Source: Myxococcales bacterium
GTDB lineage: Bacteria > Myxococcota_A > Polyangia > Fen-1088
Length of the DNA stretch: 64,000 nt
Assembly: GCA_003142855.1 (NCBI GenBank)
Contig: PLNW01000083.1
Span: 124,001 to 188,000 of the forward strand
Direction: 5' to 3'
The translations under genes and the position numbers were made by a program. The notes beneath the pieces were generated by a model. That model saw only the letters and a program-made list of their open reading frames with translations, ran no database searches and was not told the DNA's origin. Below, one piece after another: positions 1 through 64,000 of the stretch. How positions within the stretch are numbered: position 1 is the stretch's first letter; each line of letters opens with the position of its first letter.

Positions 1-1251
1 CACCAGGCCCATACCATCATCATCGGCAATGACAGCCACCTCGGCTTCTACGCCGAAGCCAAGACGCGGGTTCTCACTCTGATCAAAGACTTGCGCCAGC
101 GCGCGGAGCGGCCCGACGAACGCGCCTGGGTCGACGACATCGAGGCAGGCGCGGCCGAGCTGGACAGCATCTTCAGCCGCGACATTGTGCCGGCCGTCCT
201 GTCCGGCCGGACTGCGGACGCGCATCTCGAGCATGCGCGCGCCTTGGCCGTGGTCGGTCGCATCCAGGAGCGAACCGATCTTCTGGCCAAGCGCTTTGAA
301 GACGCCATCGGGGAGCTGCAGTCATTCGCGCAGGCGACACGTGATCGGACGGTGAGATGGAGCGTTTTCTTTCTGGTGCTGGCGCCTGTGCTGGCCGGAG
401 GCGTGGCCGTCTATCTGGGCCGCAAGGTGGCGCGGCCGGTGGCGCTTCTGCATGCGGGCGCGGAACGCCTGGCCGCCGGTGATCTCGACACGCGCATTGC
501 CGTGGGCGGCGACGACGAGTTCGGCGACCTGGCCCGCCAGTTCAACACCATGGTCGCGTCGCTCAAGGAACAACAGCACCGCCTCTTGCAGAGCGAACGT
601 CTGGCTGGCGTCGGGCGCCTGGCCGCTGGCGTGGCACACGAAATCAACAACCCGCTGGGCGTGATCCTGGGATACACGCGCCTGCTGCGCAAGAAGGCGG
701 TCGGCCCGCTGGCCGACGATTTGGCAGTCGTCGAGGAAGAAGTTCTGCGCTGTCAGGAGATCGTGGAAGGACTCCTCGATTTCTCGCGGCCGGTCCAGGT
801 CGGCACGCAGCCGGTGGACCTGCGCGCGCTGTGCGACGACGTCGTGGCACGACTGGCGGAAGCGTCGCCCGCACCCGGCGTGGCTGTGACGGTGGCCGGG
901 CAGGGTGAGACGAGGGGTACGGCCTCCAAGCTGCGCCAGGTGTTGCTCAACCTCATCAAGAACGCAATCGAGGCGGCGGTCCCGGCTGGAAGCGTAGACA
1001 TCCAGGTCGACGAAACCCACGAGTGCTCGCGGGTGACGGTGCGGGATTCGGGGCCAGGCCTGGACGCCGAGGCGCGCGAGCGTTTGTTTGAACCCTTCTT
1101 TACCAACAAGCCGCGGGGAACCGGTCTGGGTTTGGCGGTGTCGCAAGCCATCGCGCACGCCCACGGTGGCGAAATCGTCGCGGATGCACCCGGACCGGGC
1201 GGGGCTTGTTTCGTGCTGTGCCTGCCGCGCTCCCGAGGAGGAACGACATGA
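1..1251 (+). CDS. Sensor histidine kinase, 5' end cut by window
   Basis: Membrane sensor kinase of a two-component system. The frame is open from the first base, so the true start lies upstream; 416 residues are visible. In order: the remains of an extracytoplasmic helical sensor region, a membrane segment near residues 119-138, a HAMP linker, a HisKA domain with the phospho-acceptor His in GVAHEINNPLG (visible residue 213), and an ATPase domain with N box LLNLIKNAIEAA, G1 DSGPGL and G2 GTGLGLAVS. Its stop overlaps the start of the next gene (ATGA), so the two are translationally coupled and the NtrC-type regulator is its likely partner. The signal sensed is unknown. Confidence 0.93.
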   Translation, partial: HQAHTIIIGNDSHLGFYAEAKTRVLTLIKDLRQRAERPDERAWVDDIEAGAAELDSIFSRDIVPAVLSGRTADAHLEHARALAVVGRIQERTDLLAKRFEDAIGELQSFAQATRDRTVRWSVFFLVLAPVLAGGVAVYLGRKVARPVALLHAGAERLAAGDLDTRIAVGGDDEFGDLARQFNTMVASLKEQQHRLLQSERLAGVGRLAAGVAHEINNPLGVILGYTRLLRKKAVGPLADDLAVVEEEVLRCQEIVEGLLDFSRPVQVGTQPVDLRALCDDVVARLAEASPAPGVAVTVAGQGETRGTASKLRQVLLNLIKNAIEAAVPAGSVDIQVDETHECSRVTVRDSGPGLDAEARERLFEPFFTNKPRGTGLGLAVSQAIAHAHGGEIVADAPGPGGACFVLCLPRSRGGTT

Positions 1252-2642
1252 ATCGACCTGCCGTGCTGGTGGTGGACGACAAGGAGAATATGCTCAAGCT
1301 GTTCGCCAAGATCTTGGGCGAGGAACACAACCTCACCACGGCCAGCGACGGCGCCAAGGCGTTGGCGCTGATCGCAGAACACGAGTTCGACGTGGTGGTG
1401 ACCGATCTCAAGATGCCGGGGGCCAGTGGATTCACCGTGTTGGAATCGGTCAAGGCGCGCTGGCCCGAGACGGAGGTGGTCCTGATGACCGCCTATGGCT
1501 CGGTTTCCGACGCGGTTGAGGCCATGAAACAGGGCGCGTACGACTACATCCAGAAGCCCTTCGACCCTGACTCTGCCGCCCTGATGGTGGCGCGCGCCTT
1601 GGAGCGCCGGCGCCTGCGCGCTCAGACCGTGAGCCTGCGCAAGGAGTTGGAGGGGGTGAACTCGTTCCACAACATGATCGGCAAGAGCCCGCCCATGCGC
1701 GAGGTGTACGGCCTGCTGCAACGGGCGGCGGGGCTTGATATGACCGTGCTGCTCACCGGGGAGACCGGCACCGGCAAGGAGCTGGCGGCGCGCGCGGTGC
1801 ACTACCACAGCGAGCGCAAACACAATCGCTTCGTGCCGGTGAACTGCGGCGCGCTGCCGGGCGAGTTGGTGGAAAGTGAACTCTTCGGCCATGCCAAAGG
1901 GGCCTTCACCGGCGCGGCGGCCAGCAAGCCGGGCCTCTTCGAGGAAGCCAACCGGGGCACCCTGTTCCTCGACGAAGTGGGGGAGCTACCCTTGCCCGTG
2001 CAGGTGAAGCTCAATCGGGCTCTCGAGGAGAAGGAGATTCGTCGGGTGGGTGAGAACACGCCGTTCTCAGTCGACGTGCGCATCATCGCCGCCACCCATC
2101 GGGATCTCAAGGCCGAGGTTCAGGCCGGGCGGTTCCGTGAAGACCTCTTCTATCGCCTGCACGTCTTTCCCATCCGCATGCCGGCCTTGCGCGAACGACG
2201 CGAGGACATTCCGGCGTTGGCGGCCCACTTCCTGGCCCAGCACGCGCGCACATCGAAGCGCGACATCGTGGGGATCGGAAATGCGGCCATGCGGGCGCTG
2301 GCGGCCTACAACTGGCCGGGCAACGTGCGCGAGTTGCAGAATGCCATCGAGCGCGCGGTGGCCATTGCCGCCGGCAAGGAGCTTGACATCCGTGATCTGC
2401 CCGCGGAGCTGCGCGGGGCGCAGGTGGGCGCGCTTCCCGCCGAGGTGCTGGTCAAGATGCCTTACCGCGAGGCCATGGAGACCGCGCGCGACCGCATCTC
2501 GCGCGAGTATTTGGCGGTGCTCATGCGCGAGTTCGAAGGCAACGTGACCCGCGCTGCTGAACGGGCCGGCATCGAGCGCGAGAGCCTGCACCGACTGCTC
2601 AAACGCTATGGCGTGCGATCCGAGGACTTCAAACGCGGGTAG
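1248..2642 (+). CDS. Sigma-54-dependent response regulator, NtrC family
   Basis: DNA-binding activator of sigma-54 promoters, 464 residues. The receiver domain is at 1-120 with the acidic pocket near D10-D11, phospho-acceptor D53 and conserved K103. The AAA+ domain has Walker A GETGTGKE near 171-178 and the sigma-54 contact loop GAFTGA at 218-223. A Fis-type helix-turn-helix ends the protein (EGNVTRAAERAGIERESL region). The ATG overlaps the kinase stop and follows a GAGGAGG ribosome site, which fixes the start. No clear -24/-12 promoter was found by eye nearby, so its targets are unknown. Confidence 0.95.
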   Translation: MNRPAVLVVDDKENMLKLFAKILGEEHNLTTASDGAKALALIAEHEFDVVVTDLKMPGASGFTVLESVKARWPETEVVLMTAYGSVSDAVEAMKQGAYDYIQKPFDPDSAALMVARALERRRLRAQTVSLRKELEGVNSFHNMIGKSPPMREVYGLLQRAAGLDMTVLLTGETGTGKELAARAVHYHSERKHNRFVPVNCGALPGELVESELFGHAKGAFTGAAASKPGLFEEANRGTLFLDEVGELPLPVQVKLNRALEEKEIRRVGENTPFSVDVRIIAATHRDLKAEVQAGRFREDLFYRLHVFPIRMPALRERREDIPALAAHFLAQHARTSKRDIVGIGNAAMRALAAYNWPGNVRELQNAIERAVAIAAGKELDIRDLPAELRGAQVGALPAEVLVKMPYREAMETARDRISREYLAVLMREFEGNVTRAAERAGIERESLHRLLKRYGVRSEDFKRG

Positions 2643-3071
2643 GGGTGCGGGCGTATCCCCGGGGAAGTGAGTCGATTCATTTCACCAGCCACCCGCCGCG
2701 GAGAACGCAGAGAGGAGAGGGGAGCACACAGGGCGACCTGATGGCCGCAACCAAGGGGTGTGAGGTGATTCACCTCGACGGCTATCCGTAGCTGAGAACG
2801 CAGAGGGGAGAGGGGAGGCCGCAGAGAAAACGGAATGATGTTGGGGCGTTCCCAACGAATCTTCGCGGCTTGTGAAGAAACTGCAACCTAGTAGCACAGA
2901 GCCGGAGAAGACGGAGTCATGTTCCGGGATTCCGATCTGTGCGGTTGGTGAAGGAGCGCGACCCCAGGAGTACAGCATCGAGCCCGACCTTTCCGCCTCG
3001 GTGTCCTCTCCTCTCCCCTCTGTGTTCTCAGCCGTGGGCCGCTCTCTAGGTGAATGCACGTTTTCGCGAGA
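2643..3071. repeat. Gene-free block built from a dispersed repeat
   Basis: No credible gene is seen in these 429 bases. Three copies of one motif are present: about 2698-2732 and 2791-2830 on the plus strand, and 2994-3035 inverted. The core reads GAGAACRCAGAGRGGAGAG followed by GGGAG and a CACAGAG-like end. A looser pair of related stretches (2835-2855 and 2908-2930) shares CGGARTSATGTT-like sequence. Translations of the block are low-complexity and repetitive, as expected of non-coding repeat. Related copies lie near 18241 and 50085. Confidence 0.75.
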
Positions 3072-3701
3072 CTACTCAACCAAGGTGTGCAACATCTCGT
3101 CGACGCTGGTGAACAGCATGTCCGGAGAATGGGCTTTCAGGGCATCCAGGTCGGTGAAGCCCCAAGCCACGGCGCCGCTGGCGATGCCCGCCTGGCGGGC
3201 TGCCTCGATGTCGCGGATCTCGTCGCCGATGAAGATCGCCTGAGCGGGGTGGATGCCGATGTGGCGCAGGACCTTGCGCAGTTTCATGCGCTTGCCAAAG
3301 ACCGACACGCCCCCTTCGCAGGCCGCTATCAGTCCCATGTTCTTCCTGCCCAACACACGGCGAACATTGGCGCAGGAGTTGGACGTCACTATGGCCAGCG
3401 TCGAGCCCGCCTGCGCCAGGCGGCCTAGCAGGTCCGGCACGCCAGGAAAGGGAGCGATCATCTCGATCTGTTTGGCCATCAAGCTGCGGAAACGAGCCGC
3501 GATGAAGGGCACCTTCCACAAGGGCACATGGTGTAGTCTCAGCAGCGTGGCGGCGTCGTGGCGCCTGAGAGTGGCAACCTGCTCCTTGTCGATTCGGTCG
3601 AACCCGAGCTCGTCGGCCAGTCGGTCGGAAATGCTGATGAACCACCCGAGGCTGTCGGCCAGCGTGCCGTCGAAATCGAAGATGACCAGCTTGAACTTCA
3701 A
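3072..3701 (-). CDS. HAD-family phosphatase, phosphoglycolate phosphatase-like
   Basis: Cytosolic haloacid-dehalogenase-fold hydrolase, 209 residues, probably a small-molecule phosphomonoesterase. Motif I DFDGTLADS has the nucleophile D9 and acid/base D11. Motif II is the TSNS segment, a conserved Lys follows, and motif III/IV is GDEIRDIEAA, which binds magnesium. A helical cap sits between motifs I and II, as in the Gph group. The substrate cannot be read from sequence. It is transcribed away from the cytochrome operon and has no operon partner. Confidence 0.85.
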   Translation of the reverse strand: MKFKLVIFDFDGTLADSLGWFISISDRLADELGFDRIDKEQVATLRRHDAATLLRLHHVPLWKVPFIAARFRSLMAKQIEMIAPFPGVPDLLGRLAQAGSTLAIVTSNSCANVRRVLGRKNMGLIAACEGGVSVFGKRMKLRKVLRHIGIHPAQAIFIGDEIRDIEAARQAGIASGAVAWGFTDLDALKAHSPDMLFTSVDEMLHTLVE

Positions 3702-3831
3702 ATGATGCGCTCCCTTTGCTCTTTTGGGACCGACTAGGCTAGATGACCGCCGTCAGGAGGGCAATGTGGACGAGAGAACACAGAAATTGGCGCAGGCGAT
3801 GGCCGGAGGGAATCCAACTGTGGTGCTTCCG

Positions 3832-3860
3832 TTGGTACAATCGCCAAAGGCAAGTATGAT
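3832..3860 (+). promoter_or_regulatory. Candidate sigma-70 promoter for the cytochrome operon
   Basis: In the 319-base gap before the first cytochrome gene, TTGGTA and TATGAT are spaced by exactly 17 bases. Transcription from here would give a leader of about 150 bases. A second weaker pair (TTGCCT at 3907, TATACT at 3928, spacing 15) lies downstream. Nothing else is recognised in the gap. This is a by-eye match only. Confidence 0.45.
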
Positions 3861-4020
3861 GCAACGGGACGCGAGCGCGACTTTTGCGAATGGCGTTTAG
3901 TCACTTTTGCCTATCGGAAAACTTGGATATACTTGCCAAGAAGATGCGCCCCAAGGTCAGGACAGCGACGCTTCCCTGGTCGCGGATGCATTTGCACTTC
4001 TCGGTGGGCGAGGTCAGGCG

Positions 4021-5409
4021 ATGAAACACAGTTTTGCCCTAGCGGTGGCCATGGCCGTTTTGATGGTGGGATGTACCAAGGCGCGTCCGTTGGAGGAGGC
4101 GGCCTCGGTGCACACGGCCGGGGTTCTGGATCCAAACCAACCCGATTTTCACGGCACGCTTCTGCTCAAGTCCAAGTTCGATTTCGGCCTCTGCCAGCAA
4201 TGCCACGGCCAGGACTTTTCGGGTGGGACGGCCCATGTGTCCTGCTTGCTTTGTCACAAGGGCTCGGGCGGCATTGCGCCGGGTGTGATGAATTCTGACG
4301 GCACCCCGGCCTGCGCAGCCTGCCACGGCTCCACGCCAGCGTCGGGCAAACATAAGATCCACGTTGATGGTGGCCTGCTGGTCACGAAGTTCGTCTGTAC
4401 GACCTGCCATCCGGATCACCAGAGCGCTCAGGATCACGCCTTCGCCTCCGACGGTTCGCTGCGCACTGGTCCTGCTCAGGTTTCGCTGACGGGCCTGGCC
4501 GCGCAAACGCCTGCCGATGGCACGCGGGCGGGACCGCCGGCCTGGGATCCGAGCGGTCGAACCTGCAGCAACGTCTACTGCCACGGGGCCACCTTCGCCG
4601 ATTCGGCGGCCGTGACCAACAGCCCGAGTTGGGATGCCGCGCCTCGACCCGCGACCCAAACCTGCACCTTCTGCCACGGGCTTCCACCCAACGGCGCAGG
4701 CGGGACCCTTTGCTCGACCTGCCATCACAACGTCGTCGATGAGCAGACCAAGTTGATCAGCACGACGACCTTGCACCTCAACGGCACGGTCGATTTCGCA
4801 GACCCGAACACGCCCTGCAATACCTGCCACGGCTCAGCCAGCTCAGCGGCACCGCCCCCCGATCTGCAGGGGAATTCCGCGACCTCGGCCGTGGGTGTGG
4901 GCCAGCACCAGCGGCATGTGACGGCGCCTGTGCTGGGCATTCGCGGCCCCATCCAGTGCTCGGAGTGCCACCAGGTTCCTGCCAACGTGCTCAGCCCGGG
5001 TCATTTCGGCGCGGGTCACGCGCCCGGCGCGCCCGTCGGTGCGGCGGTTTTCCCCAATGTGACGGGCTCAGGAACTCTGGCGCGGGCCCAGAGCGCGTCG
5101 CCAACGTGGAATCCCGCTTCGACGACTTGCTCGGGTGCGTACTGTCACGGCGGTGGCGAGCCACTCAATACGGACAAGACCGCGGGCATCCAGCAAACGC
5201 CCAACTGGGTCTCACCCGACAGCGGCGCGTGCGGGACCGCCTGTCACGGCATCCCACCGCAGTTCTCGGGACACCCGACCGGGGTGACGCGAACTGGGTG
5301 CGTGGCCTGCCACGCGAAGACCATCGACGCTTCCGGGAACATCGTCTTCACGGGTGCGGCCGGAGCTCAGAGCACGACCCACATGAACGGAGCCTTCGAT
5401 GGCGACTAA
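4021..5409 (+). CDS. Outer-membrane multihaem c-type cytochrome lipoprotein (12 haem motifs)
   Basis: Predicted electron-carrying lipoprotein of 462 residues. The start at 4021 is chosen because it gives a lipoprotein signal peptide (lipobox LMVGC); upstream in-frame codons add no signal. Twelve haem motifs are visible: nine CXXCH, two CX4CH (CSNVYCH and CSGAYCH) and one CX3CH (CGTACH). Paired CX4CH...CXXCH units ending in H[LM]NG match the repeated domain described in Geobacter cytochromes (TIGR01904-like). Its end overlaps the downstream barrel gene. By analogy with OmcB/MtrC-type proteins it would be the surface-exposed member of a porin–cytochrome conduit; topology is inferred. Confidence 0.88.
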   Translation: MKHSFALAVAMAVLMVGCTKARPLEEAASVHTAGVLDPNQPDFHGTLLLKSKFDFGLCQQCHGQDFSGGTAHVSCLLCHKGSGGIAPGVMNSDGTPACAACHGSTPASGKHKIHVDGGLLVTKFVCTTCHPDHQSAQDHAFASDGSLRTGPAQVSLTGLAAQTPADGTRAGPPAWDPSGRTCSNVYCHGATFADSAAVTNSPSWDAAPRPATQTCTFCHGLPPNGAGGTLCSTCHHNVVDEQTKLISTTTLHLNGTVDFADPNTPCNTCHGSASSAAPPPDLQGNSATSAVGVGQHQRHVTAPVLGIRGPIQCSECHQVPANVLSPGHFGAGHAPGAPVGAAVFPNVTGSGTLARAQSASPTWNPASTTCSGAYCHGGGEPLNTDKTAGIQQTPNWVSPDSGACGTACHGIPPQFSGHPTGVTRTGCVACHAKTIDASGNIVFTGAAGAQSTTHMNGAFDGD

Positions 5410-6661
5410 AACGGTGGTCGTTTGTTTGGCGGCGCTGGTTGGGGCCAGCGGGTGGGCCCGCGCTGAAACGGTCACGGCCAGCTCGACCACCATCGTTTCG
5501 GGCCAGCGCGATCCGCGCGATGGCACCGTGCACACGGTGGTGCCTTTCCTCGAGTTGGTTTCCCTGCGGGCCTCGGACATCAACAACGCCCTCTTCGACG
5601 ACACCCAGATCGTGGTTTCGGGCTGGGGCGAGGCGGTAGCGGGCGATCCGCGCGATGGAAAGAGCGTCTTGGGCGACGTGGACGTGGCCTACCTGCAGGG
5701 CTCGACCTGGAACCGGCGCGTGACCTTGCGCGCGGGCCGGCAGTTTGTGTTTCCGGGAACCGCGGGCAACGTGCAGCTTGACGGCCTTGCCCCCACGCTG
5801 CGGGTGGGGGCGGGATTCGGCTTGTCAGGATTCGTCGGTGTTCCGGTGACCCCACGCTTCGGCTACAGCCGGGGCGAGTTCACCAGCGGGGCCCGAGTGT
5901 TCTGGAGTCGTTCTTATGAATCAGAAGTGGGCGTTTCGGTCTTGGAAATCCTGGGGGCGGGACGGCATGTGTTCCGTCGGGATGCCGGGGTCGATGCCCG
6001 CTATCGAATCTTGGATTCGCTCGCCCTCAGCGGACTGGTGCGGTGGAGCCTCGCCGAGACCCGCATGGCTGAGGCCGATGCGGCGGCCAACTGGCAGCCC
6101 TGTCGCTACCTGGACGTGACCGCGGACTACCGGCGTACGGCCCCGGACTTGTTCTTGCCGCGATACTCGATCTTCGCGGTTTTTGCTCAGGAGACGCGCG
6201 ACGAATTCGGCGGTTATTTTTCTGTGCGGCCGTGGCTTCGCCGCCTGGACTTGCAAGGCGATTTTCACCAGGTGCACGATGCCAGTGGGTGGGGCTGGAA
6301 CACGGGAGGCAAGGCCACCCTGCGTCTTGGCAGCGGCGGGGGAACGCGGCTCGGCGTCGAAAGCCGGCGGCTAAAGATCCCGGGTGGTGGCTATCTCATG
6401 GGCCGCGCCTTTGCCTGGCAAACCATCACCACGAAGATTCGCGTGGTGGCCGATTTCGATGTCTATGACCTCGACCAGCGTCTGAACGGCCAAGATCGTT
6501 CGTTCTTTGCATCGGGCAGTCTGGTGTATGACTTGGCGCCGGCCTGGCGCGCGGTGCTCACCGGAATGGACAACGTGACCCCCTATGCGACACATCAGAT
6601 CGAGGGACTGCTCAAGATTGTCTATGACGGAGGCCATGTGCTGAGAGAGGTCACGCCGTGA
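5399..6661 (+). CDS. Outer-membrane beta-barrel, porin of a cytochrome conduit
   Basis: 420 residues. An N-terminal signal peptide ends near the ARA of GASGWARA. Alternating hydrophobic/polar strands rich in aromatic and Gly residues continue to the end, typical of a large barrel. There are no haem motifs. The gene overlaps the upstream cytochrome by 11 bases and the downstream cytochrome by 4 (GTGA). A barrel encoded between two multihaem cytochromes is the hallmark of OmbB- or MtrB-type complexes, where the barrel sheathes the electron path across the outer membrane. Sequence homology to those families could not be tested, so the role rests on fold and context. Confidence 0.8.
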   Translation: MATKTVVVCLAALVGASGWARAETVTASSTTIVSGQRDPRDGTVHTVVPFLELVSLRASDINNALFDDTQIVVSGWGEAVAGDPRDGKSVLGDVDVAYLQGSTWNRRVTLRAGRQFVFPGTAGNVQLDGLAPTLRVGAGFGLSGFVGVPVTPRFGYSRGEFTSGARVFWSRSYESEVGVSVLEILGAGRHVFRRDAGVDARYRILDSLALSGLVRWSLAETRMAEADAAANWQPCRYLDVTADYRRTAPDLFLPRYSIFAVFAQETRDEFGGYFSVRPWLRRLDLQGDFHQVHDASGWGWNTGGKATLRLGSGGGTRLGVESRRLKIPGGGYLMGRAFAWQTITTKIRVVADFDVYDLDQRLNGQDRSFFASGSLVYDLAPAWRAVLTGMDNVTPYATHQIEGLLKIVYDGGHVLREVTP

Positions 6662-7713
6662 GTGGTTCTGGAAAATGGATCGCGCTGGCAGCACTGGGCA
6701 TCGCGGCCTGCGCGACCATGCTGGGGACCAGGCGGGCCAAGCAGCCAGGCGAGGAGATTCGCCAGTCGCACGCGGCCCACAAGGATCTTCCCTGTGTGAT
6801 GTGCCACGAGGACGTGCCCGAGGCCAAGACGGTCACCGACCGCTTGCGACCGCCGGAGGCCAAGTGTCTGGAGTGTCACGCCGACAAGAAAGATCAGAAA
6901 GAGTGCGGCTACTGCCACACCGATCCGGCCCATCCCGGACCCTATCCGGCCGAGGTCCACACCATCATCATTTCGCACCAAACCCACCTCAAGCTGGTCA
7001 ACGACGATTGTAGCGCGTGCCACGTGAAGCTTTCGGAGTACGCGCGGCCCGGGCCCACACCGCCCACCATGAAGTCTTGCACCAAGTGCCACGAGCACAG
7101 GGTCGACTTCGACGAGGGCCGCTGTGGCACGTGCCACACCGATCTCAAGCGATTCCCGCTCAAGCCAGTGGCCGAGTTCTCACACGCCGGCGATTTCATC
7201 CGGCAGCACGCCAGCGTGGCACACGCGACCGCCGATGCATGCACGCAGTGCCACGACCAGACGTTCTGTGCCGATTGCCACGCTCAGACCGCCCCCATGC
7301 GCGTGGAACTCAAGTTCAGCGAGAACGTGACCAGCGACTTCATCCACCGCGGCGACTACCTGACCCGCCATAGCATCGAAGCGCGCTCCGATCCGGTTCT
7401 GTGCCAGCGCTGTCACGGCACGAGCTTCTGCTCGGCCTGCCACGATCAGGAGAACGTCGGGCCCGGCGGCAGCAACCCGCGCCGTCCGCACCCGCCGGGC
7501 TGGGCCTTTGCTGGCCCCACGTCCCACGGGGTGGCCGCTCGGCGCGACATCGTGAGCTGTGCCTCGTGCCACGATCAGGGGCTGAACTCAAACTGCGTCG
7601 GGTGTCACCGCGTGGGTGGCGTCGGCGGCAATCCGCATCCGATGCAGTGGCAGCAGAAGCACAGCCTGCCCGAAGCGTACGGCACGGCGATGTGCCAGTA
7701 CTGCCACAAGTAG
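6658..7713 (+). CDS. Periplasmic multihaem c-type cytochrome (13 haem motifs)
   Basis: 351 residues with a signal sequence ending in a possible lipobox (GIAAC) and 13 CXXCH motifs, from CVMCH to CQYCH at the extreme C-terminus. This gives about one haem per 26 residues, a wire-like density. Extra histidines (for example in HAAH, HQTH and HEH) could be distal ligands. The GTG start overlaps the barrel stop. In a conduit it would take electrons from periplasmic carriers and pass them through the barrel to the surface cytochrome (OmaB/MtrA role). The known OmaB group has fewer haems, so this is an analogue rather than a proven orthologue. Confidence 0.87.
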   Translation: MSGSGKWIALAALGIAACATMLGTRRAKQPGEEIRQSHAAHKDLPCVMCHEDVPEAKTVTDRLRPPEAKCLECHADKKDQKECGYCHTDPAHPGPYPAEVHTIIISHQTHLKLVNDDCSACHVKLSEYARPGPTPPTMKSCTKCHEHRVDFDEGRCGTCHTDLKRFPLKPVAEFSHAGDFIRQHASVAHATADACTQCHDQTFCADCHAQTAPMRVELKFSENVTSDFIHRGDYLTRHSIEARSDPVLCQRCHGTSFCSACHDQENVGPGGSNPRRPHPPGWAFAGPTSHGVAARRDIVSCASCHDQGLNSNCVGCHRVGGVGGNPHPMQWQQKHSLPEAYGTAMCQYCHK

Positions 7714-7715
7714 AA

Positions 7716-8453
7716 TCAGCGTTCGACGACGATCAGCACTTCTTCGGCGTGCAAATTGTCGTCCGCGCCGAGCGTGCGGACCGCCCCATTCTCGTAGGCG
7801 TAGCCCGCAACGACCCGCACGCCGGACTCTCGGGACCAGTCGAGCAAGTCCTGCAAGGTGAAGGGGTGGATGTTGGCTGTCTCGTACCATTGGTAGGGCA
7901 GCCACTCGGTGACCGGCATGCGTCCGTTGGCCACCAGGTCGACCAGCACGCGCCAGTGGGCGAAATTGGGAAACGAAACCATGCCCCGTCGGCCCACGCG
8001 CAACATCTCGGCTAGCATCTCGCGCGGGTTGGCGAGCGTTTGCAGCGTCTCTTCCAGTACCACTACATCGAAGGCCTGGTCAGGAAAGCGGCGCAGCCCT
8101 TCGTCGACGTCGGTCTGTATGACCGGCACGCCGCGCTCCACGCAGGAGAACACGGCTTCGGGATCGATCTCCAGGCCTTGGCCGCGGACGCCGAGGTCCC
8201 GCATCAGCCGTTCGAGCAGGGCTCCGTCGCCACAGCCCAGGTCCAAGACCCGTGCGCCCTTCGGGATCTCGCGCGCGATGATCTCGTCCTGCCAACGGGT
8301 CGCGGTGGGCGGCCGATCAGGCGCCTGCGGGCGTGTGGCCAGCAGCCTGGACAGCTCGGCAGCCCGTTGCTCGAACAGACCTTGCGGCAGATGATCGACG
8401 CTGTGGTCTGTGATCAGGTGGGGATCGATGGGAGGTGGCGGCCTTTGCGTCAT
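7716..8453 (-). CDS. metW: MetW methionine biosynthesis protein
   Basis: 245 residues with a class I SAM-methyltransferase fold: motif I LDLGCGDGALLERL, then the MetW-typical GMVSFPNF and the PYQWYETANIH segment. About 50 residues precede the core, longer than usual. MetW is known to work with MetX in homoserine acylation. Here it lies 12 bases downstream of metX on the same strand, the usual pairing. Confidence 0.92.
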   Translation of the reverse strand: MTQRPPPPIDPHLITDHSVDHLPQGLFEQRAAELSRLLATRPQAPDRPPTATRWQDEIIAREIPKGARVLDLGCGDGALLERLMRDLGVRGQGLEIDPEAVFSCVERGVPVIQTDVDEGLRRFPDQAFDVVVLEETLQTLANPREMLAEMLRVGRRGMVSFPNFAHWRVLVDLVANGRMPVTEWLPYQWYETANIHPFTLQDLLDWSRESGVRVVAGYAYENGAVRTLGADDNLHAEEVLIVVER

Positions 8454-8465
8454 GTCACCCTCGAA

Positions 8466-9662
8466 TCAGCGAGCCAGAAAGCCGCGCACAAGGCGCCCGA
8501 CCTTGGCGGTCTCGACCAAGAAAGAATCGTGGCCGTAGTGTGACGGCACGTTGGCGTAGGTGACGGGACGGTTGGCCTGGGTCATGGCCAAGGCCAGCTC
8601 TTTGCAGACATCGGGGGGATAGAGCCAGTCCGAATCGAACGAGACGATCAGCATCTTGGCGCGGATGCGCCGGCAGGCCTCGGTCAGGCTGCCTCCGCCC
8701 CAAGCCGCAGCGGCGTCGTAGTAGTCCATGGCGCGCGTGATGTAGAGGTAGCTGTTGGCATCGAATCGTTCGACAAACGCGCGACCTTGGTAGTCGAGGT
8801 AGCTCTCCACCGCGAACTCGATGCCGAAGCCCCCGGGCCGGCCATTGGCGCCATCCTGCAGGCGCCGGCCGAATTTTTCGTGCATGCCTTCGTCGGAAAG
8901 ATAGGTGATGTGGGCCAGCATGCGCGCCGCTGCCAGGCCAGCCCCGGGACCCTCGCCGTCGTAGTAGTCACCGCCTGCAAAATTGGGATCGTGGAGAATG
9001 CAGTAGCGGCCCACGGCGTTGAAGGCCAGACCTTGCACCGACAGGCGCGCGCTGGCCGCCAGGACCACCGCGCGTTCCACCCGGTCCGGGTGGGCGAGCG
9101 CCATCTCCAGCGCCTGCTGGCCGCCGAGCGAACCGCCCACCACCGCCCGCACCCGTTCGATGCCGAGGACGTCGAGAAGGCGCATGTGCAGGTTGACCCA
9201 GTCACCCACCGTGACCATGGGAAAGCGCAAGCCGTAGGGCTTTCCCGTCGAGGAATCTACGGATGACGGCCCTGTAGTGCCGTAGCATCCGCCCAGCACA
9301 TTGGGGCAGATGACGAACAGCTGGTTGGTGTCGATGGCTTTGCCGGGACCCACGATGGCGTCCCACCAACCCGGTTTCTTCTGGCGCCACGTGCGGCCGC
9401 TCTCGACCGCACGACGGTCCCAGCCCGCGACATGCGCGTCCCCCGACAGCGCATGCGTGATGAAGACGACGTTGTCCTTGTGGGGCGAGAGTGAGCCGTA
9501 GGTCTCATACTCGACGTTGACCGGGCTGATGCTGCCGCCCAGCTCAAGCGTCAGCGCTGAGTCCGCAGGCACCAGACACGTCGTCTGCGCTTCCGTCCAC
9601 CCGACCGAGCCCGGAGCATCGGGCGGGGTCGTGCGCGGTTCATCCTTCTTTGCGGGATCCAT
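8466..9662 (-). CDS. metX: Homoserine O-acetyltransferase MetX
   Basis: Alpha/beta-hydrolase enzyme of 398 residues that transfers an acyl group from acyl-CoA to L-homoserine, the first committed step to methionine. The nucleophile elbow is GGSLGGQQ; the catalytic Asp and His lie in DSDWLYPP and SHYGHDSF. FITHALSGDAHVAGW is the MetX signature near the N-terminus. The ATG at 9662 is preferred to longer frames, which would run into non-conserved sequence. It sits 47 bases after the Rrf2 regulator gene and is probably cotranscribed with it and with metW. Confidence 0.94.
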   Translation of the reverse strand: MDPAKKDEPRTTPPDAPGSVGWTEAQTTCLVPADSALTLELGGSISPVNVEYETYGSLSPHKDNVVFITHALSGDAHVAGWDRRAVESGRTWRQKKPGWWDAIVGPGKAIDTNQLFVICPNVLGGCYGTTGPSSVDSSTGKPYGLRFPMVTVGDWVNLHMRLLDVLGIERVRAVVGGSLGGQQALEMALAHPDRVERAVVLAASARLSVQGLAFNAVGRYCILHDPNFAGGDYYDGEGPGAGLAAARMLAHITYLSDEGMHEKFGRRLQDGANGRPGGFGIEFAVESYLDYQGRAFVERFDANSYLYITRAMDYYDAAAAWGGGSLTEACRRIRAKMLIVSFDSDWLYPPDVCKELALAMTQANRPVTYANVPSHYGHDSFLVETAKVGRLVRGFLAR

Positions 9663-9709
9663 GCGAGTCGGTATCAGGTCCGAGCGGCCAGAGGGAAAGC
9701 TTTCGCCGT

Positions 9710-10156
9710 CTAGATGGAATAGGTGGGGGCCTTGGCGCGCAAGGCGGCCCGATAGCGGTCTGTCAGATCCTGGAAGTTCGTCGAGTTGTATACCGCCTCC
9801 ACAGCCGCGCAAGCACGCTCCCACAACTTGACGAAGACGCAGTCCCCAGCATGCGGGCACTCGGCTTGCGGGTGGTTAGCGCACAGCGTGGAAAGGGGCT
9901 GGCCCTGCAGGACTTGCAGAACGTCGCCGACTGACACTTCGGCCGGCGGACGGGCCAGGATGTACCCGCCCTCGTTTCCACGCCGTGAGGCCACGAAACC
10001 CCCGCGTTTGAGCTGGGCCAGGATAGCCTCGAGAAAGCGCGCCGGGATCGCTTGCGCTTTGGCGATCTGAGAGATGGAAATGGGTCCCTGTCCGAAGCGA
10101 AACGAAAGCTCCAGAACCGCCTTCAGCGCGTACCGGCTTTTCTGGCTCACGTTCAC
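9710..10156 (-). CDS. Rrf2-family transcriptional regulator with three cysteines
   Basis: 148-residue winged-helix regulator starting at GTG. The helix-turn-helix is at 26-50, with the family wing GNEGGYILARP near 60-70. Cysteines 92, 100 and 106 stand where IscR has its iron–sulfur ligands (C92, C98, C104), so a cluster is plausible although the first spacing is two residues longer. Placement directly before metX and metW suggests control of sulfur amino-acid synthesis, as with CymR-type members, but the effector is not known. Autoregulation is likely. Confidence 0.88.
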   Translation of the reverse strand: MNVSQKSRYALKAVLELSFRFGQGPISISQIAKAQAIPARFLEAILAQLKRGGFVASRRGNEGGYILARPPAEVSVGDVLQVLQGQPLSTLCANHPQAECPHAGDCVFVKLWERACAAVEAVYNSTNFQDLTDRYRAALRAKAPTYSI

Positions 10157-10200
10157 GGTTAGAATCCTGTTGGCAACCCCAAGGGCGCAAATCCTACCGG

Positions 10201-10241
10201 GGTGATAGTGCTTGGGAGGGGGGGTGTCAAGGTGATAGTGC
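10201..10241. promoter_or_regulatory. Direct repeat in the rrf2/era intergenic region
   Basis: GGTGATAGTGC occurs twice, at 10201-10211 and 10231-10241, exactly 30 bases apart, or about three helical turns. It lies between the divergent rrf2 and era genes, where an operator would be expected. A G-rich run separates the copies. Binding by the Rrf2 protein is only a guess. Confidence 0.35.
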
Positions 10242-10306
10242 GTCGAGAAATGGTCGGATGGTGACGCGCCATCGTCGACCTTGCCGCCGCAGTGGTCCTA
10301 GGCCAG

Positions 10307-10315
10307 TGCTATACA
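10307..10315 (+). promoter_or_regulatory. Extended -10 promoter element before era
   Basis: TGCTATACA matches the extended -10 form (TGnTATAAT-like). No good -35 is seen. A transcript would begin near 10322, only a few bases before the GTG at 10325. This argues against the upstream GTG at 10292 as the era start and allows a nearly leaderless message. Confidence 0.4.
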
Positions 10316-10324
10316 AGCGCTCCA

Positions 10325-11338
10325 GTGCCTGACACTTTTGACTCCAACGTGCTTTCCAAGTCTGCCTTGAGCGTGGCCGGGACCGTGGCCATCCTGGGCA
10401 GGCCCAACGTGGGCAAGTCCACCCTGCTCAACCGAATCGTCGGCGAGAAACTGGCCATCGTCACACCCAAGCCACAGACCACGCGCACGCGCATCGTGGG
10501 CGTGTGGAACGGCGAGGCTGAGTTGCCCGCCACGGATCCGCGCGCAGGGCAGGGGCCGGTCAAGGGCCAGATCGTGTTTGTGGACACACCCGGTGTGCAC
10601 GAGGCGCGCTCGGAACTGAACCGCTTCATGGTGCGCGAGGCGATGGCGACCATCGACCAAGTGGACGCGGCCTTGCTGGTGGTGGAGGCGCACGCGCTTA
10701 GCGGTGCCCTTTCTCCAGCTGCAGCGGCTCTGCCTGAGGGGGAACGGCGCATCCTCGAACGGTTGGCTGAGACCAAGCGGCCCACGGTGCTGGCCCTCAA
10801 CAAGGCCGACAAGGTGAAGGACAAGACTCAGTTGCTTCCCATCCTCGAGTGGTGGACGAAGGCGTACGCTTTTTCTGCGGTGGTGCCCACCTGCGCGACC
10901 CGGGGCAAGGGCGTGGAGGGCATCGTGCGCGAGTTGCTGGGCATCTTGCCCGAGGGGCCGCCGCTCTATGGCCCCGACGTGCTCACGGATCGGACGGAAC
11001 GGTTCCTGGCCGGCGAGCTGATTCGGGAGCAGCTCTTTCTGCGCCTGCGACAGGAACTGCCGTATGCCACGGCGGTCCTGGTCGAGACCTGGAACGACCG
11101 CCCAGCCGGCGACACGGTCATCGAGGCAACCATAGTCGTGGAGCGCGAAAGCCAGAAGGCCATCGTGGTGGGCAGGCATGGCTCCATGATTCGTGACGTG
11201 GGCACGGCCGGCCGCCAGGAGATCGCGAAGTTTCTCGGCCGTCCGGTTCATCTGCGTCTGAACGTGCGCGTGGAAGAAGACTGGACCCATTCGCGCAGCG
11301 AGATTGCGCGTTTGGGCTACGAGGACGGAACTCGGTGA
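10325..11338 (+). CDS. era: GTPase Era, 16S rRNA maturation and small-subunit assembly
   Basis: GTP-binding protein that binds the 3' end of 16S rRNA. The G domain has G1 GRPNVGKS, the QTTRTR switch I, G3 DTPG and G4 NKAD; a C-terminal KH domain includes the GRHGSMIRDVG turn. There is an insertion of about 15 residues (PATDPRAGQGPVKGQ) between G2 and G3. The start is uncertain: GTG codons at 10292, 10325, 10349 and 10373 are in frame and none has a good ribosome site. The stop overlaps the der GTG start. Confidence 0.93.
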   Translation: MPDTFDSNVLSKSALSVAGTVAILGRPNVGKSTLLNRIVGEKLAIVTPKPQTTRTRIVGVWNGEAELPATDPRAGQGPVKGQIVFVDTPGVHEARSELNRFMVREAMATIDQVDAALLVVEAHALSGALSPAAAALPEGERRILERLAETKRPTVLALNKADKVKDKTQLLPILEWWTKAYAFSAVVPTCATRGKGVEGIVRELLGILPEGPPLYGPDVLTDRTERFLAGELIREQLFLRLRQELPYATAVLVETWNDRPAGDTVIEATIVVERESQKAIVVGRHGSMIRDVGTAGRQEIAKFLGRPVHLRLNVRVEEDWTHSRSEIARLGYEDGTR

Positions 11339-12744
11339 GCAGACGAGGCCGCCGGCCAGCCGACGATCCGTCGCTGCCAATCGTGTCTTTGGTGGGACGG
11401 CCCAACGTGGGCAAGTCGTCTTTGTTCAACCGCTTGGTGGGTGGCCAGCCCGCGCTGGTCGAGGACATGCCGGGCGTCACGCGCGATCGGCGCTATGGCG
11501 CGTGCGAGTGGGTCGGCACGAGGTTTCGGCTGACCGACACGGGCGGTCTGGATCCCGGCGCAAGCGGGATCCTGGGTGCTATGCGCTCGCAGACCCTGCG
11601 CGCTGTGGACGAGGCGGCGGTTTTGATTCTCGTGCTGGACGTGAAGGAAGGCATCACTCCGGTCGACCAGGAGGTGGCTCAACTATTGCGGCGTACCGGC
11701 AAGCCCGTGCTGATCGCGGCTAACAAGGTGGATTCGGCCGCGCGCGAGCCAAGCATGGCCGAGGTGTTCCGCCTGGGTTTTGACCAAGTTTTCGCAGTAT
11801 CGGCCTCGCATGGGCGTGGTGTGGGGGACTTGCTTGACGCCACGGTCGCCGCCTTGGGCAGGGCCTCCTCGCCCTCAATGCCCGTCGAGAAAGACGACCC
11901 GCTGGCGGCGGAAAGCCAGGGCGAGAGCGCGCCCATTCGCCTGGCCTTTGTCGGCAAGCCCAACGTGGGCAAGTCATCTCTGGTCAATCGCCTGCTCGGG
12001 GAGGAGAGGGTGTTGGTGCATGACCAGCCCGGCACCACCCGCGACCCCATCGACACACCCTTCACCTGGCAGGGGCGCGAGTTCGTGCTGGTGGACACCG
12101 CAGGCCTGCGGCGCCGCCGCGCCATCGACACCCTGACGGAGGCGGTATCGGCGAAGATGGCGCGCGACCAACTGGCGCGCGCAGACGTCGTGGCCCTGGT
12201 CATCGATGCCCAGAACGGAGCCACGGCCGAGGACGCGAAGCTGGCCAGCTTCATCGAGGAGTCGGGCCGGGCTGCGCTCATCGTGGTCAACAAGGGCGAC
12301 CTCATCCGTCGGGCCGAGATTGACGGAAAAGTTGCCGCTGTTCGCGAGGAGCTCGGCTTCATGGCGTGGGCGCCGGTGGTGGTCACCTCTGCGGTCACGG
12401 GACGTGGCGCTGGTGAAATCCCGAAGATGACAGCTGAGGTGTTTGGTCAATGGTGTCGACGAGTTCCGACGTCAGAGCTAAACAAACACTTTGAGGAAAT
12501 TGTGACCCGTCGGCCGCCCCCTGCTGGGCCTGGCGGAAGCTACGTCCGTCTGTACTACATCACCCAGGCGCAGACCAGTCCGCCGTCGTTCTTCGTCAGC
12601 GCAAACTATCCCAAGGCCGTGGGATTGCCCTATCGCCGATATCTCACCAACCAACTGAGAAATATCTACGGGTTCGAGGGATCGCCCTTGCGGCTCGTCC
12701 TGCGTGCCCACAGCGGCAAGAAGCCGGTACGAAAGGCTGGCTGA
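11335..12744 (+). CDS. der: GTPase Der (EngA), 50S assembly
   Basis: 469-residue double-G-domain GTPase needed for large ribosomal subunit assembly. Two complete G domains are seen, each with GRPNVGKSS or GKPNVGKSS and a PGVTRD or PGTTRD switch, separated by a linker with acidic stretches. A KH-like domain follows and ends in a basic tail (SGKKPVRKAG). It begins at a GTG overlapping the era stop, so era and der form one operon. Confidence 0.96.
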   Translation: MSRRGRRPADDPSLPIVSLVGRPNVGKSSLFNRLVGGQPALVEDMPGVTRDRRYGACEWVGTRFRLTDTGGLDPGASGILGAMRSQTLRAVDEAAVLILVLDVKEGITPVDQEVAQLLRRTGKPVLIAANKVDSAAREPSMAEVFRLGFDQVFAVSASHGRGVGDLLDATVAALGRASSPSMPVEKDDPLAAESQGESAPIRLAFVGKPNVGKSSLVNRLLGEERVLVHDQPGTTRDPIDTPFTWQGREFVLVDTAGLRRRRAIDTLTEAVSAKMARDQLARADVVALVIDAQNGATAEDAKLASFIEESGRAALIVVNKGDLIRRAEIDGKVAAVREELGFMAWAPVVVTSAVTGRGAGEIPKMTAEVFGQWCRRVPTSELNKHFEEIVTRRPPPAGPGGSYVRLYYITQAQTSPPSFFVSANYPKAVGLPYRRYLTNQLRNIYGFEGSPLRLVLRAHSGKKPVRKAG

Positions 12745-12750
12745 ACCATT

Positions 12751-13290
12751 TCAGAAAACCCGGCCCACGCGAAGGCCGGCGCAGGCCCACCAGGGATGGG
12801 CGCCACCAGACCCGGCCAGGCGCAGGGCGAAGAAGTCAAAGCGGGCCAACGCTGCCAGGGTCCAGCGTCGCGAGAGCAGATACTCTGCGCCGAGCCCCAC
12901 TTGCGGTCCCAGGCGCTGCGAGCTGGCGCCTCCACCGCGCAGATCGGCCAGGCTGAGCCCCAGGTCCACAAACGGCACCCAGCGCACCACATCGAGCGAG
13001 TAGGTCGCACCCAGGGACAGGGCCGTCACCTGGCGTGGACTGCCTGATGCAGACCCGGGCTGCCAGGACCCGCTCACCACCGCGCGGCCGGCCCAGGCGT
13101 CGGTGAACCCCATCATGGCCTCGACGCCTGCCTGCATTCCGGGACGTGCGTGGTCGTCGCCGGCCAGGGCGAATCCGAGCGACGCAGAGACCTGCTTTTC
13201 TCCCGGACCCGTCGCGTGCGCAGGGCTAGGCGCCGCGCACAGGATGAGGAGGTTCACGGTCAACAGGCCCTGGATGGGACGGCCCAGCAT
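12751..13290 (-). CDS. Small outer-membrane beta-barrel protein, unknown role
   Basis: 179 residues with an N-terminal signal (cleavage likely after PAHA). The rest is short amphipathic strands with Gly and aromatic residues ending in GLRVGRVF, a C-terminal Phe as in many barrels. The size suggests an eight-stranded OmpA/OmpW-like barrel. It is encoded opposite to, and between, der and the YfgM-like gene. No specific family is recognised. Confidence 0.6.
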   Translation of the reverse strand: MLGRPIQGLLTVNLLILCAAPSPAHATGPGEKQVSASLGFALAGDDHARPGMQAGVEAMMGFTDAWAGRAVVSGSWQPGSASGSPRQVTALSLGATYSLDVVRWVPFVDLGLSLADLRGGGASSQRLGPQVGLGAEYLLSRRWTLAALARFDFFALRLAGSGGAHPWWACAGLRVGRVF

Positions 13291-13349
13291 GTTCCGCAGT
13301 GTACAAGGTCAGTTGACCCGACCCTATCCCTCTGTTATCTCCTCACCCC

Positions 13350-14102
13350 GTGGCCCGCTCCATCAATCGCAAAGAGTTGAAGCAACCCGACGAGTTCGTC
13401 AGCTTCTGGACGCGACTCGGTTCCTCCATTTCCGCCCACCGTGGCAAGGTCATCGCGGCCTGCGTGATCGTGGTGGGGGGCACCGGCGGGACTTGGGGAA
13501 GCATGGCTTGGAAGCAGCACAAGGCCACTCGGGAAACCGAGGCCTTTTCGCGCGTCGAAAAGACGGCTTTGGCGCCGCTGCTACCCGAGAAGACCGAGGA
13601 GACCAAGCCGGCAGACGACGAAGGCGAGGGCATGCGCTTCAAGACCGAACAGGAGCGCCTGCTGGCCACCGTCACGGAGGCCGACGCTTTTGTGGCAACG
13701 CATGGCTCTTCGGGCCTGGCCCGGCGGGCGTTGCTCATCAAGGCCAATTCCTTGCTCCGCCTCGGCAAGGGTGCGGACGCGGCCACTGCCTTCCAGCAAC
13801 TTGCGCAAGACGAAGCTGACAAGAGCATGCGCTTGGTCGAACAGGATGGCCTGGCCTTGGCGCTCGAAGCTCAGGGCCAGATCGACAAGGCCATCGACCT
13901 GTACAGCAGCATGGCCATCGAGGCCCAGCAGGTCGGAAATTTCTATGCGGACCGTGCTCTCTTCGGCAAAGCGCGCTTGCTGCAGAAGCAGGGCAAAGGC
14001 AAGGACGCCGAAAAAGTCCTGCACGAGATCCTGGACAAGATGCCCAAGACTTCGTTGCGCAGGGATATCGATGACCGCCTGGCCGCGCTGGGCGACCAAT
14101 AG
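13350..14102 (+). CDS. YfgM-like membrane-anchored tetratricopeptide protein
   Basis: 250 residues: a cytosolic N-tail, one membrane segment near 32-51 (GKVIAACVIVVGGTGG) and a periplasmic helical region with TPR-like repeats from about 110. This matches the layout of YfgM, an ancillary partner of SecYEG and PpiD. In E. coli yfgM, bamB and der are adjacent; here der precedes it and the BamB-like gene follows after 10 bases, which supports the call. It starts at GTG. Confidence 0.72.
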   Translation: MARSINRKELKQPDEFVSFWTRLGSSISAHRGKVIAACVIVVGGTGGTWGSMAWKQHKATRETEAFSRVEKTALAPLLPEKTEETKPADDEGEGMRFKTEQERLLATVTEADAFVATHGSSGLARRALLIKANSLLRLGKGADAATAFQQLAQDEADKSMRLVEQDGLALALEAQGQIDKAIDLYSSMAIEAQQVGNFYADRALFGKARLLQKQGKGKDAEKVLHEILDKMPKTSLRRDIDDRLAALGDQ

Positions 14103-14112
14103 AGAGTGGTTG

Positions 14113-15270
14113 ATGTCGTTCCCGCGCCAACTCGCGGCTCGGCCCGGCCGTGCGCTGGGCCTATTGCTGGTGCTGTACGGCTGCGGAGGCGGCGCCCTTC
14201 ATCGCGCGACCGAGGCGCGGCATGAGTATCCCGCCGGCGTCGTCCAAATGCGCTGGCGCATGGTCATTCATCCCTACTCTGCCAGCGAAGCGCAGCCCGA
14301 GGAATGTGCCACGGGAGCGCTGGTTGATTCGCGTCTCATCCTGGGCTCGCGTGCGGGACGGGTGGCGGCGGTGGACACGGCGAGCGGCCGTCTGATCTGG
14401 TCCGTGCCGATTGCGGGGGGCGTTGATGGTGAGGCGCGTTTTGATCAGGCGCACGGCCAGGTCTACCTGGGCAGCGACGATGGGATCTTCTACGCGCTCG
14501 ACCCGCAGGACGGGACAACCCGTTGGTCGTACAAAGGCAAGGGCGCGGTCGAGCGCCAGCCCGAGGTGGGAGCCGCCCTGGTCTACTTCGCCAGCGCAGC
14601 GAATCGCGTGGTCGCGCTGGAAGCAGCCACAGGCAAGAAGCGGTGGCAGTACGAACGCGACACGCCCGAGGGATTCAGCATCCACGGTCACGCGGGGCCG
14701 CGCCTAGGTGGGGATGTCATCTACACGGGTTTCGATGACGGGTACCTGGTCGCGCTGGGCGCCGAGACCGGTGAACTGCGCTGGGCCCACTCCCTGGCCG
14801 CTGCCTCGGATCAATTTGTGGACGTGGATTCGACCCCTGTATTGCGCGATGATCTGGTGATCGCGGCCTCTTACTCGGGCGGGCTGTACGCCTTGCGGGC
14901 CAAAGACGGCGATGTGGTCTGGCGCCTGGGGGTGGAGGGAGCCGTGGCTATCCGAGCCGGGGCGACCCGACTGTACGTGGCCTCCCCGCGGGATGGCTTG
15001 GCCGCGGTGACGATGCAAGGACGCATCGAATGGCGGCAAGGCCTGGCCCAGGCTGGCGACCTGACCTCGCCTCAGGAAGTTGGCCCCTACCTGATTTTCA
15101 CCGGTGGCCGCTCCGGTCTGTTCGTGGTGGATCGATCGAACGGACAGCTCTTGCAGGTCTTCGACCCAGGCCGCGGAATGTGCGCGGTGCCCCTCATCGA
15201 TGCTGAGAGACGTGAGATCTACGTGCTCGCCAACAGCGGGACTTTGTACGCGCTGTCTTTGATTTGGTGA
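14113..15270 (+). CDS. bamB: BamB-like PQQ beta-propeller lipoprotein
   Basis: 385-residue lipoprotein (lipobox LYGC near residue 21) with a beta-propeller of PQQ-type blades: repeats of the form VYLGSDDGIFYALDPQDG and LYALRAKDGDVVWRL, with the A.D...G...W signature. BamB scaffolds the BAM complex that inserts outer-membrane proteins. Its position after the YfgM-like gene and close to der matches the E. coli neighbourhood. The ATG at 14113 is preferred because it gives the signal peptide and follows GAGAGTGG. Confidence 0.82.
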   Translation: MSFPRQLAARPGRALGLLLVLYGCGGGALHRATEARHEYPAGVVQMRWRMVIHPYSASEAQPEECATGALVDSRLILGSRAGRVAAVDTASGRLIWSVPIAGGVDGEARFDQAHGQVYLGSDDGIFYALDPQDGTTRWSYKGKGAVERQPEVGAALVYFASAANRVVALEAATGKKRWQYERDTPEGFSIHGHAGPRLGGDVIYTGFDDGYLVALGAETGELRWAHSLAAASDQFVDVDSTPVLRDDLVIAASYSGGLYALRAKDGDVVWRLGVEGAVAIRAGATRLYVASPRDGLAAVTMQGRIEWRQGLAQAGDLTSPQEVGPYLIFTGGRSGLFVVDRSNGQLLQVFDPGRGMCAVPLIDAERREIYVLANSGTLYALSLIW

Positions 15271-15280
15271 GTTGGCGCGG

Positions 15281-16000
15281 CTACACCCGCAACGGGCTCT
15301 GCATACCGGTCAGCCTGCGCACCATCTCTTTGATACGTCGGCCGCCTCCGGCATCACGCGCCCGCCAGGCGATGCCGAATACGTTCTCGCTGCCGGACTT
15401 GCCCGCCCAGGCCACACGACCGATGAAAGCCATGGGCACTTCAGCGCCAGGCGGGGCAATCTCCAACACCACCCGTTCTTGGATGGCCACGGTGGCGGAC
15501 GAGAGCACGAAGGCGCCGCCGCGCCCCACGTCGCGTAGGTAGCCGGAGAATGCCTCCAGGCTGCCGACCAGTCGCCAGGAGATGGGTAGGTCGACCGGGA
15601 CGCGCTCGTGGCGCCGCCGGCTGTGTGCGCTGGTGCCGGTCCGGGCGAGATCGAGCAGAAACTCCCACTTGGCCCGTTCGCTGGCCAGAAACTCGACGCC
15701 GATGCCGGCGCGGATTTTCAGGATGTGTCGTCCCGGCCGTCGCCAGGCGACTTGTCCGTACACCACCATCGGGGGCTTGCGGCGACCGAGGCGGACCCTC
15801 ACCGCCACCGTCTCGCCCACGGGAACGTTGCGGCGGGTGGGACAGAACACGCCGCCGTTTCCACCCGAAGGCTGGAAGCCGGCGAGGAACTCGCGCGTGT
15901 TCTTGACGACGAACTCCGGGAAGTTGGCGGCACCGGAAGGCGCCGACGAGGTACTATCTCTGCGATCCCTAGACATTGCCTTTGTTCTGCCGACGGGCAT
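15281..16000 (-). CDS. Protein with tandem PilZ-like domains
   Basis: 239 residues. The second half carries a PilZ domain with the c-di-GMP-binding arginine cluster RRRHERVPVDLP near 132-143 and a DVGRGGAF version of the D/N-x-S-x-x-G motif. The first half resembles a PilZ barrel without the arginine cluster (NTREFLAGFQPSG...GVFCPT), like the paralogous domain common in Myxococcus (TIGR02266-like). It probably acts as a c-di-GMP effector; its partner is unknown. A shorter start at 15976 is possible. The neighbours are unrelated. Confidence 0.75.
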   Translation of the reverse strand: MPVGRTKAMSRDRRDSTSSAPSGAANFPEFVVKNTREFLAGFQPSGGNGGVFCPTRRNVPVGETVAVRVRLGRRKPPMVVYGQVAWRRPGRHILKIRAGIGVEFLASERAKWEFLLDLARTGTSAHSRRRHERVPVDLPISWRLVGSLEAFSGYLRDVGRGGAFVLSSATVAIQERVVLEIAPPGAEVPMAFIGRVAWAGKSGSENVFGIAWRARDAGGGRRIKEMVRRLTGMQSPLRV

Positions 16001-16011
16001 GCTACGCCTTT

Positions 16012-16030
16012 GAGGAGTTGATACTACCTG
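16012..16030 (+). promoter_or_regulatory. Ribosome site and CTG start of queA
   Basis: GAGGAG at 16012-16017 lies 10 bases before a CTG at 16028. In this frame TGA at 16019 closes the reading frame upstream, and no ATG, GTG or TTG occurs until TTG at 16109, which would remove conserved residues. The CTG aligns with the family start. See the queA entry. Confidence 0.6.
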
Positions 16031-17128
16031 CGAACCGACGATTTCAACTACCAGCTACCACTTCAACGGGTTGCCACGCAACCCGCCCCTCAGAGGGACG
16101 AAGCGCGTTTGCTGATTCTTAGCCGAGACACGGGCGAGCGCAATCATGCTCTTTTCGGAGATATCGATCGCTTTCTCCGCCCGCGGTCCTTGCTGGTGGT
16201 TAACGACACGCGCGTCATTCCGGCGCGCCTGTCAGGAACCAAGTCCACGGGCGGTCGGGTTGAGATCCTTCTGGTCGAGAGGATGTCCGCTGATGACAGC
16301 AGCGGCGATGCGAGCTGGCGCGAAGATTGGCAGGCACTGGCGCGCGGGTTGGGCCGGCAGTCGCCCGGCGCGCGCTTGCGGTTCGCAGGTGATCTGCAGG
16401 CAGAAATTCTCGGGTGTGGGCCGCGGGGAGAGGTCGAGCTTCGCTTCTCTGGGCCAGGCCAGGTAGGCGTGCTGACACGCATCGAGAAGATCGGTACGGT
16501 CCCGCTGCCACCCTATATCGAGGCAGCGCGAAAAGAGCAAGGGACCGTGGTTCGGCCGGCCGACGACAAGATTCGCTATCAGACCGTCTACGCGCGCCAG
16601 CCGGGCGCCGTCGCGGCTCCCACCGCGGGCCTGCATTTCACCGAGGAGCTTCTGACCAAGCTGCGGGCCGCGGGCCACGAGATCGCACGCATCACCTTGC
16701 ACGTGGGCCCTGGCACCTTTCGGCCAGTCACCACGCCGGACATCGCGCAGCACCGTCTGGATGCCGAACGCTATGAGGTTTCCGAGGCTGCCGCCCAGAG
16801 TTTGCGCCAGGCCCAGGCGCAAGGCCGGCCCATCGTGGCCGTGGGCACGACCGTGGTGCGAACCTTGGAGACCCTGGCCCGGCTGGGTCCCTTGGCTGCC
16901 GGCTGCGGGTCGACCCGCCTGTTTCTTGTGCCAGGGGCCGAGTTTCGCGTGGTGACCGACCTGGTGACCAATTTCCACTTGCCCCGCTCGTCGTTGCTCA
17001 TGCTGGTGGCCGCTTTCGCCGGTCGCGAGTCCGTTCTGGATGCCTACCGCGATGCCATCGAACGCGGCTACCGATTCTACAGCTACGGCGACGCCATGTT
17101 TATCCGTCCAGGGAGCGTGCTGTCGTGA
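16028..17128 (+). CDS. queA: QueA, SAM:tRNA ribosyltransferase-isomerase (CTG start)
   Basis: 366-residue enzyme that adds the ribosyl moiety of SAM to preQ1-tRNA to form epoxyqueuosine. Recognised by VVNDTRVIPARL, the APTAGLHFT motif, LHVGPGTFRPV and TNFHLPRSSLLMLV. Translation from CTG gives RTDDFNYQLPLQRVATQPA, which fits the family N-terminus (xxxDFxYxLPxxLIAxxP). A TTG at 16109 would delete 27 conserved residues. Either CTG initiates or a sequence error hides an ATG. The stop overlaps the tgt start. Confidence 0.9.
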   Translation: MRTDDFNYQLPLQRVATQPAPQRDEARLLILSRDTGERNHALFGDIDRFLRPRSLLVVNDTRVIPARLSGTKSTGGRVEILLVERMSADDSSGDASWREDWQALARGLGRQSPGARLRFAGDLQAEILGCGPRGEVELRFSGPGQVGVLTRIEKIGTVPLPPYIEAARKEQGTVVRPADDKIRYQTVYARQPGAVAAPTAGLHFTEELLTKLRAAGHEIARITLHVGPGTFRPVTTPDIAQHRLDAERYEVSEAAAQSLRQAQAQGRPIVAVGTTVVRTLETLARLGPLAAGCGSTRLFLVPGAEFRVVTDLVTNFHLPRSSLLMLVAAFAGRESVLDAYRDAIERGYRFYSYGDAMFIRPGSVLS

Positions 17129-18246
17129 GTGCTGCGTTTCTTGTGCAAGCACGCTGTGGCGAGGCGCGGGCTGGGGTGCTGCAAACCAACCACGGCCCAG
17201 TCGAAACGCCCGTGTTCATGCCAGTGGGCACGCAGGCCACGGTCAAGTCGCTGGCCTCCGGCGATCTGGAAGCGCTGGGCGCGCAGATTGTTCTGGCCAA
17301 CACCTATCACCTGGCCATGCGTCCGGGGGCTGGGCTGGTGCGCGACCTGGGCGGGCTGCACACCTTCATGGCCTGGCCGCGCGCCATCCTCACGGATTCG
17401 GGTGGCTACCAGGTGTTCAGCCACAACGGGCGCCGCAAGATCGACGACGACGGTGTGACCTTCCATTCGCATGTCGACGGCAGCGAGCAGCGCCTGACGC
17501 CTGAGTCGGCCATGGCCATTCAGGCCGATCTGGGCAGCGACGTGGCCATGGCCTTTGACGAATGTCCGGCTTCGGACGCCTCCCGCGAAGTGCTGGTTCG
17601 GGCGATGGAGCGGACCACCAGGTGGGCGCGTCGCTGTGTGGGCAGCACGCCAGCGCCGGGACAGCTGCGCTTCGGCATCGTGCAAGGGGGCACTGATTTT
17701 GCCCTGCGCACGGAACACATGGCTGCGATCGCCGAGATGCCTTTCGATGGCATGGCGTTGGGCGGGCTCAGCGTGGGAGAGCCGCCTGAGACCATGCATG
17801 CGGTGGTGCGGGAGATCGGCCCGCGTATGCCCGAGGCGCGTCCGCGCTATCTGATGGGCGTGGGAACGCCGACGGATCTTCTGGTTGCCATTGTTGCGGG
17901 CATCGACATGTTCGACTGCGTGATGCCCACGCGAGCCGCACGCAACGGCCGTCTCTTCGTGCGCGGGGGCCACATCAACATCGCGAACGCGGTTCATTGC
18001 ACCGCCGCGCTCCCCATCGAAGAAGGCTGTGCCTGCGAAGCGTGCCGGCGCTACAGCCGCGCCTATCTGGCTCACCTGTTTCGCGTGAAGGAGATCCTCT
18101 ACTACCGGCTGGCGACCTTGCACAACCTCGAGCACTATCTTTCGCTCGTGCGGGGTGCGCGCCAGGCGATCATGGAGGGCCGCTTGGCCGCGTATTTGGA
18201 GAGCAACTTGGGGCGCGGATTCGTGCAACCGGCCGTGCGCGGTTGA
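17125..18246 (+). CDS. tgt: Queuine/preQ1 tRNA-ribosyltransferase Tgt
   Basis: 373 residues. Exchanges guanine-34 for preQ1 in GUN-anticodon tRNAs, the step before QueA. Active-site segments LTDSGGYQVFS and MAFDECP are present, with FDCVMPTRAARNG following. The zinc site is complete (CACEAC...H, in CACEACRRYSRAYLAHL and TLHNLEHY). The GTG start overlaps the queA stop. The stop lies at the edge of a copy of the dispersed repeat. Confidence 0.96.
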   Translation: MSAAFLVQARCGEARAGVLQTNHGPVETPVFMPVGTQATVKSLASGDLEALGAQIVLANTYHLAMRPGAGLVRDLGGLHTFMAWPRAILTDSGGYQVFSHNGRRKIDDDGVTFHSHVDGSEQRLTPESAMAIQADLGSDVAMAFDECPASDASREVLVRAMERTTRWARRCVGSTPAPGQLRFGIVQGGTDFALRTEHMAAIAEMPFDGMALGGLSVGEPPETMHAVVREIGPRMPEARPRYLMGVGTPTDLLVAIVAGIDMFDCVMPTRAARNGRLFVRGGHINIANAVHCTAALPIEEGCACEACRRYSRAYLAHLFRVKEILYYRLATLHNLEHYLSLVRGARQAIMEGRLAAYLESNLGRGFVQPAVRG

Positions 18247-18280
18247 GGACACAGAGAGGAGAGGGGAGGTCACGGAGAAG
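18241..18280 (+). repeat. Dispersed repeat copy at the tgt 3' end
   Basis: GAGGACACAGAGAGGAGAG, GGGAG and CACGGAG follow in order, matching the copies in 2643-3071. The repeat begins inside the last codons of tgt and contributes its stop codon (the TGA of GTTGAGGAC). The rest of the 75-base gap to elbB holds only a ribosome site (CGGAGG near 18295). Confidence 0.7.
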
Positions 18281-18321
18281 GCTTGCTTGGATCCCGGAGG
18301 AAAATCTGCTAGCGCTGGGAC

Positions 18322-19113
18322 ATGGCCAAACGCGTGGGTGTCGTTCTCTCTGGCTGCGGTTCCGAGGATGGTTCCGAAGTTCGCGAGGCAATCCTGACTC
18401 TTCTGTCGCTCGAACGCGGCGGGGCTGAGCCAGTGTGCCTGGCCCCGGACCTGATTCAGTCGCGGGTGGTGGACCATCTGAGCGGCAAGGTCGACCCAGA
18501 TGCGAGTCCTCGCCGGGTGCCGGCGGAGGCGGCCCGCATCGCGCGCGGCCAGTTGCGCGATCTCGCCAGCGTACGCGACAATGAGCTCGACGCGCTCATC
18601 TTCCCGGGCGGCGAGGGCGTGGCCAATCTGTTGTCGGACTACGCTGACAAGGGAGTGGTTTGCAAAGTGCATCCGGAGGTGGAACGTCTGCTCAAAGCCA
18701 TGCTGGCACGGCGACGGCCCATGGGATTCATCTGCCTGGCGCCCATTCTGGCCGCGCGGGTTCTCGGGCCGGTGGCCGGTGTGCGCATCACGCTCGGTGC
18801 GCGGGCGTGCGAGCCGGCCAAGCACGCCGCGGTCATGGGCGCTGACGTGCGCCCGTGCCCGGTGCGCGACATCATGGTTGACCAGAAGACCAGCGTGGTC
18901 AGCACGCCAGCCTACATGATCGACGACGCACGCCTGAGCGACGTGGCGGTGGGCATTGACAAGATGGTGCGTATGGTGCTGTCACTGGCGCGCGATCGGC
19001 GCCCGCGACCTTCCCCAGGGCCGATGCCACAGCCGGAAATCAAGGTGTCGCCGCCGGCCGGTCAGCCCATTTCACCGAGCGAACCCATCGTGCGCAAGAG
19101 ACCAGGGCCGTAG
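18322..19113 (+). CDS. elbB: ElbB-like DJ-1/PfpI-family protein
   Basis: 263 residues; the first 220 match the ElbB group (glyoxalase III activity in E. coli, historically linked to isoprenoid synthesis): GVVLSGCGSEDGSE, a nucleophile elbow GFICLAPILAAR with the conserved Cys, and FPGGEGVANNLS-like FPGGEGVANLLSDYA. A Pro-rich tail of about 40 residues is extra. The cellular role is not settled even in E. coli. It is in the same direction as tgt and may share its message. Confidence 0.85.
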   Translation: MAKRVGVVLSGCGSEDGSEVREAILTLLSLERGGAEPVCLAPDLIQSRVVDHLSGKVDPDASPRRVPAEAARIARGQLRDLASVRDNELDALIFPGGEGVANLLSDYADKGVVCKVHPEVERLLKAMLARRRPMGFICLAPILAARVLGPVAGVRITLGARACEPAKHAAVMGADVRPCPVRDIMVDQKTSVVSTPAYMIDDARLSDVAVGIDKMVRMVLSLARDRRPRPSPGPMPQPEIKVSPPAGQPISPSEPIVRKRPGP

Positions 19114-19128
19114 CAGCGCGATTTGTGC

Positions 19129-20664
19129 TCAGGGTCGAGCCGGGAGGTAGACCCAATCGGGCCGGCAAGGACCGCCGGTGATCGGGATGAACACGTCGGG
19201 CTCGTCGAACCAAGTGACACCTGCGGGCCGGTAGTAGTCCCGCAAATCGTTCTGAAAGAACCACCTGTCACGATGGTCCAGAACAATCGTCGAGAAGCGA
19301 TGGCTCTCGAATGCCTCGTGAAATACGCGGTAGAGCGTGCCCTTGGCGTCGAAGGGATCGGCTTGCAAGAGGAGCATGTCAGAAACCGCCTGGAAGGCCG
19401 CGTGCGAAGGTTTGCCAGCCAGCCGAGCAAGATTGGGGTGCTGTGGGACGAAAACCTCACCTGGGATTTCACGCAGGTGTTCGATGAACGCCATGCCGGC
19501 CTCGCGATCGCGGGCACTCGGCAGCATGGCGTGAGGGTTGTACATCAGTGCGGCGAGTTGCACCGCCGCGACGATTCCCCCGAGGAGTCTGGCTCGTTCC
19601 AGCCACGCCGGACCGAGTTCCTTGGCGCGCTCGAATCCCGCAGCGAGGGCAAGTCCGAAAGCGATGCTGAGACCGACGTGGGCGGGGATCAGATCATTCA
19701 AATAGCTGCCGCCGTGAATTCGGACCAGATAGGCCGCCATCAACTGACACGAGCAGAACAGCAGGTAAAACAGCCACGGGCCGCGGCGGGTGCCGCCTTG
19801 GGGGCTGGCGAGCAGAGCGATGAAGGCGAGCGTGGGGACAGGGAGCTGGCCGAGGGTTTCGACCCGCCAAAAGTCGAAGACGAGCGACTCCCTGCTGCCG
19901 GTCGTGTGGCCGAAGGGCACCATGAAGGCGTAGTACCAGTACCACCCGCCGGTCCACAGGTTCAGGCAGAGCACGCTTCCGCCGGTGAGCAATATGGCGG
20001 GCAAGGTGAACCAGAGCGAACGTCGAAATCCACGCAGGGCCCACGCTCCAAGCGCCAGGGCCACAAGCGATGGAAGCGCCGTCTGCTTGGCCAGGAACGC
20101 CAAGCAGAAGAGGGCTGCGCCAACGAAAAGGCCACGCTTTCGTTCGGCAAAACGAACGCACCAGGCGGAACCGAGAAGCAGCGCCATGAAGAGAGTATCG
20201 GTGCGTGCCAGATCGAACCACTGCCCGTTGAGTCCAAAGGTGGCGGCGAGGATGCCCAACGCGAGCACGCCGGCAAGGCGGCTCTTCGTCTCTCGGGCGA
20301 CCAGATCGTAGAGCGTTGCGAACAGCGCGAGGGTGCAGCAGAACGACACGAAGCGAAGCGTGGAGGTGCTGTTGCCCATGGCCTTGGCCACCAGCGCCGA
20401 CAGGTAGTAGTAGAGCGGGTTGTAGAGATACGGGACGAATTCGACCGAGGGGCTCGTGTAGATGGGCTTCCCGTCCAGCACGCGCTGGACGTGCTCGACG
20501 ATGCTTCCCTCCATCCACTCGAGATCGAAGGGATAGCCCATGCGTCGCAGGGCCACGTAGACAAAGGCCACCACGGCTAGTCCTGCCAGTCCCACGGCGG
20601 GTGACAGCGCCAGCCGCGAGCGTCCGTTCATGGTGGCCTTGCGTGGAGGAGGTGCCATGCTCAC
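19129..20664 (-). CDS. Multipass membrane glycosyltransferase-like protein (GT-C type)
   Basis: 511 residues with 10-12 hydrophobic segments. The first extracytoplasmic loop carries DLEWMEGSIVEHVQRVL, where GT-C enzymes such as PMT and ArnT place catalytic acidic residues, followed by the PYLYNPLYYYLSAL segment typical of this superfamily. The soluble C-terminal third (FIEHLREIPGEVFVPQH onward) is extracytoplasmic. A lipid-linked sugar donor is likely; the acceptor is unknown. It stands alone, convergent with elbB. The start could be the ATG at residue 12. Confidence 0.7.
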   Translation of the reverse strand: MSMAPPPRKATMNGRSRLALSPAVGLAGLAVVAFVYVALRRMGYPFDLEWMEGSIVEHVQRVLDGKPIYTSPSVEFVPYLYNPLYYYLSALVAKAMGNSTSTLRFVSFCCTLALFATLYDLVARETKSRLAGVLALGILAATFGLNGQWFDLARTDTLFMALLLGSAWCVRFAERKRGLFVGAALFCLAFLAKQTALPSLVALALGAWALRGFRRSLWFTLPAILLTGGSVLCLNLWTGGWYWYYAFMVPFGHTTGSRESLVFDFWRVETLGQLPVPTLAFIALLASPQGGTRRGPWLFYLLFCSCQLMAAYLVRIHGGSYLNDLIPAHVGLSIAFGLALAAGFERAKELGPAWLERARLLGGIVAAVQLAALMYNPHAMLPSARDREAGMAFIEHLREIPGEVFVPQHPNLARLAGKPSHAAFQAVSDMLLLQADPFDAKGTLYRVFHEAFESHRFSTIVLDHRDRWFFQNDLRDYYRPAGVTWFDEPDVFIPITGGPCRPDWVYLPARP

Positions 20665-20696
20665 CCAGCCACGAATTCCCGCGAGGCTGTCCTCGC

Positions 20697-21215
20697 CTAC
20701 TTCTCGTCGAGGCGCCGGTTCTTTTTGATCTGGTCGAGTGCCTTCTGGTACTCGACCTCCCAGGTCGCGGTGCCCTCTTCCAGATTCTTGATCCGGCGGC
20801 GCACCTCGGCGTCAACCTCGTCGTCAATCTGCATGTGCTTCTTGAGGATGTCGACCATGCGCTTTCGCAGAGTGGCGTCGTCGGCGAAGATCTCCTCGAC
20901 ATGCAGGGATTGCATGAAGGACTCGATGATCTGCGTGGTCATCCACTCCAGCCCCTCATCACCTAGACCGAAGCTCTTTTCGTTGGCGAGGGAGCGCTTG
21001 ACCTTGCCGAACTGCTCGTAGGGTAGGTTGCGCTTCTGCAGCAGGTCCTTGGCCTTGTCGGTGATCTCTCGCTCCAGGCGCAGGTATTCCTTCAACACAG
21101 CCTGCACGTCGAGATCGGCTTCGGCCCGGTCAGTGACCGAGATATCCTCCGCATCGATGAGTGCCTTGATAATCTCGGCACCGATCACGGGGATCTTTCC
21201 GGCATAGAGGCGCAT
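20697..21215 (-). CDS. DUF507 family protein
   Basis: 172 residues, soluble, mostly charged helices, beginning MRLYAGKIPVIGAEIIKAL, the conserved start of the DUF507 family found mainly in deltaproteobacteria and Aquificae. The function is unknown. The C-terminal helix (TATWEVEYQKALDQIKKN) is typical of the family. The gap between it and the tRNA gene (165 bases) shows nothing further. Confidence 0.85.
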   Translation of the reverse strand: MRLYAGKIPVIGAEIIKALIDAEDISVTDRAEADLDVQAVLKEYLRLEREITDKAKDLLQKRNLPYEQFGKVKRSLANEKSFGLGDEGLEWMTTQIIESFMQSLHVEEIFADDATLRKRMVDILKKHMQIDDEVDAEVRRRIKNLEEGTATWEVEYQKALDQIKKNRRLDEK

Positions 21216-21380
21216 GGCTCTTGCGGCTTCTATAGGAGCAGCAGGGGCTCCGTCAAGGAATCACGCGAGCTTCACACTTTCTGTCTCAGAGCTTGACAGG
21301 CGAGGCTAGGCAAGCAAGATCCCCCGGCGTCGTTTCTTGTCGGCTTCACGGCAGGCGGGAGAGCGACGCATCAGACAAAC

Positions 21381-21454
21381 GGCGGGTTAGCTCAGCTGGT
21401 TAGAGCAGGCGTTTCATACGCGCCGGGCCCTCGGTTCGAGTCCGAGACCCGCCA
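21381..21454 (+). tRNA. tRNA-Met (anticodon CAU, elongator type)
   Basis: Full cloverleaf: acceptor GGCGGGT pairs with ACCCGCC, D arm GCTC/GAGC, anticodon stem GGCGT/GCGCC (one G-U pair) with loop TTCATAC, and T arm CTCGG-TTCGAGT-CCGAG. Discriminator A73; no CCA is encoded. The acceptor begins with a paired G1-C72, unlike initiator tRNA, so it is an elongator type. A lysidine-modified tRNA-Ile2 also reads CAU and cannot be fully excluded, but the acceptor resembles elongator Met. Confidence 0.93.
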
Positions 21455-21538
21455 CAATTCGAGATTCCACAGCAGTCCACGAACCGGGCTGCGGTTCAAT
21501 CCACGACTGGGTCGGTGTGGGTCAACTGCTGGCCTTCG

Positions 21539-21895
21539 CTACTTGGTTTTCTTCGGCGCCAGTCGCGCCAAGCTGTCGCACAGGGCGCGCCAGTCTTCGC
21601 CGGTCTCAGTGAGGAAGATCCCGATACGTGCCGAGAGGCGCGGGTTGATGTTCTCCATGGTGGCGGTGTGCACGATGATTCCCGCTACTGTGATCTCGCG
21701 CGGTGGCTCCTCGATACTGACGGTGACCCGGATCCGAGTTCCCACGGGTCGGGAATCGGGCATCACCAACTGCATGCCCCGTTGGCTCGCGTTGACAATG
21801 CGCGAGTAGATGGCCGGGCTCAACACGTCGACGTGGATGACGGCGGTGGCCTCAAGGGCGAGCCGAGGTCCGTCGCTACGTCTTTCCATGGGCAC
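21539..21895 (-). CDS. Single-domain PilZ protein
   Basis: 118 residues forming one PilZ domain: basic start MERRSDGPRLALE, then IVNASQRGMQL (N-x-S-x-x-G motif) and GTRIRVTVSIEE. Probably a small c-di-GMP receptor. The first arginine cluster (ERRSDGPR) is slightly unlike the consensus RxxxR, so binding is likely but not certain. It lies 30 bases upstream, in transcription terms, of nothing on its strand except the DUF507 gene beyond the tRNA; the calcium-repeat lipoprotein gene precedes it on the same strand. Confidence 0.75.
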   Translation of the reverse strand: MPMERRSDGPRLALEATAVIHVDVLSPAIYSRIVNASQRGMQLVMPDSRPVGTRIRVTVSIEEPPREITVAGIIVHTATMENINPRLSARIGIFLTETGEDWRALCDSLARLAPKKTK

Positions 21896-21925
21896 CAGGA
21901 AAGCTTCTCCCGTCGCCCCGGGGGG

Positions 21926-22729
21926 CTACTTCTTCTTGGCCCCCGTCGCCGCCGAGTCACTACCAGCCGCGGCGCCAGCCGCAGGAGCGGGGCTTGCGGG
22001 AGTCGCGCCTTTGGCCGCAGGAGCCGTGCCGGCCGCCGCGGGTGCTTCCGGGGCCGCCTCGGCCGTTTCAGGATTGCGTTCCCACTTGTCGGCCCGGCCT
22101 GATCCGGTCGTGTCTGTCCCGATGCGGTCGAGACGACCATTCTCGTAGTACTGCCATTCGTCGGGTTTGCCGTCACCGTTGCTGTCACGCTCGACGCGAA
22201 CCAGCTTCCCGCCTTCGTAGAATTCCACGTAGTCGGGCTTGCCATCGCCGTTCATGTCGCGCTCCATGCGCACTTTCTTGCCTTCCTGATAGTAGACGCG
22301 CTCGTCGAACTTGCCGTCGAAGTCCAAATCGAAGTCCTCGGTCATGAGCATGCCGCCCGGACCGTAGCTGTAGATGATGTCCATCTTCCCATCGTGGTTC
22401 AGGTCGACTTGGCGGCAGGCCAGTTGCTGCACCTTCTGACCACCTTGCTCCACCACGGTGAAAAGTTTGATGACGTCAGGCTTGCCGTCGCCGTCGGTGT
22501 CCGCGGTGACGACCTGCTTGCCCTTGTCGTCGCAGCGTGAGCGATCGAACTGGGCGCCGAAATCTGTCTGACTCACCTTGAGCCCGCTGGTGGCGGTGCC
22601 GGGTGAGGCCGCGGTGCTGCTGCTGCCGCAGCCCGAGATCGCGAAGACCACCGTGCAGCAGGCCAACAGAAGGCCCAAGACCTTGCGGGACGGACTCCGC
22701 CCGCGTGACGACGTATGACAAGAGAGCAT
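21926..22729 (-). CDS. Lipoprotein with calcium-binding DxNxDG repeats
   Basis: 267 residues. Lipobox ISGC near residue 34. At least five loops of the EF-hand/thrombospondin-3 form follow (DTDGDGKPDV, DLNHDGKMDI, DLDFDGKFDE, DMNGDGKPDY, DSNGDGKPDE) and one degenerate DTTGSGRADK. They alternate with YYxxGKLxRxE segments, giving a period near 22-23 residues. The tail is Ala/Pro-rich and ends in three lysines. Probably a surface or periplasmic calcium-binding protein; role unknown. The ATG lacks a good ribosome site. Confidence 0.78.
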   Translation of the reverse strand: MLSCHTSSRGRSPSRKVLGLLLACCTVVFAISGCGSSSTAASPGTATSGLKVSQTDFGAQFDRSRCDDKGKQVVTADTDGDGKPDVIKLFTVVEQGGQKVQQLACRQVDLNHDGKMDIIYSYGPGGMLMTEDFDLDFDGKFDERVYYQEGKKVRMERDMNGDGKPDYVEFYEGGKLVRVERDSNGDGKPDEWQYYENGRLDRIGTDTTGSGRADKWERNPETAEAAPEAPAAAGTAPAAKGATPASPAPAAGAAAGSDSAATGAKKK

Positions 22730-22837
22730 GCGGCCAAGGCTAGGCCCAAACAAATGTGGCAGCAAGTACCATTGGGTATCGATGTCGTGTCGCGGTAAAC
22801 GATTGACTGCTGGCGTATGGTCATGCATGGTCCCGTC

Positions 22838-23023
22838 ATGGCACGGAAAAAGGTTTCGACAACCGTGTACCTCACCCCGGAGCAGTACGAAGTTCTGAAG
22901 CTTCTGCACCAGAAAACCAAGGTGCCGGTCGCGGAATATATCCGCCAGGGAATCGACCTGGTTCTCGACCGGGAAAAGAGTCATCTTCCCGGACAACTTT
23001 CTCTCGACGTCGTTCGCCGGTAG
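22838..23023 (+). CDS. Ribbon-helix-helix protein
   Basis: 61 residues: strand KKVSTTVYLTPEQ, then two helices with the VAEYIRQGIDLVL pattern of CopG/MetJ-type DNA-binding proteins. It ends 6 bases before lepA and is probably cotranscribed. Possible roles are autoregulation of this operon or an antitoxin-like function, but no toxin partner is seen. A longer start at 22817 is possible. Confidence 0.72.
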   Translation: MARKKVSTTVYLTPEQYEVLKLLHQKTKVPVAEYIRQGIDLVLDREKSHLPGQLSLDVVRR

Positions 23024-23029
23024 CCGTCT

Positions 23030-24832
23030 GTGCCGACCCCAATTCAACAGATACGCAATTTCTCTGTCATCGCGCATATCGATCACGGAAAGTCGACCCT
23101 CGCGGATCGCTTGCTGGATGCGACTGGCGCCCTGACCGCGCGCGAGCAGAAAGCGCAGTTTCTCGACAGCATGGAGCTGGAGCGCGAGCGGGGCATCACC
23201 ATCAAAGCGGCCACCGTGCGTCTCAGCTACAAGGCCGCCGACGGCCAGACCTATGAGCTGAACCTCATCGATACGCCGGGCCACGTGGATTTCCACTACG
23301 AGGTGTCGCGCTCGCTGGCCGCGTGCGAGGGTGCCCTGCTGGTGGTGGATGCTTCGCAGGGGGTGGAGGCCCAGACCCTGGCCAATGTCTACCTGGCGAC
23401 CGAGCACAATCTCGCGATCGTGCCGGTGATCAACAAGATCGACCTGCCCTCGGCCGATCCCGAAGGGGCCAAGCGGCAGATCGAAGAAGTCATCGGCATC
23501 GACGCGTCGGGCGCCATCCTGGCTTCGGCCAAGGACGGGCGTGGCATCCCGGAAATCTTGGAAGCCGTGGTGGCGCGGATTCCGCCGCCCGAGGGATCGC
23601 TGACCAAGCCGCTCAAGGTGTTGTTGCTCGATAGTTGGTACGACAGCTATCGAGGCGTGGTGCTGCTGGTGCGCGTGGTGGACGGTACCCTCCGGCAAAA
23701 GCAGAAGATCCGCCTCTGGGCCGCGGGACGCGACTACGAGATCGTCAGCTTGGGTGTGTTTGCCCCTTTTGCCACTGACGTGGCCGAGCTTGGTCCCGGC
23801 GAGGTGGGATTCATCACCGCCGCGATCAAGGAAGTGGCCGATGCGCGCGTGGGGGACACCATCACCGAGGCGAGCCGGCCGTGCGAATCGCCTCTGCCTG
23901 GCTTCCAGCCCGCCAAGCCCATGGTCTTCGCCGGCATCTTCCCGACGGATCCGGCGCGCTACGAAGATCTGCGCGACGCCCTCGACAAGTTGCGCCTCAA
24001 CGACGCCTCGTTCAGCCGCGAGCCCGAGGTCTCGGCGGCCTTGGGATTCGGCTTCCGCTGTGGCTTTCTCGGCCTGCTTCACATGGAGATCGTGCAGGAG
24101 CGGCTGGAGCGCGAGTACAACTTGGATTTGGTCACCACCGCGCCCACCGTACGTTTTCGGATGGTGCTACGCAACGGGGATGTCGTCGACCTGGACAATC
24201 CGGCCAAGTTCCCGTCGGAAGGTGACATCGATCACATCGAAGAGCCGATGATCGCGGCCGTCATCCACACACCCCCTGAATTCGTGGGCGGGCTGCTCAA
24301 GCTATGTCAGGAGCGCCGGGGCACCCAGACCAGCCTCAGCTACGCCGGCGAGAAGCGCGTGATCATTCGCTACGACCTGCCGCTCACCGAGGTGGTGTTC
24401 GGCTTCTATGACCGCATGAAGTCGGTGTCGCGCGGCTACGCCTCACTCGACTACGAGCCCAAGGGCTATCAGCCGGCCGACCTGGTGCGCCTGGACCTCT
24501 TGGTCAACGGCGACCGGGTGGATTCGCTGTCAGCGGTGATCCACCGGGAGACCTCGTACATCAAAGGCCGCGACCTGTGCATCAAGATGAAGGAGCTGAT
24601 CCCGATGCAGCAGTTCGAGGTGGCCATCCAGGCTGCCCTGGGCTCGCGCGTGATTGCCAAGACGGTGGTGAAGGCCTTGCGCAAGAACGTGACCGCCAAG
24701 TGCTACGGCGGCGACATTACCCGCAAGCGCAAGTTGTTGGAAAAGCAGAAGGAAGGTAAGAAGCGGATGAAGCAGGTCGGAAACGTGGAAATCCCGCAAG
24801 AGGCCTTCCTGGCCATCCTCAAGGTCGAATGA
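23030..24832 (+). CDS. lepA: Elongation factor 4 (LepA), ribosome back-translocase
   Basis: 600-residue translational GTPase, full length for the family. [10 protein letters not shown] (G1), ERGITIKA (switch I), DTPGHVDF (G3) and NKIDLP (G4) are present, with the EF4-specific C-terminal domain ending in [20 protein letters not shown]. It starts at GTG. The stop overlaps the lepB start, giving the common lepA–lepB order. Confidence 0.97.
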
Positions 24833-25803
24833 ACATGATGACTAAGTTATGGACCGCGTGGCGGACGCACAGGTACTGGAATCGGGCTCGCGACGAGGGC
24901 AAGCATCTGGTCAGAGAGTCACGACGCATCCTCAAGCGGCGGAGCTATCGCATCCCGCAGACGGTGGCCGACGAGATCGGGTTGGCCGTGGCCGAGGTTG
25001 AGTCAGCCGCCAAAGGCGACGACTTCGAGCGCATGCGCGAGGCCATCGCGGCTCTCGACGAGCGCATGGACAAGCACCTGGCCTTTGCGCGCAAGTCGAC
25101 TGCGCGTGAGTACGCCGAGTCGATCGGGGTGGCCCTGGCGGTAGCCTTGCTCCTGCGCGCTTTTGTGGTGGAAGCCTTCCAGATCCCCTCGGGGTCGATG
25201 ATCCCGACCCTGGAGATCGGGGACCACATTTTCGTGTCGAAGTTTGCCTACGGCATCGGGATCCCGTTTACCAACAAGAAGGTCGTGGAATTCAGCGATC
25301 CCCAGCGCGGTGACATCATCGTCTTCCGCTATCCCCCCGATCCTTCCACGGACTTCATCAAGCGCGTGGTGGGGCTGCCCGGTGATTCGGTCGAGCTTCG
25401 CCACAACCAGGTCTTCATCAACGGTCAACCCATGGTTCGTGAGCGTGTCGCCACCGAATGTCGATACAACGAAGGTCGCAGCCCCGAGGAGGCGCGCGAT
25501 TGCGAGCTGTGGATCGAGAGCCTTGGCAGTAAGACCCATAAGGTCTACCAGGACCCCAACCAGCCCCCGCAGGACTGGGGGCCCCGCGTGGTGCCCCCGC
25601 GTAGCGTCTTCGTGATGGGCGACAACCGCGACAACTCGCGCGATTCTCGTGTCTGGGGCTTCGTGCCCTACGACAACGTCAAGGGCCGGGCGCTCGTCGT
25701 GTGGTGGTCGCGTGATCCAGCCTACGGCGGGTGGTCAGCTGAGGGCGTGGCCGAATGGTTCAAGTCCATTCGCTTCTCTCGTTTCTTCAGCGTGGTCAGG
25801 TAG
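24829..25803 (+). CDS. lepB: Signal peptidase I (LepB) with cytoplasmic N-terminal extension
   Basis: 324-residue leader peptidase that removes Sec and Tat signal peptides. The catalytic Ser is S123 in [10 protein letters not shown] and the Lys is K178 in [23 protein letters not shown] is box E. A single hydrophobic segment (about 99-114) precedes the Ser. About 95 highly charged, helical residues come before it, a longer cytosolic region than usual. There is also a family-variable insertion near 205-245 with two cysteines. Coupled to lepA by overlap. Confidence 0.95.
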
Positions 25804-25816
25804 CTATCGCGATAGC
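25803..25816. terminator. Perfect palindrome at the lepB/kinase convergence
   Basis: GCTATCGCGATAGC is a 14-base perfect palindrome beginning at the last base of the lepB stop and running into the 3' end of the convergent kinase gene. The two stops abut as TAGCTA. It has no T run, so any role in ending transcription in both directions would not be the classic intrinsic type. Confidence 0.3.
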
Positions 25817-27084
25817 AAGTAGATGGCAGTACCAACGACCACCAGAATCGCTCCCACCACCGCAATCACGCGCTTCGCTTCCCGTCGCACGGGAGCGGCA
25901 TCTAGGGTGGCGAGAACCTCGGCGATGTGTTGGCGAAGCGCCCCAGCGCTTTCGTGACGGTCATCGCAACCCTTGGCCACCATTTTCAGAACCACCTCGT
26001 CCACGGCGGCCGGGATGGCCAGGTCGGGGCGCAGACTCGACGGGGCAGGGGCTGCCTCCTGCAAGTGGAATTGGATGACTTCCGTCGTGCTCTTGGCGCC
26101 TTTGAAAGGAAGCTGCCCGGTGAGCATCTCGTAGGCGACCATGCCTAGCGCGTAGATATCCGAACGCCCGTCGAGCGCCTTGCCGCGCAGCTGTTCGGGC
26201 GACATGAATTCCAGGGTTCCCACTGTCTGCCCGATAGCCGTCAGCGCGGGAATGATCTTGCTTCCCTCACCGGACAGGATCTTGGCGATTCCGAAGTCGA
26301 GCACTTTGACGAAATCTGCCCCGCCACGCCGCTCGACCATGATGTTCTCGGGCTTCATGTCACGATGGACAATGCCCTTGTCGTGCGCTTCGCCTAGGGC
26401 TTCCGCGACCTGGTCCAAGATGCAAAGAGCGCGGCTCGTTTCGATGACGCCGTCCCGGTGCTGGATCTCCTGCAGGCTCTCGCCTCGCACCAACTCCATG
26501 GCGAGGTAGAGGACTCCGTCCTCGGTCTGGTCGAAATCGTAGATGGTGACGGTGTGCGGGTTGCGCAGTTGCGAGCAGGCCTCGGCTTCGCGCCGGAAGC
26601 GGGCCACCACGGTGGCGTCGGCCACGCTGTGGGGATGCAAGATCTTGAGCGCCACCGGCCGCCCGGTGGCGAGCTGCTTGCCTTCGAAGACCGCGCCGAA
26701 TCCACCTTCGCCGATTTTGCGTTCGACCTGATAGCGGTTGTTGAGGCTCCGACCCACCAGGCTGTCCAGAGACGCCGGCCGGGGACTGGCGGCAATCGGT
26801 GGCGGAGTCAGCGGACGCGAAGCAGCGGGTCCGGATCGGCCAGAACTGGCCGGGGTCAGGGGAACACCAGCGGCCGGGCTCATCACGCGCACGCCGGTGG
26901 CGGGGCTCATGGCGCGGACCCCGCTGGGATGGGCCAGGGCGGACTGGAGGGCTCGGTCGAGCGCTCGCTCGAAGTTCGCAGAAGCACCCGGTGCCGCCAC
27001 CGGTATGGGCGCGCCGCAAACGCCGCAGAAGCGAGCGGCCGGCTCAGCGGCGGTGTTGCACTGGGGGCATACTCTAGTCGCCAT
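25804..27084 (-). CDS. Ser/Thr protein kinase with zinc ribbon and C-terminal anchor
   Basis: 426 residues. An N-terminal zinc ribbon (C6, C9, C20, C23) is followed by an Ala/Pro-rich linker and then a Hanks-type kinase domain (about 100-370): IGEGGFGAVF, VALKIL, catalytic HRDMKPENIMV, DFGIAKIL and MSPEQLRG. A C-terminal hydrophobic segment (VIAVVGAILVVVGTAIYLL) anchors it with the kinase in the cytosol. It is the last gene of a minus-strand trio with PP2C and FHA genes (12 bases after PP2C), the partners expected to reverse and read its phosphorylation. Confidence 0.93.
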   Translation of the reverse strand: MATRVCPQCNTAAEPAARFCGVCGAPIPVAAPGASANFERALDRALQSALAHPSGVRAMSPATGVRVMSPAAGVPLTPASSGRSGPAASRPLTPPPIAASPRPASLDSLVGRSLNNRYQVERKIGEGGFGAVFEGKQLATGRPVALKILHPHSVADATVVARFRREAEACSQLRNPHTVTIYDFDQTEDGVLYLAMELVRGESLQEIQHRDGVIETSRALCILDQVAEALGEAHDKGIVHRDMKPENIMVERRGGADFVKVLDFGIAKILSGEGSKIIPALTAIGQTVGTLEFMSPEQLRGKALDGRSDIYALGMVAYEMLTGQLPFKGAKSTTEVIQFHLQEAAPAPSSLRPDLAIPAAVDEVVLKMVAKGCDDRHESAGALRQHIAEVLATLDAAPVRREAKRVIAVVGAILVVVGTAIYLLSR

Positions 27085-27096
27085 GGGTTCCCGCAG

Positions 27097-28371
27097 CTAT
27101 GGCTCTCTCCCGGCGTCAGCCGGGCGGTTGGGCGCCGCGAGCATCTCGGGATGGACAGCCGCGGGTGGTGTGGCCGACGGGGACGCTAGCTTGCCGTGCG
27201 AGATGAAGCTAGGCCTCTCGAAACTGCGATCCGGTATCGCGGCCCGCTGATAGACCAGAAACAGGGCTCCAGCCAGCGCCGCCAGCAGGGTGACCAGAAC
27301 AAAGGCAAGCACAGATCGAGCCTCTGGGATGGGCTGCGCGGGGGCAATGGTTGTCGCGGCTGGTTTCCCGGCGGGGCTGTTGGCAGCGGGTTCCCCGGGC
27401 ACGGATAGGTCGGATGCGGTGGCGCGCAGTTCTTCTCCAGGGGCCATTTCGCCCGTCGCCTGCTCGGGCGACGGCGGGCCTTTTCCCGGCTCAGGGTCTT
27501 CCGGATCCTGACCCGGGTCGTACGCTAGAAACGCCACCGCCTCCTCGGCGCCCGGCTCAGGCAGGCCTTCACCATCAAATCGGGCCAGCACCACCGTGAT
27601 GTTGTCGGGGCCATCGTGCGCATTGGCGCACCCGATGAGCCGATCACAGGCCTTTTTCACGTCAGGCTCATCAAGCAGTATCTGCTTGATTTCGTCGTCG
27701 CTGACCGGGCCGTGCAAGCCGTCCGAGCAGACCAGGATCACGTCGCCCCGATGGAGCGAGACTTGCGAGAGCACGACCTCCACCTTGTCCTGGACGCCCA
27801 GCGCTTGCAGGATGATGTTCGCGTGCTCGAAGCCTTTGGCCTCTTCCAGGGTCATGGCTCCGGCTTCGATGAGCTGCCAGGCCAGGGATTGGTCTTTGGT
27901 TGCTTGGCTCAGGTGACCGCCGCGCAGGACGTAGCAGCGCGAATCGCCGATCTGTCCTATCAGCAATGTGGCGTCGACCAGTCCAACCGCCGTGCAGGTC
28001 GTGCCCATTCCGCGCTCGTTCTGGTTGTCGCGCGACTGGACGAAGATACTGTCGTTGGCCGCTTCGATCGCGCGGCGCAGGCGACGCGCAAAACGTTCGC
28101 GCGTCAGCGGTTCGCCGCTGCCGACCGCCGACGAGATGGACTCCACGGCCATGGTGGAGGCGACTTCACCCGCGGCGGCACCGCCCATGCCGTCGCACAC
28201 CAGAAACAGAGCCCCCTTCTCGCCCAGCAAAAAGTCGAGTGAGATCTCGGGCGAGGGCTTTTCCACATGGGCGAAGTCCACCACGAGGAAGTTGTCCTCG
28301 TTGTGCTCACGCAACTGGCCCACGTCGGTCTTGCCACAGACCGTGATTTTGATTTCAGAAGAGCTTGCCAT
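27097..28371 (-). CDS. PP2C-type protein phosphatase, membrane anchored
   Basis: 424-residue metal-dependent Ser/Thr phosphatase. The conserved motifs are in order: DVGQLREHNEDNF, FLVCDGMGGAAAGEVAS, MGTTCTAVGL, IGQIGDSRCYVLR, SDGLHG and DNITVVLARF. A Pro/Glu-rich linker and one membrane segment near 355-375 (VLAFVLVTLLAALAGALFL) follow, with a short extracytoplasmic tail. Encoded between the FHA protein and the kinase, it is the likely off switch for that kinase. Confidence 0.94.
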   Translation of the reverse strand: MASSSEIKITVCGKTDVGQLREHNEDNFLVVDFAHVEKPSPEISLDFLLGEKGALFLVCDGMGGAAAGEVASTMAVESISSAVGSGEPLTRERFARRLRRAIEAANDSIFVQSRDNQNERGMGTTCTAVGLVDATLLIGQIGDSRCYVLRGGHLSQATKDQSLAWQLIEAGAMTLEEAKGFEHANIILQALGVQDKVEVVLSQVSLHRGDVILVCSDGLHGPVSDDEIKQILLDEPDVKKACDRLIGCANAHDGPDNITVVLARFDGEGLPEPGAEEAVAFLAYDPGQDPEDPEPGKGPPSPEQATGEMAPGEELRATASDLSVPGEPAANSPAGKPAATTIAPAQPIPEARSVLAFVLVTLLAALAGALFLVYQRAAIPDRSFERPSFISHGKLASPSATPPAAVHPEMLAAPNRPADAGREP

Positions 28372-28427
28372 GCGGAGGGCTCTGACTCATCGTGACGTTT
28401 CTTTCGCTTTCGTCTACAAGCTTCGCC

Positions 28428-29336
28428 TCAACTTATCTCGAAGCGCAAGAGTTCATCGCCGAGCCGAATCATTTCGCCAGGGGTCAGGACATGCTGCCCG
28501 GTGAGGCGGACGAAGGTGCCGTTCGAGCTGCCCAGGTCGGATAGGAGCGCGCTGCCATTGCGAAACTGAAGCAGGGCGTGGCGGCGCGACATAAATTCAT
28601 CGTCGGAGAAAACGATATCGCCCTGTTCGCGGCCCAGCACGAGGTCACTGCGGGTGAGGTGGAACATGTCACGGCTGGTTCCTGCCGAGGTGAGCTGGCG
28701 CAGCCGTCCCCAGGGCGCCTTGAGCGGCGTGCCGAACAGGACTATGCCGTGCTCGACGGCAGGACGCAGGGTCTTCTCGACATCGGACAAGAACTCGAAG
28801 CGCAGGACCTGCTTGCCGACCAGAATCAGGTTGCCGTCCGCCAGTTCCACCGCTTGGCCGATACGTCGGTAGACGCCGTTGCGGTTCTCAAGGGGCGTGA
28901 TCACGTATTGGCCGGCGCGCAGGGTGATGCGGGCATGGCGTGGGGCGAGATGCGGATCGTCGAAGTGGAGATCGCCTTCACTGCGTCCAATGTCCACCTG
29001 CTCGCCGGCGACAGGGTACGACTCGCCATCACTGCCATCGCGTCGCACGGCTACCAGCCGCGGCCCGCCAGCCTGGCGAGCCGCCGCGACCGAGGGACGG
29101 GCCGCCACCGCTGCGGCTAGGGCCGCCGAGGCGTCGGCGCTCATGGGAGTGGTGTGGCCGAGACGGCGGCCGCAGGCGTGGCAGAAGTTGGTCCCCATCG
29201 GGTTCTGATTGCCACATCCAGCGCAGAGCAGGGTCGAGTCCGTCACGGACGGCAACCCCACGGGAGCGCCGCAGCGTTGGCAGAAGGCAGCGCCCTCCGC
29301 GAGCGCCCCGCCACATTGGAGACAACTAATGAGCAT
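28428..29336 (-). CDS. Protein with two zinc ribbons and two FHA domains
   Basis: 302 residues: zinc ribbon 1 (C5, C8, C19, C22), zinc ribbon 2 (CAGC...CHAC), then two FHA domains. The second is canonical: GREQGDIVFSD, SRRHALL and DLGSSNGTFV. The first lacks the full SxxH/NG pattern (APRHARI and LENRNGVYRR) and may be weaker. FHA domains bind phosphothreonine, so it probably acts as the adaptor for the kinase encoded downstream. It is first in the minus-strand trio. Confidence 0.9.
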   Translation of the reverse strand: MLISCLQCGGALAEGAAFCQRCGAPVGLPSVTDSTLLCAGCGNQNPMGTNFCHACGRRLGHTTPMSADASAALAAAVAARPSVAAARQAGGPRLVAVRRDGSDGESYPVAGEQVDIGRSEGDLHFDDPHLAPRHARITLRAGQYVITPLENRNGVYRRIGQAVELADGNLILVGKQVLRFEFLSDVEKTLRPAVEHGIVLFGTPLKAPWGRLRQLTSAGTSRDMFHLTRSDLVLGREQGDIVFSDDEFMSRRHALLQFRNGSALLSDLGSSNGTFVRLTGQHVLTPGEMIRLGDELLRFEIS

Positions 29337-29450
29337 CTTCGCTAGTCGTTGCTAGAAAGCGCCGGCGACCGTTGCAAGGCAGCCCATCCTCTACTAGAAG
29401 GCGAGCGGGACGTTCACTGTCGAGACGGGCATGACACCCACCCATTCATC

Positions 29451-30617
29451 GTGCAGCAACTAATACCAACGATTCCGGAGAGCGTCAAATCCGCGCGAAG
29501 CGGATTCTGGTCGAAATTGGCTGTGGCCACCTGGCTTGCCGCGCTCGTGTCGTCGTGCGGTCCGGTGGTGGAAAATGCGCCGTTTTCGGCGCGGCCGGAC
29601 ACGTTGCGGCCCGGCGACCTGCTGGGCCCGTTTGACGGGCTGGTTGTCGACGGAGAAACCGACCATCCGCTGGCGGGAGTCGTGGTGGCGGGTGCTTGGG
29701 CTTTCGAGCGTGGCATCGGACTGCAGGGCCCGGCCGCCGCGCTTGAGGCGGTCGCTGAAACCGGCGCAGACGGCCGCTATCGGCTCAAAATCCCCGAGGA
29801 TCTACCCCGAGGCGACGGGGTCCGCCTGCGACGGTTCACGCTCATCGCCTACCGGCGGGGGTACGTGGCCTGGCGGAGCGACAGCATTTTCCCGACGGGA
29901 GAGCCGCGCACCGACTTCGCCCAGCGGGGAACGCGGGTGCATCTGGCGAAATGGCAGTCCTCCATGTCCCACTTCAGGCACCTGGCTTTTCTGGGCGGCG
30001 GTCCTGCCATCCGCGCGGCGGCGGCCTGGGAAGTGCAGCCGGCGGGACTGGAGCTTGACGGTGCCTCGCCCGCAAGCGCTTCCGAGCGTCCGGCAGAGGC
30101 TGCGCGGGTCGGCTCCTCGGCGGCGCTCGACATCTCTCCGCTTCTGTCCGAGGACGAGGTGCGTGGCGTGACCGGGTACGCTGGAAAGTTCGAAGTGGGC
30201 AAGTTGGCTGACCGAGCGACCAGTGACGTGTATGACAGCCGCCACTTCAAGGCCAGCGACAAGCCCGAGACCCATGACGTTGGACTGCGGGTGTGGGCCA
30301 TCGGGTCGGATGCCGCTGAGGCGCAATTCAGAAAGCTACTCGGCGATCTCCCGAACGCGGTTGCGACCGAAGAGATGGGAGATGCATCCTTGCGGGCCAG
30401 GGGCGGCGACGTGACCGGGTTTGCTTTCTTGCTGCGGGAGAAAGGGGTCGTGATGCAGCTGAGTTGCGGCCTTGCTCAGTGCTCTGAGCCATCGATGATC
30501 CTGCGTCTTGCCAAGCTGGCGGAGAGCCATTTGCCCGAGGTCAAGCTGCCGTCACCAGAGAGCACTGGACTTCTGCCTGCGTCGGGCCCGGCGCTTGCGC
30601 CAGGAGGCAAGCCGTGA
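29451..30617 (+). CDS. Predicted lipoprotein with carboxypeptidase-regulatory-like fold
   Basis: 388 residues from the GTG at 29451, chosen because it gives a basic n-region and a lipobox (VSSC). Residues near 65-140 (GPFDGLVVDGETDHPLAGVVV, then TGADGRYRLKIPED) look like a transthyretin-like regulatory module used in surface proteins. The C-terminal half contains a FAFLLREKGVVMQLSCG-like segment of unknown fold. It overlaps the next gene by 4 bases. No specific function is recognised. Confidence 0.65.
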   Translation: MQQLIPTIPESVKSARSGFWSKLAVATWLAALVSSCGPVVENAPFSARPDTLRPGDLLGPFDGLVVDGETDHPLAGVVVAGAWAFERGIGLQGPAAALEAVAETGADGRYRLKIPEDLPRGDGVRLRRFTLIAYRRGYVAWRSDSIFPTGEPRTDFAQRGTRVHLAKWQSSMSHFRHLAFLGGGPAIRAAAAWEVQPAGLELDGASPASASERPAEAARVGSSAALDISPLLSEDEVRGVTGYAGKFEVGKLADRATSDVYDSRHFKASDKPETHDVGLRVWAIGSDAAEAQFRKLLGDLPNAVATEEMGDASLRARGGDVTGFAFLLREKGVVMQLSCGLAQCSEPSMILRLAKLAESHLPEVKLPSPESTGLLPASGPALAPGGKP

Positions 30618-32065
30618 AACGCTCGAGCCTTCTCGCCCGTGCGCGGTTCAACCTGGCGGCACTCGTGGGTGCCTGGGCAATGTTCAGCCATCCGGCTGCG
30701 CGCGCCTATGAGCCCGCCCCCACGCATGCCGGCTTGACCGAGCGAGCGGTAGAAGCCTCTCGCCTGCACCAGGTACTCGCCCATCTGGGACGGCCGCTGG
30801 GACTCCTCGAACCCTTGCACATCGGCCTCGACCTCTTCGACCGAGACGAGCGGCGGGCCTGGCAAGCTCGGCTCGACGCGCTTGACCCGGCGGGCGGGTA
30901 CCGGCCGGGGACTGACGGCGTGCAGGGCGCGGGCGAGTGGGTGATGGCAGGTGCGGTGCTGGCCAAGACGCCGCCCGAGCGTGGCGCGAATCACTTCCTG
31001 GATCCGGCAACCGGGAAGGGTCTGCACGATGACCCGGGGTTGTCAGGCTTGGCCCACAGCCTGCGTCTGCTGTTTGATGGCGGCGCGAGCGTGCGCAGTC
31101 TGGCCGCGGGCACGGCCTTTACCCTGGAGGGCAAGTCCGCGCTGGACTGGATCTGGTCGCCCGGCAATGACCTGGGCGTTTCCGTCCTGCTCGACAACTG
31201 GGAGCGCGCCGTCAGCTTGGCTGAGCCGCGTGCGCGCGAATCGGCCTTGGTGCGGGCGCTGCTGGCCCTGGGCGGGGTGATGTCGGTGCTCGAGGACGCC
31301 GGGCAACCAGCCTTCGTGCGCAACGACTTCCGGGGCGAGTTCTTGCAGCGGGACGATGGGTCGGCCTACGAGCAGTTCGTGGCAGAGCACTACGGCCGCT
31401 CGGGGCTTCCTGCCGCGGCTGCGCCGGTGTCCCGCCCTGGCATCGCCAGCTTCTTCGCGTCTGCCGATGGCAAGGGACTGGCCAATCGGACTCAGCGTCG
31501 CTTCTTCTCCGAGGGTACCATCCCCGCCGATGTCTCGATCGAGCGGGACACCAAGGTGGCCGACGTGGCTCGCCGAGCGCGTGAATCGTTGGAGTTTCCC
31601 TCGCCCACGCTGTCCTCGCTGGTGCTGCGGCCGGTGCAGAGTCGCCACTACTTGGCTCTGGAAGGCCATCGCGTGCTCGCCTACGAAAACACCGGGACGC
31701 AGGTGCGTTTTTTTCTCGATGACGCTATCTACGCGGACATGGCGCGCACCTTGCTGCCTGAGATCGCCGGCTACGCAGCGGGCCTGCTCAACCACCTGTT
31801 GCGGGCGCGTTTGGAGATGACGGTTGCGGGAACGAGCGTGACGGTTCGCCTGGGCGGTGAGGTCAAGGAGGGTGGGGCGCTACGCGTGTTTGTCGAGGAC
31901 GGGAGTGGGCGGCGGCGTGAGCTGCCGGGAAGTGCAGCGTCGCTTGCACCGGGTGGCGAGATTGCAATCAGCGCGCCGGCCGGCGCCAGGAAGCTGGCCG
32001 CGGTACTGCGCGGACGCGACGCCGCTGGGCCTTTCGTGGCCGCAGGCGAAGTGACGCTGCCCTGA
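30614..32065 (+). CDS. Secreted zinc-phospholipase-C-like protein lacking key zinc ligands
   Basis: 483 residues with a signal peptide (cleavage after ARA). The order of elements resembles the zinc-dependent phospholipase C/S1 nuclease fold: THAGLTERAV with H38, GANHFLDP with H127, and VLEDAGQPAFVRND. The last segment corresponds to the HxxxDxxxxxH motif but carries S224 and F234 where the family has zinc-binding His; D228 is kept. A beta-rich C-terminal domain of about 90 residues follows. Probably non-catalytic, or altered in metal use. Translationally coupled to the upstream lipoprotein. Confidence 0.6.
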   Translation: MKRSSLLARARFNLAALVGAWAMFSHPAARAYEPAPTHAGLTERAVEASRLHQVLAHLGRPLGLLEPLHIGLDLFDRDERRAWQARLDALDPAGGYRPGTDGVQGAGEWVMAGAVLAKTPPERGANHFLDPATGKGLHDDPGLSGLAHSLRLLFDGGASVRSLAAGTAFTLEGKSALDWIWSPGNDLGVSVLLDNWERAVSLAEPRARESALVRALLALGGVMSVLEDAGQPAFVRNDFRGEFLQRDDGSAYEQFVAEHYGRSGLPAAAAPVSRPGIASFFASADGKGLANRTQRRFFSEGTIPADVSIERDTKVADVARRARESLEFPSPTLSSLVLRPVQSRHYLALEGHRVLAYENTGTQVRFFLDDAIYADMARTLLPEIAGYAAGLLNHLLRARLEMTVAGTSVTVRLGGEVKEGGALRVFVEDGSGRRRELPGSAASLAPGGEIAISAPAGARKLAAVLRGRDAAGPFVAAGEVTLP

Positions 32066-32072
32066 GTTCGGC

Positions 32073-33182
32073 CTACTGGGTGATCGCGGTCAGTCCTTCG
32101 ACGCAGAAGTCCCAGGGGACCGGCGTCGGGGGCGCAGCCGGAATCTGGAATTGAAGCAGGATAATCGTGGTGGGATCCCAGGTTTCCTTGGTCTCCCACG
32201 TGGCCTGTCCAAATCCGGTATCCGTGAAGAGAACCGTGTGCTGGCCCATCGCGATTTCCTGCTCGAAGTAGGGATTGTCGTTGTTGTTCTTCGTGGTGAA
32301 CGCGACTCGAATCCCAGTTCCTGCGGGGAGCGTGGTTCCCGACAACAGGAAGCAGAATCCTTTGACCCCATGTGATGTGGCGTTGTACGGCTGCTGCCCA
32401 CCAGTGTCGTTCAACTCAAGCGCGATGCCGGCACCCCACCCGGTGGCGGACTTCCCAGTCGATCCAGTTGTGCACATCTTGCCGTTGGTGTTTGGAAAGC
32501 CTGTCATCGAGGGGGGCTGGGTCTGGGCCGAGCAGTTGACATTCTTCAGATCAACGCAATCGCTGTAGTAGAACCAGTTGCCGTTGATTCCGACGGAATT
32601 GGCTGGCACATTGCCAGTGGCGTCTGGAACGATCGCGACACCCGGGCAGCCGGATCCGGAGCCAGTCGAGGTACTCGCTGTTGTCGTTCCGCCGGTCACC
32701 GTCGTTCCGCCCGCTACCGTCGTCCCGCCAGTGACCGCCGAGCCACCGACACAATTAGCGCAGCCGCCCGTCACGAGTGAGCCACCAGTCACGACTGAGC
32801 CGCCGGCCACCGTCGTGCCGCCGGCCATCGTCGTGCCGCCAACCACCGTCGTGCCGCCAGCGACCGTCGTGCCGCCGGCCACCGTCATGCCACCGGCCAT
32901 CGTCGTGCCGCCAGCCACCGTCGCGCCGCCGATCACCGTTGTGCCGCCAGCGACCGTCGTGCCACCGGCCACCGTCGTGCCGCCGGCCACCGTTGTGCCG
33001 CCGATCGCATTCCCGCCAGATGCACTCTGGCCGGCCGATCCTGGAACGCCTCCTGCGCCACCATTCCCGCCACCGCCTTGGTTTGTAGAACTGGGCATAC
33101 AACCTTGAGCCAGCAGAACAACTGCCAAACCGACCATTGTGAAAGAGTATTTCCCGCGACTATTGATGAGCATCTTCAACAT
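32073..33182 (-). CDS. Lipoprotein with GGTTVA hexapeptide repeats and C-terminal domain
   Basis: 369 residues. Lipobox LAQGC near residue 28. Residues about 60-170 are a run of some 17 hexapeptides of the form GGTTVA, with variants (GGTTMA, GGATVA, GGSVVT) and one seven-residue unit GGCANCV with two cysteines. The roughly 190-residue C-terminal domain (NGNWFYYSDC onward, with paired cysteines and a TWETKETWDPTTIILLQFQI strand) looks like a secreted beta-sandwich, perhaps sugar binding. The repeat is probably a surface stalk. The start may be the ATG at residue 16. Function unknown. Confidence 0.65.
   Translation of the reverse strand: MLKMLINSRGKYSFTMVGLAVVLLAQGCMPSSTNQGGGGNGGAGGVPGSAGQSASGGNAIGGTTVAGGTTVAGGTTVAGGTTVIGGATVAGGTTMAGGMTVAGGTTVAGGTTVVGGTTMAGGTTVAGGSVVTGGSLVTGGCANCVGGSAVTGGTTVAGGTTVTGGTTTASTSTGSGSGCPGVAIVPDATGNVPANSVGINGNWFYYSDCVDLKNVNCSAQTQPPSMTGFPNTNGKMCTTGSTGKSATGWGAGIALELNDTGGQQPYNATSHGVKGFCFLLSGTTLPAGTGIRVAFTTKNNNDNPYFEQEIAMGQHTVLFTDTGFGQATWETKETWDPTTIILLQFQIPAAPPTPVPWDFCVEGLTAITQ
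32688..33003. repeat. 18-base minisatellite encoding the hexapeptide run
   Basis: Near-identical 18-base units of the form ACCGTCGTGCCGCCGGCC repeat in phase with codons of the minus-strand gene. Differences between units are mostly silent or conservative (GCC/AGC, ACC/ATC). This is a region prone to slippage and length change that would keep the frame. Confidence 0.85.
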
Positions 33183-33303
33183 GGCGCAAGCTTAGGTCGA
33201 CTCGATGGTCGGAATCCAGGGAAAGATGGTCGTTGGGTGACGCGGGTCACCGCGCGCCGAGGCGTGAACGACGTCGGCGCTCGTCGTCGAAAGAGGAGTC
33301 GAA

Positions 33304-34329
33304 CTACACGCCGAACGCGCGAGCCACGAAGTAGGTCACCGCAGCGATGGCGGCTGAGACCGGGATGGTGAAGATCCAAGCCCACAGAATGCGACTGGCT
33401 ACGCCCCAGCGCACGCGGCCCGGGTTGGACACGGTGCCCACGCCCACAATGGCACCGGTAATAGTGTGGGTGGTTGATACGGGGATTCCCAAGGAGGTGG
33501 CAATGAAGATGGCCAGCGAGCCGCCGGTCTCGGCGCAGAATCCGGTAAAGGGACGCAACTTGGTCAGCCGCATCCCCATGGTCTTCACGATGCGCCAGCC
33601 GCCCACCATCGTGCCCAGCCCTATAGCCAAGTAGCACGAAAGGACGATCCAGGTTGGAATGCGGCCAGCGGTGTGAAAGTCCTCGCCCAGCAGGCCCTGC
33701 GAGTAGAGCAGCACGGCGATGATTCCCATGGTTTTCTGTGCGTCGTTGCCGCCGTGGTTAACACTGAGCAAGGCCGAGGACACGAGCTGCAGGCGCCGGA
33801 ACCACTTGTCCACGCGTCCTGGCGTGGACTTGCGAAACACCCACGAGCCGGTGATCGCGAGCAGCGAAGAAGCCACGTAGCCAATCAGCGGCGACAGAAA
33901 AATGAATGCGGCTGTGCTGCCGATCTTCTGCCAACCCAGGATACCGAGCCCCGCCTTCGAGACTCCCGCCCCGATCAGGCCGCCCACCAGAGCGTGGGAA
34001 GAGCTGGACGGCAAGCCCCACCACCAGGTGAGCAGGTTCCAGGCGATGGCCCCGCCCAAGGCACCGATGATCACGGCGACGTCGACCACGCCAGGGTCGA
34101 TGATCCCCTTGCCGATGGTGCCGGCTACATGGAGCTTGAAGAGCGCGAAGGCAATGACGTTGAAGAATGCCGCCCACAGAACCGCGCGGAATGGCGTCAG
34201 CACCTGAGTCGAGACGACGGTCGCGATGGAGTTGGCTGCGTCGTGAAATCCGTTGATGAAGTCGAAGGCCAGGGCAGCGGCCACCACCACGACGATGAGG
34301 ATGATTTGGTTGAGATCCAAGGAGCTCAT
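33304..34329 (-). CDS. PiT-family inorganic phosphate permease
   Basis: 341-residue membrane protein of the PiT type (phosphate coupled to H+ or Na+). Both signature duplications are visible: FDFINGFHDAANSIATVV near the start and SVNHGGNDAQKTMG in the middle, each in a hydrophobic repeat. About 9-10 membrane segments. The DUF47 (PhoU-like) partner often found beside such genes is absent here. The 137 bases before its start contain a GGGCACAGACACC...GGGCGCAGAGG stretch reminiscent of the dispersed repeat. Confidence 0.93.
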   Translation of the reverse strand: MSSLDLNQIILIVVVVAAALAFDFINGFHDAANSIATVVSTQVLTPFRAVLWAAFFNVIAFALFKLHVAGTIGKGIIDPGVVDVAVIIGALGGAIAWNLLTWWWGLPSSSSHALVGGLIGAGVSKAGLGILGWQKIGSTAAFIFLSPLIGYVASSLLAITGSWVFRKSTPGRVDKWFRRLQLVSSALLSVNHGGNDAQKTMGIIAVLLYSQGLLGEDFHTAGRIPTWIVLSCYLAIGLGTMVGGWRIVKTMGMRLTKLRPFTGFCAETGGSLAIFIATSLGIPVSTTHTITGAIVGVGTVSNPGRVRWGVASRILWAWIFTIPVSAAIAAVTYFVARAFGV

Positions 34330-34466
34330 GAGGGCACAGACACCAAGGGCGCAGAGGGCGTATCGCGGCAGATCGCTGTCATCGGCAGGACTCCTGCGTG
34401 CTTCGTGTCGCGTTCCTGTACCACGAAGACGACGGTCTCGGCCAGCGGCGTTATTGGCCGGCCCGC

Positions 34467-36296
34467 CTAGCGCTGCAATACGGTGTCTGAGATGTTCACG
34501 CCGCCAGCTTCCAGCTTGCCAGCCAGGCGTGATGGCGTGCGGGTGGCGATGAAGCGACCTTTGCCTTTGCCTTTGCTTTGCCAGGCCAGAAGGGTCTCGG
34601 CGCGCAGTTCGCCAGCGGATCCCAAAGTGGGCTCGGCAATCTCCATGATCCGGATGCTCCCGTCAGTGAGAGTGACGGCATGGACCAGCACGTCGAGGCT
34701 CGATCCGAGCAGGTCATTGGGCGTCGACGATGAACCGTAGGTCGCGCCCATCACCCGCAGTCGGTAGAGGGCATCATTGGACGAGCGGGCGATCAATGCG
34801 GTGAGAGCGCCGTTTTGCCCCCGGGCGCACTCGCGTAGCAAATCGCCCAAGAGCATGGATGCAGCGGCGTCGGCGACGACATAGTCCGGTCTGAGCGCCA
34901 CCGCGGCGGCGACCAGGTCAGGAACGCGGGCCGCGACCGGCAGTTTCAGCCAGGCAGATGCGCTGGCAGGCGGGGTGATGGTTTCGGCCAAAACCACGAC
35001 GCGTGCCACTCGATCGAGCGACCAGGCCAAGGTGCCTAGCAGCAGGTCGCAAGACGCGCGGTCACCAGCAACGAGCAGGTTCTGCCGGGTGCTTACGCAG
35101 GCTTCGAGGACTTGCTGCATTTCCGCAGAAAGTCCGCCGTCGGTCACCATTTCGTCCAGGGTCTTGTGGCCAACATTCGGCCGTCGGATTGAGGCGCGCA
35201 GGCGGTCGCACAGGGGCGGAAACAGGGCGGTGATGCGTGTGCCATCGGCGAGGGTTGTGTCGATGACCGACGCATCGGGTTCCGGTCGCGGCACGCCTCT
35301 GGCAGCCAGCCTACGCAGATGGTCCGGCAGCGACGCCAAATCGGCGGACGCGACCACACCAGCCTCTCGACGGCCGTTCCGCTCAACCTCCACGGATTGC
35401 GTTCCGGAGAAGAACGCCGCGGTTGCGTCCTCGCTGTCCAGCAAGCGAACCAGCCAGGGTGGGTAGTCTCCGCCTGCTTGTGCCGGTGCTGCCGAAGGGG
35501 CAGCCGGGGGAGGGAAGGCGGGCGGGGCGGGCGGCGGCGGGGGGGCGGCACGCTCAGGCTCTCGGGTCAGTTGCGCCGGGGGCGTGCCCCGAGGTGTGGT
35601 CAGCGGCTCGTCGGGCGACGGCGACGGCGTCGGCGTCGGGACGGGAACCGGCGGTCTCAGCGGCGGGAGGTTCAGTCGCGGCGCAGGGCTGGATAGCGCA
35701 TCATCATCGTCCAGGCTGATTTCCGTAGGTAGCGGCGGCGCAGGAAGCGGCTCGGCAGCCACCACAGGAATGGTCTTGCTCTCTCGCCTGGGGGGTGGCG
35801 GGGGCGGTGGCGCGGGGACATGGGCCTTCGACCCGCGGGAGGGCTTGGGCCCGGAACCCTCATCGCCCCCGTACAGGGCGCCGGGCCGCGGGGGCGGCGG
35901 AGGCGGCGGGGCGCGACGGGGCAGGGCTGTGCTGAGCGAGCCTGCTTCGGCCGTCGAAGGTGCGTAGGGCGGCGGAGTGGAGCCGAGCTGTGGCTCGGCT
36001 GCGCGCACCCCGCCGGTCACTCGAATGGCGAAATCGCCGACGAAGACCTTGTCAGAGGTTGAGATCGACGTGGCCTCGGCGATCTTGCGGCCGTTCACAT
36101 AAGTCCCGTTGGTGCTGCCCAAATCTTCCACCAGGAGCTGGCCATTCTGTAGCAGCAGGCGACAGTGGTGCTTGGACACGTTGCCCTTGGGAAGGACGAT
36201 GTCGTTGTCCCGGACCCGTCCTACTCGAATCTCAGTCTTGTCAAAGGTGAGATCCTTGGACTCTCCACCTTTCTCGGCCAGCGTCAGGATCAGCAT
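34467..36296 (-). CDS. FHA domain fused to a CpaF-like domain without ATPase motifs
   Basis: 609 residues. An N-terminal FHA domain (1-95; VGRVRDNDIVLP, SKHHCRLL, DLGSTNGTYVNG) is joined by a Pro-rich linker of about 200 residues to a region that follows CpaF/TadA secretion ATPases: TLDEMVTDGGLSAEMQQVLEACV, then the Walker A position. There VAGDRASCD (409-417) replaces GGTGSGKT, and RPDYVVAD (from 470) replaces the Walker B-side RPDRIVVGE. It should not hydrolyse ATP in the usual way. Possibly a phospho-dependent regulator of a pilus or secretion system; none is encoded nearby. Confidence 0.78.
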   Translation of the reverse strand: MLILTLAEKGGESKDLTFDKTEIRVGRVRDNDIVLPKGNVSKHHCRLLLQNGQLLVEDLGSTNGTYVNGRKIAEATSISTSDKVFVGDFAIRVTGGVRAAEPQLGSTPPPYAPSTAEAGSLSTALPRRAPPPPPPPRPGALYGGDEGSGPKPSRGSKAHVPAPPPPPPPRRESKTIPVVAAEPLPAPPLPTEISLDDDDALSSPAPRLNLPPLRPPVPVPTPTPSPSPDEPLTTPRGTPPAQLTREPERAAPPPPPAPPAFPPPAAPSAAPAQAGGDYPPWLVRLLDSEDATAAFFSGTQSVEVERNGRREAGVVASADLASLPDHLRRLAARGVPRPEPDASVIDTTLADGTRITALFPPLCDRLRASIRRPNVGHKTLDEMVTDGGLSAEMQQVLEACVSTRQNLLVAGDRASCDLLLGTLAWSLDRVARVVVLAETITPPASASAWLKLPVAARVPDLVAAAVALRPDYVVADAAASMLLGDLLRECARGQNGALTALIARSSNDALYRLRVMGATYGSSSTPNDLLGSSLDVLVHAVTLTDGSIRIMEIAEPTLGSAGELRAETLLAWQSKGKGKGRFIATRTPSRLAGKLEAGGVNISDTVLQR

Positions 36297-36441
36297 GGCA
36301 TCACGCTAAGCAAAAACGCGTCCCTTGTCCACTTGGGTCGTCGTAGGATTTGGCGACTACCCCGTCGGGCCGGTCTGTGGTGCAATGGTGGGGAGCCCGT
36401 TGCGGCCGCAATCATCAACTGTTCAAATGGAGGGCGTGACC

Positions 36442-37035
36442 ATGCAGATCTCAAGAGTCGCTGCTTTGGCTGGAATGCTGACCGTGGCATTTAGCTTCTC
36501 AGGTCGTGCCCGTGGCGACTCAGCAAAACCAAAGTATTACTTCACTATAAGTAATATAACCTCTGAAGATAAAACGATTATTTCTTTGGCAAAAGAGCTC
36601 CTCGCCAAGGAAATTTCGTCTCGATCCGAATTCACCCAGGACCTGGGCGGCGCCGAGGGTGAGGCCGCGGCCACCGCGGAGATGAAGAAGCGAGGGCTGA
36701 AGGGCTTTCAGGTCAACCTGCGCATCATGACCTTCAAGCAGGAGATCAAGCCGCCGGTGCCCGGCCGACGCGATCAGCAAATGGCCATCCAGGTCAAGCT
36801 GGGCGTCTACGGCACAACCTACCCGGGAGGCAAGCTCAACTTCACCGGCGACGGCGAGGCGTCGCTCCTGGGCGAGTTTTCCGAGCGTCGCAGGGAGAGC
36901 GACGTGCAGAACCTGATGAAAACGGCCCTGGCCAGTGCGCTCAAGCAGGCGGTCAGCACAGCGGTCGACAAGATGTCCACCGCCACGCTGCCAGAGTCGC
37001 CTCGCCGCAAGGGCAAGCGGCACAAGTCCCAATAG
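36442..37035 (+). CDS. Secreted protein of unknown function with an AT-rich 5' patch
   Basis: 197 residues from the ATG at 36442, which follows GGAGGG at 36429. Signal peptide cleaved near RARGD. The mature part is alpha/beta with a strand repeat (FQVNLRIMTFKQEI and MAIQVKLGVYGTTYPGG) and a basic C-terminus (PRRKGKRHKSQ). Codons between about 36527 and 36598 are strikingly A/T-rich compared with the rest of the gene. No family recognised. The gene ends 25 bases before the glutaredoxin-like gene. Confidence 0.65.
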   Translation: MQISRVAALAGMLTVAFSFSGRARGDSAKPKYYFTISNITSEDKTIISLAKELLAKEISSRSEFTQDLGGAEGEAAATAEMKKRGLKGFQVNLRIMTFKQEIKPPVPGRRDQQMAIQVKLGVYGTTYPGGKLNFTGDGEASLLGEFSERRRESDVQNLMKTALASALKQAVSTAVDKMSTATLPESPRRKGKRHKSQ

Positions 37036-37060
37036 TGTTGTAGGCAGGTAACTCCGATCC

Positions 37061-37807
37061 ATGTGGTCCCATCTTCCAGGCTTCCGATCTCACATTGTCC
37101 TTGCGCTCTTGTTGCTGGCCAGCGCTTGCAAGAAAGGTGCGCCCCCGGCTCCACCACCCACGGCCCAGGCCGAGCTGCCGCCGCTCGACGTGAACAAGGA
37201 TTCGGCGCTGCTCTTCACCCACGTTGAGTCCAACGGGAATTTCGCCACGACCGACAAGGCCGATTCGGTGCCGGAAGTGGCCCGGCGTCTGGTGCGGGTC
37301 ACTGACCCAGCCAAGGGCGTGGCCGAGCGGCGGGATACGTCCAATGTCTACGTCGTCGACTTGCGCGAGTTGCTGACCAACGGCAAGGCGCGGGCACGGG
37401 CCATGTCGCGCGAGGCATTCGAGACCGGCGCACTGGCGCAGTTGCCGCCCGGTGATTCCAGTGCGCTGGCAGGCCCGCATGGCCCGCCTTTGCCCGAAGA
37501 GCCCGAAGCAGCGGGCTCGGACGCTGGGGCCGGGCATGCGCTCGCAGGAGGCCCGCCGGTCGTGATCCTATACGGGACGCCGTGGTGCGGGGCCTGCAAG
37601 GCGGCGCGCCAGTACCTGAGTTCCAAGCACATTCCCTTTGCCTACAAGGACATCGAAAACGATGCGTCCGCTGCGCGCGAGCTGCAACACAAGGCCTCGC
37701 GGCTGGGAATTCCAGCGGATCGGGTGCCCATCCTCGACGTGCGCGGTCGTCTATTGGTGGGATTCGACCGGACGAGACTGGAGGCACTGCTAGGCGATGC
37801 AACCTAG
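37061..37807 (+). CDS. Glutaredoxin-domain lipoprotein
   Basis: 248 residues with a lipoprotein signal (lipobox SAC, C23), a Pro/Ala-rich linker and a C-terminal glutaredoxin/thioredoxin-fold domain starting near 165 with the redox pair C176-C179 in GTPWCGACK. The cis-Pro loop RVPILDVRG is present. A membrane-tethered CGAC domain suggests a periplasmic disulfide or reductant-handling role. The partner is unknown; it is probably cotranscribed with the preceding secreted protein. Confidence 0.75.
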   Translation: MWSHLPGFRSHIVLALLLLASACKKGAPPAPPPTAQAELPPLDVNKDSALLFTHVESNGNFATTDKADSVPEVARRLVRVTDPAKGVAERRDTSNVYVVDLRELLTNGKARARAMSREAFETGALAQLPPGDSSALAGPHGPPLPEEPEAAGSDAGAGHALAGGPPVVILYGTPWCGACKAARQYLSSKHIPFAYKDIENDASAARELQHKASRLGIPADRVPILDVRGRLLVGFDRTRLEALLGDAT

Positions 37808-38052
37808 TCGCGTGGGGAGCCCGCCGGCTCCCCCTGCGGGGACTTCGGGACCGACAGCCCACCCCCGCCCGCCCCGCGCTTCGCGCGCCCTCGTCGCCGG
37901 CGGCGCACCATCGTGCGAGGCCGAGCGAAGCGAGCGGGGTGGGTGTGGCGGGTGGGGGGCCGAAGGGCATGGCGAGGCCGAGCGAAGCGAGCGGGGAGGC
38001 GGTGGCGGGTGGGGGGCCGAAGGGCGGAGCGAACCCTTTCAGGGTTCCCATA
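37804..38052. repeat. Second dispersed repeat, copy 1, with an internal 57-base tandem
   Basis: Begins TAGTCGCGTGGGGAGCCC then CGCCGG, and ends with the inverted repeat GAACCCTTTCAGGGTTC (38031-38047) and CCAT; the same ends flank a shorter copy at 54054-54133. In between, a 57-base unit starting GAGGCCGAGCGAAGCGAGC occurs twice (37917-37973 and 37974-38030). It fills the gap between the glutaredoxin-like gene and tyrA. No gene is seen. Confidence 0.7.
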
Positions 38053-38104
38053 TCGGCTGTCGCCCGCCGACTTCGGCCGCATAACCTGGTAGTGTTCCTG
38101 CCGC

Positions 38105-38980
38105 GTGGATTCTAAGGTTCCATTTTCTCGCCTGGCTCTCATCGGTGTCGGCTACATCGGAGGCTCAGCCGCCCTGGCCGCGCGACGGGCTGGACTGGTC
38201 GGCTCGGTGACTGGCTACGATGTGGACGCCAAGGCTGGTCCGTTGGCCCTGTCGCGCGGTGTGGTCGACGAGATGGCGGACAGTGCCGAAGCCGCGGTGG
38301 CCGGAGCGTCGCTGGTCTTGTTGGCCGCTCCGGTGCTGAGCCTGGCGGGCCTGCTTCGTCGTATCGCCGGGAAGCTAGCGCCCACGGCGACGGTCATCGA
38401 CGTCGGCAGTGTCAAGCAGTCGATCGTGCTTGAAGCGGATGCGGCGTTGCCGGGTGGACGTTTCGTGGGCTGCCACCCCATGGCGGGGGCTGAGCATGTG
38501 GGTGTGGGCGCCGCCGACCCGGACATCTTCGCGGGACGGGTGTGTTTCCTGTGCCCGAGTGCGCGCACCAGCGACGAGGCGGCCAGGGCCGCGGCCCTGT
38601 TCTGGCAAGGCCTTGGCTGCCAGATGGTGTCTATCGATCCGTCGCTGCACGACCGTCTGATGGCAGCGGTCAGCCACTTGCCCCATGTGGCCGCCTTCGC
38701 GTTGGCGGGCAGCCTGACCGATGCCCTCCCGCTCATCGAGTCGAATGTTTTGCCGGGCAGGCCCACAACCAGCTTGCGCGACACGATTCGCGTCGCCGCG
38801 TCCAGCCCGCAGGTCTGGCGGGACATTCTCCTCGCCAACCGTGAGCATCTGCTCCCGCTGGTGCGCGAGTTGGAGCAACGGGTGCGCGCCATCGGCGCGG
38901 CCATGGCCGCTGGCGACGCCGCCGCGCTCGAGGCGGCGCTGGCCTTGGGACAGGCGTGCCGCCTGCGGCTGGTGAAGTGA
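38105..38980 (+). CDS. tyrA: Prephenate dehydrogenase family protein (TyrA)
   Basis: 291 residues, NAD(P)-dependent. Oxidative decarboxylation of prephenate (or arogenate) on the tyrosine route. Nucleotide-binding GVGYIGGSAA and GYDVD, DVGSVKQSIV, and the catalytic-region GCHPMAGAEHVGVGAA and SHLPHVAAFALA are present. GTG start. No ACT or chorismate mutase domain, so probably not tyrosine-feedback-controlled by a fused domain. It heads an overlapping trio ending in aroA. Confidence 0.93.
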   Translation: MDSKVPFSRLALIGVGYIGGSAALAARRAGLVGSVTGYDVDAKAGPLALSRGVVDEMADSAEAAVAGASLVLLAAPVLSLAGLLRRIAGKLAPTATVIDVGSVKQSIVLEADAALPGGRFVGCHPMAGAEHVGVGAADPDIFAGRVCFLCPSARTSDEAARAAALFWQGLGCQMVSIDPSLHDRLMAAVSHLPHVAAFALAGSLTDALPLIESNVLPGRPTTSLRDTIRVAASSPQVWRDILLANREHLLPLVRELEQRVRAIGAAMAAGDAAALEAALALGQACRLRLVK

Positions 38981-40029
38981 AGGTGTTTCTTACTGGCTTC
39001 AGAGTTCCGCCGGGCGTGCTGGGCGCTTGGCTGGTCGTGTCCTGCGCCGCCCCGGTTTCGCCAGGCCCGGCAGCCGTTGCGGCGGCCCCGCGCACCGCTG
39101 CCGACGACGACGATCTTTGGGCGTTGGCGCCCGCCGAGGCAGAGCTTTTGGTCTGGGCCGACATGGCCCAACTGCGCGAGTCGGTTTGGACCAAGGCGGC
39201 CCTGTACAAGACGGCTCCCGAGGAGCGCGCCGCGCGGGCGCGATCGCGCGGCTTTGACGAGGTGGACGATGTGGATCGTCTGCTCTACGTGACGGTTCCT
39301 CTCTTGCGTGAGGGTGCGAGCCTCTTGATCGCGCAGGGCCGCCTGGATCGCGAGCGCCTCAGCGAGGCGTTCCGGCACCAGCATCCCCAGACAACTGCGT
39401 CTGACTACCGGGGCGCGAGGGTGCTGGCCGAAGGTGAGGAAGCCATAGCCTTTCTCACCAAGCGAACCGTTGTGTCCGGCCCGCTGGTGGCTGTTCGTGC
39501 CACCATCGACTGTGGGCTCGGCTTGGCCCGCAGTGTGGCCAGCGAGTCGTGGTTGTCCACTCTTCAGACCGTGCTGCGCGAGGGCAGGGGCCCATCGCGG
39601 CGCCTGCCGGCGGTGGCTGCGGCGGTGCGGGTCAGCCCGACCATGCGCGCACAGCTCGAAGCCGAGATAGGCGAGGGCGGGACGCTGGAACAAGTTGGTG
39701 CGCGCCTTGACCTTGGCCGTGACCTGGACGTGGCCATAGTCGGGCTGGTGTCCACGCACCAGCAAGCCATGGACCTGGCCGCTCGTCTATCCGCGGCGCT
39801 ACGCGAGCAGCGCAACCGGCCGCTGGTCTTGGTGCTGGGCCTGCAGTCCATCCTGGACGGCGTTCGTCTTGACGCCCGCGAAAATCGAGTGGAAGGAAGG
39901 CTGAGCATTCCCGAGGATCAGCGTGCGGAGATCGTTGATCGCATGGCGCTGGTGGCGGAGCAGATTGCGCGCCGTCGTGCCAGCACGGCAGGCTCGGGCG
40001 AGAGTTCCCCCGAAGGAACCGTCCGATGA
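38977..40029 (+). CDS. Predicted lipoprotein of unknown function between tyrA and aroA
   Basis: 350 residues from a GTG overlapping the tyrA stop; lipobox VVSC near residue 21. After a spacer (ADDDDLW) the mature part contains DLWALAPAEAELLVWADM and repeated alpha/beta elements like those of secreted proteins with paired ~120-residue halves. No enzyme motif is recognised. Its tight overlap with both neighbours (4 bases each) indicates cotranslation, though a lipoprotein has no obvious place in aromatic synthesis. Confidence 0.65.
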   Translation: MKVFLTGFRVPPGVLGAWLVVSCAAPVSPGPAAVAAAPRTAADDDDLWALAPAEAELLVWADMAQLRESVWTKAALYKTAPEERAARARSRGFDEVDDVDRLLYVTVPLLREGASLLIAQGRLDRERLSEAFRHQHPQTTASDYRGARVLAEGEEAIAFLTKRTVVSGPLVAVRATIDCGLGLARSVASESWLSTLQTVLREGRGPSRRLPAVAAAVRVSPTMRAQLEAEIGEGGTLEQVGARLDLGRDLDVAIVGLVSTHQQAMDLAARLSAALREQRNRPLVLVLGLQSILDGVRLDARENRVEGRLSIPEDQRAEIVDRMALVAEQIARRRASTAGSGESSPEGTVR

Positions 40030-41384
40030 AGCAGCAGAATCAGAGTTCGGAACCCCTGCTGCGCATCAGCCGCAGCCCCGCGCTTCGGGGCAGGGTGAGT
40101 GTGCCCGGGGACAAGTCCATCTCGCATCGGGCCCTGCTGTTCGGCGCGTTGGCTGACGGCGCGGTCGAGATCAGTGGTCTGGGTCTGGGCGGTGACAACG
40201 CCAGCACCATGGCAGCCTTGCGTGCGCTGGGCGTACCCATCCAGCAGGCAGGCACAGAAGTGCGCGTGGAGGGTGTTGGCCTGGCGGGGCTGCAGCAAGC
40301 GGCTTGCCCTCTGGATTGCGGGAATTCGGGCACCACCATGCGTCTCTTCTGTGGGCTTTTGGCGGGCCGGCCGTTCGCGTCCACCCTGACCGGCGACGCG
40401 TCGCTGTCTCGCCGACCAATGGCCCGGGTGGCGACGCCCTTGCGACGCATGGGCGCGGTCATTGACGGTCGGCAAGAAGCGGCTCGGCCGGGCGATCTGT
40501 TTCCGCCTCTCACGGTGCGCGGCGGAGCGCTGCAGGGAATCGAGTACCAGCTTCCGGTGGCGAGCGCGCAGCTCAAGAGCGCCCTGATTCTGGCTGGCCT
40601 GCAGGCACGCGGCCGGACCGTGATCAGCGAGCCGGGCCTGTCGCGCGATCACAGCGAGCGAATGTTGCGGTTTCTCGGCGCGCCAGTGAGCGTTGAACCG
40701 GAACAGCGGCGCGTGGTGGTGGATCCCACGGGATGGAACGGCCGTCTGCGCGCAGGCACCGTGAGCGTGCCCGGCGATCTGTCTTCGGCGGCGTTTCTGC
40801 TGGTCGCTGCGCTCATTGTGCAGAATAGCGACGTGACGGTCGAGAACGTGGGACTCAACCCCACTCGTACCGGTGTGCTCGATGCCTTGATCGCCATGAG
40901 GGCCAATCTGGAGATCACGGTCACGGGCCAGGCCATGGGCGAGCCAGTCGGCAGCGTGCGCGCGCGGTGGAGCGACCGGCGGCTGCGCGGCACCACGGTG
41001 GCAGGGGAGCTGGCGCTGCGTTCCATCGACGAGATTCCGGCGCTGGCCGTGGCCGCCGCCCTGGCCGATGGCACCACCGAGTTCGGTGACCTTCGGGAAC
41101 TGCGCGTGAAGGAATCGGACCGCATCACCTGCATCGTGCGCGAGTTGCAGCGAGCCGGCGTGACAGTGCGCGAGGCCCCAGCCGGTTTTTCGGTGACGGG
41201 CACCGCGGGACAGCCCTGTCAGGGCGGCCGCGTGCAGCCGGATGGCGATCACCGCATGGCCATGGCGGGCGCCATACTGGGGTTGGTGGCTGCCGACGCG
41301 ACCGAGGTGCCGAGCCAAGACATCGCGACTTCATTCCCGAGTTTCGCCCAGCTCCTGCAGGTGCTGGGCGCGTCCGTGGGCTAG
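40026..41384 (+). CDS. aroA: EPSP synthase AroA
   Basis: 452-residue 3-phosphoshikimate 1-carboxyvinyltransferase of the shikimate pathway. Recognised by PGDKSISHRALLFGALADG, NSGTTMRLFCG, SAQLKSALILAGL, the ELRVKESDR segment and DGDHRMAMA. Length and order are normal. The ATG overlaps the upstream stop. Its TAG stop shares CTAG with the stop of the convergent gene. Confidence 0.97.
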   Translation: MKQQNQSSEPLLRISRSPALRGRVSVPGDKSISHRALLFGALADGAVEISGLGLGGDNASTMAALRALGVPIQQAGTEVRVEGVGLAGLQQAACPLDCGNSGTTMRLFCGLLAGRPFASTLTGDASLSRRPMARVATPLRRMGAVIDGRQEAARPGDLFPPLTVRGGALQGIEYQLPVASAQLKSALILAGLQARGRTVISEPGLSRDHSERMLRFLGAPVSVEPEQRRVVVDPTGWNGRLRAGTVSVPGDLSSAAFLLVAALIVQNSDVTVENVGLNPTRTGVLDALIAMRANLEITVTGQAMGEPVGSVRARWSDRRLRGTTVAGELALRSIDEIPALAVAAALADGTTEFGDLRELRVKESDRITCIVRELQRAGVTVREAPAGFSVTGTAGQPCQGGRVQPDGDHRMAMAGAILGLVAADATEVPSQDIATSFPSFAQLLQVLGASVG

Positions 41385-42442
41385 AACCTTCCCCCGAGCG
41401 CGACCTTGAGGGCCGGTTTCCCCGCATCGGGAGCCGGTGCGATCAGCACGTAGCAACTGAGCACGGCCACGCTGGCACCGACCCCGATCAGGGCACCAGC
41501 CACGGCTGGCCACTTCTTGCTGTCGTGGCCGACATTGGCCAACAAGGCGCCTCCTGCGACGACGGTGGCGAAACCCAGGGCGATGCCTCCCGCGGCCAGA
41601 GGACGGCGCCAGGACGACGGCGGCGGGGGTGGTGGCGGGGGTGGGCGTTGCTGAGTCAGCCAAAGCTCGACCGGATTCTTGATGGCGTCGCCAAGCTGGA
41701 TGATTTTCTGGCGGGCCTCGTCGACGGTGCACACCGGGCAGAATCGTGTTTGGGTGTCGATGGGCACGCCCGCGGGCGTGGGACCTTCGGCGCTGAAAAG
41801 CCGCGCAGTCATGTCGTAGCTGTTTCCCGTGACCGCCACGCTGACGCGCACGACGTGGCTGACGTCCAGCATCTGGCCCAGGCGCTTTACGCACATCGAA
41901 CCTTCGCATTGTTGCAGTTCAGGGAAGATGTCGATGTAGCGCGCGACATCGACGGAATCGAGCACGTAGATGGGCGCGGTGCGGGTGAGGCCCACCACGA
42001 ACCCATCTTGCAGGCGCATGGCCAGGGCACGCGAAGCGTCTTCTCCGGTCACCTGGAATTCTGTGACGGCGACACGCGCGGTGGTCGGATACTGACCGTC
42101 CGGGTGGACGGAAACCGGCGGCAGAAGCATGCCGGCGGCCACACCGTTGGCAGGCGGCGGGGCGACGGGGATGACCGGCGGCGCGCCAGTCTTCTTGGCG
42201 GGCGGCGGGGCAGGCTGTGCGGGTGTGGTCGGGGCTGGCTCCGGCGGCTTGGCAGCGGGAACGGCAGATTCCGCCGCGCGGTCACCGTTCGACGCGACCC
42301 CGCCGGCCGAGCTCACGCGCGTGGCGGCCGGCTTCTTGCCGTTCGCCGCGGGCAGGCCCTCGGAGGCAGTCTTGGTCTGTCCCAGAGCAGTCTGAGCGCT
42401 CAGCAAGACGATCAACAAGGGAAGCAGGGTGGGCCTAGTCAC
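41381..42442 (-). CDS. Secreted/anchored protein with a Pro-rich linker and C-terminal membrane segments
   Basis: 353 residues. Signal peptide (PLLIVLLSAQTALGQ), a Pro/Ala-rich region to about 100, then a globular domain (TARVAVTEFQVTGEDASRALAMRL, VLDSVDVARYIDIFPELQQCEGSMCVKRLGQML) of the type used in TolB-N-like proteins that compute from name-value loops, with two cysteines in a C-x4-C pair. Two hydrophobic segments near the C-terminus follow a poly-Pro stretch (SWRRPLAAGGIALGFATVVAGGALLA). A myxobacterial type of unknown function. Confidence 0.6.
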   Translation of the reverse strand: MTRPTLLPLLIVLLSAQTALGQTKTASEGLPAANGKKPAATRVSSAGGVASNGDRAAESAVPAAKPPEPAPTTPAQPAPPPAKKTGAPPVIPVAPPPANGVAAGMLLPPVSVHPDGQYPTTARVAVTEFQVTGEDASRALAMRLQDGFVVGLTRTAPIYVLDSVDVARYIDIFPELQQCEGSMCVKRLGQMLDVSHVVRVSVAVTGNSYDMTARLFSAEGPTPAGVPIDTQTRFCPVCTVDEARQKIIQLGDAIKNPVELWLTQQRPPPPPPPPPSSWRRPLAAGGIALGFATVVAGGALLANVGHDSKKWPAVAGALIGVGASVAVLSCYVLIAPAPDAGKPALKVALGGRF

Positions 42443-42509
42443 GGGAAGGGCTCAGTCTGTCACATTGGGTACGCGTCGTCAGCGGTTCTGGTCGGTGCGG
42501 TTGTGTCAG

Positions 42510-43202
42510 TCATTCCTTCTCTTCCAGTTTCTTCTTCATACGTTTGAGAAGGGCATCAAAGGATTCCTTGTTGATGATCTTGCTGAACTCGGCCCGGTAG
42601 TTCTCCACCATGCTCTGCTCGTCGGTGATGACGTCGTAGACCAGCCACTTGCCTTCTTTGTCGAGGAGCTTGTATTCAATCGCCACGTCCACCTTCTTTC
42701 CCCGCGTTATGCTGTGCAGGGTGGCGGTCACGTCGGCCTCCTTGCCGTCGATGGTTTCCTTGTCAAAAGCTAGGTCGTAGTTCGGCGATCCGTGGACCTG
42801 CTTGATGTAGCTGCGCTCGATCAAATCCCGCAGCGTGGTCACGAAATCCGTTCGCTGTTTGGCCGAAAGGCCATCCCAATGTCGCGCGAGCGATCGTCGC
42901 GCCAACTCCTCGAAGTCGAGAAAGCCAGTCACGATCCTGCGCATCTCGCTCCGCTTGGCGTCGGCCTCGGGCGACCAGGACGGCGCCCGGCGCGCAAACA
43001 ACTTCTTGAGCGCGCTGTCAGACTTCTTCAGCTCCGCCATGGGGCTCGACGAGGCCTTGGGGTCGCCGGCCGTCGCCTGGCTGGGCGCAGGACCTCCGTG
43101 CTTGGGTTCGGCGGCAGCCGGCGTGGTTGTCGGCACGAGCAAGGCAAGAACGACCATGGCGTTACGCGCGTTGGAGAGGACCGGCAAGACAAGGTACTTC
43201 AT
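42510..43202 (-). CDS. MlaC/Ttg2D-family phospholipid-binding protein
   Basis: 230 residues with a signal peptide, an acidic/Ser-rich spacer and the MlaC domain: DFEELARRSLARHWDGLSAKQRTDFVTTLRDLI, then YKLLDKEGKWLVYDVITDEQSMVENYRAEFSKII. MlaC shuttles phospholipid between the outer-membrane MlaA and the inner-membrane MlaFEDB. None of these partners is encoded here, so it is an orphan copy. Confidence 0.85.
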   Translation of the reverse strand: MKYLVLPVLSNARNAMVVLALLVPTTTPAAAEPKHGGPAPSQATAGDPKASSSPMAELKKSDSALKKLFARRAPSWSPEADAKRSEMRRIVTGFLDFEELARRSLARHWDGLSAKQRTDFVTTLRDLIERSYIKQVHGSPNYDLAFDKETIDGKEADVTATLHSITRGKKVDVAIEYKLLDKEGKWLVYDVITDEQSMVENYRAEFSKIINKESFDALLKRMKKKLEEKE

Positions 43203-43293
43203 GGAATGACAGGACGACTCTATACCGCAGGTGCCCGCCTAAAGGAAACGGCGCCGGACCCGTGCCATGGGAAGGGTCACGTGATAGCTTTGC

Positions 43294-45552
43294 ATGGCGA
43301 TGTCCTCGACGTTCGACGCCAAGGCTTGGCTGGGCCAAATCACCGCGGACATGCGCGAGGCCTATGCCCGCAACCGGCGGGTGATGTCGTTTGGTGAGTA
43401 CCTGACCCTGTTCGAGATCGACATGCCCGGCCAGGTGCGTTCGGCCGCCCAGTACCTGCGTGACGTATTTGATCACTACGGGACCAGCACGGTGCGCGGG
43501 CCCCGCGGCGCGCTCACCCACTGGCAGCTCTTCGACTGTCCCTGGGACGAGGGCCGCGACAGCCTGAAAGGCCAGGAAGAGGTACAGGCTGCTGTCTATC
43601 GCCTGCTGTCGAACTTTGCGCGCCAAGGGCGCAGCAACCGACTCATCCTGCTGCACGGCCCGAATGGCAGTGCCAAGTCGACCTTCGTGTCGTGTCTGCA
43701 ACGGGCCATGGAGCACTACTCGTCGCTGGATGCGGGCGCGCTCTATCGCTTCAACTGGATTTTCCCCTCGCAGCGCTCGGGCAAGGGTGGCATCGGCTTC
43801 GGCGGAGGCCTGTCCCCTGAAAGTCAAGCGGCTGGCGAAAGCTACGCGTACCTGGAAGATGATTTGGTCGAGTCGAAGATCGTCGACGAGCTGCGCGACC
43901 ATCCCATCCTGCTCTTGCCGCGGGCGGAGCGGCGCACTTGGATTGAGGAGAAGCTCAAAGACCAGATCGCGGCCGGTCTGCGGCCCGCGCGGGCGTTGCT
44001 CGACGGTGATCTCTCGCATCGCAACCGTCAGATCTTCGACGCGCTGCTGGTTTCGTACCAGGGTGATCTCGCCAAGGTGTTGCGCCACGTGCAGGTGGAG
44101 CGTTTTTTCATTTCGCGGCGCTATCGCCAGTCGCTGGCCACGGTTGAGCCACAGCTCGCGGTGGACGCGCGGGTGCGTCCGCTGACCATGGACCGATCGC
44201 TCGCCACCCTGCCACCGGCGCTGCAGTCGCTCACGCTTTTTGAGTTCTGCGGCGAGTTGGTCGACGGCAACCGCGGGCTGCTGGATTTCGACGACCTACT
44301 CAAGCGGCCTCTCGACGCATTCAAGTACCTCCTCGGTGTGGTGGAGGACGGAATGACATCGCTGGAAGTGGCCAGCATCGCCGTGGATACGGTGTTCTTG
44401 GCCACGGCCAACGAGAGCTACCTGGCGGCGTTCAAGGAAAGCCCCGAGTTCCAGTCTTTCAAGGGGCGCATGGAACTGGTGCGCGCGCCCTACCTGCTCG
44501 ACCATCGGCTCGAGCAACAGATCTACGACGCGCGCATGGCTGAGGCGATGGGCGCGCATGCGGACCGGCACGTGGCCCCGCACGTGACCTGGGTGGCGGC
44601 GCTGTGGGCGGTGCTCACGCGCATGAGAAAGCCCAGCCCGGAGAAATACCCCGAGGGGCTGGCTGACTTGGTCGCTCGCCTCAGTCCCAGCGACAAAGCG
44701 CGGCTGTACGCGGGCGAGGCGCCGGAGTCGTTCTCGCCCGAAGAGCAGAAGCAGCTTCTGGCAAGCGTGGAGCTCATCGCCCGCGAGTCGGACAGCTACC
44801 CTCACTACGAAGGCCGTTCGGGCGCCTCGCCGCGCGAGATGACCTTGCTGCTGATGAACGCAGCCCAGAGCGCGAAATGGAAGTGCGTGTCGCCTTTCGC
44901 CGTGTTGGAGGAACTGGAGGAGCTGGTGCGCGCGGTGAGCGTGTACGAGTTCTTGCGCCAGGAACCCATGCCTGGGGGATTTCACGACAACGGCCAGTTC
45001 ATCACTCAAGTGCATGACCGCCTGATCGAGCGCATCGACGACGAGGTGCGCACCTCGATGGGGCTGGTCGATGAGCGACGTTATCTCGAACAGTTCGAAC
45101 GCTACCTCACCCAGGTGTCGTGTTGGGTGAAGCACGAGAAGTACCACAATCCCGTGACCGGCCAGGACGAGGACGCGGACGAGGATCTCATGGCCGAGGT
45201 GGAGCATGCGCTGCACGTGGAGACGGGCGATGGGGGAGCCGCGGCCTTCCGGCGCGAGATCATCGCCAAGATTGGTGCTTGGTCCCTAGACCATCGGGAC
45301 CAGCGCCCCGACTATGAGCGGATTTTTCCGCGGCCCCTGGCTGAGCTGCGTGAGGCGTTCTTTTCCGAGCGTCGAAAGGTGGTGCGCAAGATCAACGAGG
45401 ACATTCTGATCTACCTGGTCGACGGACCGAGCCGAATGGCGCCGGATGCCGCCGCAGCGTCACGGCGGACGCTGGACACGCTGCAATCGCGCTTTGGCTA
45501 CTGCGAGCATTGCGCGAAGGATGCCGTGCTGGCCTTGGTTCGCAGCCGCTAG
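43294..45552 (+). CDS. prkA: PrkA-type serine protein kinase/AAA protein
   Basis: 752 residues, the usual size of PrkA. The AAA core has Walker A HGPNGSAKST and an arginine-rich middle with TVFLATANESYLAAF (sensor 1-like). The C-terminal region carries the PrkA kinase-like module (YLEQFERYLTQVSCWVKHEKYHNP). Known members act in stress and sporulation; protease activity has also been reported for the family. The usual yeaH and spoVR neighbours are missing. The stop shares CTAG with the next, convergent gene. Confidence 0.9.
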   Translation: MAMSSTFDAKAWLGQITADMREAYARNRRVMSFGEYLTLFEIDMPGQVRSAAQYLRDVFDHYGTSTVRGPRGALTHWQLFDCPWDEGRDSLKGQEEVQAAVYRLLSNFARQGRSNRLILLHGPNGSAKSTFVSCLQRAMEHYSSLDAGALYRFNWIFPSQRSGKGGIGFGGGLSPESQAAGESYAYLEDDLVESKIVDELRDHPILLLPRAERRTWIEEKLKDQIAAGLRPARALLDGDLSHRNRQIFDALLVSYQGDLAKVLRHVQVERFFISRRYRQSLATVEPQLAVDARVRPLTMDRSLATLPPALQSLTLFEFCGELVDGNRGLLDFDDLLKRPLDAFKYLLGVVEDGMTSLEVASIAVDTVFLATANESYLAAFKESPEFQSFKGRMELVRAPYLLDHRLEQQIYDARMAEAMGAHADRHVAPHVTWVAALWAVLTRMRKPSPEKYPEGLADLVARLSPSDKARLYAGEAPESFSPEEQKQLLASVELIARESDSYPHYEGRSGASPREMTLLLMNAAQSAKWKCVSPFAVLEELEELVRAVSVYEFLRQEPMPGGFHDNGQFITQVHDRLIERIDDEVRTSMGLVDERRYLEQFERYLTQVSCWVKHEKYHNPVTGQDEDADEDLMAEVEHALHVETGDGGAAAFRREIIAKIGAWSLDHRDQRPDYERIFPRPLAELREAFFSERRKVVRKINEDILIYLVDGPSRMAPDAAAASRRTLDTLQSRFGYCEHCAKDAVLALVRSR

Positions 45553-46268
45553 TCCAGCGCAGCGTCGTCGGCGCCGCCGGCCCCACCATCCGGGCCACCG
45601 CCCGCGTCGGCACCACAGGGCACAACCGCCCACGTGCCGCTGTTGCCATCGCTGGTGCCCGTTCCCCATTGGTTGCCAGCGTCGGCATTCGCGTTTCCGT
45701 AGAATAGGCCGGTGCTGGCTGAGCAAGAAACGGTATCGCTCGCATCCATGTTGCCCATCCAGGCGAAGTTGTAACCTACGCAAAACGCGGATCCGCCGGC
45801 CACTGCCGCGATAGCGAATGGCATCGGGGCAGCGCCAGCCGTGGTGCTTGAGACGTAGCTTCCACAGAAAGTCTTCACCGAGCCGCCGCTGTCGGGCTGC
45901 TCCAGCAAGGCGAATTGCCCGCCCCCCAGCGGACCCTCATACCCACCAAGGACGTATCCCGGTCGCGATTCGCCGCCCAACTGGTAGCCCGTGGTCGACG
46001 AAAGCGAGAGGCTGGCGTTGTCCTGGTTGAGCATCCCCGAAAGCGATGCGGTCGTGCCGTCCATGTCCACCAGCCCTCCGCTAGCCGGCAACTGGCTGCT
46101 GGCTGATCCTACAACCGTGACGGCCAACGTTCCCATCTCGCCGGCACCCACGAGGACGCCGCGGTAACTTCCAGGACCGCCAGCGGTCGGCTTGCTGGCA
46201 CAACCCAGAAACAGGGACATCAGCGTGGCGGCGGACACGGCGAAAGTGCGGAACGCGAAGATGGGCAT
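45549..46268 (-). CDS. Predicted lipoprotein with Gly/Ser-rich secreted domain
   Basis: 239 residues starting at the ATG at 46268, which follows AGGAG; lipobox LGC near residue 23. The mature part is beta-rich and Gly/Ser-rich with four cysteines in the second half and an Asp/Gly/Ala tail (ADAGGGPDGGAGGADDAALD). No family recognised. Monocistronic by position. Confidence 0.6.
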   Translation of the reverse strand: MPIFAFRTFAVSAATLMSLFLGCASKPTAGGPGSYRGVLVGAGEMGTLAVTVVGSASSQLPASGGLVDMDGTTASLSGMLNQDNASLSLSSTTGYQLGGESRPGYVLGGYEGPLGGGQFALLEQPDSGGSVKTFCGSYVSSTTAGAAPMPFAIAAVAGGSAFCVGYNFAWMGNMDASDTVSCSASTGLFYGNANADAGNQWGTGTSDGNSGTWAVVPCGADAGGGPDGGAGGADDAALD

Positions 46269-46323
46269 GAACGAAACTCCTGGAGAGAGAGCTGAGCCTA
46301 GCAGCACGTAGTCGTTGGCTCCA

Positions 46324-47563
46324 TTAGGCGAGAGCGGAATTCTCAGTACGCGTAGCGACTTCCCGCACGCGGCTGAGCACAGCGTGGGCGTTCATCACGC
46401 GGGCGTAGATGTAGAGGGCAGCCGGCAATCCCTCGTCGAGGGCCGCCTCACTGACGCGCAGGTGCTTGCTGACGGCGAAGACCACAGCCTGGGGTAGTCC
46501 CTTGCGTGCCAGCTCGATGCGCTTCCAGACAGCCTCGCGGCTCCAGAAGCCGAGAACTTCCAGATAGACCGTCTGCCCGGTTTGCTCGTGCACAAACTCC
46601 AGGTCGGGCACGCACTGGCCCACGCCCGGAAGATCGAGAATCGCGTCGCACAGGGCTGGCCGCCAGGGACCGGGCAAAGCGGAAAGATCGTGGAGGAGCG
46701 CGGCCACTTCGTCGGGAAGGGTGCTGGTCGGATGTCCGCGACCATTCCCGTCGACCAATTCTCCTGCGAGCGGGCCGCGCACAGCATAGCGCAAGGGCCG
46801 CCGCTCGCGACCCCAGCGCAGGTCGGCCTCGATGGTGAAGCGGTCGCAGGCCATCAGCGCCGGCAAGGCGAGCGCGAGCTGAAGCCCATACTTGGTCACC
46901 GACTCGAAGAGGCTGTAGGGGCCATCGATGTGAAGACGATAGCCGGCGTGCTTGGGCAGGGCCTCGATGCGATGGAGCAGACGCAGAAACTTGAGCTTGC
47001 GGAAGAGATGGCGATAGTTCGCGGGAACCGCGCTCCACACCGTGGCGCGTACGCTCAGCGCGCGCAGCAGGACCGCCTGGTGTTGCGCGAGATGGTGCTC
47101 GGCCAGCAAGGCTTCAGGCGCAAGCAGGCGCGCCTCGCGAAGAATGTGGGCGTCGGCTAGGTCGGCAAACAGCGCGCGCTCGATGCCGTCGCTGGCCACC
47201 CTGCGCTCGGTCGCCAGCGCCGCGACAACGGCGGCGCGATCAAAGGCGGCGTGCCCGGCCTCGCGGCGCACGCTGGCGGCGTGGGTGAAGAGCGTGCGGC
47301 GCAGCTCTATCGGATCCATGGCCGCATCTGCTTCGAATTCACAGCGGTCGAGCACCAACTTCAGCAGGCCACGAGCCAGGCGTTGCTCGCGTGGCTCCAC
47401 ATCCACAGCGCCGCAGGCATCCAGCAGAGTGCCGCGAGACTGACCGACATGCGCGCGCGCAAGGTCAAGATAGGCGGTGGCCAGTTCCAGCGCGCGAGGC
47501 CGCTCACCCTCGGAAACCGGCACCACGAATAGACGATCGCCGCGCCGGCGCACGTGCACCATG

Positions 47564-47577
<14 letters not shown>
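46324..47577 (-). CDS. DUF790/Bax1-like nuclease partner of XPB
   Basis: 417 residues. The TTG at 47577 is chosen because it gives MLTADMVHVRRRGDRL, the family-like start, and follows GGAGG; it overlaps the helicase end by 14 bases. DUF790 is the family of archaeal Bax1, a structure-specific nuclease that binds XPB. The C-terminal region contains CVPDLEFVHEQTGQTVYLEVLGFW, with the D...E-x-x spacing and E-x-G/L of a PD-(D/E)XK-type nuclease core, and KRIELARKG. Confidence 0.82.
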
Positions 47578-48994
<1,417 letters not shown>

Positions 48995-49000
48995 GGGCCA

Positions 49001-49423
49001 TCACAGCAGCTCGTCGAGCCGTTCGCACACGTATTCCACGTAACCACGGCATTGCGCATGCACGGACTGACGATAGACGCCACCTGCAGCCGGATCGTTG
49101 AAATCCAGGCCGGTGAGGGCGAAGCAGTTGTCGCTGCCGAAGCGCGAGCGGAAACCTTCCACCAGGGATTGGACCTTGCTGACCAAGACGTCGCGATCGT
49201 CGCCTAGCTTGTCACGGCCAAAGGCCGCGCTGAGCACCAAAACGCCGCCCGTGAGCGCCCCGCACACGGACTTGGTGCGGCTAAGCCCGCCGCCAAACCC
49301 GGTGGCGATGCGTGGAATCAGGTCGCTCTGCCGGCCCAGACGCTTCATTCCGGCGATGGCCACGGCCTCGGCACAACTCAGGCCCGAGTCGAATACTTCG
49401 AGCGCAAGCTTGGAGGTTGACAT
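49001..49423 (-). CDS. C_GCAxxG_C_C-family protein
   Basis: 140 residues with the cysteine pattern of this redox-type family: SGLSCAEAVA, SVCGALTGGVL (GCAxxG-like), DNCFALTG and VHAQCRGYVEYVC. The family is small, widespread and uncharacterised; the cysteines suggest metal or disulfide chemistry. It lies 6 bases after the helicase start codon region on the same strand and could be the first gene of that operon. Confidence 0.82.
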   Translation of the reverse strand: MSTSKLALEVFDSGLSCAEAVAIAGMKRLGRQSDLIPRIATGFGGGLSRTKSVCGALTGGVLVLSAAFGRDKLGDDRDVLVSKVQSLVEGFRSRFGSDNCFALTGLDFNDPAAGGVYRQSVHAQCRGYVEYVCERLDELL

Positions 49424-49506
49424 GCGCCGATGTTAGCACTGCCGTGCGAAGACGAGTGCAACTCTCCTGGGCGCAGCAAACGGCTTCTTGTGACATTCTC
49501 CTTCGC

Positions 49507-51018
49507 ATGCGCGCAAAGATCATCGTCGCTGCAGCGTTGCTGCTGGGCCTGGTGGCCTGGGACTTCGCGGCCGCCACCACCTTCGTGGGCGACGACTACC
49601 TGTTTCTCGCCTTCGCGCGGCTGGAACCTAATCCGCTGCTGGCCTTCACGCGCGACATGCACGGCGGCGAATACTACCGGCCCCTGCCCATGCTGCTGTG
49701 GTGGCTGCTCAATCGGGTGGGGCAGGGCGCCCAGTGGCCGTTCGCCCTGGCGGGTTTTCTGCTGCACGCGGGAAGCGCTGCTCTGGTCGTGGCACTGGGC
49801 CGCGGGGTGGGGTTCACGTTGCGGGTTTCGTTGGCTGCGGGCGCGCTATTCCTGATCGCGCCGGCCGAGCGCGAGGCTGCGCTGTGGTTTGCGGCCAGCA
49901 CCGATCTTCTGGCCACGATCGCAACCCTTGCAGCTCTGGTCTGTCTGCTGCGCGCGTCGCGAGGCTGGCAAGTGGCGTCGGTCGCACTGGCTGCGCTGGC
50001 GTATTTCTCGAAGGAAACGGGTTTGGTGCTGCCGCTGCTTGGAACAGCGGCGAAGTGGGCGGCTTCATCTCGGCAGCCGGGGGCGGCGGAGAACACAGGG
50101 AGGAGAGGGGAGTTCACAGAGTGGCTTCGGGCATGCGTCGCGCCGGTGGTTCCGCATATGGTTGTGGCGGGCGGGTACTTGATGGTTCGGTTCAGGGTGC
50201 TGGGGGGGCTGGGCGGCGTCAACGATCCGGTTGCGCCTTGGTGGGGACGAGGTCTGCAGATGGCTGCGGGTTTGGTTCATGCGGTGACGGCCTATGCGCC
50301 CCTTCCGGAGGTTCTGGCGTGGCTTGTGGGCGGCGGGTTATTGCTGTTTGCCGGGGTGTTTGCGCTGCGCACTCGGGGCCGCGCATGGTTCCCAGTTATG
50401 TGGACGTTGCTGGCCTTGCTACCGTTGCCGGCGGCTGGTTGGGTGGTGGGCGCGCGCTACTACTATCTGCCCGCGGTGGGGCTCATGCTCATGCTGGCCT
50501 GGGCCGCCGAGGCGCGCGGGTGGGCGGTCGTGATGCTTGCCATCGCTCTGCTGGCAGCCATGGGTCTGGGCTCGACCGCGGCGCGCATGGGCGAAGTCCG
50601 CCGCTACCGCGGGGTCTTGGCCGCGGCCCGCGATGTCGTGGCCAAGGGTGCGCGGGCTGGGCACACGATCTTCTTGGTGCGAAACGCGGTCAAAGACCTG
50701 GACTTGGCGCTCAAGCTCACGTCGCCGGTCGGGCGATTGCCCCAGTCGCTGCTGGTCATCCCGGACGTGCCCGCCTCATTCGTCTGGATGCCACAAGGGT
50801 TGGCGGATCGCACGCGTTTTCTTCTCGCGCGGCCGCCCTTGCCGCCCGCCGGGGCGTATCGTTTTGGTGGCCAGTCCATCGTGGGCCTGGCCCGGCGCGG
50901 GGAGGCCCCGGATCTCGAGGAGGTGGTCGCGCGGCTGCCCGAACTTCGCTTCATTGAGCTGGTCACGGACGGCCGCGGCCAGGTGACCGGACGGGACCGA
51001 ACCGAACCGCGCCCATGA
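49507..51018 (+). CDS. GT-C-like multipass membrane protein with repeat insertion
   Basis: 503 residues and about 11 membrane segments. A loop after the first segment has FVGDDYLFLAFARLEP and a later YYRPLPMLLWWLLN, as in dolichyl-phosphate-type mannosyltransferases. Between two segments, residues near 193-206 (PGAAENTGRRGEF) are encoded by a copy of the dispersed repeat, in frame. The C-terminal soluble part (about 380-503) is extracytoplasmic. Sugar donor and acceptor are unknown. Confidence 0.65.
   Translation: MRAKIIVAAALLLGLVAWDFAAATTFVGDDYLFLAFARLEPNPLLAFTRDMHGGEYYRPLPMLLWWLLNRVGQGAQWPFALAGFLLHAGSAALVVALGRGVGFTLRVSLAAGALFLIAPAEREAALWFAASTDLLATIATLAALVCLLRASRGWQVASVALAALAYFSKETGLVLPLLGTAAKWAASSRQPGAAENTGRRGEFTEWLRACVAPVVPHMVVAGGYLMVRFRVLGGLGGVNDPVAPWWGRGLQMAAGLVHAVTAYAPLPEVLAWLVGGGLLLFAGVFALRTRGRAWFPVMWTLLALLPLPAAGWVVGARYYYLPAVGLMLMLAWAAEARGWAVVMLAIALLAAMGLGSTAARMGEVRRYRGVLAAARDVVAKGARAGHTIFLVRNAVKDLDLALKLTSPVGRLPQSLLVIPDVPASFVWMPQGLADRTRFLLARPPLPPAGAYRFGGQSIVGLARRGEAPDLEEVVARLPELRFIELVTDGRGQVTGRDRTEPRP
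50085..50123 (+). repeat. Dispersed repeat copy inside a coding frame
   Basis: GGCGGAGAACACAGGGAGG, AGAGGGGAG and TTCACAGAG follow one another, the same order as in the 2643-3071 block. The copy is read through without a stop in the membrane protein gene, adding a hydrophilic loop. Confidence 0.65.
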
Positions 51019-51101
51019 GCCCACGTGTGGCCACATTTCCAGGGCTAGCCGCGCGCGGCGGGCTGGCGTAGCATCACGCTCCAGGAGACAACAGCAACGT
51101 C

Positions 51102-51983
51102 ATGGCAAAGGCGAGTCAGAATCACTTGGAGCTGATCAAGGTCGCGGTGTCGCTGGCGCAGAAGCGAACCTTCGACCATTTGCTGTACGTGGGCGACATC
51201 CCGCTGCCCGAGGAAGTCTTCCGCGGCAAGCCGCGGGCGCGCAAGAAGCTGGTGCAGGCGGTGGTCAGCGAGGCCCAGCGCGCGGTGGTCGAGGCCACGG
51301 GCGTCCCGGTCATCCCGCTGCCCCAGTACGACTTGGGGCGGCCTGAGAAGCTGAAGCTGGCGCTGGTCAGCGGCATCGCACGCGGGCTGTACGCGGAAGG
51401 CGACGTGGTGGTGGCGCTGCTCTCGGCGCGTCCCGTGGGCAAGCCCGATTCCATTCTGGTGGTCAATGTCGGCCCCGACGAGGAGGACGTGGGCTTCGGC
51501 TTCTTGCGCACCGAAGGCGTGCAGCCTGAGATTCTGGAGGCGCTTATCGGCCTGGCGGTCACCATCGGCGTGGAGGGCTGGGAAGGCCGGCCGGTGGGGG
51601 CGCTCTTCGTGATCGGCGACTCCAACAAGGTCATGGAACAGTCGCGCCCGCTCAGCCTCAACCCCTTCCAGGGCTATTCGGAGGACGAGCGCAACATGTT
51701 GAGCCCGGAAGTGTGCCGGGCTCTGCGCGCCTTTGCCGTGCTCGACGGCGCCTTCGTCCTGCGCGAGGACGGCGTGGTGCTGGCCGCCGGCCGCTACCTC
51801 AATTTCGAAGAAAAGGATGTGCGCGTACCGCTGGGCCTGGGCTCGCGCCACATGGCCGCCGCCGGCATCACCCACGAAACCGAGGCCATCGCTGTGGTGG
51901 TGTCGCAGACATCAGGTGCCGTGCGCGTGTTCCGCCACGGCCGCGCGGTGCTCGAAGTGTCGTCGAGAATCCGCAGGTCGTAG
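51102..51983 (+). CDS. DacZ-like diadenylate cyclase
   Basis: 293 residues. The C-terminal half is a DAC (DisA_N) domain: the DGA motif in VLDGAFVLREDGVVLAAG and SRHMAAAGITHETEA where the family motif is RHR; then VVVSQTSGAVRVFRHG. The N-terminal half is the domain found in archaeal DacZ enzymes, not the DisA scanning region. It makes c-di-AMP from two ATP if active. Met replaces the second Arg of RHR, as far as the alignment by eye shows. A run of signalling interest is that it stands alone, with no c-di-AMP target nearby. Confidence 0.8.
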   Translation: MAKASQNHLELIKVAVSLAQKRTFDHLLYVGDIPLPEEVFRGKPRARKKLVQAVVSEAQRAVVEATGVPVIPLPQYDLGRPEKLKLALVSGIARGLYAEGDVVVALLSARPVGKPDSILVVNVGPDEEDVGFGFLRTEGVQPEILEALIGLAVTIGVEGWEGRPVGALFVIGDSNKVMEQSRPLSLNPFQGYSEDERNMLSPEVCRALRAFAVLDGAFVLREDGVVLAAGRYLNFEEKDVRVPLGLGSRHMAAAGITHETEAIAVVVSQTSGAVRVFRHGRAVLEVSSRIRRS

Positions 51984-52754
51984 GTGCGCTTGAAGACCAG
52001 CGGCACAATCGACCTGCCGATTCGGGCCAAGAACGGCAAGAGGGTCGCGGACCTTCTCGCCGTGTTGCGTTCCATGGGCAGCGAGAAAGACCGGGCGGGC
52101 ATGGCTCGCTATGGAATCAACGTCGAGAACGCTTTCGGCGTCTCGGTCTACAAGTTGCGCTGGATCGCGAAACGCCTCGGCACGGACCATGCGCTGGCGC
52201 TTGCCCTGTGGGCGACAGGAAACCACGAGGCACGCCTGCTGGCCTGCTTCGTGGATGATCCTGCTGCAGTTACTGAAAAGCAGTTCGAGGCGTGGGCCCG
52301 CGACTTCGATTCTTGGGACATCTGCGACCAGGCGACGACCAGCCTGTTCGACCTGACGAAACACGCTTGGCCCAAGGCCGTCGCGTGGGCCGCACGCGAC
52401 GAGGAATGGGTCAAGCGCGCCGGCTTCACCTTGATGGCGGGCCTGGCGGTACACGATAAGTCGGCCAGCGACCAACGCTACCGCAAACTGCTGCCCGTGA
52501 TTGCGCGTGGGGCGTTCGACGATCGCAACTTCGTCAAGAAGGCGGTCAACTGGGCCTTGCGCAATATCGGCAAGCGCAACCGGGCGCTCAACGCCGCTGC
52601 CATCGTTTCCGCGGAGAAGATCCGCGTTGCCGCCAACAAGCGCGCCGGTGGTGAACGTGGCGGCGACTCGATAGCACGCAGTGCCCGCTGGGTCGCCGCC
52701 GACGCTCTCCGCGAGCTGACGTCGGAAAAGGCTCAGGCGCGACTCAAAGACTGA
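51984..52754 (+). CDS. AlkD-like DNA alkylation repair protein
   Basis: 256-residue all-helical HEAT-repeat protein of the AlkD/DNA_alkylation family, which contains glycosylases for positively charged alkyl bases. Seen: a GINVENAFGVSVYKLRWIAK start, DFDSWDICDQATTSLF (Asp/Trp lining the base pocket) and NFVKKAVNWALRNIGKRN. The GTG start directly follows the preceding stop, so it is cotranscribed with the cyclase. The function is inferred from fold; some family members are inactive. Confidence 0.85.
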   Translation: MRLKTSGTIDLPIRAKNGKRVADLLAVLRSMGSEKDRAGMARYGINVENAFGVSVYKLRWIAKRLGTDHALALALWATGNHEARLLACFVDDPAAVTEKQFEAWARDFDSWDICDQATTSLFDLTKHAWPKAVAWAARDEEWVKRAGFTLMAGLAVHDKSASDQRYRKLLPVIARGAFDDRNFVKKAVNWALRNIGKRNRALNAAAIVSAEKIRVAANKRAGGERGGDSIARSARWVAADALRELTSEKAQARLKD

Positions 52755-52755
52755 C

Positions 52756-54033
52756 CTAGAAATCTACCAGTTGTCGGATCTTCCCCTCCAGCTCGGCCTC
52801 GGTCACTTCGTGCTGTTGCCGGGTGGCAAGATCGCGCAGAACCAGTTTCCCGCTCTGTAGCTCGTTGTCACCGACGATGAGCGCCAGGCGTGCCTTGAGC
52901 GCGTCGGCGCGCTTGAGCTGCGACTTCAAGCTCGCCGTACGATGCTCCAGCTCGGTGCGAACGCCTTGCAGGCGCAGTCGATGGGCCACGGGCAAGGCCC
53001 AGGCTTGCGCCTTTTCTCCCAGCACCGCGATGAAGAGGGCCAACACGGGCTCGAACTCCTCGGCCGGCTCGGCCAGTGCCAGCAGGACGCGCTCGACGCC
53101 GAGGCCGAAGCCGATAGCCGGAACCTCGGGCCCGCCCAGCGACGAAACCAGACGATCATAGCGCCCGCCGCCGCCCAGCGTGTTCTGCGCGCCCAGATCG
53201 CCGATCTTGGCCTTCACCTCGAAGATGGTGCCGGTGTAGTAGTCGAGCCCGCGCACCAACTTGGTGTCCACCACGCTTTGCACGCCAAGTGCCGAAAGGT
53301 GGCTGCGCACGGCTTCGAAGTGCTGCTTGGATGCATCACCCAGAACGTCGAGCAATATCGGCGCGTGGCTGGCAAGCGCCTGGATATCAGGGTCCTTGGA
53401 ATCCAGGATGCGCAGCGGATTGGTCTGCAGGCGCTGGCGCGAGCCCTCGTCCAGTTTGTCGAGATGGCTGGAAAAGTACCCGCGCAGGCTTTCGCGATAG
53501 CTGGCCCGTTCCTCGGGCTCGCCCAGGGTGTTGATGGCAACTTCGAGGTCGGAAGATTTGATGCCGACATCGGCCAGCAGCGCCACCAGCATGGCGATCA
53601 TCTCCGCATCGACAGACGGCGCAGCCAAACCGAACACCTCGGCGCCGACCTGATGGAACTGGCGCAAGCGTCCGCGTTGGGCGCGTTCATGGCGGAACAT
53701 CGGGCCCAGGTAGTACCAGCGGGTCACGGGCTCGCGGGTCCATTGCGAGCGGGCGATGTACGCTCGCACCGCGCAGGCCGTGCCCTCGGGCCGCATGGAC
53801 ACCGACTGCCCGTCGCGGTCGGTGAAGGTGTACATCTGTTTCTCGACCACCTCGGTGTCTTCGCCCACCGAGCGCACGAAGAGCGGCGTGTACTCGAGAA
53901 TCGGTGTGCGCAATTCGTGATAGGCGAACGACTCGAGCATCGAGCGCGCCTTCTCTTCGACGAATTGCCACTTCGACACCTCGGGCGGGAGGATGTCGTT
54001 CATTCCCTTCACGTTTGGCGGTAGGTCAGACAC
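52756..54033 (-). CDS. hisS: Histidyl-tRNA synthetase
   Basis: 425 residues, class II. The GTG at 54033 gives SDLPPNVKGMNDILPPEV, matching the family start; upstream codons are repeat sequence. Motif 1 region with TPILEYTPLF, motif 2 RWYYLGPMFRHERAQRGRLRQF, and motif 3 GRYDRLV and AIGFGLGVERVLLAL are present, then the anticodon domain. A TATAAA lies 7 bases before the GTG, so a leaderless message is possible. Confidence 0.95.
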   Translation of the reverse strand: MSDLPPNVKGMNDILPPEVSKWQFVEEKARSMLESFAYHELRTPILEYTPLFVRSVGEDTEVVEKQMYTFTDRDGQSVSMRPEGTACAVRAYIARSQWTREPVTRWYYLGPMFRHERAQRGRLRQFHQVGAEVFGLAAPSVDAEMIAMLVALLADVGIKSSDLEVAINTLGEPEERASYRESLRGYFSSHLDKLDEGSRQRLQTNPLRILDSKDPDIQALASHAPILLDVLGDASKQHFEAVRSHLSALGVQSVVDTKLVRGLDYYTGTIFEVKAKIGDLGAQNTLGGGGRYDRLVSSLGGPEVPAIGFGLGVERVLLALAEPAEEFEPVLALFIAVLGEKAQAWALPVAHRLRLQGVRTELEHRTASLKSQLKRADALKARLALIVGDNELQSGKLVLRDLATRQQHEVTEAELEGKIRQLVDF

Positions 54034-54053
54034 GGCCGGATTTATAGCAGAGA

Positions 54054-54133
54054 TAGTCGCGTGGGGAGCCCGCCGGCTTCGCCGGCGGCGCACCATCGCG
54101 GGAGGGTATGGGAACCCTTTCAGGGTTCCCATG
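54054..54133. repeat. Second dispersed repeat, copy 2, with perfect hairpins
   Basis: TAGTCGCGTGGGGAGCCC begins it, as in the copy at 37804. GCCGGCTTCGCCGGC forms one hairpin and GGGAACCCTTTCAGGGTTCCC at 54110-54130 is a perfect 9-base stem with a 3-base loop. It lies between hisS and the CinA-like gene, on the minus-strand 3' side of the latter, and could act as an RNA stem there. Confidence 0.65.
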
Positions 54134-54144
54134 TCAAATGGCAA

Positions 54145-54894
54145 CTACTCCGTGCGTACGACTGCGGCGCCCAGACCTTCCACCAGTCGTAGGGTGGCGC
54201 GCTCCACCGCGGCTGCGTCGCGGCCGTCGACGGTAATCTTGACCTTGTACTCCGCCAGGTTGAGCCGAGGATAGGAGCCGACCGCAACTCCGGGAAACTC
54301 GGCCACCACCGCGTCGAGGGTTGCCGCGATGACAGCCTCGCTCTCGCGCGAGTAGACCGCGCGACTGAGGATGGGACCGGTTCGGAATAGCTCGCGCACC
54401 ATCGCGAACTTGCATCGGAATATCTCGGGCACTCCGGGCAGGATGTAGACGTTCTTCACCGTCACCACCGGCCAGTGTGAGCGGTCCCCGTCCGGGCCGT
54501 AGAGCAGTCGCGCGCCGTCAGGGATGTCAGCCATGCGCAGGTCGCGCTCGTGCAGGTTGGGCCCCATGGCCGAACGAATTTTGGCCTCCAGCTCCAGATT
54601 GCGTGCCGGGCGCAGCCCAAAGGCCTTGGCCATCGCCGCCATGGTCACGTCGTCGTGGGTGGGGCCGACACCGCCCGAGGTGAAGACATGGTCGTAGCGG
54701 CTCGACATACCCCGCACAGCCTCGGAAATCTCGTCGATCTCGTCAGGGATGACGTCGATGCGGCGAACCGCCACCCCCAGCCCGCGCAGCTCGCGCGCCA
54801 GGTAGCGTGCGTTTTCTTCCTCCACCTTGGCGGAGAGGATTTCTTCACCGATGACCAGGATTCCCGCGGTGGGGCCAAGGAAGGGTAAACTCAT
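54145..54894 (-). CDS. CinA N-terminal-domain protein (MoCF-type)
   Basis: 249 residues. Molybdopterin-binding-type domain of the COG1058 group: GILVIGEEILSAKVEEENARYLA, then FTSGGVGPTHDDVTMAAMA and PGVPEIFRCKF. Related domains in CinA bind nucleotides. The C-terminal NMN-deamidase part of full CinA is absent. Start at the ATG at 54894, not the longer frame. The substrate is uncertain. Confidence 0.85.
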   Translation of the reverse strand: MSLPFLGPTAGILVIGEEILSAKVEEENARYLARELRGLGVAVRRIDVIPDEIDEISEAVRGMSSRYDHVFTSGGVGPTHDDVTMAAMAKAFGLRPARNLELEAKIRSAMGPNLHERDLRMADIPDGARLLYGPDGDRSHWPVVTVKNVYILPGVPEIFRCKFAMVRELFRTGPILSRAVYSRESEAVIAATLDAVVAEFPGVAVGSYPRLNLAEYKVKITVDGRDAAAVERATLRLVEGLGAAVVRTE

Positions 54895-54968
54895 GTCGAT
54901 TTCGATGAATACTACCCAAAAAATTGCGCCCTTGGGCAGGCTCCCCATACTGATGGGACGGAGCCGTC

Positions 54969-55280
54969 ATGCGTCGCGATACCCGGTCAGGAAAAAACTG
55001 GATTCTGCGTGGACTGGCGGCTGTCTTTTTGGCCGTGACCTTCGGCTATGTGCCGTACCACCTCTATGCGCGCTCCGGGTACGCCCGCTATCGGGAATTG
55101 CGACGCGATTGGGCGGTGGCACAAATCCGCAACGCCCGCTTGCACGCAGAGAACCAGCGGCTGGCCCGTGAAGTCGAGGCGCTGCGCACCGATCCGCGCG
55201 TGCTGGAACAGGTGGCCCGCACCGACATGGGGTGGGTGCGGCCAGGCGAGATCCTCTTCGATTTCGGCGAGGCGCGATGA
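54969..55280 (+). CDS. FtsB/DivIC-type septum formation protein
   Basis: 103 residues: cytosolic basic start, one membrane segment near 13-32, a coiled coil about 40-75 (RYRELRRDWAVAQIRNARL and ENQRLAREVEAL), and the family RTDMGWVRPGEILFDF end. These proteins join FtsL and FtsQ at the division site. Overlaps the next gene by 4 bases. Confidence 0.85.
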   Translation: MRRDTRSGKNWILRGLAAVFLAVTFGYVPYHLYARSGYARYRELRRDWAVAQIRNARLHAENQRLAREVEALRTDPRVLEQVARTDMGWVRPGEILFDFGEAR

Positions 55281-57463
55281 GACTGTCGAAGTTGCGCGTC
55301 CGTCTGGCTTTCGAGCTTCGGCGCGCTGTCCAGACAGTGTGGGGCTTTGCCCTGGTGGCGACCATGGGGGCGCTTCTGTGGCTGGGCTGGTTCCCGGACT
55401 TGCGCCGGCCCGGGGCTGACTGGACGCGCGGGTTGGCCGCGGCTGCGCTGGCGGCAGCCTTGCTGGTCAAGCTGGCCGGCCGCATGGTCACCAGCGAGCG
55501 CCGGCGCACCCGCGCCCGCGAGATGGTTTCCGATCTTGAGATGGGCCTGCTCTTGCTCTCGGCGACCTATGTTTTCCTGTCGGTCGTCGGCGGGGTCACG
55601 GCGCCGCTCTACCCGTTGGTCTATGCCTTGGTCAGCTTCCTGGTGACCTTCCATCCCCTGTCGGTCGGCTGTCCCCTGGCGGCCGCTGCCCTGGGCTTCG
55701 AGGCCATCATGGCCTATGGCCCTGGCGCCGCGCCGGGCGCTGCGGCTGCCTTCCCCGGGCATGCCGGCTTCATCGCCGTGTTCGCGGTGCTGAACGTGGC
55801 TTTCTTGCACGCCGAGGTGGCTCGCCAGCGGCGCGAGCGCCGACGCTGGCTCGCGGCCGAGGTGGCGTCCATGCGGGAAGAGGCTCGCGATTTCCGCCTC
55901 ATCTCGTCGGCGCTAGGCAGCGACAGTCGCGTGCGCACGCGGGCACAGGAGGAGGAGAAACTGTCGCAGGGATCGATCGAGACCATTCGCGAGCAGCTTC
56001 TGCACACAGTGGACCTGCTCCGTCGATCCATGGGGTTGCAGACCTGTGCCCTGCTTTGGCTGGACAGCACCGGCGACAAGTTGAAGTTCAAGGAACTGGC
56101 GAGCGATTGTTCCCACATCGCGGAGGGGCCGCTCTCGGCGCGCACCGGCGTATTGGCCGCCATCATCAAGGACCGGCGCCCCTGTGTGCTGGAATCACCG
56201 CGGCCGTCGCTTTTGCCCTACTACCAGGGGCCAGCCGATGTGTCGGCTTTCTTGGGCGTGCCGGTTTGCGAGGGACTGTCGCTGCGCGGGGTGCTGGTGG
56301 GTGACCGCAAGCAGGGCGCGGCCTTCTCTACGGCGGACGTGGAGTTGTTCACTGCCGCTGCGGATCAGGTGATGCGCATCGTGCAGTCGGAACGCGTGTT
56401 CCAGGCGGTCGAGCGCTCCAAGCACGAGCACGAGCGCTTCTACCGGGCCTCGGCTGCGCTCAACCGGGCGCTGACTTTGGCCGAGGTCTACGACGCTGCC
56501 ATCGAGGGAGCACGCGGGGCCTGCGAGTTCGACTTTGCCGCCATCGCGACCTGCGAAAACGCCGACGGGCAACACCTGCTCAGTCGGGTGGTGGGCGCGG
56601 GGGCCGACGAGCTGGCGGGGCGGACTTTCTGCGACCCGGGTTCCATTGCGTCCATGGTGGTCAAGAACAAGCTGGCTCTGCCTGCGGCTGGCGACTGGCG
56701 TGATCGTGGCGGGTCCTACGTGTTCGAGTCGCGCGAGCGCTTCAAGGGTTTCGAGTCGCTCTACGTATTGCCCTTGTTGGTGAAGGACGAGGTCATGGGA
56801 ACCTTCACTGTGGCGGCCCAGCGAGCCGGCGCCTTTCCCGCTGACCGGCGCGAGATGCTGGGCGTGATCGCGAACCAGGTGGCGATCTCCATGCAGAACG
56901 GCCGCATGGTTCAGGCGCTGGAGGAACAGGCCACCACCGACGGGCTCACCGGCCTGGTCAACCACCGCACCTTCCAGGAACGCTTCTCCGCCATGTTGGG
57001 CCGGGCCGAGCGCCATTCGATGCACGTGTCCTTCCTGCTGACTGACATCGACCACTTCAAGAAGATCAACGATACCCACGGCCACCCAACAGGCGATCAG
57101 GTCTTGAAGCGGGTGGCCGCCATTCTGAAGGCCAGCGCGCGCAAGATCGACATCGTGGCCCGCTACGGGGGCGAGGAGTTTGCCTTGGTGCTGGAGGGAA
57201 CGGATCGCGCGGGCGCGCGCCAATTGGCAGAGCGCATCCGGCAAGAAGTCGGGGCGCAGACGCACGACTCAGCCAAGGGCGCCTTCCGGGCGACGTTGTC
57301 ATTGGGCGTGGCCGTCTATCCCGAGGACGGCAAGAGCAAGCAAGAGCTGATTTCCAACGCCGACCAGGCCCTGTACGCGGCCAAGCACAGCGGCCGCGAT
57401 CGCACCGTGTGCCACGGCGAACTGGTGCGCGCCAAGCAGCCGCGGGCGCGAGCTGCGGGGTAG
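55277..57463 (+). CDS. Membrane diguanylate cyclase with GAF domains
   Basis: 728 residues. About 5-6 N-terminal membrane segments, then a coiled coil (from about 190), two GAF-like regions, and a GGDEF domain near 560-715 with the catalytic GGEEF at about residue 632. The inhibitory site RKID lies five residues before it (RxxD-x5-GGEEF), so c-di-GMP feedback is likely. It makes c-di-GMP from two GTP. The ATG overlaps the FtsB-like stop. Two PilZ proteins in this window are possible readers. Confidence 0.9.
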   Translation: MRLSKLRVRLAFELRRAVQTVWGFALVATMGALLWLGWFPDLRRPGADWTRGLAAAALAAALLVKLAGRMVTSERRRTRAREMVSDLEMGLLLLSATYVFLSVVGGVTAPLYPLVYALVSFLVTFHPLSVGCPLAAAALGFEAIMAYGPGAAPGAAAAFPGHAGFIAVFAVLNVAFLHAEVARQRRERRRWLAAEVASMREEARDFRLISSALGSDSRVRTRAQEEEKLSQGSIETIREQLLHTVDLLRRSMGLQTCALLWLDSTGDKLKFKELASDCSHIAEGPLSARTGVLAAIIKDRRPCVLESPRPSLLPYYQGPADVSAFLGVPVCEGLSLRGVLVGDRKQGAAFSTADVELFTAAADQVMRIVQSERVFQAVERSKHEHERFYRASAALNRALTLAEVYDAAIEGARGACEFDFAAIATCENADGQHLLSRVVGAGADELAGRTFCDPGSIASMVVKNKLALPAAGDWRDRGGSYVFESRERFKGFESLYVLPLLVKDEVMGTFTVAAQRAGAFPADRREMLGVIANQVAISMQNGRMVQALEEQATTDGLTGLVNHRTFQERFSAMLGRAERHSMHVSFLLTDIDHFKKINDTHGHPTGDQVLKRVAAILKASARKIDIVARYGGEEFALVLEGTDRAGARQLAERIRQEVGAQTHDSAKGAFRATLSLGVAVYPEDGKSKQELISNADQALYAAKHSGRDRTVCHGELVRAKQPRARAAG

Positions 57464-57596
57464 GGGAGCGAGGCCAACGCTGTCTTCGCCGTGCCAGGAG
57501 CGAATCGCCCGCAGCCGAGGCAACAACAAGGTAGTCGGTTGCCAACAAGCGAAGTTCGTGACGGACGAGCCACACACTGGACTTCGGAAATCTGGC

Positions 57597-59927
57597 TCAC
57601 CTGTTCCTCAGCCAGAGCCTCAGGTCGGCCCAGTGGGGGGCCAAGGTGAAGCCGTTGAGTGAGCCGCTCGACGGACACCGTTGGTCTGCGACCACGAAGT
57701 CAGCTTTGGCGACCAACTCGTCCAGGGGTGCAGCCGCCCCATCGCCCGAGCGTCGGCCTTCGGAGTCCGCGGCGACCATGTCGTTCACTTCCTTGATGGA
57801 CATCAAGCGCCTGGCGCTGCACCCAAGGTACGCGACCGCGCCGAGTGGACGGCTAGGCGGACGCTCCCTCGGCATCTCGACGACGGAGTAGTCGCCAAAG
57901 TCCCTGCGATTTCGGGTGTGGTGATAGGCGAAGTCGAAGAACACCAGCTCACTTCCGACCGTAACCTCGCGGTTGACGCTTGAGCTGCGTCTCCACAGCA
58001 GGTGGGTGACGCCCAAGCCCGCCAATTGGTCGAACACGGCGCCTGGCTCCCCTAGGTAGGCGTAGTCGATTGCGCCTTGCCAGCGTTGGCTGTCGCCCAC
58101 GAATCTCCGCTGGAGCCCGAGTCGCAGGTACTCTTCGTGCGTGAGCACAAGGGCGTTGGCAGGCAGGGCGGCCGCAATGTCTTCGTATCCTGTGTGGGTC
58201 TTTAGGGCATTGGCATCTCCGCGGAACGACGCGGACAGTAGCTCAATGGTGCGCTTGATAGGAACGTCCCCGGCCATCGCGTGGGTGGGCAGGAAGGGGA
58301 CGTCTCCGCCCCAAATCAGCTGGAGGCCGACCAGCGCCGCGACGCCGAGGCGGGCAAACAGGTTGCTGGACCAGGCGAGCGCCAGGGTGGCGCTGGTGGA
58401 TGCGACCATCCACGGGAGCAACGACTGCAGGTAGCGGTCTTGGTGGTAGGTCCAATACCATACGAAGACAGAGACCATCGCGCCGGTCGCGAGCACCCAG
58501 ACCCGCCCGCTGCGGCGGACGAACAACAGCACGGGCAGGCTGAGTGTGAAGAGAAAACCAAACACCGGTATGTTGCGGTGGAAGGGGTACCAGTCATGGG
58601 GAACAAAGGCGAAGGTGAACACGGCCAGAAAGGTTTCGCGGAGGCGCTCCATCAGTGTTCCGGTGGGCTGCCAGCCCGTGTCCAGAACCGGCCCCTTCCA
58701 GCCGGGAACCCACGGGTGGGATGGGAAGAGTTTGCCGAGCAGGGGGTACACTGGGTTGCCGTACCAGATCAGGTTCGCCAGCCAGTGAGAGGCTGTGGCG
58801 ACCAGGACCACTGCGGCCACCAGTCCTGGTCCGGTCGCGAGGAACTTGAGGATCCGACCGCGGCGTCGTGGGATGGCAAGGGCAATGCCCACAAGCAGAA
58901 AGAGCGCCGTGGGCAAGAGCAGGCTCAAGGACTGGTACTTCGTGAGCGCGCAACCAGAGATCATCAGGCCCAAGACCACGCACCTGCCCACCGACCAGCT
59001 GCGCAGCACGCGAACCGCGGCGAGTGCCAGAGGAATGGCCCAGAAAGCAAGCACGTGGTCGGCCGCCCCTCCCAGGCTCGAATCGTAGAGAAATAGGCCG
59101 GGGAACAGGAAGAACACAACCCAAGCCATTCCCGCCCGCTTGCCGGGGACCAGCGTCTCAACCAGCAACGGCGCCCCTGCCAGTGTCGCCAGGAACAGGA
59201 TGAACTCCAAGTGTGCGACAAGTTCGACCCGGAAGAACTCGTCACTGGGCGTGATGGTGAACGCCCAGGTGTACAGCCAAGACGCGAAGTGAGGCAGCGC
59301 ACCCGCATACGACCCCTCAGGGAAGGATCGAATGCTATGAGCGGCACCATAGTGCTCCGCCAGCGGGATGTGGTAGGTGCAGGCATCGAAGGAGAGGTTC
59401 TGCGGCACCATCACGCACAGGTAGACCAGTGTGATTCCGAGGGTGCCCAAGACGCTGGCGCCGATGCGCAAGGCGGAGAAGGAGACCGCGCGTCTCGAGA
59501 CCCGATGGACGTGCCAGTAGGCCCGCCGGAGGTATGGCACAAGCGTCGAGACCCCCGCTGCGGTCAGGACAATCGGGAACAGATAGAAGAATGGACCGCG
59601 CAGAAGTTTGCAGAGACCGCAAAGGAAGATCCCCGTGCCGAACACGAACACCCCGACGGTGAAGTCAAATAGAAGGCGCTCGCGCAGACGCAGTCTCAGC
59701 CCGGGGACAATGCTGAGCAGGGCGTGACCCGCGAACAGGCTGGAACAGGCGAAAACCAGCGTCCAAAGCCAGATCCCCGCGTATTTCCAAAAGATCCAAT
59801 GAACGACGCGTTCGTGCTGGTTGGTGGTGGCCAACAGGATAAAGACACCCGCGAACAAGGCTGCAGCAGTCAGATAGGGGCGGAAGCGGTCAAATGCGCG
59901 TCGCCAGACTGCAAAGACATGTGGCAT
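57597..59927 (-). CDS. Large multipass membrane protein, GT-C-like
   Basis: 776 residues from the ATG at 59927, with about 14 hydrophobic segments from residue 16 to roughly 555. SFDACTYHIPLAEHYGAA follows an early segment, in the place of the acidic catalytic loop of glycosyltransferases, and FPEGSYAGALPHFASWLYTW follows. The C-terminal 200 residues are soluble (EEYLRLGLQRRFVGDSQ). Probably a lipid-linked sugar transferase. Standing alone on its strand. Substrate unknown. Confidence 0.65.
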   Translation of the reverse strand: MPHVFAVWRRAFDRFRPYLTAAALFAGVFILLATTNQHERVVHWIFWKYAGIWLWTLVFACSSLFAGHALLSIVPGLRLRLRERLLFDFTVGVFVFGTGIFLCGLCKLLRGPFFYLFPIVLTAAGVSTLVPYLRRAYWHVHRVSRRAVSFSALRIGASVLGTLGITLVYLCVMVPQNLSFDACTYHIPLAEHYGAAHSIRSFPEGSYAGALPHFASWLYTWAFTITPSDEFFRVELVAHLEFILFLATLAGAPLLVETLVPGKRAGMAWVVFFLFPGLFLYDSSLGGAADHVLAFWAIPLALAAVRVLRSWSVGRCVVLGLMISGCALTKYQSLSLLLPTALFLLVGIALAIPRRRGRILKFLATGPGLVAAVVLVATASHWLANLIWYGNPVYPLLGKLFPSHPWVPGWKGPVLDTGWQPTGTLMERLRETFLAVFTFAFVPHDWYPFHRNIPVFGFLFTLSLPVLLFVRRSGRVWVLATGAMVSVFVWYWTYHQDRYLQSLLPWMVASTSATLALAWSSNLFARLGVAALVGLQLIWGGDVPFLPTHAMAGDVPIKRTIELLSASFRGDANALKTHTGYEDIAAALPANALVLTHEEYLRLGLQRRFVGDSQRWQGAIDYAYLGEPGAVFDQLAGLGVTHLLWRRSSSVNREVTVGSELVFFDFAYHHTRNRRDFGDYSVVEMPRERPPSRPLGAVAYLGCSARRLMSIKEVNDMVAADSEGRRSGDGAAAPLDELVAKADFVVADQRCPSSGSLNGFTLAPHWADLRLWLRNR

Positions 59928-60230
59928 GGTGGTGCTCGGCCGTTTGGACTGTCGGGACCCATTCCACGCAGTGCAGCCGATCTCCCGGGGTCCACAAGGG
60001 GATCGTTGGCAGTCTCGCATGGATCCGGGCAGATGAGCAGTTTGGAGCGGCCGCCGGATCCTTGGAAGACAACAAGTTCTTACAGAGACGCCTTGGACAG
60101 CTCAAGGCGCAACGCATTGTTCTTGGGCACTAGAAGACAGAGACGAATCGGGAACTTTCCGTCGCTGGTTGCTGTCCGAGGCGCGATGAAACTGTCCAAG
60201 TCGGGCTTTCTGTGCGCCGAACCCTAGTCT
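59928..60230. other. Intergenic region with one small hairpin
   Basis: 303 bases without a gene. A 7-base inverted repeat CGCCTTG-GACAGCT-CAAGGCG is at 60089-60109. A 13-codon reading frame from the ATG at 60184 follows CGAGGCGCG and looks like the start of the diguanylate cyclase gene (23 of 26 bases), but stops at once. Nothing else is recognised. Confidence 0.45.
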
Positions 60231-63104
60231 CTATCGGGTCCGGCGCGGCTTGTCCGGGGGCACGAGGTCCACAGGACGGTCAAGATCTGACGGTGCTGCA
60301 CTCGGTTCCAGGTCAACTGGCATGTTGAGATCCAACGGTGGCTCGCTCGCCTCGTCGGGCGCGTCCGCCTGTGGAGCCAGCGGCCGGAGAGTCATCTTGC
60401 CCGCGATGACCGAGGCATGCGGTGGGGAGGGTCGCGGAGCGGCCGGGGCGCGTGAGACCTGCGATGGCCGACCGAGGGGACCTTGAATGCTCCCCACCAG
60501 GAGGCCGGCCGGTTCCCTGCCTACCGGCGGGATCTCGATCGCGTCGTCGGGCGCGGCTGTGGCGCCAGCTGCGTGGGTTGCGTGCGGCGGGCTGCCCGGG
60601 GCCTGCGGCTTGCGCGACACGGTCAGGTAGGGGAGGGCGTCGTCAACCTGGTGCTCGAGTGCGTGCGAAACGTTTTCCTGACGTCGCTCCCACACCAGGT
60701 TGATGGTCATCTCGTGGATCTTGGCCTTGATCACGTGATACGGCCGCTCCACCTGCATCCCCTTCGCGCTCACGTGGATGATGTGATAGCCCTTGGGCAC
60801 TTTCAGGGTGACGTTGCCTTGCTTGGGCGTTGCCGCTGCTTTGGCGCGATCCTGGTCGAGCCACACCCGCGCCCCTTCCACCGGGCCGCTGTCGTCCACG
60901 ACCGTGATCTTGAACTCCGCCTCGGATGCCTCCAGGTTGAAGGCCACGAAGGCGGTCTTGCGGGGAAACACCTCAACCGCCTCATAGGGTTCGCTTAGAA
61001 CCAGCACCTGGCGTCCGCGCGTGTAGATGCCGTACAAGTGGACGAAGTACTTGCCCTTGGGAATGCCTCGAAAGGTCGTGCTGCGCTCGACCTGCCAGGC
61101 CTCGAATCGCCGCTTGCGTTGCCCCAGCCATTCCAGCTTCTTCTTGTATGCGCTGGGGTTCTCAATCACCGGCGTCTTGTTGTTTTGTGAAATGAGGACC
61201 GAGAACATCTCTTCCTTGGAATCGGGATCCCACTGCACGCGCACCACGATGGTGCCGCGGAACGAGAGAACCACCAGCCAGGCGACGGATCCCAGCAGCG
61301 CCAGCAGCGACAAACCGACGACCAAGGGGTTGAACATCACCAGGCCGGTGGAGCGGCCGATAAGCGCGCTGCTGGCCCGGTAGACTTTCTGCTTGGCAAC
61401 GTCGAACAGGATCAAGTCGACGTTCACCCAGGGGGCCAACCCGGCCGGCTGAATGCGGTACATGAGCACGGCTTCGCCGCCCATATCGTGCGCCATCACC
61501 GCCAGCGCATCTTCCGTGGCTCTGCTGGCAGCAAGCTCCTCGGTGCGGATCTTCGAGCGTGAGGCGGACAGCTCCCAGGGCGGGCGCATGAGCGCCTCCA
61601 GCAGGCCGTCCGAAAGCCTTTCCGACCGAACCAAGAAGGGCCAGTACAAGGGCTGGCCACTTCCGGGCAAGGGCGCAATGGTCACCGCGGTCAGCGTCGG
61701 TTCGTAGAGCAGGTCGAATTTTTGCAGAAGAGTGTACAGGTTGCGTGCCAGCGTCGAGGGCGGCCCCACCGGCTTCTGTGGTCCTTGGGCCGTGGCGCGT
61801 ACCTGTTCGGATTCGTCTTGGCGTGACTTGATTTCCTGGCTCAATGCCGCCGCCGCGGGGTCGGCCCCGCCTACCTTGTCCAAGCGGGCGCCCACGGCCT
61901 TGATCTGTTCCGTGCTCAGATCCTGAACCTTGATGAGCGGAGCCGCCTGGCTGACCGCCGCCCCGCCGGCCAAGGCACGCGCCGCCACAGTGGACGCCAG
62001 GCCTGGCTCCTGAGGCGCGAGTTTCTGTGCGGCTGCCAGGGCTGCCGCCTCAATCTGCGGTCCAAAAGTTCCCGGTGCCGATGCGGCCACGAGAGGCAGG
62101 GCCACGCGCCACTCGGAGGCGGGTCGGCCTAGCAAGGGTGACAGCGCCTCGTCGCGTTTCTCCACCGGATCGCCGCGTTCGACCGCCAGTGCGGCCCTCG
62201 CCACCACCACGGCCGGCACGCTGCGCGCACCCTTGAGCATGTCGAGTTCGCGTTCAGCAGCGTCGAAATCCCGCAACGCGATCTGGGCGCGAGCCTTGGC
62301 GGCACGCAGGGCGACGTTCTTGGGATCAGCCGCCAGTCCCTCGTCGGCCAGTTCCGCAGCCGCGGCCCAGTCGCCCATGAGCAGGCGGGCCTGCACGCGC
62401 GTCTGCTTGAGCAAGCTGGGCTCCTCGGCCAGGGAGCGGAGGACATCCAGCACGGCGGGCAGATGGGCGGCCATGTTGGGCAGCGCGACCTCAACGACCC
62501 GCGCGGCGGCGGCTGCGTCGCCAACCAGCAACGCCGCCTGTGCTGCCACAAAGGGACGCAGGTCCGCCAGGCCGACGGCCGGACCGTCGACCACTGTGCC
62601 GCCGATAGCCGGGGCCAGGCGTTCGGCAATCTGGCGAGCCATGGCAGCCAGCTCGCCCATGGCGACGCCCACCGAAATGCGGCCGACTCGCTTGCCTGCG
62701 GGACCATAGATCAGGCCGGTTGCTGTCAGGCGCTTGGCAGACGACTGCAACTGCGCGACCAGGATGCGGTCAGCGCCCAGTTGCTCGGCCAGCCGAGGCG
62801 CTAAGTCGTTGCTCACGGTCAAACTGCCACGCGGGGCACGGCCGGTGAGCGCCTCGATGGCAAGGGCCAGCTCATGCCTTGGCACCGTATGGCGTTCACC
62901 AGTTTTCAAGTATGAGCGAAGGAGCAGAGATACCGCAGCGGCCTCTACGCTGAGTTCCGGCGGGGCCGCCAGGTCAGGGAGCACAGCGGTGGCTTGGGCC
63001 GCCGCGGGTCGCGCGGACGTCACGACCCCGACCAAGAGCGCGGTCACGAGAGCTGAACAAAGACGAGCGCTGGCGCGGGGTGCGAGCATCGCGAGGATCT
63101 TCAT
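60231..63104 (-). CDS. Large secreted or anchored helical-repeat protein, unknown role
   Basis: 957 residues from the ATG at 63104. Signal peptide (ALVTALLVGVVTSARPAAAQ), a TolB-like module (LGADRILVAQLQSSAKRLTATGLIYG), helical TPR-like repeats to about 450, one membrane segment near 610 (VVGLSLLALLGSVAWLVVLSF), then a beta domain with PEGA-like segments (GIPKGKYFVHLYG and VPKGYHIIHVSAKG) and an acidic/Pro-rich tail. Probably envelope-spanning. No enzyme motif is seen. Confidence 0.7.
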   Translation of the reverse strand: MKILAMLAPRASARLCSALVTALLVGVVTSARPAAAQATAVLPDLAAPPELSVEAAAVSLLLRSYLKTGERHTVPRHELALAIEALTGRAPRGSLTVSNDLAPRLAEQLGADRILVAQLQSSAKRLTATGLIYGPAGKRVGRISVGVAMGELAAMARQIAERLAPAIGGTVVDGPAVGLADLRPFVAAQAALLVGDAAAAARVVEVALPNMAAHLPAVLDVLRSLAEEPSLLKQTRVQARLLMGDWAAAAELADEGLAADPKNVALRAAKARAQIALRDFDAAERELDMLKGARSVPAVVVARAALAVERGDPVEKRDEALSPLLGRPASEWRVALPLVAASAPGTFGPQIEAAALAAAQKLAPQEPGLASTVAARALAGGAAVSQAAPLIKVQDLSTEQIKAVGARLDKVGGADPAAAALSQEIKSRQDESEQVRATAQGPQKPVGPPSTLARNLYTLLQKFDLLYEPTLTAVTIAPLPGSGQPLYWPFLVRSERLSDGLLEALMRPPWELSASRSKIRTEELAASRATEDALAVMAHDMGGEAVLMYRIQPAGLAPWVNVDLILFDVAKQKVYRASSALIGRSTGLVMFNPLVVGLSLLALLGSVAWLVVLSFRGTIVVRVQWDPDSKEEMFSVLISQNNKTPVIENPSAYKKKLEWLGQRKRRFEAWQVERSTTFRGIPKGKYFVHLYGIYTRGRQVLVLSEPYEAVEVFPRKTAFVAFNLEASEAEFKITVVDDSGPVEGARVWLDQDRAKAAATPKQGNVTLKVPKGYHIIHVSAKGMQVERPYHVIKAKIHEMTINLVWERRQENVSHALEHQVDDALPYLTVSRKPQAPGSPPHATHAAGATAAPDDAIEIPPVGREPAGLLVGSIQGPLGRPSQVSRAPAAPRPSPPHASVIAGKMTLRPLAPQADAPDEASEPPLDLNMPVDLEPSAAPSDLDRPVDLVPPDKPRRTR

Positions 63105-63181
63105 CTGATCTTCGTAGGGTTTGCTCGACAAATCAATGCGCTTGGGCGACGCAGCGCGATCGCGTGATAGACTAACCGCCA

Positions 63182-64000
63182 ATGTTCCGCTCATGCTTGC
63201 GACTCGCCGTCGGTGTCGCCCTGATGGCCGCGTGCGGCTGTCGCTCCGATCCCGACAAGCCGCTCGGGCCCGCCGATTCATACATTTTGTTCGCGCCGGT
63301 CGTGGGAAAGCTGGAGGGCGCACTTCCTGTCGTGCGCCGTCTCGACATCAAGGACCAGGCGGTGCAACCACTTCCCCAGCTTCTCGAGTCCAGCTTCGCC
63401 TTCGAGATGCTGCGGACAGCCTACCTGGCCAAGCAGTTCGTTCGCGAGGCCAGCGCCGACGGCCAGCGTTTCACGGCGGCCGCACAGCGTCTAGGCGCCG
63501 AGCCGACCTGTCTGGTTCTGGGGCTGGAACGACAGCCCTACGGACGCGGACTGGCCTTGCCCCAGACTTTCGGTGGCGTCCAGTCGCGTCCCGGCCTGCC
63601 GTGGATTGGCTTGCCCACGGAACCCTCTGCCGACAAGGCGCTGGTGCAGACCCTGACCGGCCGTCTGGCCACCTACGTCGCGCATTTCGTCGCCACAGCA
63701 GGGGTGCTGTCCGACGGGAGCGTGCCTCCCCCGGTTCTCGTCGAAGGCTACCGCATGGCCATGGAAGTCATTGCGCGCGAGTGGCGGGAGAGCCCCGGGC
63801 CGGCTGGCGTGATCCAGGTCGAAGAGGGTTCAAGCGCCCAACGTGAGATCTTCGCCAACGTGCGCGAGAACCGATATGTCCTGCAGCAGGACGGAACGAC
63901 CCTGCGCGCCGCGCGCGACCTGCTCGAGGATCCGGGCGTGGCCGCCACGGTCATCTACCGCATGGCTCAGTCGCGTGCCCTGGCTGGGCGAGTCGCGCCC
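63182..64000 (+). CDS. Predicted lipoprotein, 3' end beyond the window
   Basis: The frame from the ATG at 63182 is open to the window edge (273 codons) with normal codon use. Lipobox region VALMAACGC near residue 18. The mature part begins SDPDKPLGPADSYILFAPVV and contains SAQREIFANVRENRYVLQQDG. It is divergent from the large protein, with 77 bases between, including a TAGACT element near 63168. No family recognised; the full length is unknown. Confidence 0.75.
   Translation, partial: MFRSCLRLAVGVALMAACGCRSDPDKPLGPADSYILFAPVVGKLEGALPVVRRLDIKDQAVQPLPQLLESSFAFEMLRTAYLAKQFVREASADGQRFTAAAQRLGAEPTCLVLGLERQPYGRGLALPQTFGGVQSRPGLPWIGLPTEPSADKALVQTLTGRLATYVAHFVATAGVLSDGSVPPPVLVEGYRMAMEVIAREWRESPGPAGVIQVEEGSSAQREIFANVRENRYVLQQDGTTLRAARDLLEDPGVAATVIYRMAQSRALAGRVAP

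Follow-up and report, generated by a model that had tools for sequence, protein, structure and literature searches.

The window analysed here is a stretch of 64,000 nucleotides from the MAG (94% complete, 8% contaminated) of an uncultured member of the Myxococcota from soil. Three overlapping genes lie at positions 4021–7713 on the + strand, namely a multihaem lipoprotein, a barrel and a multihaem cytochrome; our coordinates and haem motif counts (12 + 13) agree with those of an earlier note on this DNA. Gene A (4021–5409, start ATG at 4021) encodes a lipoprotein of CxxxxCH/CxxCH type, 462 amino acids long, which is the probable surface module of an electron conduit. Gene B (5399–6661) encodes an outer-membrane β-barrel of 420 amino acids with a signal peptide at about residues 1–20, which would form the sheath of the conduit, and gene C (6658–7713, start GTG at 6658) encodes a 13-haem cytochrome of 351 amino acids, a predicted lipoprotein and the probable wire in the barrel. 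The overlaps are 11 bases (A/B) and 4 bases (B/C). On its left side the operon is flanked by genes for a HAD hydrolase and for a two-component system; the latter, identified using Pfam, consists of a histidine kinase (HAMP/HisKA/HATPase) and a sigma-54 response regulator upstream of gene A (94–2642, + strand), and from its position is a possible regulator of the conduit. To the right are MetW/MetX-like genes on the − strand, assigned by reading.

Motif listing identified nine CxxCH, two CX4CH and one CX3CH motifs in gene A, giving 12 haems, and 13 CxxCH motifs in gene C. Both counts are far above chance, because shuffled proteins give almost no CxxCH (2000 shuffles each; mean 0.09 and maximum 3 for gene A, mean 0.16 and maximum 2 for gene C). 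Gene A matches TIGR01904 (72.7 bits against a cut-off of 27), PF14522 and PF09698. Its lipobox cysteine is C18 (LMVG followed by C; 4072–4074, + strand), found by direct reading, and a cysteine is present at that position in all aligned relatives. The CX3CH motif (CGTACH; 5230–5247, + strand) is unusual, and is replaced by CxxCH in more distant relatives. Relatives within the same genus (L031–L034) have a 13th motif, located within an N-terminal region of about 90 amino acids that is absent from gene A of the window and from its closest relative. Sequence comparison thus indicates that the 12 haems of gene A are a reduced form of the 13-motif relatives.

In gene C, 12 of the 13 motifs are invariant in an alignment of 57 members; the exception is the third motif, which some relatives lack, leaving them with 12. 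The lipobox cysteine C18 (GIAA followed by C; 6709–6711, + strand) is conserved at 90% or more. The protein had earlier been described as a periplasmic cytochrome; its 13 haem motifs are confirmed, and from its lipobox it is in addition a predicted lipoprotein. A wire protein that is itself a predicted lipoprotein is a feature that we did not find described in the literature. The AlphaFold2 model of gene C, which was built without haems, is of moderate quality (pLDDT 74, pTM 0.48), and a Foldseek search with it gave no significant structural match; as the model lacks haems, we do not take the fold as evidence.

Gene B has no match in Pfam or NCBIfam, and a barrel profile searched against PDB sequences found no relative (the best match, at E 0.55, was a designed protein). 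The AlphaFold2 model is confident (mean pLDDT 90.3, pTM 0.81) and bears out the earlier claim of a β-barrel between the cytochrome genes: gene B is predicted to be an integral outer-membrane β-barrel of 22 strands. The calculated backbone radius of the 22-strand model is about 20 Å, compared to about 23.5 Å for 26 strands, and on this model the barrel is broad enough to hold a haem wire. One face of the barrel model is rich in charge (28% charged) and the other is more hydrophobic. The loops are mostly short on either face, with no long extracellular loops and no plug domain. The most conserved motif, RTAPDLFLPRYSIFAVFAQETRDEFGG (6131–6211, + strand), identified in two alignments and located using the AlphaFold2 model, is the longest inter-strand loop, which connects strands 13 and 14 and bears two short helices. 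All matches of the model in a Foldseek search against the PDB are β-barrels, with the PapC/FimD ushers best.

The occurrence of these genes in other genomes was then analysed using loci found with the 13-haem alignment, so that counts of the pairing start from the cytochrome. The barrel directly precedes a 12/13-haem cytochrome in all 77 GTDB loci, mostly from Myxococcota with a few from other phyla; a further three loci end at contig ends and were left out of the 77. By a heuristic count, a further multihaem gene adjoins the B–C pair in 62 of the 77 loci. This neighbouring cytochrome has between 8 and 36 haem motifs, and is found upstream, downstream or not at all. We therefore conclude that B and C constitute the core of the conduit and that A is an exchangeable module, since the B–C pairing is invariant while the neighbouring cytochrome is swapped, moved or absent; gene A is kept beside the core in close relatives, and is probably located at the cell surface. 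The earlier note had listed the gene order among the differences from the best-studied sets, but order is only a weak criterion, the third cytochrome lying on either side or missing among relatives. The conduit is present in all seven genomes of the genus, and about 40 of 144 sampled relatives have a strong barrel match; weak matches to the barrel profile (E 1e-10 to 1e-25), which may be other barrels, were left uncounted.

A two-gene pcc cluster from Anaeromyxobacter, which includes Adeh_3392, was assigned to Pcc phylogenetic group IV by Shi et al. (2014, PMC4245776), who noted that the Adeh_3392 cytochrome rises under Mn(IV)-reducing conditions. Like the window, it has a barrel gene adjoining a 12–14-haem cytochrome of about 340–350 amino acids; unlike the window, it has no third cytochrome adjoining, whereas here the gene for a CxxxxCH-type 12-haem lipoprotein precedes the pair and overlaps with it. 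A. soli and A. terrae have the barrel and 12-haem pair alone, in a single copy per genome, with barrel profile matches of E 5e-132 and 3e-132, respectively. A tree of the 13-haem protein, made by a quick method, places the Anaeromyxobacter proteins in a clade near that of the window (support of 93 for the branch that unites the Anaeromyxobacter clade with the larger clade to which the window's protein belongs, and 99 for the Anaeromyxobacter-containing clade). The sequences thus suggest that the B–C core is a relative of the Anaeromyxobacter two-gene pcc, grouped via pairs such as those of A. soli and A. terrae. The locus had been proposed to lie outside the known types; it is clearly not Mtr, but its core groups with Anaeromyxobacter pairs of the kind described by Shi et al. 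(2014). The core is far more widespread than described, with interchangeable neighbouring cytochromes.

Other systems were compared by gene order, strand number and haem count, and Mtr/Mto/Pio also by family searches. OmbB–OmaB–OmcB of Geobacter sulfurreducens likewise has a barrel, a multihaem wire and a 12-haem outer-membrane cytochrome in one operon, and the 22 predicted strands of gene B are inside the range of 18–22 strands given for the Geobacter Pcc barrel (PMC4245776). However, the order there is barrel–oma–omc rather than A–barrel–C, and OmaB has 8 haems where gene C has 13 and is a predicted lipoprotein. The ExtABCD and ExtEFG clusters of the same species (PMC6148476) also contain a dodecahaem cytochrome, a barrel of 18–21 strands and cytochrome lipoproteins, and ExtA–ExtB–ExtCD has the same cytochrome–barrel–cytochrome order as here, except that in ExtABCD the periplasmic cytochrome gene comes first. 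MtrCAB, MtoAB and PioAB share a barrel that sheathes a haem wire, and Mtr has a surface cytochrome; their barrel, however, has 26 strands compared to the predicted 22 of gene B, and the predicted lipid anchor of gene C is unlike MtrA. MtrB_PioB (PF11854) matches neither gene B nor any other part of the genome, and gene C has no match to the MtrA/DmsE decahaem family (TIGR03508). We therefore reject membership of the Mtr/Mto/Pio group on the basis of the negative family searches and the strand number. PCC3 (He et al., 2017, PMC5566968) resembles the locus in that its barrel is accompanied by multihaem cytochromes, both extracellular and periplasmic, and its extracellular cytochromes are similar to the 26–36-haem upstream cytochromes of some relatives, but its periplasmic cytochrome has about 21 haems compared to 13 in gene C, and its cluster includes a conserved inner-membrane protein of about 300 amino acids, which is found neither in the operon nor among its neighbours.

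The apparent lack of a quinol oxidase nearby, remarked on in the earlier note, is true inside the window but not beyond its edge, which stops short of a gene for a NapC/NirT cytochrome (PF03264, 41.9 bits against 24.1) about 9 kb to the left of gene A. Beside it is a gene for a 9-haem lipoprotein with an MtrC domain, and both are 6–10 kb to the left. The NapC/NirT gene is syntenic with the conduit in all six testable genomes of the genus. The same genome also encodes an OmcA/MtrC-family decahaem protein (TIGR03507, 371 bits against 209) and a multihaem protein with cytochrome b561 that resembles CbcL.

Porin–cytochrome conduits have been described as an outer-membrane barrel, a multihaem wire and an outer-membrane redox lipoprotein with electron transfer across the membrane (PMC6148476). 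Set against this description, gene B provides a barrel of 22 predicted strands, gene C has 13 haems and is always paired with the barrel, and gene A combines a lipobox with 12 haem motifs. It is very likely that the operon encodes a route for electrons across the outer membrane, with C as the probable wire and A as the probable outer contact. The earlier suggestion of a barrel sheathing a cytochrome wire is thus supported in part: roles on either side of the membrane are plausible, while the claims on novelty, quinol oxidase and gene order are not supported in the form given. Electrons would most likely leave the quinol pool via the NapC/NirT-type cytochrome, cross the periplasm via other cytochromes and pass through B–C–A. 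In this scheme, B would span the outer membrane as the sheath; C, lipid-anchored, would lie in or under the barrel, as its invariant pairing suggests; and A would spread charge to an extracellular partner, with the electrons ending on humic substances, Fe(III) or some other acceptor outside the cell. We infer here the sidedness of A and C, the direction of electron flow and the substrate.

The same conduit might run inward, from an extracellular donor (Fe(II), a mineral or a partner cell) to the respiratory chain. Sequence does not give the direction of flow, and the PCC3 and MtoAB porin–cytochrome systems have been proposed to function in Fe(II) oxidation (PMC5566968, PMC10734462); nevertheless, we consider inward flow unlikely, at perhaps one chance in several, as Anaeromyxobacter, which reduces Mn(IV) and Fe(III), is among the relatives, and the OmcA/MtrC-family protein and the NapC/NirT and CbcL-like quinol dehydrogenase candidates in the genome are typical of outward flow. 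It is considerably less likely that the roles are swapped, with the 12-haem A as the wire and the 13-haem C at the surface. Both genes adjoin the barrel gene and both proteins have lipoboxes, so that anchoring does not discriminate between them, but C is inseparable from the barrel whereas many relatives lack A, carry it at another position or have another cytochrome in its place, and only B and C are retained in Anaeromyxobacter; C is also strongly conserved and compact, at 27 residues per haem compared to 38.5 in A. Least likely of all is that gene B encodes an ordinary porin, for solutes or for secretion, and lies by chance between two periplasmic cytochrome genes. We reject this reading of an isolated porin because the pairing with the 12/13-haem cytochrome is invariant in Myxococcota and in the few other phyla concerned: the best structural matches of the barrel are indeed ushers and solute porins, and a barrel fold by itself does not demonstrate cytochrome binding, but the model has mostly short loops and no plug, and both cytochromes are predicted to be lipid-anchored.

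We see roughly even chances that the conduit represents a myxobacterial class of its own, in which a 22-strand barrel and a lipid-anchored wire with 12 or 13 haems form an obligate pair, to which different surface cytochromes are attached in different lineages (none, or with 8, 12–15, 20 or 26–36 haem motifs). Extracellular electron transfer would then be widespread and largely unrecognised in Myxococcota of soil and fresh water, well beyond the genus Anaeromyxobacter. The lipid anchor predicted for the wire raises a concrete question of assembly, and the combination of a fixed core with swappable surface cytochromes provides a natural experiment on the purpose of the surface module. A functional conduit could allow uncultured Myxococcota living in peat, permafrost, soil and lakes to use humics or metal oxides for respiration, or to exchange electrons with other cells, with a bearing on the cycling of carbon and iron in fens.

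The window is C3:124001-188000 of a 6.0-Mb MAG (94% complete, 8% contaminated); other members of the genus are also Myxococcales MAGs and carry the label 'fen'. Three genes overlap one another on the plus strand in one operon, in the order A (4021-5409), B (5399-6661) and C (6658-7713). Gene A carries 12 haem motifs (nine CxxCH, two CX4CH and one CX3CH) and matches TIGR01904, the CxxxxCH/CxxCH cytochrome domain, at 72.7 bits against a cut-off of 27; gene C carries 13 CxxCH and gene B no haem motif, where about 0.1 CxxCH is expected in shuffled proteins. In both A and C an N-terminal signal peptide runs up to a lipobox cysteine at position 18 (C18). A scan of the window's open frames found no further frame with at least two CxxCH. 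The small outer-membrane β-barrel domain protein at 12754-13290 (minus strand; PF13505) is unrelated to the conduit.

Sequence searches of gene B against Pfam, NCBIfam and PDB gave no match. AlphaFold2, run with 59 aligned sequences, predicted 22 strands after the signal peptide (pLDDT 90.3, pTM 0.81). Foldseek matches to this model were β-barrels, headed by the PapC/FimD ushers, which have 24 strands; MtrB was absent among the 50 matches listed. Alternating residues form two faces, one more hydrophobic (61% AVLIFMWY) and the other 28% charged. Loops are mostly short on both faces, and the longest, between strands 13 and 14, holds the most conserved motif of the barrel family, TAPDLFLPxxSIFxVF. 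With the usual shear, the calculated backbone radius is about 20 Å for 22 strands, versus about 23.5 Å for 26, which makes the pore wide enough to take a haem wire. For the barrel, neither of the outcomes that the earlier note named as refuting (no predicted barrel, or a pore far too small) was found, and the strand number falls within the 18-22 predicted for Pcc barrels (PMC4245776).

The conservation of the operon was analyzed by searching GTDB, one genome per species, with an alignment of the 13-haem protein. The loci listed (80 of 160 matched) are almost all from Myxococcota, and the barrel gene directly precedes a 12/13-haem cytochrome in all 77 of those with readable upstream DNA. Over 57 sequences of this cytochrome, twelve haem motifs are invariant, with conservation of at least 90% at the lipobox cysteine. 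The third cytochrome, counted heuristically as at least four haem motifs within 900 bases, is variable: it lies upstream, downstream or on both sides in 62 of these 77 loci and on neither side in nine. Upstream partners have about 8 to 36 haem motifs, and downstream partners often 15. These comparisons indicate that B-C is the unit and A an exchangeable module, which supports the roles given in the earlier note (A as surface cytochrome, C as periplasmic cytochrome). The label 'periplasmic' is too simple for gene C, a predicted lipoprotein, because its lipobox implies a lipid anchor; the protein may be tethered to the outer membrane on its inner leaflet and extend into the barrel.

Gene A itself varies. 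An N-terminal region of about 90 residues with a 13th haem motif is missing from the window's copy and its closest relative (L002), and is present in L031-L034 (same genus), L035-L037, L040 and L053. One haem site is CX3CH genus-wide and in L035, and CxxCH in more distant relatives. At seven loci (L060, L061, L063, L097, L099, L103 and L108) gene A's place upstream of the barrel is taken by very large cytochromes (frames of about 1100-1500 residues, 36 haem motifs, a lipobox seen in most), which resemble the extracellular cytochromes of PCC3. Several relatives (G087, G034, G043, G123) have at least two barrel copies per genome. The pair of barrel and 13-haem cytochrome also occurs in MAGs of other phyla, Oligoflexales (Bdellovibrionota; L056) and Candidatus Omnitrophota (L076), reflecting either horizontal transfer or mis-binning.

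Family searches of the operon proteins and the genome gave three negative tests for Mtr membership, which is excluded. Shi et al. 2014 (PMC4245776) described in Anaeromyxobacter spp. a two-gene pcc cluster that pairs a porin with a 12-14-haem cytochrome (338-344 residues) and lacks an outer-membrane cytochrome; they noted an increase of its cytochrome, Adeh_3392, in Mn(IV)-reducing conditions. We found the barrel-cytochrome pair without a neighbouring cytochrome in Anaeromyxobacter soli, A. terrae and one Anaeromyxobacter MAG, with one barrel copy per genome in A. soli and A. terrae, the two strains searched. In the wire-protein tree the Anaeromyxobacter clade joins a larger clade containing the window (support 93). 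On these grounds the core pair is assigned to the Anaeromyxobacter-type pcc, the Anaeromyxobacter proteins compared being others than Adeh_3392 itself. The system is thus outside the Mtr type, as the earlier note held, but not outside all known types.

That note also saw no quinol oxidase nearby, which is correct inside the window; however, a candidate lies just outside. This is a NapC/NirT-family cytochrome of 501 residues (C3:117682-119184, on the strand opposite the conduit; PF03264 above cut-off), with five CxxCH, one CX3CH and hydrophobic N-terminal segments. It occurs in 7/7 genomes of the genus and 0/9 further relatives. Wherever it shares a contig with the barrel gene (G000, the window's own, and G001, G003, G004, G005 and G006), the two are 8.5-12.6 kb apart and on opposite strands. 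Adjoining it is a lipoprotein with nine haems and an MtrC/MtrF-type domain (C3:119314-121872, minus strand), which also has PKD and collagen-like segments; the NapC/NirT and lipoprotein genes span L129:13583-17773 (G000:C3:117682-121872). Beside the NapC/NirT gene, L129:9032-13640 encodes the haem-biosynthesis enzyme glutamyl-tRNA reductase together with a HemN-like radical SAM protein and a two-component pair (Pfam). Elsewhere, the genome encodes an OmcA/MtrC-family decahaem protein (TIGR03507, 371 bits vs 209), a CbcL-like multihaem and cytochrome b561 protein, and three QrcA/ActA-like pentahaem proteins scoring below the family cut-off. Together with the NapC/NirT gene, these supply candidate parts for an entire path from quinol to the surface. 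A cytochrome of 695 residues with 27 haems near a small CxxxxCH-type cytochrome (L130:8085-13236, G000:C97) is possibly a second cytochrome cluster, without a barrel of the gene B family.

The analysis establishes the operon, its haem motifs, the predicted barrel, the conserved pairing and the synteny with a candidate quinol dehydrogenase. The operon very probably encodes a trans-outer-membrane conduit, in which the 13-haem wire would sit inside the barrel with gene A on the outer side. Electrons would flow outward, and such outward respiration is the somewhat favored function; the acceptor may be humics or Fe(III), as suggested by the fen origin of the relatives and by Anaeromyxobacter physiology. 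It is well supported that the conduit is real, conserved and of an already known type in a new form. What would surprise a specialist is a core widespread in Myxococcota, with a wire predicted to be lipid-anchored and with swappable surface cytochromes.

Follow-up and report, generated by a model that had tools for sequence, protein, structure and literature searches.

An FHA–CpaF fusion without catalytic motifs in Myxococcota, a candidate phosphothreonine-reading adaptor

The Fusion Gene and Its Neighbourhood

The window (the whole stretch of 64,000 nucleotides analysed here) contains a gene for a 609-residue protein in which an N-terminal FHA domain is joined, through a long proline-rich linker, to a body with the fold of the Tad secretion ATPase CpaF (Table 1). 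The fusion had been proposed in a sequence-only reading that gave no strand; it was confirmed, and the gene lies on the minus strand. The same reading had called the FHA head intact, which was borne out by a Pfam match (PF00498, residues 23–83, E = 5.4e-17) and by the GR, S..H and STNG binding residues, which do not vary in 13 aligned orthologues of the window's family. Among the 103 fused genes of the census described below, 95 show these residues by a strict pattern, and in the other eight they were recognised by eye. The linker of the window protein occupies the place of both the linker and the three-helix bundle of CpaF.

Table 1. Coordinates of the fusion gene, its parts and its conserved neighbours in the window.
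Feature	Position	Strand	Basis or occurrence
FHA–pseudoCpaF gene, 609 aa	34467..36296 (stop included)	minus	ORF and profile matches
FHA domain, residues 1–95	36012..36296	minus	Pfam match; 13 family orthologues aligned
Proline-rich low-complexity linker, residues 96–276 (181 residues)	35469..36011	minus	sequence; dN/dS 0.309
CpaF NTD-like part, residues 277–395	35112..35468	minus	AF2 model, fold match, residue alignment
CpaF ATPase-domain-like part, residues 396–609, catalytic boxes lost, C-terminal tail kept	34470..35111	minus	model, fold match, alignment
Former Walker A, VAGDRASCD, residues 409–417	35046..35072	minus	sequence, family alignment
Former Walker B side, RPDYVVAD, residues 469–476	34869..34892	minus	sequence, alignment
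F3, divergent neighbour, no Pfam/NCBIfam match	36325..37035	plus	relatives in 18/95 census-locus flanks
F1, conserved neighbour, no Pfam match	30614..32065	plus	26/95 census loci tested
F2, conserved neighbour, no Pfam match	29349..30617	plus	27/95 census loci tested
Zinc-ribbon protein with two FHA domains	28428..29336	minus	syntenic with fusion
Stp1-type PP2C Ser/Thr phosphatase	27097..28371	minus	syntenic with fusion, several families
Zinc-ribbon Ser/Thr protein kinase	25804..27084	minus	syntenic with fusion

The gene order of the family runs from the divergent F3 through the fusion, an SMI1/KNR4-TPR gene, F1, F2 and the zinc-ribbon FHA gene to the PP2C phosphatase and the kinase. The SMI1/KNR4-TPR match is absent in some family members, and the genus of the window has a PHO4 transporter gene at that position. 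The run from F1 and F2 to the FHA and PP2C genes also adjoins the fusion in six further loci (G030, G034, L143, L145, L153 and L169). Linkage to the kinase and phosphatase was seen only in certain families; it is lacking from the majority of the remaining loci compared, although many flanks are short. Two of the neighbour probes (ZnFHA and FHA_f3) partly matched the fusion itself and were left out of the counts.

Three observations on the genes beside the fusion may be recorded here. A protein with a long repeat of the GGTTVA type is encoded at 32073–33182, between F1 and the PHO4 gene. By eye, F1 (compare L077:12308–13879) is reminiscent of an exported zinc-phospholipase or nuclease. A histidine present in a relative (PAHVRND) is phenylalanine in the window (PAFVRND), and F1 may be losing a site of its own.

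CpaF Homology and Loss of the Catalytic Residues

The Pfam T2SSE profile gave no match in the C-terminal half of the window protein and did not detect the gene in a search of its own genome; it was therefore dropped as a family detector in favour of a CpaF profile of 438 positions, built from 14 intact or nearly intact sequences. This profile matches the window protein at E = 3e-27 (profile positions 94–433), a single-sequence phmmer comparison with the solved CpaF chains gave E = 5.7e-18, and a genuine CpaF used as the query returned the window gene as the top match in its own genome (E = 5.5e-22). The NCBIfam TadA model matched at E = 1.1e-16, under its family cut-off. An AF2 model of residues 277–609, computed from 30 sequences, reached a mean pLDDT of 88.9 and a pTM of 0.82; Foldseek placed CpaF on top (E = 1.4e-24), and structural comparison with CpaF gave a Z score of 28.1 over 326–328 residues, from CpaF residue 146 to 497–499. 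In sequence, the homology spans both the NTD and the ATPase domain, and the NTD–CAD fold is present in the model. The CpaF relationship suggested by the sequence-only reading was thus upheld by profile search and by structure prediction alike.

With the residue roles given for active CpaF in the accessible part of PMC12019362 as the reference, K287 is replaced by aspartate in the window protein, T288 is lost in a gap, E312, R347 and E357 are all alanine, and R217 is threonine, while the equivalents of D215 and R223 are retained. The canonical Walker A motif GxxxxGK[ST] is absent, VAGDRASCD standing at its place (residues 409–417), and RPDYVVAD occupies the Walker B side (residues 469–476), so that the degenerate motifs named in the sequence-only reading were found as described. 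The Asp-box Glu, the Walker B Glu and the arginine finger R347 are each alanine, and the His-box histidines of active CpaF of the class (GHDGSLTTLHAN) have become Q and I. Every catalytic box is lost, and from these substitutions it is close to certain that catalysis is gone. The dead site is common to the 13 aligned family orthologues and to the other family rows examined; G411 and D412, within the former Walker A, are invariant across the 13.

A further loss, absent from the sequence-only reading, concerns the three-helix bundle. This element comprises CpaF residues 80–146, and its removal abolishes CpaF expression in Caulobacter, according to the accessible part of PMC12019362. It is missing in the window protein, where the fold match begins at CpaF residue 146, and in the window's family, where the profile matches start at positions 86–98 of 438.

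Distribution of the Fusion and Linkage to a Secretin

Of 133 genomes drawn from the class, 119 contain an FHA domain of the window type (hereafter type A, threshold E ≤ 1e-18). The census took one gene per genome; 20 of the 119 had a frame shorter than 500 aa, mostly through contig-end cuts, and were left out, and four census rows came from genomes outside the 133. Of the resulting 103 fused genes, 101 match the CpaF profile (two give no match), and four of these are without a Walker A alignment, leaving 97. Walker A, the Asp-box Glu, the Walker B Glu and the His box are all kept in only six of the 97, while the K[ST] of the P-loop is retained in 13, seven of them without the His box. Among the named carriers of decayed copies are Sorangium cellulosum, Minicystis rosea, Polyangium and Labilithrix. 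No type A match at E ≤ 1e-18 was obtained for G002, G007 and G013, which belong to the window's family, through either loss or an assembly gap.

The intact and decayed genes differ sharply in their surroundings: a gene for a KilC-type secretin adjoins all six intact fusions and none of the 91 others. Neighbours were probed in 97 of the 103 census loci, the other six (the window, G003, G005, G006, G015 and G017) being probed separately for the secretin. Where coordinates were read, the 3′ end of the secretin gene lies at most about 120 bases from the fusion gene. Truncated flanks cannot account for this difference, since at least 2 kb of upstream sequence is available in 76 of the 91 secretin-less loci. 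No secretin match was found anywhere in the 64-kb window, nor in the loci of the window's family.

At the place of Walker A, 20 of the 97 class members carry NL[DEN]RF within a conserved stretch of the CASGG type, so that another family has settled on a replacement of its own. In one family, comprising L265, L266, L268, L270, L276 and their kin, many genomes are very large, reaching 13 Mb, and the FHA fusion conserves a CASGGVNLDRF-like stretch where Walker A used to be. In the other classes of the phylum, eight of 20 fusions keep GK[ST], seven of these belonging to one family and the eighth to another. R347 is lost in the family that supplies the seven; six of the seven retain the Walker B Glu, and these proteins may be active.

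Phylogeny and Order of Loss

Trees were built with the motif columns omitted; their weak points are long branches, some unsure row placements and quick searches in the 112-row tree and in the one that includes the other classes. All fusions, secretin-linked and secretin-less, form one clade (SH-aLRT 99 in the tree of 112 rows; 100/99 in that of 45 rows), and the window fusion shares its descent with the secretin-linked FHA–CpaF proteins of the same FHA type. The secretin-linked intact fusions lie at the base of this clade. The secretin-less group is likewise a single clade, with 95 rows and SH-aLRT 100 in the 112-row tree and with 30 of the 45 rows in the careful tree (100/100, recovered in 100% of bootstrap trees). 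Its first branch is G034, a bridging case in which Walker A, the Asp box and Walker B are intact, the His box is lost, no secretin is present and the gene order is that of the window. Loss of K[ST] needs three changes on the class tree, which means that, following the first step, decay of the P-loop occurred repeatedly. The 20 fusions from other classes nest within the decayed clade.

A second FHA–CpaF, intact, with a different FHA and located beside a secretin, was found alongside the type A gene in all six genomes fetched. The idea that the secretin-linked intact type A fusions are KilF itself was dropped on finding this second line. Two FHA–CpaF lines exist, in either of which the KilF of Myxococcus xanthus may sit, and a true and a retired motor can, given these six genomes, share one cell.

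Selection, Retention and Tad Components

Values of dN/dS were calculated by the Nei–Gojobori method. Across five genus orthologues, all with open reading frames, the FHA domain gave 0.135, the pseudo-domain 0.166 and the linker 0.309. For the pseudo-domain of five further genera, whose sites are decayed or damaged, the range was 0.026–0.174, and an intact pair gave 0.097. The decayed CpaF domain is under purifying selection. That its value lies near that of the FHA domain supports the proposal that the fold was reused and did not simply decay. Among genomes without the Tad protein CpaB/RcpC, 62 of 68 retain the type A gene, as do 57 of the 65 that have this protein (Fisher p = 0.58); its retention is independent of Tad.

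The source genome, which is 94% complete, yielded no CpaF match better than the window gene when queried with a genuine CpaF, no CpaB/RcpC and no single-domain TadB/C, T2SSF being found solely in two-domain frames of the PilC/GspF type. Eight T2SSE matches exceed the cut-off; five are PilT-like by eye, and the remaining three, all full-length, we take as PilB/GspE.

A Probable Retired Motor and Its Possible Reuse

The reading that we favour, with a probability of roughly 0.6, is that the protein is a retired KilF-like Tad motor that has been reused as a phosphothreonine-reading adaptor near the conserved kinase, PP2C and FHA cluster. On this reading the ancestor was a KilF-like FHA–CpaF ATPase encoded next to a KilC-type secretin. 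Sequence, synteny and trees show that gene and secretin became separated in a single ancestral lineage, and that the His box was then lost first, with the P-loop and Walker B following later; the window's family has additionally lost the three-helix bundle. Selection has preserved the FHA head and the CpaF fold, as shown by dN/dS and wide retention. The FHA head would bind a phosphothreonine partner, and a Ser/Thr kinase and a PP2C phosphatase would govern the state of that partner, the simplest candidates being those of the nearby cluster; this part of the model is drawn mainly from the linkage of the cluster to the fusion, which is linkage and not proof. The proline-rich linker would tether an inert CpaF-fold body, acting as a protein-binding and perhaps still oligomeric scaffold, and such a complex would need no Tad machine. 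The sequence-only reading had likewise seen an ATPase fold turned into a phospho-regulated adaptor: the CpaF fold, the dead site, the FHA head and the reuse stand, and the adaptor role is what we infer from them.

That reading had further suggested, as a possibility, a functional CpaF partner elsewhere in the genome; in such a partnership the fusion would be a regulatory subunit of mixed rings. An intact CpaF does coexist with the decayed fusion in family members such as G009, G010 and G011, and the six sampled genomes combine an intact, secretin-linked FHA–CpaF with a type A fusion whose site is lost or damaged, the type A gene of two of them (G169 and G193) being on the contig by its FHA end alone. 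Against this, a search of the source genome and 38 relatives for a functional CpaF partner turned up none in the window's genus, and no paralogue with intact motifs, CpaB or TadB/C-like protein was found in the source genome itself; retention is equally common with and without CpaB, and the window's family is without the three-helix bundle. The partnership did not hold for this genome, and we regard mixed rings as quite improbable. The protein might also still work as a ring on a different type IV filament machine, which it would stabilise or brake without hydrolysis. The fold kept to the C-terminus speaks for this, and the source genome has genes of the PilB/PilT/GspE and PilC/GspF types; the neighbourhoods, read without a profile search, showed no type IVa pilus or type II secretion genes linked to the fusion, and the idea is, on balance, unlikely.

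The old nucleotide site might instead have acquired a new ligand or activity, for example through the conserved GD or, in another family, CASGGVNLDRF. The invariance of G411 and D412 and the recurrence of NL[DEN]RF in a fifth of the class members (20/97) speak for this, but no profile points to a ligand or chemistry and the replacement varies from family to family, which makes it improbable. Plain decay with no function left would fit the lost active site and the variable linker; it is at odds with the low pseudo-domain dN/dS within and beyond the genus, with the frames open in all five genus orthologues and with the presence of the type A FHA in 119 of 133 genomes. A pure pseudogene is refuted by these data unless dN/dS is badly biased, and we give plain decay hardly any credence.

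The adaptor reading may not extend to every member of the secretin-less clade. Part of that clade may still bind or hydrolyse ATP, because a P-loop with K[ST] is kept in 7 of its 91 members in the class and in 8 of 20 in other classes. For the phylum as a whole, we put at about even odds the broader proposal of a phylum-wide family of Myxococcota pseudo-motors: a single retirement, following separation from the secretin, would have turned a KilF-like Tad ATPase into a phosphothreonine-reading scaffold that is widely retained and has outlasted Tad in about half of the class genomes.

Relation to Known Systems

KilF (MXAN_3107) is the predicted motor of the Kil/Tad system of Myxococcus xanthus; its gene sits alongside that of a secretin in the kil cluster, and prey killing requires it, according to the accessible parts of PMC8460266 and PMC12075869. 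As described there, KilF resembles the window protein in having an N-terminal FHA fused to a CpaF fold, in its myxobacterial origin and in the FHA proteins around it; unlike KilF, the window protein has neither the catalytic boxes nor an adjacent secretin, and no CpaF or CpaB was found in its genome. The Tad ATPase form termed class III CpaF, with the order FHA-IDR-3HB-NTD-CAD, is mostly from betaproteobacteria in the accessible part of PMC12019362; the window protein shares the order of FHA, linker, NTD and CAD with the form described there but is without the three-helix bundle or an active site. The Caulobacter crescentus CpaF (8rjf, 9e24) is alike in fold over residues 146–499 (Z 28), but it has no FHA, and its K287, T288, E312, R347, E357 and R217 are changed in the window. 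The FHA part also matches OdhI, FhaB/FipA and TagH (NCBIfam, E 7e-18 to 9e-11, under the cut-offs), none of which, to our knowledge, has a CpaF fold. The protein is best regarded as related to KilF and class III CpaF but without the defining features of a motor, and it probably works as an FHA adaptor. No earlier description of an FHA–pseudoCpaF was found in the open-licence literature, and no pseudo-ATPases among type IV filament motors were met in the open-licence literature searched.

The fusions in living genomes trace a decay that begins with the intact motor and passes through intermediates to the dead scaffold, through which the change from a rotary motor to a signalling protein becomes testable. 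They also point to an unstudied circuit of Ser/Thr kinase, phosphatase and FHA proteins across part of a largely predatory phylum. Tad-like genes were reported absent from Sorangium and Polyangium in the accessible part of a survey (PMC10196010); both carry the decayed fusion, and gene counts based on homology could thus misread such fusions as motors.

Other Features of the Window

Two multihaem c-type cytochromes, with 9 and 13 CxxCH motifs, are encoded at 3907–7713 on either side of a 420-aa protein that has no Pfam match and is, by eye, similar to an outer-membrane barrel; the set looks like a porin–cytochrome conduit for extracellular electron transfer. A PrkA-type serine kinase of 752 aa is encoded at 43294–45552, the AAA_PrkA match covering only part of the model. 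At 46324–48994, a gene for an XPB/RAD25-type helicase with a damage-recognition domain adjoins and overlaps a DUF790 gene, a pairing that is better known from archaea.
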